Assembly (NCBI GenBank): GCA_001303955.1
Contig: LJUP01000011.1
Span: 1-36,799, forward strand
DNA: 36,799 nucleotides
Origin: Bacteroides sp. SM23_62
GTDB taxonomy: Bacteria > Bacteroidota > Bacteroidia > Bacteroidales > SM23-62
Direction of reading: 5' to 3'
Numbering within the stretch: the stretch's first letter is position 1; every line of letters begins with the position of its first letter. This document shows, piece after piece, positions 1-36,799 of the stretch. Both the position numbers and the translations under genes were made by a program. The notes under the pieces were generated by a model, which ran no database searches, was not told where the DNA came from, and saw only the letters and a program-made list of their open reading frames with translations.

Positions 1-1
1 T

Positions 2-634
2 GAAGATCCTGCCAATCCGGGCACTTTTATCTACAATGACCGGGATCATGCCGGTGACGGATTAACACCGGAAACATGGTATCATCTGGCGGTATCATTT
101 GGCGATGGACATATGAAATTCTACATTGACGGGGTATTGGTTAAAGATTGGGATGATGTTCCGGATGCAGATATTGTCGATATAAGTGCTGAGCCTCATA
201 ATCTTGTATTTGGCCAGGCAAAACCAACTTCAGAATATGTAGACGAGACGGATCCGGATTTCTTCAAAGGTAAAATGGATGAGATCCGCATTTATAATCG
301 CGTATTATCGGATGCAGAGGTAATGGCCTTGTACGACATGCCTGTATCTACAGGTAAACCCATAACAAGCAGGGCATTTGAATTATCACAAAATTATCCC
401 AATCCTTTCACATCGACAACAACCATAAAGTTCTCTCAACAGGAAAAGGGTTATACAACACTTAAGTTATACAATACAGTCGGGCAAGAAGTGGCCACCC
501 TGATTTCTGAAGAACTGATGCCAGGCAATTATGAATACATATGGGATGCCAGTGATATGCCAACCGGAATTTACCTTTACAGACTTTCTGTAAATGGAAA
601 TGAGGAGACCAAAAAGCTATTTAAAATGAGATAA
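2..634 (+). CDS. C-terminal part of a secreted LamG/concanavalin-like domain protein with a T9SS type A sorting domain (5' truncated by the window edge)
   Basis: The frame is open from base 2 (EDPANPGTFIYNDRDHAGDGLTPETWYHLAVSFGDGHMKFYIDGVLV...), so the listed ATG at 113 is probably internal. LamG-like 'WYHLAVSF...KFYIDG' and 'GKMDEIRIYNRVLS'; tail 'FELSQNYPNPFTSTTTIKFSQ...GQEVATL...GIYLYRLSVNGNEETKKLFKMR' is a classic Por/T9SS C-terminal domain. Confidence 0.88.
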   Translation, partial: EDPANPGTFIYNDRDHAGDGLTPETWYHLAVSFGDGHMKFYIDGVLVKDWDDVPDADIVDISAEPHNLVFGQAKPTSEYVDETDPDFFKGKMDEIRIYNRVLSDAEVMALYDMPVSTGKPITSRAFELSQNYPNPFTSTTTIKFSQQEKGYTTLKLYNTVGQEVATLISEELMPGNYEYIWDASDMPTGIYLYRLSVNGNEETKKLFKMR

Positions 635-701
635 AGTAGTCTTGGCTTATCACACATTGACCTGTATTTATTTTACCATTGTGTGAGAAAGCACTGAATT
701 G

Positions 702-731
702 AAGTTCCCCTGCTGACAGGGGAACTTTTTT
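702..731 (+). terminator. Intrinsic (Rho-independent) terminator
   Basis: Perfect 11-bp stem AAGTTCCCCTG / CAGGGGAACTT (702-712 / 717-727), loop CTGA, T tract to 731; lies about 70 bp after the stop at 634. Confidence 0.88.
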
Positions 732-832
732 ATTCGAATAGATCATCTATATTTACTGTGGATAGCCAATAGCTGTTCTTGCAGCGTGTTATCTTTATCT
801 GTGAAAAAGTGATTTTCCTGAAACAATTGACA

Positions 833-3800
833 ATGATGAAAATACCCGGATGGATAGTTCTTGCAGTAATGATTGCTGCCAAGGTGGATGCACAACAAAT
901 TACCATACCACGAATCGATATGATGCCTGATTTGCCCCAGCCTTATCTGATGCGTAACTGGAAGAAGGTTGCACAGGGTTACGATTCCCTTGTTTTCAAT
1001 CAGGACCTGACCGGACAATACCTGCCACTGGTGTTCTTTCGTCCAATAAGCGTCAATTACCCCGGCCATGCCAGCTTTGGTTTGCATACTGCCGTTGGGA
1101 CAGCCAATCCGAATGCCGGGGAAGGTATCAACGTAATTCCTGCAGTTGTTGGGGCCTCTCTTTCCGGGATCGATAAGACAAACCAGTTCGGACAGAACTG
1201 GGCGCTTATGTGCGAGGAGTTTTTTAACAAACGTCCCGCGGAAAACATATATTTAAATCACCCCGTCACCAGCAGCGGGAATGATTCGTGGTATGAAACC
1301 ATGCCCAATGTATTTTTTCTGCAGTTAAATCATATTTACCCGAAGCTGGGTGATTTCGATTATCAGATCAGCACGCTTGCAAACCAGTGGTTGACGGCTA
1401 CTATTTTTATGGGGGGAAGTGCTACACCCTGGAATGTGCCAAACCTGAATTACCGTGCCTGGAAAATGTCGACCATGACACCACTCGAAACAGGGGTAAA
1501 AGAACCTGAAGCTGCCGGGGCGATTGCCTGGATCCTGTATAACTCATATATCATAACAGGTGAACGAAAATTTCTGACTGGGACCGAGTGGAATCTCGAG
1601 TTTCTGGACGCATATTCCGGAAATCCTTCCTATGAACTCCAGTTACCATATGGTGTGTATACGGCAGCCAGATTAAATGCGGAGCTTGGCACGCAATACA
1701 ATGTTGAAAAGATGGTAAACTGGTGCTTTAACCGTGGAGAACTTCGCGGGTGGGGATCCATTGTGGGGAAATGGGGAGATTATGATTGTTCGGGCCTGAT
1801 CGGTGAAGCCAACGATCTGGGAAACGATTATGCGTTTGCCATGAATGGCTATGAGCAGGCTGGTGCATTGGTACCCATGGTTAGATACGATGACCGGTTT
1901 GCCACTGCCATTGCCAAATGGGTCCTTAACCTGGCGAATGCTTCCCGGCTCTTCTATCCTAATTATTTGCCTGATGACCAGCAGGATAATGAGGATTGGG
2001 CCCATACATATGATCCCGGTTCCTATATTGGCTATGAAGCCATGAAACAGTTTAAGAACGGTAAAAGTCCATATGCCACCGGGGATGCAATGGCCGGGGG
2101 CTGGGCATCCACAAACCTGATGTTATACGGATCCTCCCATGTCGGGATCCTGGGTGGGATCATTGATACGACAAATGTTCAAGCCATCCTTCGTCTTGAC
2201 CTGCTGAAAACGGATTATTACCGGGGCGAGGCTTACCCTACATACCTTTATTTCAATCCCCATGGAACAGACAGATCTGTCGGGTTATCACTTCCTGCTG
2301 GCTCCTTTGATCTGTATGATGCAGTATCCAACTCCCACATTGCCTCAGGCGCATCCGGAAATGCCAGTATTTCTGTTCCATCCAAAGAGGCCGTAATGAT
2401 GGTCATTATACCTGCCGGTACGGCAATAACCACTGTGGGAAAGCGGACCTATGCGGGGGATGTTATCATTGATTTCAATAACGGAAATGAGGTTTCAGAT
2501 TACCCACCCAGGATCAAAGCCCTCGAAGCTGAAAACACAATCATTCAGACCGGCACAGCAACCCGGGTTTATTGTACTGCTTCTGATCCCGAACAGGAAA
2601 CGCTTACCTTTGAATGGATGGTACAGGATACGACCCTAGTGGGTACGAACATATATGAATTTACAGCACCTGATACTACAGGAACCTATCGGATAAGATG
2701 CAAAGTTGCCGATCCGGGGGACCAGTGGGATACGCTTTCTGCCTGGGTAGAAGTGGTTGAAAAGATAAAGACTCCCCCGGAAATCTTGAAAATTGAAGCC
2801 GATCCAAGAAAAGTACACCTATCCGGGACAATTGAACTCAGCTGTACTGCACAGGATGATGATAATGATTCTCTCACCTATGAATGGACATCTGTTTCAG
2901 GGAGCATAATGGCTGACAAAAACCTGGCTACATTTACTGCTCCGGATGTAAGCGGGAATTACTTCATTGTTTGTACCGTGACCGATTCAGCCGCATTGAC
3001 GGATACCGACAGCATAAGGGTGATGGTACGGGATCTGTCCATTCTCCCGACAGGCAACCTGATTGCCCAGTATCCACTGAACGGGAATGCACAGGATTTC
3101 AGCGGCCACGGATTTCATGGAATCCCCGGTGCGGTCTCATGGGTCAATGATGTGGAAGGTACACCCGGTAAAGCAGCATTCTTCAATGGTTTAAGTAGTT
3201 ATATTCATGTACCAAATGACAGCTTATTGAACTTTCAGGATGCATTGTCAATAGCCTGCTGGATAAAAATTGATCAGTTCTATAGCCGTGAACAACATCC
3301 TGTTTCTCATGGAAGCTGGGAAAATCGCTACAAAATATCCATAGGAGACCCAAAAATCCGCTTTACTTTGAATACTACGGCTGGTATCAAAGATCTCGAT
3401 ACTGAATCTCCTCCTCTGGCAGGTCAGTGGTATCATCTGGCAGTAATATATGATGGAAACGATATGGAGATCTGGCTTGATGGAAAACTTGATGCTTTCA
3501 CCTCCCATAGCGGCCTGATAAAGAAAACCATCCACAATCTGGCATTTGGTCAGAACCTGCCCGGTGTTAATAATTACAATTTTAAAGGTACCCTGGATGC
3601 AGTCAGCATCTTCGATTATGGTCTTTCGCCTTCCCAGATTAAGGACCATATGGACAACAGTATCAACCTGAGTATTCAGGATTCATCATTTAAATCGGGC
3701 AGAAAGCTAATGGTATTCCCGAATCCCGTAACCGGTCCCGACATAAATATCACCATTCTCAGCCAGCAGCCTGAAGATATTAAATGTTCACTGTATGAAT

Positions 3801-3958
3801 TATCAGGCAGACAAACAGGCTTGAGTAAGTATTACAGGACGGAAACAGGTGAATTTACATTTGCCATGCCTGCTGGGATGCTGGGCAACGGAATGTACAT
3901 ACTCTCAATTACTGGGGATAACTGGACTGAACACAGGTTGATCAGTGTAATTAGATGA
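833..3958 (+). CDS. Secreted multidomain protein: uncharacterised N-terminal (possible alpha/alpha-toroid glycan-active) region, two Ig/PKD-like domains, LamG domain, T9SS-type C-terminal tail
   Basis: ORF 779..3958; the TTG at 779 is less likely than ATG 833/836, which gives signal peptide MMKIPGWIVLAVMIAAKVDAQ. Repeated 'TRVYCTASDPEQETLTFEWMVQD...' and 'ELSCTAQDDDNDSLTYEWTSVSG...' are Ig/PKD-like; 'LAGQWYHLAVIYDGNDMEIWLDGKLDAF' is LamG-like; the C-terminus 'LMVFPNPVTGPDINITIL...GMYILSITGDNWTEHRLISVIR' is T9SS-like. Confidence 0.8.
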   Translation: MMKIPGWIVLAVMIAAKVDAQQITIPRIDMMPDLPQPYLMRNWKKVAQGYDSLVFNQDLTGQYLPLVFFRPISVNYPGHASFGLHTAVGTANPNAGEGINVIPAVVGASLSGIDKTNQFGQNWALMCEEFFNKRPAENIYLNHPVTSSGNDSWYETMPNVFFLQLNHIYPKLGDFDYQISTLANQWLTATIFMGGSATPWNVPNLNYRAWKMSTMTPLETGVKEPEAAGAIAWILYNSYIITGERKFLTGTEWNLEFLDAYSGNPSYELQLPYGVYTAARLNAELGTQYNVEKMVNWCFNRGELRGWGSIVGKWGDYDCSGLIGEANDLGNDYAFAMNGYEQAGALVPMVRYDDRFATAIAKWVLNLANASRLFYPNYLPDDQQDNEDWAHTYDPGSYIGYEAMKQFKNGKSPYATGDAMAGGWASTNLMLYGSSHVGILGGIIDTTNVQAILRLDLLKTDYYRGEAYPTYLYFNPHGTDRSVGLSLPAGSFDLYDAVSNSHIASGASGNASISVPSKEAVMMVIIPAGTAITTVGKRTYAGDVIIDFNNGNEVSDYPPRIKALEAENTIIQTGTATRVYCTASDPEQETLTFEWMVQDTTLVGTNIYEFTAPDTTGTYRIRCKVADPGDQWDTLSAWVEVVEKIKTPPEILKIEADPRKVHLSGTIELSCTAQDDDNDSLTYEWTSVSGSIMADKNLATFTAPDVSGNYFIVCTVTDSAALTDTDSIRVMVRDLSILPTGNLIAQYPLNGNAQDFSGHGFHGIPGAVSWVNDVEGTPGKAAFFNGLSSYIHVPNDSLLNFQDALSIACWIKIDQFYSREQHPVSHGSWENRYKISIGDPKIRFTLNTTAGIKDLDTESPPLAGQWYHLAVIYDGNDMEIWLDGKLDAFTSHSGLIKKTIHNLAFGQNLPGVNNYNFKGTLDAVSIFDYGLSPSQIKDHMDNSINLSIQDSSFKSGRKLMVFPNPVTGPDINITILSQQPEDIKCSLYELSGRQTGLSKYYRTETGEFTFAMPAGMLGNGMYILSITGDNWTEHRLISVIR

Positions 3959-3964
3959 CTGTCA

Positions 3965-5263
3965 GTGAAACGGATATTACAATATGGTATATATCTTTTT
4001 CTGCTGTTCATTCAGATGGCATGTTCCGGCGGAAATAAAGACAGGGATTCAGTCCTTGAATATTGGTCTTCAAATAATATTGGCGAAATAACCTTCTCCC
4101 GGGAAATTGTGGAGGCGTGGAACCTAAAACATCCTGAATCGACCCTGAAATTCCAACCCATACCCGAAGGTCAATCATCGGAAGAAATAATACTGGCCGC
4201 GGTAGTAGGAAAGACCACCCCTGACATTTACTCCAATATGTGGCAGGGTATTGTTGAGTTCTATGCAAAAGCGAATGTTCTGGTTCCGCTCGATACTTTA
4301 GCCGGTTTTGAGGACTTTGTTCATGATCGTTGTGATTCTTTAACAATCAGGGAAATTACTTCTTCAGATGGTCATATATATCAATTCCCGTGGAAAATAA
4401 ATCCGTTTATGACAATTTATAACAAGAAATTCCTTGCAGAATTAAATCTTGATACGCTTCCGAATACATATACCGAATATTTAAATGCAGCTGAAAAATT
4501 TAAGAAAGATCTTGATGGAGACGGATATGTTGATCAATGGTTCGGGAATACATCCGTAAGACTTGTCTGGTACCAGCGTTTATTCAATTTTTATACATTG
4601 TATATCGCAGCATCTGACGGTTTGCCACTGATCAAAAACAACCGGGCTTTTTTTAACAATGAATATGCCATAGAGGCATTCAGGTTCCTGCAGGAGATCT
4701 ATAAGCAAAGTTATTTTTCTAAAGAGGATCAAACAGCAGGACAGGATCCTTTTCTTGCCGGTAAAATAGCAACCAAATTCACGGGGCCCTGGGAGATAGA
4801 ATACCTGGAAAGATATAAGCCAGAAGGATTTGATTATGATTACTTTCCAATTCCTGTTCCCGAGGATCACCAGGGGCCAGTTTATACCTATTGTGATCCC
4901 AAGAGCATTGTTATTTTCAACACCTGCACCGAGCCCCAGATAGCCTTCGAATTCATTAAAACCATGGTCGATAAGAAGGGAGATCTGTTGTTTCTTCAAA
5001 CAACAAAGCAATTACCACGAAGAAAAGGCCTCGATACCATCAAAGCATATGAAAACTTCTTCAATGAAAATCAGCGGTTACAGGCATTTGTCGAACAGGC
5101 CAAATACATCCGGGGGATGGATAATTGTGAAGTGATAACTGAGGTCCTTGATATAATAACCCAGGAATACGAAGCTTGTGTGTTACATGATATGAAAGAA
5201 CCCGAAAAAGCAATTGCCGATGCTGAGAGGGCGGTTAACATCCTCCTGGGTAGTCAAAAGTAA
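3965..5263 (+). CDS. ABC transporter sugar-binding lipoprotein (extracellular solute-binding protein, family 1-like)
   Basis: GTG start; lipobox-like 'LFIQMAC|SGG'; 'VLEYWSSNNIGEITFSREIVEAWNLKHPESTLKFQPIP', 'FLAGKIATKFTGPWEIEYLE' are typical of family 1 binding proteins; followed by two sugar permeases. Confidence 0.9.
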   Translation: MKRILQYGIYLFLLFIQMACSGGNKDRDSVLEYWSSNNIGEITFSREIVEAWNLKHPESTLKFQPIPEGQSSEEIILAAVVGKTTPDIYSNMWQGIVEFYAKANVLVPLDTLAGFEDFVHDRCDSLTIREITSSDGHIYQFPWKINPFMTIYNKKFLAELNLDTLPNTYTEYLNAAEKFKKDLDGDGYVDQWFGNTSVRLVWYQRLFNFYTLYIAASDGLPLIKNNRAFFNNEYAIEAFRFLQEIYKQSYFSKEDQTAGQDPFLAGKIATKFTGPWEIEYLERYKPEGFDYDYFPIPVPEDHQGPVYTYCDPKSIVIFNTCTEPQIAFEFIKTMVDKKGDLLFLQTTKQLPRRKGLDTIKAYENFFNENQRLQAFVEQAKYIRGMDNCEVITEVLDIITQEYEACVLHDMKEPEKAIADAERAVNILLGSQK

Positions 5264-5290
5264 TTGTTTATTCTCGCTAGAAGTGTTCAA

Positions 5291-6157
5291 ATGAGCCTAC
5301 AGTCAAAAAAATCGATGATATCCTATTTTCTGGTGTCGCCCTACCTGGTCCATCTGATCCTTTTTGTCTCCTTCCCCGTGATTTTCTCTGTTGTGCTGAC
5401 ATTCCATAAATGGAACATTATATCTGAGATGCAATATGTCGGCATTGATAATTACAGCAGACTCTTTCAGGACCGCTTATTCTGGAAATCCTTGGTAAAT
5501 ACATTAACCTTCCTGGTTGTCCATATTCCACTGCAAATCGTCATAGCTTTAGCCCTGGCTTATTTCCTGGATCAAAAGATATTCTGCAAAGGATTTTTCA
5601 GAGCAACTTTCTTTTTACCGGTTGTCATATCCGGAGTCGTCGTCACCATGATATGGAAGCAATTATATGGAGTTGATACAGGATTAATAAACAAATTGCT
5701 TGTAAGTATCGGGTTGGGGAAGGTGGAATGGATAATCAACAAGAACATAGCAATGATCTCAATTGCCATAATGGCCACATGGAAAAATGTCGGATTGTAT
5801 GTGATCCTTTTTTTGGTTGGCCTGCAATCGGTGCCACAAAGATATTATGAGGCTGCTGATGTCGAGGGGGCCAGCAGATGGCAGAAATTCAGATATATAA
5901 CACTACCGGCAATTAATCCCACGATTTTCATGGTGACGATTCTATCTACCATCGGAGGATTTAATTTGTTTATCGAGCCATATATCATGACGGGGGGAGG
6001 TCCTTTGAATAGTACCTTGTCGGCCGTTCTCTACATATATAAACAGGCATTTGAGTTTTATCATATGGGCTATTCGGCATCCCTGGGATTAATATTTGCA
6101 TTCATTATCATGATGGTTGTCGTCATTCAGAAATATATGATTGAAAAGGATGAATGA
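5291..6157 (+). CDS. ABC sugar transporter permease (MalF/UgpA-like)
   Basis: ORF 5264..6157, ATG at 5291 more likely (MSLQSKKSMISYFLVSPYLVHLILFV). EAA loop 'YYEAADVEGASRWQKFRYITLPAINPTIF'; multiple TM segments. Confidence 0.92.
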   Translation: MSLQSKKSMISYFLVSPYLVHLILFVSFPVIFSVVLTFHKWNIISEMQYVGIDNYSRLFQDRLFWKSLVNTLTFLVVHIPLQIVIALALAYFLDQKIFCKGFFRATFFLPVVISGVVVTMIWKQLYGVDTGLINKLLVSIGLGKVEWIINKNIAMISIAIMATWKNVGLYVILFLVGLQSVPQRYYEAADVEGASRWQKFRYITLPAINPTIFMVTILSTIGGFNLFIEPYIMTGGGPLNSTLSAVLYIYKQAFEFYHMGYSASLGLIFAFIIMMVVVIQKYMIEKDE

Positions 6158-6978
6158 GTAGAATGAAAGCTACCAAAATCATAGTCTATATTTTACTGAT
6201 TGGAGCAGGATTCTCTTTTCTGTATCCATTTTACTGGATGATTATTGCATCAGTGACACCTGAAAGCCAGTTGGGGAATTTCAATCTTCTGCCTTTAGAG
6301 ATCAGTTTTGAAAATTACCTGCTCATGTTTAGCAAGATTCCCATTTTCAGATCATTGCTCAACAGCACCATTGTTGCCGTAAGTTCTACAACTGGCGTAA
6401 TTGTATTCGGTTCCATGATAGGCTATGCCCTCGCAAAGGGAAACTTCAGAGGAAAGAACCTCTTGTTCTTTATCATCGTCTTTACCATGACCCTGCCCTT
6501 TCAAATCACATTGATCCCAAATTATGTTCTGATGGTAAAATTCAGATGGGTCGATACATTTGCAGCCCTGATAATACCTTCCTTAAACAGTGCTTTCGCA
6601 ATCATCATGTTCAGGCAGGTATTCAAAGGAATACCGGATGATTTAATTGATGCTGCAAGAGTTGACGGATGCGGTGAGTTAAGAATAATTTTTCAGGTAT
6701 TATGGCCAAACATAATTCCAACGATCGTAACCGTGGGTATCATAACATTCATGAATTCATGGAATGAGGTATTATGGCCGTTGATCGTGATAAGGGATGA
6801 AAATCTGATGACAATGCCCCAGCTGGTAACACTGTTCGCAGTAGGTGGACGAGCCGATGCCCAGCTCGGGGTAAAACTTGCCTCAGCAGTCCTGTTGGCA
6901 ATGCCTATAATTATTGCCTATTCAATATTCCAGAAACATTTTATCAGAAGCATGGCTTCCTCTGGTCTTAAAGGATAA
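6154..6978 (+). CDS. ABC sugar transporter permease (MalG/UgpE-like)
   Basis: ATGA overlap with the upstream permease; EAA loop 'IPDDLIDAARVDGCGELRIIFQVLWPNIIPTI'; 'FLYPFYWMIIASVTPESQL'. Confidence 0.93.
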   Translation: MSRMKATKIIVYILLIGAGFSFLYPFYWMIIASVTPESQLGNFNLLPLEISFENYLLMFSKIPIFRSLLNSTIVAVSSTTGVIVFGSMIGYALAKGNFRGKNLLFFIIVFTMTLPFQITLIPNYVLMVKFRWVDTFAALIIPSLNSAFAIIMFRQVFKGIPDDLIDAARVDGCGELRIIFQVLWPNIIPTIVTVGIITFMNSWNEVLWPLIVIRDENLMTMPQLVTLFAVGGRADAQLGVKLASAVLLAMPIIIAYSIFQKHFIRSMASSGLKG

Positions 6979-7005
6979 ATCACAAATGATAACCTATTTC
7001 TGTAA

Positions 7006-8439
7006 ATGATAACAGTAACCAGAAGCGATATAAAAATTGAAGCAAATGCTGAAAAAGTAATCCCTTTGTATCTGTATATCAGAAACAAAAACAGGATCCG
7101 ACGCATTGTATCCGACGTATTATCCATGAATGAAAAAGTTGTTGAAATAATACTGAACCAGGTTCTTGATGAATTTGGATCAAGGCATATCGGATTTAGA
7201 AAAGTTCTATTAAGAAATTATCATTCCATTGAGAAATATATCACGTCCAAGAAAACCCTGTCATTATCGAGAAAGTTGCTGCTTGGATCGTATTTCACCA
7301 AGGAATATTCCGTTGAATCTGCAGCAGTGTTCAATCCTTCCATTGTCAGGCACCCCGATCAAAACGGACTTGCAAATGGAGACTTTCGATTTATATTAAG
7401 TCTGAGGGCAACAGGAGAGGGGCATATATCTTCCATAGAATTCACATCGGGAATTATCTCCAAAACGGGCGAAATAACATTAGATCCCATGCCATCCAAA
7501 TTGGCCGGTTCATACAGAAGTGCATCTTTACAATTTTCTAAAGATTTTATTGTAAAAAGAGCGAAATATTATGATGATTTCAATACTTCGGTATTTAAAT
7601 ATTTGCCGGAACAATTTTCACGTAATAAGGCAGCGCAGATAATATCCGATGCTGCGGAGAGCATTAAAAATAATTACACCGCCACAAAAGAAGCACTGTA
7701 TGATATTCTTGATACAAATTATGATATCTCTTTTGATAAAGAAACGGCATTGGGAAACAGGGTGATTTTCCCGCAATCAGCAGAAGAATCAGGGGGGATA
7801 GAAGATGCAAGATTTGTAGAATTTTCAGATCAGGATAAGACTACCTATATAGGAACCTATACTGCATATTATAGAGAGGAAATCAAGTCTAAAATAATAG
7901 AAACCGGAGATTTTATTTCTTTCCGTATTCGCTCTCTTTATGGCAGGGCTGTACTTGGCAAAGGGATGGCTCTTTTTCCGGAAAAAATCAACGGGAAATA
8001 TGCCATGATCAGCCGGCAGGGAGACGAAAATCTATCAATAATGTATTCCGATGATCTTTATTTCTGGGATGCCTACAAAACGATTCAGAAGCCTGAAAGG
8101 GAATGGGAGCTGATACAGCTGGGCAATTATGGCAGCCCGGTTAAAACACCTTCCGGCTGGCTGCTGCTGACGCATGGAGTAGGACCGTTGAGAAAATACG
8201 TAATCAGCGCTTCCCTGCTCGATCTTTACAATCCCGAAGTCGTACTGGCAACCCTGGATAAGCCATTTATATATGCAAATGCTGACGAACGTAAGGATTA
8301 TGTGCCCAATGCTGTCTATACGTGCGGGATCATGCAGCATTTCGACAATCTGATTATACCCTACGCCATGTCAGACAGTGCTGTAAGTTTTGCCAGGGTT
8401 AATATTCATTTGCTGATAGACGAATTATTGAGTAAATAA
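7006..8439 (+). CDS. GH130-like glycosidase/phosphorylase (longer form, predicted cytoplasmic)
   Basis: 'AAVFNPSIVRHPDQNGLANGDFRFILSLRATGEGHISSIEFTSG', 'GGIEDARFVEFSD', 'SPVKTPSGWLLLTHGVGPLRKYVISASLLDLYNPEVVLA' are GH130-type signatures; no signal peptide. Confidence 0.8.
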   Translation: MITVTRSDIKIEANAEKVIPLYLYIRNKNRIRRIVSDVLSMNEKVVEIILNQVLDEFGSRHIGFRKVLLRNYHSIEKYITSKKTLSLSRKLLLGSYFTKEYSVESAAVFNPSIVRHPDQNGLANGDFRFILSLRATGEGHISSIEFTSGIISKTGEITLDPMPSKLAGSYRSASLQFSKDFIVKRAKYYDDFNTSVFKYLPEQFSRNKAAQIISDAAESIKNNYTATKEALYDILDTNYDISFDKETALGNRVIFPQSAEESGGIEDARFVEFSDQDKTTYIGTYTAYYREEIKSKIIETGDFISFRIRSLYGRAVLGKGMALFPEKINGKYAMISRQGDENLSIMYSDDLYFWDAYKTIQKPEREWELIQLGNYGSPVKTPSGWLLLTHGVGPLRKYVISASLLDLYNPEVVLATLDKPFIYANADERKDYVPNAVYTCGIMQHFDNLIIPYAMSDSAVSFARVNIHLLIDELLSK

Positions 8440-8447
8440 AACCAGTC

Positions 8448-9749
8448 ATGCCCATTGCCAGGTACATATTCTTTTTATTGATTGTTTTGTGCGCATGTTC
8501 CGGTGCTGACAGGTGCCCTGATGATTCTTTAATAAGTACTTCGCATTTAGAACATCTATTCCAGGAAATTGATATTGATGATAATATCCATCTGGGAACT
8601 GTCTGGATCTATAGCAATGCGCCTGATTATCCGCTCGTCAATGATGAAGACGAGGGTTTCACCTGTGTCGATGATGTCTCACGGGCTTTGGTCTTTTACT
8701 GCCGGCAATATAAAAGAAACCCCGTACAGGACAACCTTGAAAAGATAGAATCATTGACAAGGTTCATAATGTATATGAAGGAAGACAATGGTTACTACCA
8801 TAATTTCATGTTTCCGGATAATGGAATTAACAGAATCCATCCGAATAGCAGGCCAATTCCCAATTTCTGGTCCTGGAGGGCTTTCTGGGCTCTGACCGAA
8901 CTGAATCTGCTGGATTCTCCTGAATTAAATGATCTCAGGGATAAGACCAAACCAGATTTAGAACAATTGGTGAACAACATCGAACAAATATTTTCATCAG
9001 AAAGCGATACTACTGAATTTGAAGGCATTAGAATTCCATCAGTTATTGCAGGATACGGGGCAGACCAGGTTGCGGTTATCATGGTTGGTCTTTGCAATTA
9101 TTATCATATAAATAATTCATTATTTGTTAGAGATCTTCTTCTGAAGTTAGGACATTATCTGGTAGCCGTACAGTATGGGGATGAAAACACATCCCCCTAT
9201 TTTGCGTTTTTAAGCTGGGAAAACATCTGGCACGCATGGGGAAATATGCAGGCCTATGCATTATTGCATACGGGCCATATTCTTGAAAATGCTCAGTTTA
9301 TAGATGCTGGATTAAAAGAGGTGAAACATTTTTACCCTTTCTGCATTGAACAAAATTATTTCAGCGAATTCAGACTTGTCAGGAACCATGACTCACTGCT
9401 GTTGAATGATTTGCTTAAGTTCCCACAGATATCCTATGGGATCAGACCAATGGTATTTGCCTCGCTTGAAGCTTATAACATTACGGGTGATGAAACCTAT
9501 GCCATACTGGCTGGCAGGCTGGCGACGTGGTATTTTGGTAATAATCCTGCCAACCAGGTGATGTATGATCATCTGACAGGGAGAGCTTTTGATGGTATCA
9601 ATACTGCCAGTAAAATAAATTATAATTCGGGAGCAGAGTCTACTATCGAAACACTATTAAGCATTCAGGCAATAGAATCGAATCCTGTTTCAAAACAAAT
9701 AGTACAGGAATACTGTATAAAATGGAATTTGTTTCAAGATCAACCTTGA
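8448..9749 (+). CDS. Lipoprotein with (alpha/alpha)-toroid glycosidase-like region, function unknown
   Basis: Lipobox 'IVLCAC|SGADRC'; 'DEGFTCVDDVSRALVFYCRQYKRN', 'NFWSWRAFWALTELNLL', 'GYGADQVAVIMVGLCNYYHI' look like helical toroid repeats; sits between two GH130 genes. Confidence 0.55.
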   Translation: MPIARYIFFLLIVLCACSGADRCPDDSLISTSHLEHLFQEIDIDDNIHLGTVWIYSNAPDYPLVNDEDEGFTCVDDVSRALVFYCRQYKRNPVQDNLEKIESLTRFIMYMKEDNGYYHNFMFPDNGINRIHPNSRPIPNFWSWRAFWALTELNLLDSPELNDLRDKTKPDLEQLVNNIEQIFSSESDTTEFEGIRIPSVIAGYGADQVAVIMVGLCNYYHINNSLFVRDLLLKLGHYLVAVQYGDENTSPYFAFLSWENIWHAWGNMQAYALLHTGHILENAQFIDAGLKEVKHFYPFCIEQNYFSEFRLVRNHDSLLLNDLLKFPQISYGIRPMVFASLEAYNITGDETYAILAGRLATWYFGNNPANQVMYDHLTGRAFDGINTASKINYNSGAESTIETLLSIQAIESNPVSKQIVQEYCIKWNLFQDQP

Positions 9750-9768
9750 GTAATAATTAAATTTCAAT

Positions 9769-10908
9769 ATGAGGATCTTTACTGTCGATAAGATAATACT
9801 CTCACCGTATGATATAGATTTGTCGTACTCACCATTACGTAAGCAGCTTGATGTTAAAACCTATGTTCTGGGTGCATTCAATCCCGGAATGACAAAGCTT
9901 CCCGATGGAAACCTGATGATCATGGTGCGGATCGCCGAAGCATTGCAACATCCTGTTAATGAAGCAAAAATATCTGCCATCCGGTGGGATAAGAAAAAGG
10001 GATATGTTCTTGATGACTACAAATTGGATCAGGTAGACACCTCAGATCCAAGGAAGTTTATCATAAAGGATTTCTTGCCAAATCCAGTATTTGCCCTGAC
10101 ATCATCATCCTGGCTCTTACCTGTTGAATTATCTGCGAATGGATCTGAAATCATAAGGATTCATTATGACAAAATCATTGCGCCGCAAAAAGGGTATCAG
10201 GAATATGGAGTTGAGGATGCACGTATTTCATATATCAAGGGTAAGTATTATATGACTACTTGTTCGGTAAGTTCGGAAAGACATTCCACAACTTTATATA
10301 CCTCTGATGATGGGTTAAACTATCAACTTGAAGGGATCATTCTTGATCACCAGAATAAAGACATGATTTTGTTTGAAGGAGTCATTGATAACAAGTACAT
10401 GGCTCTTACCAGACCTTTGGGCAGCTCCTATTTTGCAACATCCCCTCACAGTATTTTTAACCCTGGACCATCGATTAATCTTGCACAGTCGCCTGATCTA
10501 TTACATTGGAAGCCACTGGATGAACCTTTTATCAGACCGCAGAAAAAATCTGGTCAAATATTAAAATTAGGTGGAGGTACCCCGCCCATATTAACCCCAG
10601 ATGGATGGCTTGTTTTATTCCATGGGGTGGAAAAAAAAGAAGAGGTGGGTATTTACAGGACCTATTGGGCAATACTGGATAAAATCAATCCCCAAAAGAT
10701 ATTGCACCTTGAAATGAAAATACCACTTCTGGAAGCAAATCCTGGCCTTACAAGTGAATTTAGAGAAATAATATATCTCGAAGATGTTGTATTCACTACG
10801 GGAATTGTTAAAATGGAGGATTACTATATAATAGCATCAGGTGAACTTGACCTTTGTACAAGAATTACTCATATTCCAAAATCGGATTTTAGACTAAATC
10901 CTAGATAA
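9769..10908 (+). CDS. GH130 family beta-mannoside phosphorylase/mannosidase-like protein
   Basis: 'GAFNPGMTKLPDGNLMIMVRIAEAL', 'YGVEDARISYIKGKYYMTTCSVS', 'MALTRPLGSSYFATSPHSIFNPGPSINLAQSPDLLHW', 'GGGTPPILTPDGWLVLFHGVE' are typical GH130 motifs; no signal peptide. Confidence 0.88.
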   Translation: MRIFTVDKIILSPYDIDLSYSPLRKQLDVKTYVLGAFNPGMTKLPDGNLMIMVRIAEALQHPVNEAKISAIRWDKKKGYVLDDYKLDQVDTSDPRKFIIKDFLPNPVFALTSSSWLLPVELSANGSEIIRIHYDKIIAPQKGYQEYGVEDARISYIKGKYYMTTCSVSSERHSTTLYTSDDGLNYQLEGIILDHQNKDMILFEGVIDNKYMALTRPLGSSYFATSPHSIFNPGPSINLAQSPDLLHWKPLDEPFIRPQKKSGQILKLGGGTPPILTPDGWLVLFHGVEKKEEVGIYRTYWAILDKINPQKILHLEMKIPLLEANPGLTSEFREIIYLEDVVFTTGIVKMEDYYIIASGELDLCTRITHIPKSDFRLNPR

Positions 10909-10944
10909 TTATACAGGGTAATCATTGCAGAAATTATTCATGTC

Positions 10945-12051
10945 ATGGCAGAAATCAGGTTTGAGAATGTTTCAAAGATCTATCAGCAGAAAGTCAAAGC
11001 GGTAAAGGATATTAATCTTAGCATAAATGACAAGGAGTTTGTGGTTCTGGTTGGTCCGTCAGGATGTGGAAAATCAACCATTTTGAGAATGATTGCTGGA
11101 CTTGAAGAAATAAGTGAAGGCAAACTATATATAGATAATAAACTCGTTAATAATCTTCCCCCTAAAGACAGAGATATAGCAATTGTATTCCAGAATTATG
11201 CCTTATATCCCCATATGACAGCCTATGAAAATCTTGCATTTGGGCTCAAGATCAAGAGAATGGATAAGAAGTCAATTCAGGCAAGAGTTATGAGGGCAGC
11301 ACGTATTTTAGAGATTGAAGAACTCTTGGACAGAAAACCAAGGGCAATGTCAGGCGGACAAAATCAACGGGTTGCCATAGGCAGGGCTATAGTCCGTGAT
11401 CCAAGAGCATTTCTCTTTGACGAACCCCTTAGCAATTTAGATGCAAATCTAAGGGTCCAGATGCGTATTGAAATCGCAAAACTTCATAAAAGACTTAATG
11501 CAACTGTAGTATATGTTACGCACGACCAGGTTGAAGCCATGACGTTGGGTGAAAGGATTGTTATCATAGACAAAGGTGAGATACAACAAATTGATACACC
11601 ATCGAATCTGTATGCAAATCCTGCAAATCTATTTGTGGCTGGTTTTATCGGTACTCCCCCGATGAACTTTATACATGGTAAGGTAATTCAAGCGAATGAC
11701 GGCATACTTTTTACAGATAATTCGCAAAAATTTAAAGTCAATCTTCCGTCAAATCATCTGCTAATGAAATACATTGAAAAAGAAGTTGTTCTTGGAATAC
11801 GATCGGAAGATATTTATTATCAGGCTGGGGAGAGTAAAAATGAATTCGCAGTATTAAGTTCTGAAATTAAGTTTGTAGAAAAACTTGGACATGAAATATA
11901 TGCTTATCTTCAATTACAGGACCAACAAATAATCTCCAGGCTTAAATATGATGCTGAAATAATGAAAGGAAGGGTAACCGATTTTTATTTTGACATACGT
12001 AAAATGTATTTCTTTGATAAGTACACAGGGGCAAATCTTCAGATGGAATAA
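10945..12051 (+). CDS. ABC sugar transporter ATP-binding protein (MalK/UgpC/MsmX type)
   Basis: Walker A GPSGCGKST, signature MSGGQNQRVAIGRA, Walker B AFLFDEPLSNLD, H-loop YVTHDQVEAMTLG, and a C-terminal extension consistent with a TOBE-type regulatory domain. Confidence 0.95.
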   Translation: MAEIRFENVSKIYQQKVKAVKDINLSINDKEFVVLVGPSGCGKSTILRMIAGLEEISEGKLYIDNKLVNNLPPKDRDIAIVFQNYALYPHMTAYENLAFGLKIKRMDKKSIQARVMRAARILEIEELLDRKPRAMSGGQNQRVAIGRAIVRDPRAFLFDEPLSNLDANLRVQMRIEIAKLHKRLNATVVYVTHDQVEAMTLGERIVIIDKGEIQQIDTPSNLYANPANLFVAGFIGTPPMNFIHGKVIQANDGILFTDNSQKFKVNLPSNHLLMKYIEKEVVLGIRSEDIYYQAGESKNEFAVLSSEIKFVEKLGHEIYAYLQLQDQQIISRLKYDAEIMKGRVTDFYFDIRKMYFFDKYTGANLQME

Positions 12052-12056
12052 GCCTT

Positions 12057-13541
12057 TCACGTACCATTAAACTGGTATCTGGCATATTCGAAAGGGCAAC
12101 TGGGATTTATATTACGGTTGTAGACCACATCATTGAAATATACTTTTGCCTCATGGGACCATTGTGTGTCACCAAATAATGATTTGTAATAAGGTTTGAA
12201 TGCCTCTAAAGCCAGGAACCAGGCTTCTGTTCTTTCAGTGCTGATTTCTTTCACCAGGTCAAGACAGATCGTGGTGTAAACAGCCCGAGCCATTTGTATT
12301 GGATCGCCGGCCAGTTCGTTTTGAATAATGGGCCACCACATTGTGCGCAGCTCACCTATTCGGTGCAATGGTTCGGGTAGCCTTTCTATATTGGATGGTT
12401 CTTCCGTAGGGATCAGGAAACCTGGCTTTCCGTCTATTTCTGTTACTTCTCCACCATTCTCCAGGATTACATTCTTTGCAATCTGGAAGTGCATATCAGC
12501 AAAACGGGTAATGCTTAGATCGGTGGGCAAACCGGGCCGCCTGTTATTTTTATATTCATCCTTTATCTTCCATCCCTGTGCTCTTATCCATTTTTCACCT
12601 TTTATCACACCCATAATGGTTCCAACCATGGCTGCGACATTATCTGCATCCCATCCAAAATTGAAAGAATGGCGGATGGCTTCCACAAAATCACCTTCTC
12701 CATGCAGGATAGAGGCGATGGTAGCCGCTGTAATAATCCTGTAACCGTTGCCCCCTCCCGGCCCACCAAATGAGCCATTCCAGTATTCCTCTTTGATGGA
12801 CAACCGGGTGGCACGCCAGTCCCCGGGATGTGCCCGGTACCAAAATATTACATTGGAAACTATTTCGTGGATCTCACTATCCGGATCTACAGCAGCTAGT
12901 CCAGCTTTGATCACCTCCATATAATCGTCTTCAAAAAAAGCAGTGGCAATCATGGCATCGTACAGTTGTGTTGTTTGTGCAGGTTCTCCATCAATGGCAA
13001 CATGGGTATAATGTGTACCAATTCTGGCAGCAGTTTGAGGCATACCCGGTGATATCAATGCGAATTGTTCGCTGAGGAATTGTCCGGATATGTTGAACAC
13101 GGCCCAGGGATTAAATGCAATTCGACCGGTATAAGGAGGCTGAATGCCAATATCCATCAAATTGCGCGCGTACCTGTTGGAACACCAAATATGATCACTG
13201 ATATTTTCTATCCAGAGCTCATAAATTTCATTGTACGGCAAAATATACCTGCCTGATTTCAGTATATGATAAATGTACATGAACTCAATATCCGTATCAT
13301 CATCTGTAAATGCACCATTCGAAAGATCAGGTGTATACTCGGTCACATTTCCGGGCTCATCGGTGTATTTGTTCTCATGCACGAGGCCGTTCAGGTTGCC
13401 AAAAAACTGTCCTATAATTCCTCCATTGATTTTATCACGAAGCAATTCAGCGGTTATTTCTCTGGTTTCCCCAGAAACATTCAGAGAGAAATGAATAACA
13501 AGAATGCAAGAAATCATTATTTTCATCAGATAATTATTCAT
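12057..13541 (-). CDS. Exported ADP-ribosylglycohydrolase (DraG) family-like protein
   Basis: Listed ORF starts at 13604 but the internal ATG (13541) gives signal peptide MNNYLMKIMISCILVIHFSLNVSG. 'INGGIIGQFFGNLNG', 'NGAFTDDDTDIEF', 'NFGWDADNVAAMVGTIMG' are metal-binding motifs of the family. Confidence 0.86.
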   Translation of the reverse strand: MNNYLMKIMISCILVIHFSLNVSGETREITAELLRDKINGGIIGQFFGNLNGLVHENKYTDEPGNVTEYTPDLSNGAFTDDDTDIEFMYIYHILKSGRYILPYNEIYELWIENISDHIWCSNRYARNLMDIGIQPPYTGRIAFNPWAVFNISGQFLSEQFALISPGMPQTAARIGTHYTHVAIDGEPAQTTQLYDAMIATAFFEDDYMEVIKAGLAAVDPDSEIHEIVSNVIFWYRAHPGDWRATRLSIKEEYWNGSFGGPGGGNGYRIITAATIASILHGEGDFVEAIRHSFNFGWDADNVAAMVGTIMGVIKGEKWIRAQGWKIKDEYKNNRRPGLPTDLSITRFADMHFQIAKNVILENGGEVTEIDGKPGFLIPTEEPSNIERLPEPLHRIGELRTMWWPIIQNELAGDPIQMARAVYTTICLDLVKEISTERTEAWFLALEAFKPYYKSLFGDTQWSHEAKVYFNDVVYNRNINPSCPFEYARYQFNGT

Positions 13542-14481
13542 TTGGTCTTTGACATGCGTTAATAAATTCTTCAGCCGATGCGGAATACCCAAATTCCGTC
13601 TCAATCATCCGGATGGCAGCGAATGTCATCCACTTTCGTTCAAAGGTTTCTTCATATTCATATGCTGTGGTACAATCGCGCAGCACAATGCAGTTATATT
13701 GAAAGGTATTTGACATTTCACGGATGGCACCGGGAATATTCAGCAAACATAGATCTGCCATGAAACCTGCATAAATCAATATACTTATGTTCTCTCTTCT
13801 GCAAAGGCCATTTAATTGCCATCCTGTTACAAATACATATTCATCTGGAAGCGGTTTCAATGATCCGGCAATGTCAAACTCTTCAGCATGAGTCCTCCAG
13901 ACCGGTCCGGGATAATTTCCGCCATATTCTCTTTCCCATCCCTCCTGATAGTTAACAGGTTCAATGCATTTTTCAAATGTCACCCGCCTGGCAGGATTTT
14001 GTAACTCAGGATCATTTTTGAGTTCCTGGTATTGCGGATATTTTTCAGCATAGGTTGATTGTGCCAAATGAAAAACTTTTATTCCGGATTGGCGGGCAGC
14101 TTTTAAAACCGGATGGATGTTTTCCTTAATTATTTTATGGGCTTCAGGAACCCAGGCTCCTGCTTCACCATCTGTCCATGTTGTTGTATCAACAATGGGA
14201 TAAGGACCATCTGCTTCTCCCAGGTTCCAGGTGTGCACAAGCACCAGTCCGACTTTTCCGGAATTGACATCCAGGGTATCCAGATGCAATCCTTCTGTTC
14301 CGGAGCGTGGCATCCCGGGGCCATATAACTGTGCAATCTGATAATACCGGACAGGCAGCATGAATGATTGATCCGTTTGATCGTCCCCAGCACCATGCCT
14401 CCCTGATACCTTAATTGGATTAATTGAAATAATCAAATTACTCAGTAAGATTATTCCAAGATGTATGGTCCTTATTTTCAT
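13534..14481 (-). CDS. Exported isochorismatase-like (cysteine hydrolase family) protein
   Basis: ORF listed from 14517; ATG at 14481 gives MKIRTIHLGIILLSNLIISINP. 'AGFMADLCLLNIPGAIREMSN...VLRDCTTAYE' matches the isochorismatase-like Cys region. Overlaps the start of the next gene. Confidence 0.78.
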   Translation of the reverse strand: MKIRTIHLGIILLSNLIISINPIKVSGRHGAGDDQTDQSFMLPVRYYQIAQLYGPGMPRSGTEGLHLDTLDVNSGKVGLVLVHTWNLGEADGPYPIVDTTTWTDGEAGAWVPEAHKIIKENIHPVLKAARQSGIKVFHLAQSTYAEKYPQYQELKNDPELQNPARRVTFEKCIEPVNYQEGWEREYGGNYPGPVWRTHAEEFDIAGSLKPLPDEYVFVTGWQLNGLCRRENISILIYAGFMADLCLLNIPGAIREMSNTFQYNCIVLRDCTTAYEYEETFERKWMTFAAIRMIETEFGYSASAEEFINACQRPNE

Positions 14482-14491
14482 AATGCTGGTC

Positions 14492-16714
14492 TTAATATTT
14501 GATAATGATCCCTTCATACAAATCCAGTTCAGGCAGGTTTATATGGACTTTATTATCCATTATCTTAAAGGGAACACTGTTTCCATCAAAATCCCTGATA
14601 TCGGCCGGGATTATTCCAGGAGAGAATGTAAACTCAATGTTCTTGTGAGGTACAATATACCGGATCACTCCTATGCCTTCATGCTTGCCCCTGACAAGTG
14701 GACTTGTGTTATGATTGATCATCAATATCGTATACAGCTTTTTTGACAGGTTGTGAAATATCCTTATCTCAACCGGTGGTGGTATTTCGGGAGTTTCCAG
14801 TATGGAAGGACCGCCAGCCCAAAGGATTGTTCTTTCCAGCATGCTGGTATATTCCGGAGCATACACCCTTCTCTCAATTTCGTCAGCCTGAGGAACGAAA
14901 TATGCAGTTTTACCCTTGCCATATTGACGTACAATTGCCAGGGGCCAATGGGCAGGACCGGGAAAAACGCCTCTTCTGTTATATTCCCCGGCAGACAATC
15001 TTGCATGATCGGGAAGGTGAATATCTCCGATAACCGTTGCATCTGCGACAGGTTTGATGGCAGCAAAATTCCCCCAGAAACTGAAATATGCATCTTCAGA
15101 CATTTCAGCCGTTATTGTATGATCCGGCCTTGTACTTGCATAATAAAAGTAACCGCGGTCAATATCGCTTACCTTTAGATCCGGATGCCGGAAAAGCGTC
15201 GCCGTTGTAAAAGGGGTTTGAATGTCAAGTAGTTCATATCCAAACACATCGGACAGAATTGGTTTCTCACGTATACTGCCATTCGGTTCCTTGTATCCGG
15301 TCATATGGGTAGCAACCAGTCCCATTCCTTGATTTACCGCGCTCTTTATGGCTTCTGCGGCCTTTTCACTAAGGTAAGCTGCACTTGGAACTATCAGGAC
15401 CCGGGTTTTTTCCAGGTCTCCTTCCTGGATCCCTTTTTCCGTAATTAAATTAAAGGGTATATGTGCTTCAAACAAAAGCCTGTAAATCCCTTCAAAATCT
15501 TTCATATATTCAACCGGATCCTGCATATAGGTAGGCAGGGAATGAAGAAGGGTTGCATAATAGACTTCTTTACCTCCGTCATTTAAATCATAGAATTTCT
15601 CAATATCTGCAAATGTCTGACCAAGTTGCTCCTTCCCGGTGGCATCAAAATCCATAACACAAAGATCAAGCATTAAAGGAGCTGAATGATTTGCCACACA
15701 ATCCATCAGTAGCATTTGAGTCCCCTTAACAGGGAAGTGCCTTGCATCATGTTTTACAGAATGTCTCACATTACCCCAGATGGCACCGTTCTCAAAATAA
15801 CTTTTGGTGATCCGGTGTTTCATTCCCAGGGCGACCAGATCATCCCTCTGATAAAATTCGGGCAAGACGACATCCACAAGCCCGACACCCAATCTGGCAT
15901 GATGGTTTTTGATCCAATTCTGGACATACGCAGTTCCAGGCTGGCTCTCTTCAATGATTTTCCGAATACCGGCACAAAATCCTTTGATACTGCGTTCTCT
16001 GAATTCATTAAGCGAGCTGGGGTATCGGGAAGCAGGAATGCCATGGTTGAAGGCGAGCACAAATTCATCCTCTACAACTGGCATGGACCTGCCATACAGG
16101 TTTTTGAATTTCTCCTGGCAGCTGGGACAATAGCAACTCCCCGGTAACTGGTCAAAATATATCCCATCCACATCATAATTGGTAAGTACTTCCCTCACTT
16201 CTTCATAAATCAGATCCCGGTAAGGCGTGTTGTAACATATATAATTGAATTCTCTTCCGGGTTGTCCATTCACCGGGGGACCATGAACGATCCAGCCGGG
16301 ATGTTCCTCCAGTACCCTTCCAGCGCCCATGGAGGTACCCAGCCACCATGGGACAAAATACAGATCGTTCTTCTTGCAAAGTGCGGCCAGCTCACCAATG
16401 AGATCCATTTTTCCGATCCTGTCATATTTTGGTGAAACTTCGCTGTCCCATAATGCATAACCATATACCGATACGCAAAAGGCCAGGGTGTTACAGTTCA
16501 GGTCTCTGGTTTTCTGAACCAGGTGCCTTGCATAATCCCTGTCCAGGTCTTCACCGATCCGGATCCAGTCATAGAATACCCGTGCCGTTTCATACCAGGG
16601 TTTATCATCTGCTTTCGAAATCTGGGCACTGAGAGTGTTATTATTGACAAAGAGTATGATCAGGACTGCTGAAAAGGAATTTGACCACAGAAAGGATCCG
16701 GCATTTTTAGGCAT
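14492..16714 (-). CDS. Putative secreted glycoside hydrolase (GHL-type TIM barrel with a beta-galactosidase-trimerisation-like domain)
   Basis: 'LVQKTRDLNCNTLAFCVSVYGYALWDSEV', 'NYDVDGIYFDQLPGSCYCPSCQEKFKNLYG', 'GMGLVATHMTGYKEPNGSIREKPILSDVFGYELLD' resemble hypothetical glycosyl hydrolase (GHL6-like) proteins with a GATase-like/trimerisation middle domain. Confidence 0.75.
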   Translation of the reverse strand: MPKNAGSFLWSNSFSAVLIILFVNNNTLSAQISKADDKPWYETARVFYDWIRIGEDLDRDYARHLVQKTRDLNCNTLAFCVSVYGYALWDSEVSPKYDRIGKMDLIGELAALCKKNDLYFVPWWLGTSMGAGRVLEEHPGWIVHGPPVNGQPGREFNYICYNTPYRDLIYEEVREVLTNYDVDGIYFDQLPGSCYCPSCQEKFKNLYGRSMPVVEDEFVLAFNHGIPASRYPSSLNEFRERSIKGFCAGIRKIIEESQPGTAYVQNWIKNHHARLGVGLVDVVLPEFYQRDDLVALGMKHRITKSYFENGAIWGNVRHSVKHDARHFPVKGTQMLLMDCVANHSAPLMLDLCVMDFDATGKEQLGQTFADIEKFYDLNDGGKEVYYATLLHSLPTYMQDPVEYMKDFEGIYRLLFEAHIPFNLITEKGIQEGDLEKTRVLIVPSAAYLSEKAAEAIKSAVNQGMGLVATHMTGYKEPNGSIREKPILSDVFGYELLDIQTPFTTATLFRHPDLKVSDIDRGYFYYASTRPDHTITAEMSEDAYFSFWGNFAAIKPVADATVIGDIHLPDHARLSAGEYNRRGVFPGPAHWPLAIVRQYGKGKTAYFVPQADEIERRVYAPEYTSMLERTILWAGGPSILETPEIPPPVEIRIFHNLSKKLYTILMINHNTSPLVRGKHEGIGVIRYIVPHKNIEFTFSPGIIPADIRDFDGNSVPFKIMDNKVHINLPELDLYEGIIIKY

Positions 16715-16919
16715 AACTTATTGATTTATTTTATCAGCTGTTTGACATCAATAACATCCGGGGTACGGCAGAATAAAATTAAGCGACAGATTAATGAATT
16801 CAAAGTTGTTGATGGATTTCATATGCCTGACGACCTGGATCCACCTGTCGTGGTAGGCCGTGAAATCATGGACCCAGATAAGACCATATACCGTTTTGGT
16901 CTCAGGTACAGCAGATTTG

Positions 16920-18614
16920 TCAGGTTGAGATAATTGGTAGAACAAGGTGCGACGGATGACTCGAGTCATGGTAGACCGTCTGGTGGGCTACCCGTGTGTT
17001 CCTTTCAAGATGAATCTTGCCTCCCGTGTTGGGATTGCGGTCCCAAAGCGGAAAGTTACTGCTGGAAATATAGAGCCGAATACGGTGTCCCTTCTTGAAC
17101 GTATAGCTCGTGGGCATTAGCTCCAGGCTGTACTGCTCGACAGCGTCTGGTTTGAGGAGCTCCGGTGCATTAAAGATGCCCTTGCGGTACCGCGCCCGTA
17201 AGATGCCCATCGTCACGTTGTATGGCTTCCCATCGGGACCGCTGTCGAGGAGGATTGCTGTCCAGTCCGTGTCCTTTGCGTCCGAGGCAGCCCAGAAGTT
17301 TACTGCCACGGAACCGGTGACCTCCGTATCCTCAGGGAGAATAGCTGTGCTGAATGCGAGGACGTCCGACCTCTGCTCGTGTGCGCTGTGGTCGAACGAT
17401 CCTACGGGAACGAGCTTATGATGGAACCAGATCGAATGATTGCCTCCCAGCGTGGGTACTGGATTGTTGGGATCATAGTCGTACTCGCTTGCCGGTTCAT
17501 TGCCAGGCGGGGTCGTGTCCAGTCTTCCAAAGCGATCTTTCTTGGCGTTTCGCAGGTAAAATCTGGTTTCCTGTGCGGAGGGTGGCCAGTTTGAATAATG
17601 CTTCCACTGATTGGAGCCCATGGTAAAGACCCTGATCGGTGGCTCGTCACCCACGCCGTTTTGTTGGCCCTTGAGTAAATAATCCAGCCAGCGGATCGCC
17701 TCCCCCGCTGCATCCTCGCATCCACCGTGATAGTACCGGTCATCGGAAGGTAATTGACTGATGTGGTTGGTGGCCCCGACAAGCACGCGAATGTCCTTTA
17801 ACGGATTCATCTGCTTGATTTTGGACCAGTACCGGAAAGCCGAGCAGGCGTAATAGTCCCACCAACCACCGATGATGAATGTCGGGACCCTGATATTCTC
17901 AACCTTGAGCCTCTTTGCGGCGTAGAATGCGTTCCACTCGTTGTTCTCGACGATCTGGTTCCAGAGCGGGTTTTCCTCACCACGGACGTGGAGATCGAGG
18001 CCGCATAGCGGAAGGAATTTATAGGCGTTCCGGTCGGTGTCCCAGGGGACCTCTCGGATATCCGGAATGGCGCGACTGTTGGCTGCCATTGCCAGTGTCA
18101 CCGCTCCGTTGGCGCGGTATCCCCAACGCCATGTCTCGCCGTTGTTCATTGGAACGATCGCCTTGAGGTGCGGTGGTTGGGCCGTCGCCGCCGCAAATGC
18201 GGTGATCCCGCCCGCGGACTTGCCGTACATCGCCACCTGGCGGTTGCACCAGGACTGTTTCGCAATCCATTCGACGGTGTCGTATCCGTCCAGGTCATCC
18301 CGGGTGAAGCGTGTACCGATCTTCCCGTCCGCATCGCGTATCTCAGCATGGACGGTCGCATAGCCAGCGGAAAGAAAGCGATCCCTTCCGAAAGGGAATT
18401 GGCCGGCCTGATAGAATCGCTGCAGCACCACCGGCCAGGGTCCCGGTCCGCCGGGAAACCACGCATGAGCTTTGAGCTTGATGCCGTCGCGCATCGTTAC
18501 CCACTCAATGACATCCTGTGCCTCTTTATCTTTACTTTTTCCCAGAGACGGCAGGTGGAATGCACTTGCCCCTGCAGCAGCACCAAGATAGTATAGAAAT
18601 GTTTGTCGCTTCAC
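16920..18614 (-). CDS. CocE/NonD family (X-Pro dipeptidyl-peptidase S15-like) alpha/beta hydrolase
   Basis: N-terminal export signal MKRQTFLYYLGAAAGASAFHLPSLG; nucleophile elbow 'VAMYGKSAGGITAFAAA'; 'VPTFIIGGWWDYYACSAFRYW'; C-terminal 'FKKGHRIRLYISSSNFPLWDRNPNTG...YHDSSHPSHLVLPII' typical of the CocE C-terminal domain. Confidence 0.92.
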   Translation of the reverse strand: MKRQTFLYYLGAAAGASAFHLPSLGKSKDKEAQDVIEWVTMRDGIKLKAHAWFPGGPGPWPVVLQRFYQAGQFPFGRDRFLSAGYATVHAEIRDADGKIGTRFTRDDLDGYDTVEWIAKQSWCNRQVAMYGKSAGGITAFAAATAQPPHLKAIVPMNNGETWRWGYRANGAVTLAMAANSRAIPDIREVPWDTDRNAYKFLPLCGLDLHVRGEENPLWNQIVENNEWNAFYAAKRLKVENIRVPTFIIGGWWDYYACSAFRYWSKIKQMNPLKDIRVLVGATNHISQLPSDDRYYHGGCEDAAGEAIRWLDYLLKGQQNGVGDEPPIRVFTMGSNQWKHYSNWPPSAQETRFYLRNAKKDRFGRLDTTPPGNEPASEYDYDPNNPVPTLGGNHSIWFHHKLVPVGSFDHSAHEQRSDVLAFSTAILPEDTEVTGSVAVNFWAASDAKDTDWTAILLDSGPDGKPYNVTMGILRARYRKGIFNAPELLKPDAVEQYSLELMPTSYTFKKGHRIRLYISSSNFPLWDRNPNTGGKIHLERNTRVAHQTVYHDSSHPSHLVLPIIST

Positions 18615-18673
18615 AATTGAGAAATATTGAGGAAATAACGTACGGTCATTTATACTGATGAGAATCCTGCAAA

Positions 18674-19144
18674 TCAGACACCACCAATCGTTTTGATCCG
18701 CTTGAATACTACAAAAACCCGGATATCATCTGATAAAAAGGAATAGGCCCCCCTGGCTTTCAAAAGATTGGCAGCAATGGCAGTCATGTCCCATGCATCC
18801 TGTTCTGTAGCTTCCCATGTTGGACTGGTAAGTTTATCAATATCATTTTTATCACCGAATTTCTTCACCTTCCGGATATCCTGAAATGTGTTTTCAAGAA
18901 GGTAGGGATTATCCCAGGCCCATAACCAGGTATTGGATCTCTCCGAAAGGGATCCCACGATCTGGTAATCAGCAACCACCCTGGGGATAACACCCACATC
19001 GGAGAATATCATCATACCGGTTTCCTGCTCATAGTCCATGCGGTTGAAGTAATTCAACCTGTATTCCTGATCACATTCTGCCTGCTGCTTATCAAGATAA
19101 AGCCTTGATTCTTCGAGTAATTCCAGGTATTGTAATTGATTCAT
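18674..19144 (-). CDS. DUF6882-like hypothetical protein
   Basis: 156-aa ORF with 'MMIFSDVGVIPRVVADYQIVGSLSERSNTWLWAWDNPYLLE...DIRKVKKFGDKNDIDKLTSPTWEATEQDAWDMTAIAA', the pattern I associate with DUF6882. Confidence 0.65.
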   Translation of the reverse strand: MNQLQYLELLEESRLYLDKQQAECDQEYRLNYFNRMDYEQETGMMIFSDVGVIPRVVADYQIVGSLSERSNTWLWAWDNPYLLENTFQDIRKVKKFGDKNDIDKLTSPTWEATEQDAWDMTAIAANLLKARGAYSFLSDDIRVFVVFKRIKTIGGV

Positions 19145-19208
19145 TACGGACTGCCTTGCCCCGATAGTGATGCTGATTCCTGCTGTTTAACCGAAATGAG
19201 ACGGTTTT

Positions 19209-21599
19209 TTATTCATATTTCAAAGTCTCGGCGGGTTTTGTTTGAGCCGCTTTGAGTGTCTGGGAACTGATGGTCAGCAGTCCAACAAGGACAACGATAA
19301 ATACCCCGGCCAGGATGGTACCAATCCCGAAATCCACCCTCTTCGACATATACTGAAGCCATAAATTATTGGCTAAATATGCTATGATGCCACCGATGAC
19401 TGCGGCTATCAACATCAACCACAGGTATGACCTTGAAACCAGGAAGATAATTTGATTTACTTCCGCACCGAAAACTTTTCTTATACCGATCTCCTTCGTT
19501 CGTGTCTGTGTACTGTAGGTAGCCATTCCCAGCAGGCCGAAGCCGGCAATAATGATGGCCAGCAGTGTGGCAAAACCTACGGTATACATGATATCCTCAA
19601 AGAACGTGTAGTAATATTTAATCCTGTCATCCAGGAAATCTCCATCAAAATCATGGTATGGATCAATTTTTTTCCACGCTCTCTCCAGTTTACTGACAGT
19701 AGCCTGCATATCAGGGGTATCCAGCCGAAGGAAAGCATGAAAATATCTGTCAGGAAGATATCTTAACAGCAAGGGTTTCAGATTAAGAAACACAGCAGCG
19801 TACTGATAATTCTTAATGATACCAATGATTTCGACCACGGTTGAATCATCCAGGATCAGGGTGGTCCCAAGGGCTTCCTGCGGGGTTCCCAGCTGGAAAT
19901 GTTCAACGGTCATTTCACTGGCAATGACAAATTTCTCATTTTCCGTACTCATATTTTCAGGGAAGTTTTCCCCGGCAATCAATTCCAATCCCATGGTTTC
20001 AATATAATTCTCATCGACCGAAAAGTAATTGGCATTATATTTTTCATCTTCCGTTTTCAATCTGATATCAACCCCCCATATATTTCCCTGAGACGGAATA
20101 TGTGATGTTGCAGATATGTTAACCACTTCGGGAAACTGGCTGTATTCAGCTTTCACCCTGGTGATATCTTTTCCCTGCAGATCTATATCATATACCACTT
20201 CATCATCAAAACCCAGATCGGAATTGATCATGAAGTTCATTTGCCTGAAGATCAAAAGGATTGAAATAATGAATACCATGGAGAACACGAACTGGGTAAC
20301 AAGCAATATCTTCCTGAGCGTGATACGGCTGAAGAACCTGACATTGGTAATGCCCTTAAGTACAAATACCGGTTTGAAAGCGGAAATGAATACGGCAGGC
20401 AGTACACCTGATAGTAAACCGGTAACCAGGGCAAAGACAAGGAACCAGATATAGATCTTAATATTCTGCTCCGGCCTGATCTCGAGCAGCGACATCATCT
20501 GCATACCGGAGAAAGCCGGCAATAAATATTGTAACAAGGCGAATGCCAGGAGCAGTGAAATGACAGCTATCACTACTGCTTCAAGCAGGAACTGAATGAT
20601 CACCTGGGATCTGGTTGCCCCAAATGTCTTTCTCACACCCACTTCTTTTGCCCTTAGCAGGGAACGGGCTACTGAGAGGCTGGTATAATTAAAGGCAGCA
20701 GATATAATGATTACCAGGGCCAGTCCACCCATGAACAAAATGAATACTTTGGGCAGGAAAGTACCTATTTCATTGCCCAGTAACGGACCCGGGACGATTT
20801 TGTCCAGCGGCTGGAGATAGAAAGATAAATTATGTTCATCATCGTCTTTGTACTTTTCAATACTAATCTGATCAAGTATCTGTTGTATGTTGTCAAGGTC
20901 AGCATCTTCGTGGAGGAGAAGATAGATCCAGCTTCCCCAGGAAGTTGTCCAGTTGTTGACAAATCTTGGTTCATCCCTTTGTTGATCAAGGATCTCAAGG
21001 GTGGATAGGGATATCAACGCTTCAAACTGGATATGGGATTTTTCACTCGTTTCGGCCACGACACCTTTCACCTCATATGCTCCGAGCGTATCGATCTCTA
21101 TAAACTTTCCTATAGGATCTTCATCGCCAAAAAACTTATCGGCAGTCTCACTGCTCAGCACCATTGTATATGGTTCGTCCAGAATTTCCTCCGCCGAACC
21201 ATCCTGCAGCTGAAAATCAAAGACGTCAAAGAATGCAGTGCTGGTATACAAACCATTAAATGCCAGGCGAGTATCATTATACAGGCCTTCCCCACTGAAA
21301 GTGCTATTTAGAATGGCTACCTTCTCTGCAACGGCATAATTATCCCGAAGTTCTGTACCTAAAGGATAAGGACTGGAAGCCATCTTCAGGGAAATATTTA
21401 ATGTACTATCCACATGCTGAATCCTGCAGATCCTCTCCTTTTTCGTATGCATTTTATCGTAGGAAAACTGGTCCAGAATGACCACAATGATCAGCATGCA
21501 GACCGACATACTCAGTGACAGTCCAAAAATATTAATCAATGAAAATCCTTTATATCTGATGACATTCCTGAAGGCAGTAATGAGGAAATTTTTAATCAT
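19209..21599 (-). CDS. MacB/FtsX-like ABC transporter permease (Bacteroidetes two-FtsX-domain type)
   Basis: N-terminal 'MIKNFLITAFRNVIRYKGFSLINIFGLSLSMSVCMLII'; 'SLLRAKEVGVRKTFGATRSQVIIQFLLEAVVIA'; second FtsX block 'TYSTQTRTKEIGIRKVFGAEVNQIIFLVSRSYLWLM'. Confidence 0.95.
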   Translation of the reverse strand: MIKNFLITAFRNVIRYKGFSLINIFGLSLSMSVCMLIIVVILDQFSYDKMHTKKERICRIQHVDSTLNISLKMASSPYPLGTELRDNYAVAEKVAILNSTFSGEGLYNDTRLAFNGLYTSTAFFDVFDFQLQDGSAEEILDEPYTMVLSSETADKFFGDEDPIGKFIEIDTLGAYEVKGVVAETSEKSHIQFEALISLSTLEILDQQRDEPRFVNNWTTSWGSWIYLLLHEDADLDNIQQILDQISIEKYKDDDEHNLSFYLQPLDKIVPGPLLGNEIGTFLPKVFILFMGGLALVIIISAAFNYTSLSVARSLLRAKEVGVRKTFGATRSQVIIQFLLEAVVIAVISLLLAFALLQYLLPAFSGMQMMSLLEIRPEQNIKIYIWFLVFALVTGLLSGVLPAVFISAFKPVFVLKGITNVRFFSRITLRKILLVTQFVFSMVFIISILLIFRQMNFMINSDLGFDDEVVYDIDLQGKDITRVKAEYSQFPEVVNISATSHIPSQGNIWGVDIRLKTEDEKYNANYFSVDENYIETMGLELIAGENFPENMSTENEKFVIASEMTVEHFQLGTPQEALGTTLILDDSTVVEIIGIIKNYQYAAVFLNLKPLLLRYLPDRYFHAFLRLDTPDMQATVSKLERAWKKIDPYHDFDGDFLDDRIKYYYTFFEDIMYTVGFATLLAIIIAGFGLLGMATYSTQTRTKEIGIRKVFGAEVNQIIFLVSRSYLWLMLIAAVIGGIIAYLANNLWLQYMSKRVDFGIGTILAGVFIVVLVGLLTISSQTLKAAQTKPAETLKYE

Positions 21600-21680
21600 A
21601 ATAAAACACTGTTAATGCTATTCGTATTTGACGATTACCCGCTGGAATTGTCCCCTAAACCTGGAGGGTGAATTAAACCA

Positions 21681-21887
21681 AGCTGCACATATAAAATTAC
21701 GATTAATTTTCTCAAACCCTGCTGTTGTTTAATATCCTAAAGCTGAATATCTTCTCTGACGGTCATAAGAGCTTTCGATCCATTCAAAGATTGAAAGCCG
21801 GGCTTGGTCTTTATTAACCTAACTCTTTGAGTAAATCCGCTCAACCTTGATTGTCCTGAAAAAGCCTTCTGCAACAGCGCTATTTGG
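21681..21887 (-). pseudogene. Degenerate C-terminal remnant of an IS3-family transposase (OrfB/rve domain)
   Basis: Reverse-strand reading, one frame, with internal stops: PNSAVAEGFFRTIKVERIYSKS*VNKDQARLSIFEWIESSYDRQRRYSALGY*TTAGFEKINRNFICAA. Matches the well-known '(D)NAVAESFFKTLKxE...SIFEYIExxYNRxRRHSALGYxTPxEFE' tail of IS3-family transposases. Confidence 0.85.
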
Positions 21888-21974
21888 CTTTCAATAAATT
21901 ATTCTTTAACTTTTTATTTTTTATGGAATCCTTCTGCTTGTATATGCAAGTATCTTGTTAAATAACAAATTATT

Positions 21975-24900
21975 ATGAAAAGAATGAGGTCAAAGTCTTT
22001 CCTGTTTCTGGCTGGAATGCTGATGATAATTGCCATGGCCTGGATAGGTTTCAACTGTCAGGGCAGAATTAATACGTCCCAGAGAATTCTTAACAAAATT
22101 GGAATTACTCGAGGTATTTGTGTTTTACTGGGGGATATAAGCGGTAAACTGGCAATAAGCCTTGCACAAAAAAGTGAGTTATTGATTTATGTACAATTAA
22201 CCAGCGCGGAGGATGTAAAAGTTGCACGCCAGGTGATAGATTCAGCCGGATTTTATGGAACACGTATCTTCGTCGAGAAAGGCCCGTTATCAAGGGTGCA
22301 TCTTGCTGATAATCTTGCTGATGCTCTTATTGCAATGGGCGAAGAAACAAATATTTCCGAGTCAGAGGTACTCCGGGTCCTGTGTCCCCGGGGAATAGCA
22401 TTATTGGATGGGAAAGAACTGGTAAAACCATTTCCTGAAGGAATAGATGACTGGAGTCATCCATATCATGGCCCGGATAACAATCCGCAATCCAATGACA
22501 TGATTGCCCGGGCACCTTATCTGACACAATTCCTGGCCGAACCATATTATGCACCATTGACACAGGTGGCAGTAGCTTCGGAAGGCCGTTTGTTCAAGGC
22601 TTTTGGCAACATAGCCTTTCACGTGCGTGAAGAAGCACTGCTTAATTCACTGGTAGCATTTAATGGTTACAATGGTACGATGCTCTGGAAACGAAGGCTT
22701 ACGCCTGGTGTTATGATTCACCGCAATACCATGATAGCCACTCCCGGTAAATTGTATGTAGGAGATGACAAGAGTTGCAAGGTTATCGACGCTGCCACCG
22801 GCCAGTTAAAAGACGAGATCGTTCCTCCCATAAATTTGGCTGGGGGTACATTCTGGAAGTGGATGGCGCTTGAGGACGGGATTCTTTACGCACTCGTTGG
22901 AGAACAGGAACAGAAAGATCCTGTTGTACGTCAACGCAGAGAAGCACACGGCTGGCCATGGGACCCCCTCTCGAAAGGTTTCAACCAGCCTGAGAATCCG
23001 TGGGGATTCGGACACAACTTATTGGCTATTAATCCGAAAACAAAAAAGGTACTATGGAGCCATCGGGAAGCTGAAAGTATCGACAGCCGTGCCCTCTGTA
23101 TGAAGAACGGGCAGATCTATATCTATAAGCATGGATCATTCCTGGCATGCCTGGATGCAAAAACCGGTAATGATATCTGGAGAAAGACACCGGATAATGA
23201 CCCTGGATTATTCACGGCACTCGGTGATTATTTGCATCGACAGGACTGGCGTACCAATTGGCGGACTACAGCCTATCTCAAGTGCAGTGATAAAGCACTT
23301 TACTTTGCCGGTCCCACTGTCGGTAAACTGCTCGCCGTATCTGCTGAAGATGGCACTGTTCTCTGGGAAGATCCCTATGATAATTTTCAGTTGGTTATTC
23401 GTGACGATGGACTCTATGGCATAAGTGGTCAAATCGACGAGCATAAAAGCAAAAAGTTTGATCCACTTACGGGCGAAGTATTGGCTGAATTTGATACGGA
23501 ACGACGTGCCTGTGCACGTCCGAATGGAGCAGTTGATGCTATATTTTACCGTGCTTTGGGCGGTTCAACCCGCCTGGATATCAACAGTAAAAGCCCACAA
23601 TGGATTTCACCCATGCGGGCACAATGTCATGATGGCGTGACCATTGCCAATGGCCTTTTGTACTGGTGGCCATCAGTCTGTGATTGCCAGAATACAATAT
23701 ATGGTTTTACCTGCCTTGGACCGGCTTCAGATTTTGATTACAGTAAAACAGCCACTGAAAGGGACCGGTTGGAACAAGGTGATCTGACACATATCGCCAG
23801 CCTGGATGAATCACCTGCAGACTGGCCCACCTTTCGGGCAAATAACCACTGTGATGTCACTACGGAAGCAGTGATTTCCGAATTTAATGACCGGCTCTGG
23901 TGGTTTGCACCTGCTACGGAATTTATCCCGACTGCCCCTGTCACAGTTGGTGATCTTGTGTTTTTCAGTGGTTCCAACGGCATGGTGTGGGCCCTTGACG
24001 CAGCTTCAGGGAATGTCCAATGGAAGGCATATACAGGAGGACCGGTCCGATTTCCGCCGACTGTTTGGAAGGGACGTGTGCTGGTGGGTTCCGGTGATGG
24101 ATGGGTGTATGCATTCGAGGCCCGGACCGGGCAATTGTTATGGAGGTTTGATGCAGCCCCCGAATATCGCAAAATACCTGTGTATGGTTCATTAATGTCC
24201 ACCTGGCCGGTTGCCAGCGGAGTGATTGTTGAAGATGGTGTTGCCTATTTTGCAGCTGGTATTGTAAATTATGATGGTATTCACGTATACGCGCTTGATG
24301 CAGCAACTGGAAAGATCAAATGGCAGAATAATACATCCGGACATCTGGATCCTGAGGCTCGCACCGGTGTAAGTGTACAGGGACATATGTTAATTCATAA
24401 TGGTAAGCTCTACATGGCAGGAGGGACTTCTGTTTCACCGGCAGTTTTTGATCTTGCAGACGGAAAATGCCTCAATGATCCGGCACCGCTTAAATTATGT
24501 GGCTCAAGCAGCCCGAGGGGACAGGAACTTTATAAGATAGGTGATAAGGTTGTAGCCTCCGGTATGCCTTTATACGGACACCCAGAATACCCTGTATATG
24601 ATCCTACCGTCACAAATAAAATGTTACATACATCTGCCGGGGGTCGCGATGTAGTTATTATGAATAACCGAAAGATTATGTGTTTTAACAAAATCGATAA
24701 ACAAATATTAAATAACGCTGTGTACGACCCGGCTGATGAAGCATTTTTCATGAGTCCAGGCTGGGGAAAATTGAGTATTGAGGATCAGCCATTATGGGAG
24801 TACGATGGGGGAGAAATAGTAGCCATAGCCCGGTGTAAAAATGCCGTAATCTTTACCAGGAAGCCTGCTGAAAGAACCGCTGGCGGCCAGGCAACCTCCA

Positions 24901-25058
24901 TGGCTGCGCTGGATATCCACAACGGTAAAAACCTATGGAACTGGAATCCGGCACTACCATCTTCTCCGGTTTCCTGGGGTTTGGCTGTAGACCACAGCGG
25001 TCGAATCATTGTCACGCTTGAAGATGGCCAGGTCATGTGCTTCGGTGAAAATAATTAG
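21975..25058 (+). CDS. Exported fusion: N-terminal methyltransferase-like Rossmann region + PQQ-type beta-propeller repeats
   Basis: Signal/anchor 'KSFLFLAGMLMIIAMAWIGF'; 'GICVLLGDISGKLAISLAQKSELLIYVQLTSAEDVKVARQVIDSAGFYGTRIFVEKGPLSRVHLADNLADALIA...VLRVLCPRGIALLDG' is methyltransferase-like; repeated 'VWALDAASGNVQWKAYTGGPVRFPPTVWKGRVLVGSGDGWVYAFEARTGQLLWRFD' are PQQ/BamB-like propeller blades. Confidence 0.85.
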   Translation: MKRMRSKSFLFLAGMLMIIAMAWIGFNCQGRINTSQRILNKIGITRGICVLLGDISGKLAISLAQKSELLIYVQLTSAEDVKVARQVIDSAGFYGTRIFVEKGPLSRVHLADNLADALIAMGEETNISESEVLRVLCPRGIALLDGKELVKPFPEGIDDWSHPYHGPDNNPQSNDMIARAPYLTQFLAEPYYAPLTQVAVASEGRLFKAFGNIAFHVREEALLNSLVAFNGYNGTMLWKRRLTPGVMIHRNTMIATPGKLYVGDDKSCKVIDAATGQLKDEIVPPINLAGGTFWKWMALEDGILYALVGEQEQKDPVVRQRREAHGWPWDPLSKGFNQPENPWGFGHNLLAINPKTKKVLWSHREAESIDSRALCMKNGQIYIYKHGSFLACLDAKTGNDIWRKTPDNDPGLFTALGDYLHRQDWRTNWRTTAYLKCSDKALYFAGPTVGKLLAVSAEDGTVLWEDPYDNFQLVIRDDGLYGISGQIDEHKSKKFDPLTGEVLAEFDTERRACARPNGAVDAIFYRALGGSTRLDINSKSPQWISPMRAQCHDGVTIANGLLYWWPSVCDCQNTIYGFTCLGPASDFDYSKTATERDRLEQGDLTHIASLDESPADWPTFRANNHCDVTTEAVISEFNDRLWWFAPATEFIPTAPVTVGDLVFFSGSNGMVWALDAASGNVQWKAYTGGPVRFPPTVWKGRVLVGSGDGWVYAFEARTGQLLWRFDAAPEYRKIPVYGSLMSTWPVASGVIVEDGVAYFAAGIVNYDGIHVYALDAATGKIKWQNNTSGHLDPEARTGVSVQGHMLIHNGKLYMAGGTSVSPAVFDLADGKCLNDPAPLKLCGSSSPRGQELYKIGDKVVASGMPLYGHPEYPVYDPTVTNKMLHTSAGGRDVVIMNNRKIMCFNKIDKQILNNAVYDPADEAFFMSPGWGKLSIEDQPLWEYDGGEIVAIARCKNAVIFTRKPAERTAGGQATSMAALDIHNGKNLWNWNPALPSSPVSWGLAVDHSGRIIVTLEDGQVMCFGENN

Positions 25059-25089
25059 GTTGAGGTGGTTTGCTTATTTGACCTGAGAT

Positions 25090-26244
25090 ATGAAAAAAAC
25101 ACCAGATCCTGACAGAATTAGATATGGAGGATTGATCCTGTTGATCTTTCTGTGGATTTGTTGTCATTGCCATACGGTATTCGCATGCAGGTACAATGTT
25201 CGAGAAACAGGCTTTGTTGATCTTGGCGACAAACCCTATTGTTTTTACGGCTATATCAATGATAATACTCCGGAAGAAATTACTTTCCGCTTCAATCAAA
25301 TATTACATGCTCATCTGATTGATTGCAATATCCGGGCTGAAATTATCAATGCTGATCAGCAAAATGATCATCCTTCCATGGTATACATACATCAGTGGCA
25401 AATACAATCATTTCCTGCAGCGGTTCTGGTTTCACCGGATGGGCAATCCCTGGTCGTTACAATTGAAAAGAAGGATGAACCCTTCGAAAAAACACTTAGA
25501 TCGGCAATTGATGACATGGTTACCTCGGCAAAAAGAGAAGAAATCATACAGAAAACCATAGAAACGTATGGCGTGATACTGTTGATTGAAGGAGCAAATG
25601 CCAGGGAAAATGAACAGTTTCATAATGCTGCATCTCAAGCTGTCGAACTGATTAAAAGACAGATGAAATTCATGCCCAAACATATACTTCATCCCCCGGC
25701 TTTGATCTCACTGGAACCAGCATCCTTTGAAGAAGAGAAAATCCTGCTCTGGAGTCTAGGATTAAATGCAGATGATCTGGACAAGCCGCATGCGGCAGTC
25801 TTTTATGGGAAAGCCCGGTGGATAGGACCGCTGATGAAAGGCGGAGAAATCACCGAAAACAATCTGATCGGAATTCTGTCCATTGTTGGGGCTGACTGTG
25901 AATGCGGACTGGACATATCCTGGGTGCAGGGTACGATGTTGCCGATAAGATGGGATCAGCAAACGCAGGCTGAAGTATTTCAATCTCTGGAATTTGATCC
26001 TGAGAATCCAATGGTAAAGATGGAAATCAGCCGAATCCTGAATAAGGGATATTCTTCTTATCCCGGGGTTCCTTCAGGATATCAGGATGTTCCCGGCAAT
26101 GCTGAATCGTTTTCTACATCCTATATTGTCGATGAGGAGAAGACCCATATAAGGGTTTTAAAATATTCTTTTGCGGGATTTATAATCCTGATCCTGGTAA
26201 CGAGTTTTATTATCTTTATCAGAGCAAAAAGGAGAACCAATTGA
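25090..26244 (+). CDS. Membrane-anchored extracytoplasmic protein of unknown function (signal peptide, possibly thioredoxin-like regions, C-terminal TM)
   Basis: N-terminal hydrophobic segment, then 'ACRYNVRETGFVDLGDKPYCFYGYI'; 'QWQIQSFPAAVLVSPDGQSLVVTIE' resembles the cis-Pro region of a thioredoxin fold; 'GADCECGLDISWVQG'; C-terminal TM 'YSFAGFIILILVTSFIIFIRAKRR'. Confidence 0.65.
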   Translation: MKKTPDPDRIRYGGLILLIFLWICCHCHTVFACRYNVRETGFVDLGDKPYCFYGYINDNTPEEITFRFNQILHAHLIDCNIRAEIINADQQNDHPSMVYIHQWQIQSFPAAVLVSPDGQSLVVTIEKKDEPFEKTLRSAIDDMVTSAKREEIIQKTIETYGVILLIEGANARENEQFHNAASQAVELIKRQMKFMPKHILHPPALISLEPASFEEEKILLWSLGLNADDLDKPHAAVFYGKARWIGPLMKGGEITENNLIGILSIVGADCECGLDISWVQGTMLPIRWDQQTQAEVFQSLEFDPENPMVKMEISRILNKGYSSYPGVPSGYQDVPGNAESFSTSYIVDEEKTHIRVLKYSFAGFIILILVTSFIIFIRAKRRTN

Positions 26245-26295
26245 CGAAAACAAATGATCGAGCCTTGGTGACCTCTCTTCGAAAGCTAATTTATC

Positions 26296-27441
26296 ATGAT
26301 TATTCGCCTGATTATAAAAGAGATAGTATATAAAAAATTCAATTTTTTACTGGCCTTGCTGGGGGTAAGTTTTGCTGTGGCTTTTTTTGTATTCTTCTTC
26401 ACAGCCAATGAAGCTTCGACCAGAGAGACGATACGACTGACGAGGGATATGGGCTATAACCTCCGGATTATCCCGAAGGATACGGACATGAATATATTCT
26501 GGACCACAGGATATTCAGAATATACCATGCCTGAAGATTATGTGGATCGTTTCTTGCAGTTCAAGGATTTTTCCTTTGCTCATTTGACGGCAACCCTGCA
26601 GAAGAAAATAAGCTGGCAAAACAAAGAAGTTATTTTAACAGGGATCGCACCAGAGATTGAACCATCGGGAATTAAAAGAACAGCCATGATCTTCAGTATT
26701 GAACCAGCACAGGTATATGTTGGCTTTGAATTGGCAAAAGATCTGCAACTGAAGCAGGGGGACGAGATAGAGGTTCTCGGCAAATACTTCAGCATAAAGA
26801 AAACACTGTCCGAAACCGGAAGCATTGATGATATCAGGATTTATGGAACCCTGGCAGAATTCCAGGAAATGGTTGATTTAAAGGGCAGGATTAATGAAAT
26901 AATGGCACTGAATTGCCTTTGTCTTTCACCCGATGAAAATGATCCTTTGCCAATGTTAAGGGAACAATTGGATCAGGTTCTTCCTGAGGCCAAAGTAGTG
27001 ATGAATACTACTATTGCAAATGCACGTGAAAGACAGAGACACATGCTTGAAGAATATTTTGTCCTTACCACCATCATTGTGATAATTGTGATTGCTATAT
27101 GGATAGGATCACTCGCAATGATAAATGCAAAAGAAAGGGAAAAGGAAACAGGTATATTACGCGCCACAGGACACAGTGTCCTGAAAATATCATTCATTTT
27201 CCTTGGAAAAGCCCTGATAATCGGAATAATAGGTGCGATTATTGGTTATACAATCGGAACGGTTACAGCATTAAAACTCGGTCCAGGTATTTTCATGATC
27301 ACTAAAAATTCAATGAAACCCATATATTCATTATTGGCCTGGGCCATAATCTCTGCACCGGTTTTTACAATGTTATCAAGTTTCATACCCATATTGATAG
27401 CAGTAATGAAAGATCCGGCGGTCACACTCAGAAAGGAATAG
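26296..27441 (+). CDS. FtsX/MacB-like ABC transporter permease
   Basis: N-terminal TM 'FNFLLALLGVSFAVAFFVFFF', periplasmic insert, 'LAMINAKEREKETGILRATGHSVLKISFIFLGKALIIGIIGAIIGYTIG', terminal 'AVMKDPAVTLRKE'. Confidence 0.92.
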   Translation: MIIRLIIKEIVYKKFNFLLALLGVSFAVAFFVFFFTANEASTRETIRLTRDMGYNLRIIPKDTDMNIFWTTGYSEYTMPEDYVDRFLQFKDFSFAHLTATLQKKISWQNKEVILTGIAPEIEPSGIKRTAMIFSIEPAQVYVGFELAKDLQLKQGDEIEVLGKYFSIKKTLSETGSIDDIRIYGTLAEFQEMVDLKGRINEIMALNCLCLSPDENDPLPMLREQLDQVLPEAKVVMNTTIANARERQRHMLEEYFVLTTIIVIIVIAIWIGSLAMINAKEREKETGILRATGHSVLKISFIFLGKALIIGIIGAIIGYTIGTVTALKLGPGIFMITKNSMKPIYSLLAWAIISAPVFTMLSSFIPILIAVMKDPAVTLRKE

Positions 27442-27443
27442 GT

Positions 27444-28094
27444 ATGATTCAACTTGAAGATGTCAGTAAGATATTTGAATCACCCCTAAAACAGGTGGAG
27501 GTACTGATAAAAATCACCTTGGAGGTAAAGAATGGTGAATTTATAGTTGTCAAGGGTCCCAGTGGCAGTGGTAAAACGACCCTGCTCCTGAGTATTGGAG
27601 GAATGTTACGGCCAACCTCAGGAAATATAAGGATTAATGATAAAAACATTTATTTACTAAGTGATAGGGAGCGGACAAAATTCAGGGCACTGAATATCGG
27701 ATTTGTTTTTCAAATGTTTTATCTGATCCCTTATTTAAATGTTCTTGAGAATACCATGCTTTCTGGCGGATTGAAAGACATTGGGACAAAGCGCGGGAAG
27801 GCGTTAAAACTTGCTGAGGACCTGGGCTTATCGGACCGTGTCATGCACAGACCTTCTGAGCTCAGTGCAGGAGAATGCCAGAGGGTAGCATTGGCCAGAG
27901 CCCTGATCCATCAACCAGAAATAATCCTGGCTGATGAGCCAACAGGTAATCTCGATAAGGAAAATTCTTCAGAAGTAGTTCGCATCCTTGCACATTATCA
28001 TCAAAACGGTGGCACGGTAATTATGGCAACACACGGAGATGATGCAGATAAAATTGCCGATCGTATTATTCTTTTAAATAAAGGGGAAATTTGA
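27444..28094 (+). CDS. ABC transporter ATP-binding protein (LolD/MacB-like)
   Basis: Walker A GPSGSGKTTLL, signature LSAGECQRVALARAL, Walker B IILADEPTGNLD; 2 bp downstream of the FtsX permease. Confidence 0.95.
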   Translation: MIQLEDVSKIFESPLKQVEVLIKITLEVKNGEFIVVKGPSGSGKTTLLLSIGGMLRPTSGNIRINDKNIYLLSDRERTKFRALNIGFVFQMFYLIPYLNVLENTMLSGGLKDIGTKRGKALKLAEDLGLSDRVMHRPSELSAGECQRVALARALIHQPEIILADEPTGNLDKENSSEVVRILAHYHQNGGTVIMATHGDDADKIADRIILLNKGEI

Positions 28095-28188
28095 AAATAT
28101 TATTTCATACAGATGAAAAATAATCCAGCTGCATGAGGATATTTAACAATGCAAATGTCGAAGCAGTGTTTTGTTATCTTTATGCTAT

Positions 28189-28923
28189 ATGGACCTCTCT
28201 ATAGTTATTCCCGTTTATAATGAAGCGCAGAAGATCAGGCATGATATCATGGCTGCTTCCGGCTTCCTGTCCGGTCACAAAATGACAGGAGAGATCATTG
28301 TGGTGGATGACGGCAGTACCGATCAGTCATCTGAAGTTGTAAAGAATACCGCTGTGGCGGAGGGTGTAAGCGTGAAGCTCACCGGTTATAAGGAGCATAC
28401 AGGAAAAGGCAAGGCTGTGAAAACGGGGATCATGGAGGCCGGCTCCGGCCTTATCATGTTTATCGACAGCGGTAACTGCGTGCCTTATGATAATATAACC
28501 AGGGGTATCGACCTCCTGAAATCCGGTGAATGTGATATTGCCCATGGATCGCGGTTCCTTGCCAGAAGCCTTATTACGCGACCCAGAAAAGCCTACAGGA
28601 GGATGGTCTCCTTTCTCTTTCGTAAATTCATCCACCTGCTAAGCCGGATACCCGGAAACCTTACCGACACACAGTGCGGGTTGAAGATCTACCCCAAGGA
28701 GATCGCCCATGAATTGTATGCAGCATGCATTACTGATGGATTTTTATTCGATATCGAAATCATCCTCCGGTCCCGGGAGAAAGGATACCGGATCATGGAA
28801 TTTCCGATCGAATGGACCTCCGATCCTGACAGCCGCCTTTCGGTCAGGGCTACTTTCCTTAGAATTTTTTTTGAATTGCGGATGATACGAAAGGCGCTGG
28901 GGCCATCTGGACAGGACAGCTAA
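28189..28923 (+). CDS. Family 2 glycosyltransferase (dolichyl-phosphate glycosyltransferase-like)
   Basis: ORF listed from TTG 28171; ATG 28189 gives MDLSIVIPVYNEAQKI; 'GEIIVVDDGSTDQSSEVV', 'GKGKAVKTGIMEAGSGLIMFIDSGN', 'DTQCGLKIYPKEIA' are DPM1/Alg5-type GT2 motifs. Confidence 0.92.
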   Translation: MDLSIVIPVYNEAQKIRHDIMAASGFLSGHKMTGEIIVVDDGSTDQSSEVVKNTAVAEGVSVKLTGYKEHTGKGKAVKTGIMEAGSGLIMFIDSGNCVPYDNITRGIDLLKSGECDIAHGSRFLARSLITRPRKAYRRMVSFLFRKFIHLLSRIPGNLTDTQCGLKIYPKEIAHELYAACITDGFLFDIEIILRSREKGYRIMEFPIEWTSDPDSRLSVRATFLRIFFELRMIRKALGPSGQDS

Positions 28924-30509
28924 TCACCCTTGGGCATATCACCCTGCAAAAGGTCCCCGATATCCTTCCTGAGGTAAGTACGGATTTCCTGGCCTGGGCG
29001 AAGTTCCTTGTAGCTGTTGAAAAGCGAGATGTAAAGGTACCTTTGACCCGGAGGTGGCCGTTCATATAATTTCTTGATCAGTTCATTTTCCACGGACACC
29101 GCAGCTATGATCAATGGGGCTGCCGGTTGGCCATAATTAACATGATCCCACCAGGCCGTGTTTTTATAGGCACGCAGATACCAGGGAAGGGGCCAGTATT
29201 CATTGCCGGGAATGATTATTTCGATATGTACTTCCCTGCCATCCGGATGAACCCGGCTCACCCTGGAAACCGCCTCGGCAATATCCAGCACATCCTTTCC
29301 CGTATGGGCATAAACATAGGGATTTGCCGGTTCGCAGTATTGCCTGAAGTTGATACTGTGACTGGTATAGAGCCAGTGAACCGCACCGCCAAGAACCAGC
29401 ACCGAGATACCTGTTTTCAGCCAGCGGAACTTCCGTATACGAAAAATACGGACCAATCCGTAGCCCGCCAGAAGCAACAGCCCGTAATAGAACTGCAGGA
29501 TGTTCCAGGGCGTTTTATAGGATATGATGCTGTAAATAATCATCAGCAGACAGGTATACAGTCCCACAAAAAGCATAAAATAATCCCCCTGATTCTTGTC
29601 CTTCTTCAATACAAGCAGGATGAATCCTGCCAGGGCCATCAGGAGCAGCCATAACTCGCTCCAGGGAAATCCGGACGGGTTTTTGGCAAGTACCAGAAGA
29701 TCCAGGTAATAATGCCATGGATGAAGGTGGGCATCATCGAGACCGGAACGGGTGAAATACACCTGGTAGGCAGTGATTGAATCCATGATCCCCTGCGGAT
29801 GACGGAAAAAGGAAGAGTAGAAAGTCACGGATACCAGTCCCCCGGCAATTACTGCAACCAGCAGATGCCATAAAGGATAGTTCATTTGTGTTGGACCGGA
29901 TGGCCCGTTTCGTCTTACCATGAACAGGATGACAACGGCCGAAAACCCGATGGCTGCATAATTGATGATACAGGTTTCCTTGGTGGCATGCATCAATCCC
30001 AGGCAGGTGCCGAACAGGATTGCCCAGCAAAGCTTTTTACTGATGAGGTATCTGTATCCTGTAATCAGGGAGGCAAAACCAAAGAATACCAGCAGCATTT
30101 CGTGGATGAAATAACGGCTGTAGAAAACCATGGCCGGCGCCAGGGCAAAGAGCAGGGCGTTGACCAGCACGGTGATCCAGCCCAGGCTTTCTGCCAGCAG
30201 AAGCAATAGGATCATGAGGGTGATGCCAAAAATGGCCGTAACCGAGCGCAGGGACGATTCTTTCAGGGAAGCGAAATCTGCCTGTCCGAGCAAGCCCGTT
30301 AGGATCCGGGAAGTGTAATACAGCAGCGGGCCATGGTATTCATTCCTGTCGTACCTGTATTCACCTGTCTCGATCAATATGCCCAGCTTGTATGCATTGA
30401 CCGCTTCATCATTATGCATGGGCCTTTGATTCAGGCCGGTGAAGCGGGCCAGTCCCGCCAGCATGCAGATGGAAGCAAAGACCAGGAGATATTTCAGGGA
30501 GTTACTCAA
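28920..30509 (-). CDS. Multi-TM glycosyltransferase, TIGR03663/Agl23-like (GT39/PMT-type fold)
   Basis: 'GLNQRPMHNDEAVNAYKLGILIETGEYRYDRNEYHGPLLYYTSRILTGLLG' is the characteristic N-terminal motif; many TM helices follow. Confidence 0.88.
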   Translation of the reverse strand: MSNSLKYLLVFASICMLAGLARFTGLNQRPMHNDEAVNAYKLGILIETGEYRYDRNEYHGPLLYYTSRILTGLLGQADFASLKESSLRSVTAIFGITLMILLLLLAESLGWITVLVNALLFALAPAMVFYSRYFIHEMLLVFFGFASLITGYRYLISKKLCWAILFGTCLGLMHATKETCIINYAAIGFSAVVILFMVRRNGPSGPTQMNYPLWHLLVAVIAGGLVSVTFYSSFFRHPQGIMDSITAYQVYFTRSGLDDAHLHPWHYYLDLLVLAKNPSGFPWSELWLLLMALAGFILLVLKKDKNQGDYFMLFVGLYTCLLMIIYSIISYKTPWNILQFYYGLLLLAGYGLVRIFRIRKFRWLKTGISVLVLGGAVHWLYTSHSINFRQYCEPANPYVYAHTGKDVLDIAEAVSRVSRVHPDGREVHIEIIIPGNEYWPLPWYLRAYKNTAWWDHVNYGQPAAPLIIAAVSVENELIKKLYERPPPGQRYLYISLFNSYKELRPGQEIRTYLRKDIGDLLQGDMPKGD

Positions 30510-31171
30510 TTCACCGGTTTACCGTGGACTTCAACCTCGATATAGTGATTCAAATCGTTATCTGTATTCCCGTTGCTGTATAATCTCACATACTGGCCAA
30601 TCATTCCCCTGGCATCAACCAGCCGCCCCTTAAAGTTCTCTATATAATGCAGGTCTTCCCCTGCACCGAGTCCCAATGAATTATCATGATCATTGTTGTA
30701 AAGGGTAGTCACATTGACAATAAAATCAGGATCATCGGCCACCTGCACGACCACATCGTAGTAGACCCTGCCCTTTTTATGATAATGCCAGAAGGCAATG
30801 GCATATATGGTGCATGCTTCCTCGAGGTCAATACTGATGTATTGCGGACCCACATCCAGTTCAATATAGGAACCGTCCGTGGCTTCCTTGTCACCATCTG
30901 TAATCAGCTCCGGTTCACCCATTATCGGATACTCGTCTGAACATTCCACCAGCTTGCCCAGGGCGAGATTCACCGTACCTTCGGGAACAAGCAGATAGGG
31001 TGTGGATGTCTCATGTTCTTTTTCCAGCCTGTCGACCTTCAGGTCCTTGGGAGTACCCACGTACATGGGCCTGGGATAAGAGATCGTCAGGCGCTTCATC
31101 TCCTGTGCAGGGAGTAGCTGGAAGATACTCATCAGGATGGCTGATGAGACCATGGTTATTGGTTTTTTCAT
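30506..31171 (-). CDS. Exported discoidin (F5/8 type C-like) domain protein
   Basis: Signal peptide MKKPITMVSSAILMSIFQLLPAQ; 'NLALGKLVECSDEYPIMGEPELITDGDKEATDGSYIELDVGPQYISIDLEEACTIYAIAFWHYHKKGRVYYDVVVQVADD' is galactose-binding/discoidin-like. 4-bp overlap with the downstream Agl23-like gene. Confidence 0.72.
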   Translation of the reverse strand: MKKPITMVSSAILMSIFQLLPAQEMKRLTISYPRPMYVGTPKDLKVDRLEKEHETSTPYLLVPEGTVNLALGKLVECSDEYPIMGEPELITDGDKEATDGSYIELDVGPQYISIDLEEACTIYAIAFWHYHKKGRVYYDVVVQVADDPDFIVNVTTLYNNDHDNSLGLGAGEDLHYIENFKGRLVDARGMIGQYVRLYSNGNTDNDLNHYIEVEVHGKPVN

Positions 31172-31195
31172 ACCCTGGATGATTGTGGTCTTATA

Positions 31196-33301
31196 CTAAT
31201 TTATCCTTTCTAGGATCCTGTGAATTCTCTGCTTTACTGACTCATCATCAATTTTCTCAAGTACTGACTTCAGATGCCATGTTGTTTCTTCAGGATATTC
31301 CCAGCTGGTTGCTTCGGCGATCCTCACTACAGCGGCCACGGCTTCCTTTTTCAACGCCGGTTCCTCGAGTATGCCGACGGCCATATCCAGTGCTTCCAGT
31401 GATCCTATCCTGCTTAATCCGGAGATGACAATCCTGGATTCAGCCGTATTGGTCGACAGGTCATAGGCATGCCGGATCTCCCTGAATTTGTCAGCATTGC
31501 TCATCTGGTTATCCGCCAGTACCACATCAACATAACCCCTGAGGGCAAGGGCATGTTTTCGCTGGTCACCGGTCGTTGAGGCCAGCTGTTTAAGATCCTT
31601 CATGGGACCGGCATCCGGCCAGCCTGACAAGGCCCTGATGACAGCCAGCTGAATCCCTTCTACTTCTGATCCAAGGTATTCCCTCAAAACATCCAGGTCC
31701 TTGCCATCGCCAATCATGCCAATGATATTGATCAGGGAGGTAAGTACCTCAGGATCTTCGTTATTTCCAATTGCTCCGATGATACCGGCAGACCGGTTTT
31801 CGTTTTCAGGCATCTTCTGGGTGACCGCATAAATGGCTCTTTCAGCTTCCTGTCTTTCCCTGCGGGTATCAGTTTGCCTCAGGACTGTGATCAGATCGGG
31901 TATCAATGCCGGGGAAGCCAGTTTACCCAGTGCCCTGATGGATTCCATCCGGACATCAGGGTCGGGATCCGTTGCATATTCGGATAAAAGTCCCGTGGCC
32001 CCAACCATATTCCTTTCGCCTGTACTCCTGATGAGTTCAGCCCTGATACCGCCTGTTTCTTCCCGGATGCCTGACCGTATGTTTTCATTCGTTTCTGATC
32101 CCGGTAGCATGTACAGGCTCTGGCGGGCCAGTTCTTTTTCCACGCCCGTGGCAGAAGCTGCCAGTCCGGCCAGAAAAATCGCATCCGAAGGTTTTCCGAT
32201 GCTTGCCAGCGCCCGTATTGCCGACATCCTGACATCCTTCACTTCCTCCCTGCCGGCAAGGCTGGCCATGACTTCCCGGTGTACCGAGGAATCTCCGATG
32301 GCAGCCAGGGCTGTGAACAGATATGACCTGGGTACGTTTTGCGATCCACGCAGGTCATCGAAGATCCTGCCCAGCCTGTGGCTGCCATCCAGCTGATATA
32401 CCAGCCGGATGATATATGGATGAAATGCCGGGTCTTCCTGCCGCAGGTGATTTAAGATGAAATGATAGGGATCTTCAGGAGATGTCCTGAATTTCCCTGC
32501 AAGGGCATTGTATTTTAATGTTAGAGGGGGATCTGCCTTGTACACCTGCTCGTAAATGCTGGCAGCGTTTTCTATATCACCCCATTCCATAAGCCGGCCG
32601 GCGCATTTCAACCGGGCATCCAGCACGGCCCATTTCAATGGGGCCGCGGCTACATGACCAAAGTCATCCAGGTTTTCTGCTGCTTCCTCGCCACCCATGC
32701 TTCCCAGGGCGGAAACGGCAGCAAGGGCGAGCTTCTCGGATTCACTGTGCATCAGCCTGGTAAAGGGAATGATGGCAGCTGTGGCCTGCCTGGCCGCAAG
32801 GGAATTTATGACCGCTATCTGCAGCGGTTCATCTCCTTCTGCCAGGACTTGCAGCAATGCCTGGTCGGCTTCGGCACCCGGAATTTTTTCGAGGGCCAGC
32901 AGTGCCGTGCCGGCCATTCCGGGAGTTCGCAGCAGGGCTGACAATACAGGGACCGAACGGGCGGTTCCAATCACACCCAGTTCCCTGCATACATATTGTT
33001 TTCCTGCCGCCGTTGCATCTGATTGCAGGAAGGCTATCATCAGGGATTCGACCTCGCTGATGGTCTCAGCATTGTTATGAACTTCCATCATCAGCTCCTG
33101 CAGATCAGGCAGCCAGCTTCTGCTTTTGTCATAATCATACCCGGCCAGCACACCGAGTATTTTTTCCATCTCTGTCCGGATCTCCGCGGCCGGTACCGGC
33201 TGGGCCTGCAGGTTTATAACCGTTGTATACAGCAATGATACCATTACCAGCCGGATGAACGATCTGGGAAGGAAGGTGGATGGTGCTCGGGTCATTTCCA
33301 A
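31196..33301 (-). CDS. Exported HEAT-repeat protein
   Basis: Repeating alpha-helical units such as 'DPDPDVRMESIRALGKLASPALIPDLITVLRQ', 'REEVKDVRMSAIRALASIGKPSDAIFLAGLA', 'SEVEGIQLAVIRALSGWPDAGPMKDL'; N-terminal hydrophobic signal. Confidence 0.88.
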   Translation of the reverse strand: MEMTRAPSTFLPRSFIRLVMVSLLYTTVINLQAQPVPAAEIRTEMEKILGVLAGYDYDKSRSWLPDLQELMMEVHNNAETISEVESLMIAFLQSDATAAGKQYVCRELGVIGTARSVPVLSALLRTPGMAGTALLALEKIPGAEADQALLQVLAEGDEPLQIAVINSLAARQATAAIIPFTRLMHSESEKLALAAVSALGSMGGEEAAENLDDFGHVAAAPLKWAVLDARLKCAGRLMEWGDIENAASIYEQVYKADPPLTLKYNALAGKFRTSPEDPYHFILNHLRQEDPAFHPYIIRLVYQLDGSHRLGRIFDDLRGSQNVPRSYLFTALAAIGDSSVHREVMASLAGREEVKDVRMSAIRALASIGKPSDAIFLAGLAASATGVEKELARQSLYMLPGSETNENIRSGIREETGGIRAELIRSTGERNMVGATGLLSEYATDPDPDVRMESIRALGKLASPALIPDLITVLRQTDTRRERQEAERAIYAVTQKMPENENRSAGIIGAIGNNEDPEVLTSLINIIGMIGDGKDLDVLREYLGSEVEGIQLAVIRALSGWPDAGPMKDLKQLASTTGDQRKHALALRGYVDVVLADNQMSNADKFREIRHAYDLSTNTAESRIVISGLSRIGSLEALDMAVGILEEPALKKEAVAAVVRIAEATSWEYPEETTWHLKSVLEKIDDESVKQRIHRILERIN

Positions 33302-33345
33302 CAGGTATAAAATTAATTTCTGGTCAATAAAAATCTATTTCTGTA

Positions 33346-34674
33346 CTACAGATGCCAGGGATTCCTCATCGGCCTGCTGAGCATACGGTTGGCAGCGGGA
33401 TTATCAATAAACGCTTCTTTTACCGGATCCCATCGTAGTTTTTGTCCCAGCCTGATGGCTATATCGGCCTGGTGGCAGACGGTATCGGACCTGACAGCCG
33501 TTTCAATGGGGCACATCACCGGAGAACCGGTCCTGACCGCATCCAGAAAATTCCGCCTGTGATCATTGCTGCGGGGCAGCTGTATCTCATCCGGCCCGAT
33601 GATCGTTTTGAGCAGGGATCTTGGTTCTGCATCGATGTAACCGCGGGCCACATATACCCATCCTACATGGCCCTCAAACAGTATTCCCATGGAATTGGGA
33701 ACATTGAACTGGGGAATTCGTTTCCGGGCGGAAATATGATCGATGTATACCAGCTTTACACCATTGGCATAGGTATGCAAAGCCTCCCAGGTATGGATGG
33801 TATCGTACAGGCCTTCTTCAGGGATGGTTCCCCGGCCTTCCACCTCGACCGGTCCGGTCAGATCGGCATCAAGCGCCCATTGCACAATATCCACATGATG
33901 GATGCCGTAAGCACCGCTGATACATCCCACCGAATGATCATAAATCAGGGTAAAGTTCCTGGTACATCGCAAATGGGTATAGGGTACCAGGGGAGCGGGA
34001 CCAAGCCACAGGTCATAATCAAGCCAGTCAGGTACGGGCTCTTCAGGCTGAACGCCCACCGGTGTATAACTGGCTGATCCAATGGTGATTTTCTCAAGGT
34101 TCCCCAATTTACCGTTTCTTACCAGTTCGCATGCAAAACGGAACCTTTCATCTGAGCGTTGCTGGGTCCCATGCTGAAAGACAACACCATACCTGTTGAT
34201 GGCCTGTCTCATGGCCTGGCATTCCCTGAAAAACAGGCTCAGGGGCTTCTCATAATACATGTGTTTCCCCTGCCGGGCAGCCTCCATACCGATCAGTGCA
34301 TGCCAGTGATCCGGGACGGCTATCAGAACGGCATCAATGTCTTTCCGTGCAAGCAAATCCCTGAAATCATTATAGGCTGTACACTCCTGGCTGCCGTACC
34401 GGTTGTTGGTAAACGCAACAGCCGAGGCAGCATCTTCCGAATTGACATCACAGACGGCTTTCACGCGGATATCATCATACTCGATGAATGACCGCAGGTG
34501 GCCGCTGCCCATTTCGCCCACCCCGATGAGGCCGAAGTTTATCCTGTCATTGGGCAGTGTCCTTCCCGGTGCGCCGAAGACCCGGGCAGGCAGAATGGTG
34601 GGAAAAACTAGGGCTCCGGCAGTACCGGCCATTGATCTTTTCAGGAAATCCCTCCTGTTCTGCTGTATTTTCAT
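33346..34674 (-). CDS. Gfo/Idh/MocA family oxidoreductase with Tat-type signal
   Basis: 'QNRRDFLKRSMAGTAGALVFPTILPARVFG' twin-arginine; 'INFGLIGVGEMGSGHLRSFIEYDDIRVKAVCDVN', 'IDAVLIAVPDHWHALIGMEAARQGKHMYYEKPLS'. Confidence 0.95.
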   Translation of the reverse strand: MKIQQNRRDFLKRSMAGTAGALVFPTILPARVFGAPGRTLPNDRINFGLIGVGEMGSGHLRSFIEYDDIRVKAVCDVNSEDAASAVAFTNNRYGSQECTAYNDFRDLLARKDIDAVLIAVPDHWHALIGMEAARQGKHMYYEKPLSLFFRECQAMRQAINRYGVVFQHGTQQRSDERFRFACELVRNGKLGNLEKITIGSASYTPVGVQPEEPVPDWLDYDLWLGPAPLVPYTHLRCTRNFTLIYDHSVGCISGAYGIHHVDIVQWALDADLTGPVEVEGRGTIPEEGLYDTIHTWEALHTYANGVKLVYIDHISARKRIPQFNVPNSMGILFEGHVGWVYVARGYIDAEPRSLLKTIIGPDEIQLPRSNDHRRNFLDAVRTGSPVMCPIETAVRSDTVCHQADIAIRLGQKLRWDPVKEAFIDNPAANRMLSRPMRNPWHL

Positions 34675-34680
34675 AAATCC

Positions 34681-36456
34681 CTATTTGTTGTTACCTGCCT
34701 GATGACCACCGGCCATCCTGAGGCAAACATCGTTAAAATATTCAATGCTCTGCTTTATCTCCGGCCGTTCCTGGTCCCAAGACCGGGAATATTCCAGTCC
34801 GAAGACAGTTGGTTTTACACCACTCATACCGAGTTGCCGGATGATGGCATCCAGGGTAAGTGCTCCCTTCCCCCAGGCCACATCATGGCCTTCCGGTCCC
34901 GCTTCATCCAGGTCATGCACCTGAATGGTTATCAGCCTGTCCCCTAGTAATTTAACTGCATCCAGGGGACTGATCCCCGAACGTGACCAGTAGCCAAGGT
35001 CCCCGCATGCACCGATCAATGGACTGCGTTCCCGGCAGACCTCAAGCAGGTTCTCCGGATCCCAGTAAATGGGTGAGATATCTTTTCCATGATTGTGTAT
35101 GGCCAGTTTGATATCGTACTTCTCACAATACTCCTCGATCAGGTCCAGGGCTTCCGGTCCGGGTTCGGAAATGAAGGTTTCAATGCCCATTTTCCTGCCA
35201 AACTCGAATATCTCCCTGCAGGTCTCCTCATCTCCCGGGATGTCGTGTATGTAATAGCTCACCAGTGTCACGCCGGCCGACAGAAACTTCCTGCGCACGG
35301 CAATCAGGTCCTCCTCGCTCAGGGTATAATCAAAATTGCCCGTTATCTCATCACTTACCCGCTGCACATTCATCCCTTCCAGGTAGAGGAGTCCCAGTGA
35401 AGCAGCCTGCTCAATGGTCTCGAAAAGGGTGTTGTTCTTAAAACTGTAAGCGCTCAGTCCCAGCCTCCAATCCAGCCTCTCACGGGCCTCAACGGCCGGT
35501 GTCAGTTGATTGCTGGGCGTGGCGGGGGCATCCAGATCGCCCAGAACGAACTGTATCCCGTCGAGGCAGTGTACCAGCACCTTCTCATTCCAGTTGATGT
35601 GTGCATTATGGCCGAGGGAGGTATAGAATACCCTTCCCCTTCCGTAGTTCCTGATCCAGCTGATGGCCAGGTCCTTATCTGCCCTTCTTTCGGGAAGGAT
35701 GTACCTGTCTTCACCCATGTCGGTCTTGTCCGTGTCAATGGATAGCAGGATGCGCAGTCGGTCACGTGTATAGGGTTCTGTAAACTGGAAAACCTCATCG
35801 CTCACCTCGAATCCTTTCCCCTCGAAGGCACGGTTCACAGGATGGGAAGATTCATCCAGTTTCAGTGTGATCCATTCATGGGGTTTCCACGGGTGTCCGC
35901 CGTTTTCATACCCGCCCAGCATTTCGCCATATTCTGGGAACTGGTCATAAACCGGCCACTGGCAGAAGGTGGCCCCGGCCGCATGGATGCCGAAAAAGCC
36001 CTTCCCGCTGTATACATATTCCAAAAGGTTATTTCTCAGTTCAGGATCGTCAAAAAGCACTCCTACAGTATTGTTGAAACAGATGGCATCGAACTGGTTT
36101 AACCAGGCTGATTTGAAAACCATTGTGTCATTGCTGAAATAAGTTTCGTATGCTCCCGTTTGCCTGCCCATCAGCTGCAGCATATAGTTCGCATACGGGA
36201 CGGAAGGATGACCTGCGCGGATCTGGCCGTCCCAAATATCCATGTTGAAGACCAACAGTTTCCGGGTTTTCTCAGGTGCAACCACAGCCGCTCCGGGTAC
36301 CGCATTGTTGATCAGGTCAATGGCTGAATCCGGGAGGTTTGCATAAAAGGCTTCAGCCTGGCAGGCAGGTTTGAAGGGCTGTGCATAGGAGATATCAGCA
36401 AGAGGACACAGGCACAGGAATGATATTACCGGAATAATGATGTCTTTCTGTCTCAT
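34681..36456 (-). CDS. Exported fusion: ThuA-like domain + sugar phosphate isomerase/epimerase (AP endonuclease 2-like TIM barrel)
   Basis: ThuA part 'GKGFFGIHAAGATFCQWPVYDQFPEYGEMLGGYENGGHPW', 'RGRVFYTSLGHNAHIN'; TIM-barrel part 'WRLGLSAYSFKNNTLFETIEQAASLGLLYLEG', 'IKLAIHNHGKDI', 'IGACGDLGYWSRSGISPLDAVKLLGDRLITIQVHDLDE'. Signal peptide MRQKDIIIPVISFLCLCPLADISYAQ. Confidence 0.92.
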   Translation of the reverse strand: MRQKDIIIPVISFLCLCPLADISYAQPFKPACQAEAFYANLPDSAIDLINNAVPGAAVVAPEKTRKLLVFNMDIWDGQIRAGHPSVPYANYMLQLMGRQTGAYETYFSNDTMVFKSAWLNQFDAICFNNTVGVLFDDPELRNNLLEYVYSGKGFFGIHAAGATFCQWPVYDQFPEYGEMLGGYENGGHPWKPHEWITLKLDESSHPVNRAFEGKGFEVSDEVFQFTEPYTRDRLRILLSIDTDKTDMGEDRYILPERRADKDLAISWIRNYGRGRVFYTSLGHNAHINWNEKVLVHCLDGIQFVLGDLDAPATPSNQLTPAVEARERLDWRLGLSAYSFKNNTLFETIEQAASLGLLYLEGMNVQRVSDEITGNFDYTLSEEDLIAVRRKFLSAGVTLVSYYIHDIPGDEETCREIFEFGRKMGIETFISEPGPEALDLIEEYCEKYDIKLAIHNHGKDISPIYWDPENLLEVCRERSPLIGACGDLGYWSRSGISPLDAVKLLGDRLITIQVHDLDEAGPEGHDVAWGKGALTLDAIIRQLGMSGVKPTVFGLEYSRSWDQERPEIKQSIEYFNDVCLRMAGGHQAGNNK

Positions 36457-36514
36457 ACAATAAATATACTATACTTATTTTTATTAATTTGAGAAACCAA
36501 TCCATTTTTAACGC

Positions 36515-36799
36515 ATGAAAACTAAATTATCCCGAAGAAGATTTCTGCGAAATACCTCCGTGCTCGCTTCAGGCGGGATCCTGTCCGGCCGGCTCCCGCT
36601 CATTTCTTTCAAAGGGAATAAGGAATCAAGGGCTGCTGGTACCATCAGTATTGATCCGGATCCACTTTTTAATCTGTCCCCATACCTCTATATGCAATTC
36701 ATGGAACCCCTGGGAGTAACTGACAGTTCAGTTGACGCTGCCTGGGATTTCATGCATGAAAAGTGGCGTGAAGATCTCATTGCGATCACAAAAGAGCTT
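36515..36799 (+). CDS. 5' part of a Tat-exported enzyme, possibly GH51 alpha-L-arabinofuranosidase-like (truncated by the window edge)
   Basis: Not in the ORF track (no stop in window): MKTKLSRRRFLRNTSVLASGGILSGRLPLISFKGNKESRAAGTISIDPDPLFNLSPYLYMQFMEPLGVTDSSVDAAWDFMHEKWREDLIAITKEL. Twin-arginine signal; 'LYMQFMEPLG..DSSVDAAWD' resembles N-termini of arabinofuranosidase-like GH proteins. Confidence 0.6.
   Translation, partial: MKTKLSRRRFLRNTSVLASGGILSGRLPLISFKGNKESRAAGTISIDPDPLFNLSPYLYMQFMEPLGVTDSSVDAAWDFMHEKWREDLIAITKEL

Follow-up and report, generated by a model that had tools for sequence, protein, structure and literature searches.

The stretch of DNA analysed here (the window; 36,799 nucleotides of contig LJUP01000011.1 from Bacteroides sp. 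SM23_62) carries four adjacent open reading frames on the forward strand, separated by intergenic gaps of 31, 51, and 2 bp (Table 1). An earlier note on this sequence had described four co-directional genes with this spacing, encoding a large exported methyltransferase-like/PQQ propeller, an extracytoplasmic protein with a C-terminal transmembrane helix (CRY), and an ABC permease/ATPase pair. Coordinates and gaps match that description exactly, and the assignment of all four products is borne out by the domain, hydropathy, and structure searches below. Promoter-like and terminator-like matches around the locus were no more than expected by chance.

Table 1. Features of the four-gene locus, with positions counted from the first nucleotide of the window and residues from the start of each protein
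Feature	Position	Strand	Description
Exported MT-PQQ propeller, 1027 aa	21975..25058	+	signal - MT - PQQ2 - PQQ1
Propeller domains			MT (methyltransferase-like) aa 30-148; PQQ2 150-604; PQQ1 about 604-1025
PQQ2 segment with invariant C513, C551, C569, C571	23511..23687	+	15/15 aligned and 34/34 further proteins
CRY, 384 aa	25090..26244	+	N-terminal hydrophobic signal, two predicted tandem thioredoxin folds without CxxC, C-terminal membrane helix
Invariant C33 codon of CRY (CRYNVR motif)	25186..25188	+	30/30 aligned proteins
C270-E271-C272 codons of CRY (CxC)	25897..25905	+	C270, C272 in 30/30 aligned proteins
FtsX/MacB-type permease, 381 aa	26296..27441	+	outer domain between N-terminal TM and three C-terminal TMs
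C207-L208-C209 codons of permease (CxC, outer domain)	26914..26922	+	22/22; 20/20 clade II
LolD/FtsE-like ATPase, 216 aa	27444..28094	+	Pfam, NCBIfam

The propeller has a single N-terminal hydropathy segment and matches PQQ_2 (Pfam, 9e-34). Residues 35–123 align with the structure of a SAM methyltransferase (E 1e-5), pointing to a domain that is real but degenerate; its glycine-rich SAM motif I is degenerate (VLLGDISG), and an extracytoplasmic location is predicted for it. A relative from locus L048 matches Methyltransf_11. The last two of the four invariant PQQ2 cysteines form a CxC motif (C569-D-C571), and all four are also invariant in genomes without a CRY-type FtsX, so not every propeller depends on the CRY-type FtsX system. 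The PQQ-type beta-propeller fold is shared with BamB, PQQ-dependent dehydrogenases, and tetrathionate hydrolase, but compared with these the window propeller adds a methyltransferase-like domain, a second propeller, and the four cysteines, and it scores far under all of the named-family cut-offs tested, including that for PQQ-dependent dehydrogenases (TIGR03075; 69 vs 480 bits). Tetrathionate hydrolase was the top structural match for MT-PQQ2; 13% identity over the propeller is no evidence of function, and this candidate function was rejected.

Elsewhere, the usual partner of CRY is a single PQQ1-MT-PQQ2 chain or adjoining PQQ1 and MT-PQQ2 genes (L031, L033, L048, L051, L054), and relative to this order the MT-PQQ2-PQQ1 arrangement of the window propeller is a circular permutation. 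The pairing of such a propeller with CRY is not unique to the window, because a protein that shares its PQQ2 motif adjoins a CRY homologue in genome G355 (L094) and the Phycisphaerales genome G352 encodes another ~6 kb upstream of its CRY gene (L012). The window propeller is 67% identical to one encoded by G352. That genome holds 21 matches to the window propeller (e.g., L119–L121), an expansion.

No sequence match to CRY reached threshold in Pfam, NCBIfam, or PDB sequences. The AlphaFold model (pLDDT 87.8, high confidence) consists of two thioredoxin folds and a C-terminal helix and, with the hydropathy segments at both termini, predicts a membrane-anchored protein of the thioredoxin superfamily. 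The closest solved structures are PDI-type tandem domains (PDI a-b and bb'; Foldseek E ~1e-6). CRY shares two tandem thioredoxin folds with the PDI-type proteins ERp57 bb', Eps1p, and QSOX, but unlike these it is predicted to be membrane-anchored, its sequence match is not significant, and CxxC is absent from the canonical helix-1 thioredoxin site in both the alignment and the predicted structure. Four residues of CRY are invariant in the alignment (C33, R38, C270, and C272; n = 30), and C33 and the CxC fall outside the canonical thioredoxin site, unlike the cysteines of PDI-type proteins.

The permease matches FtsX (PF02687; 43.9 bits vs a cut-off of 25.5, E 3e-11), with MacB_PCD just under threshold, and hydropathy segments at residues 10–39, 255–273, 298–316, and 343–372 predict a four-helix topology with the outer domain between TM1 and TM2. 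The CxC of this domain contains the sole cysteines of the protein, and the pair is invariant among homologues, occurring as CxxC in one of the 22 aligned. The ATPase matches ABC_tran (Pfam, 5e-30), and its top NCBIfam matches are LolD and FtsE, both under their equivalog cut-offs. Domain content, topology, and nucleotide-binding domain together identify the predicted pair as a type VII (MacB/FtsX) ABC transporter. None of the eight other FtsX loci in the window genome (L001–L008) encodes a CxC in open reading frames >250 codons. An FtsX-fold permease with an outer domain and a separate LolD/FtsE-like ATPase are common to the window system and to MacAB-TolC, LolCDE-LolA, FtsEX-EnvC, and YbbAP-TesA, and as in those systems function is probably set by the extracytoplasmic partner or partners. 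The window system differs in its tandem-thioredoxin partner, its putative PQQ-type propeller client, and the presence of cysteine pairs in all three proteins; no analogue of MacA/TolC, LolA, or EnvC was recognised.

Neighbourhoods were counted for one locus per genome in 32 genomes (L014/L015 included), of which 30 were informative in having room downstream. An FtsX permease lay downstream of CRY on the same strand in 24/30 and the ATPase followed next in 21 of these 30 loci, and a PQQ1 or MT-PQQ propeller occurred within ~3.3 kb on the same strand in 20/30; G006 has one in divergent orientation in addition to these. Six of the 30 loci lacked an adjacent permease and ten an adjacent propeller; among the six, the ATPase directly followed CRY in four and L046 had the propeller only. 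In the sixth, G508, CRY is apart from an intact FtsX-ATPase-PQQ1-MT-PQQ2 cluster (L115). The CRY-permease-propeller association spans the Planctomycetota, a phylum deposited as “Omnitrophota”, and the Bacteroidota-like family of the window. Because the arrangement is conserved in other genomes, chance adjacency of the four genes is untenable. The earlier note had proposed the propeller and the anchored protein as extracytoplasmic partners of the transporter, a claim that would have suffered had homologues not been conserved beside the FtsX/ATPase pair; it withstood this check, and as far as gene association goes it gains from the conserved neighbourhoods and from the linkage in phylogenetic profiles.

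Across 392 Planctomycetota genomes, MT-PQQ2 (E ≤ 1e-40) was found in 64 and the CRY-type FtsX (about E ≤ 1e-60) in 53, with 51 genomes shared. This co-occurrence (51/53; Fisher p about 4e-49) is uncorrected for relatedness and scores the top few candidates per genome. All 17 CRY-positive Planctomycetota genomes have both the propeller and the FtsX type. In seemingly CRY-negative genomes, a divergent CRY homologue carrying a CxC of its own precedes most of the FtsX loci, and the ATPase usually comes after FtsX. Among the 30 best FtsX loci, 27 had a CRY-type match nearby, as did 18 of the next 20; many of these matches score just 20–60 bits, and their assignment draws on position in addition to score. 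Distances in the CRY and FtsX trees were correlated (0.82), with none of 2000 permutations as high. At the level of gene content and order, the association of CRY, FtsX, ATPase, and propeller is firm. No paper describing such a system was found in the open-access literature, and the locus encodes a genuine and conserved type VII ABC system, apparently undescribed, whose cysteine signature is unusual and testable.

A scan of genome contigs with CRY placed it in the Phycisphaerae and in MAGs deposited as “Omnitrophota”. By profile search, CRY was present in 17/392 Planctomycetota genomes and in 11/14 genomes of the small phylum of G356, deposited as “Omnitrophota”. Two relatives from the family of the window genome also carry it, and apart from the window genome it was found in 0/295 sampled genomes of the window's class and 0/396 of its phylum. 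Since only 3/7 sampled genomes of one family are positive within the window's phylum, the cluster was likely transferred from a PVC-type donor into the window lineage. The window genome is 91% complete, and its MAG contamination of 6.3% is a caveat for assigning the cluster to this host. A Bacteroidota-like host is supported by the two CRY-bearing relatives and by two proteins with type IX secretion tails encoded on the contig, as expected for Bacteroidota. These two proteins (window 113–634 and 779–3958) also carry laminin-G-like domains.

The next closest planctomycete FtsX subfamily offers a comparison. Its loci have the same gene order as the window system (thioredoxin-like protein, FtsX, ATPase) and likewise carry two paired cysteines at this site of FtsX, but as a vicinal CC (20/20) rather than CxC, so that the signature of the predicted outer domain is CxC in CRY-type and CC in sister-type FtsX. 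A CxC does occur in 15/20 sister permeases; it was rejected as an equivalent, being at the C-terminus. In 4/6 sister loci inspected, the upstream gene encodes an exported protein whose tail is rich in Cys and His and which is classed as thioredoxin-like on weak Pfam matches in two of four aligned proteins. This partner is shorter than CRY and has no significant homology to it (hhalign probability 1.4), and no propeller was seen at the sister loci. CusA/CzcA family pumps are encoded at two of these loci, a context that favours soft-metal handling. The sister system (L197–L201) was not described in the papers searched.

Type VII ABC transporters work on extracytoplasmic partners and not by substrate transport across the membrane (PMC5985334, PMC12646458), and by analogy with MacB and YbbAP-TesA the window permease is proposed to work outside the cytoplasm through movement of its outer domain. 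The reading preferred here, at a probability of about 0.4, is that the locus encodes a type VII ABC machine that services cysteine sites in the propeller, handing over a soft metal or thiols. The LolD-like ATPase, presumably a dimer, would drive the permease with its CxC-bearing outer domain, and permease and CRY (with C33 and its own CxC) would act together on the four invariant PQQ2 cysteines of the exported propeller. As ATP drives the outer domain, the cysteine pairs would meet, a cysteine-bound ligand would travel from the permease through CRY to the propeller or in the opposite direction, and the propeller site would be matured or reset. For the ligand, a soft metal such as Cu(I) is the likeliest candidate; failing that, it would be a disulfide or persulfide. 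Beyond the gene association and the protein anatomy, which are observed, we infer that the proteins form a complex, and likewise the direction of transfer, the ligand, and any catalytic role. Of the sensing, secretion, or redox functions suggested by the earlier note, thiol or metal chemistry is favoured over plain secretion because of the invariant cysteine pairs. Points against the handover reading are that the sister subfamily also has paired cysteines at that site of FtsX, that its thioredoxin-like partner lacks significant homology to CRY, that the propeller cysteines are invariant even in genomes lacking the CRY-type FtsX, and that six of the 30 loci have no adjacent permease and ten no adjacent propeller.

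The nearness of CRY to the PDI a-b and bb' domains and the four invariant cysteines of the propeller also suit a disulfide relay, in which CRY, anchored in the membrane, would act as a PDI-like isomerase, its CxC forming or shuffling two putative PQQ2 disulfides, and the ABC pair would serve to open the client or to recycle CRY. The missing CxxC at the canonical thioredoxin site of CRY and the metal pumps adjoining sister systems at two loci make this rather unlikely. Export in the manner of LolCDE or MacB, where the ABC pair would pull a peptide or the sometimes lipoprotein-like propeller out of the inner membrane and CRY would serve as adaptor or chaperone, could draw on an ATPase scoring highest against LolD (NCBIfam), a permease matching LolC/LolE and MacB structures, and a G006 propeller that begins with a lipoprotein-like ...NTGC. 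However, the permease is far under the LolC/E cut-off (42.6 vs 362.45 bits), which places it outside LolCDE; no MacA-like adaptor or TolC-like exit duct was recognised among recurring neighbours or scanned window genes; and export would leave the cysteine pairs of three partners unexplained, rendering it improbable.

Many PVC-type clusters, in both phyla, add a molybdate-type importer (ModA-like binding protein, permease, and ATPase) and MoaD-like, MoeB-like, and TauE/SafE genes as conserved neighbours, which raises the prospect of a module making or importing sulfur-ligated Mo/W species for the propeller. These genes are missing from many clusters, and the window genome, at 91% completeness, lacks any modA match yet retains the four-gene core, so the Mo-type genes are not part of that core, an obligate Mo-cofactor function is rejected for the window, and a Mo/W or sulfur-cofactor role is a distant prospect for the system. 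Strings of this type (modA-like/permease/ATPase, MoaD-like, MoeB-like, TauE/SafE) lie beside CRY at L048:10830–15464 and similar loci in two phyla. Propellers are binding scaffolds, a point in favour of an FtsEX-like regulatory mechanosensor in which the propeller would sense an envelope ligand and signal through CRY and the ABC pair. Type VII ABCs can be signal transmitters, but the recurring neighbours include no recognised regulator or wall hydrolase, and such a sensor is the least credible of these alternatives.

More tentatively, the system may represent a new class of type VII ABC machine for ATP-driven extracytoplasmic insertion of a metal or thiol, acting through matched CxC pairs on the permease, a tandem-thioredoxin chaperone, and a client propeller, employed by PVC-type bacteria and passed on to a single Bacteroidota-like lineage. 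What defines type VII ABC transporters is their extracytoplasmic partners, few types of which have been characterised, and the CRY-propeller pair adds a conserved one. It is the first functional handle on the large planctomycete MT-PQQ propeller family, and the invariant cysteines of the system can be mutated one by one. A metal or thiol function, if true, would provide an ABC motor serving cofactor or disulfide maturation outside the cytoplasm.

Elsewhere in the window, a predicted tRNA-Gly (gcc; 32756–32848, forward strand) lies inside a HEAT-repeat open reading frame (31196–33301, reverse strand), and one of the two is probably spurious. A GT2-family glycosyltransferase and an Agl23-type (TIGR03663) membrane protein (28171–30509) adjoin the system and are not recurring neighbours elsewhere. 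A sugar ABC importer (binding protein, two permeases, and a MalK-like ATPase; 3965–12051) forms a glycan uptake module with two GH130 mannoside-phosphorylase-like genes.
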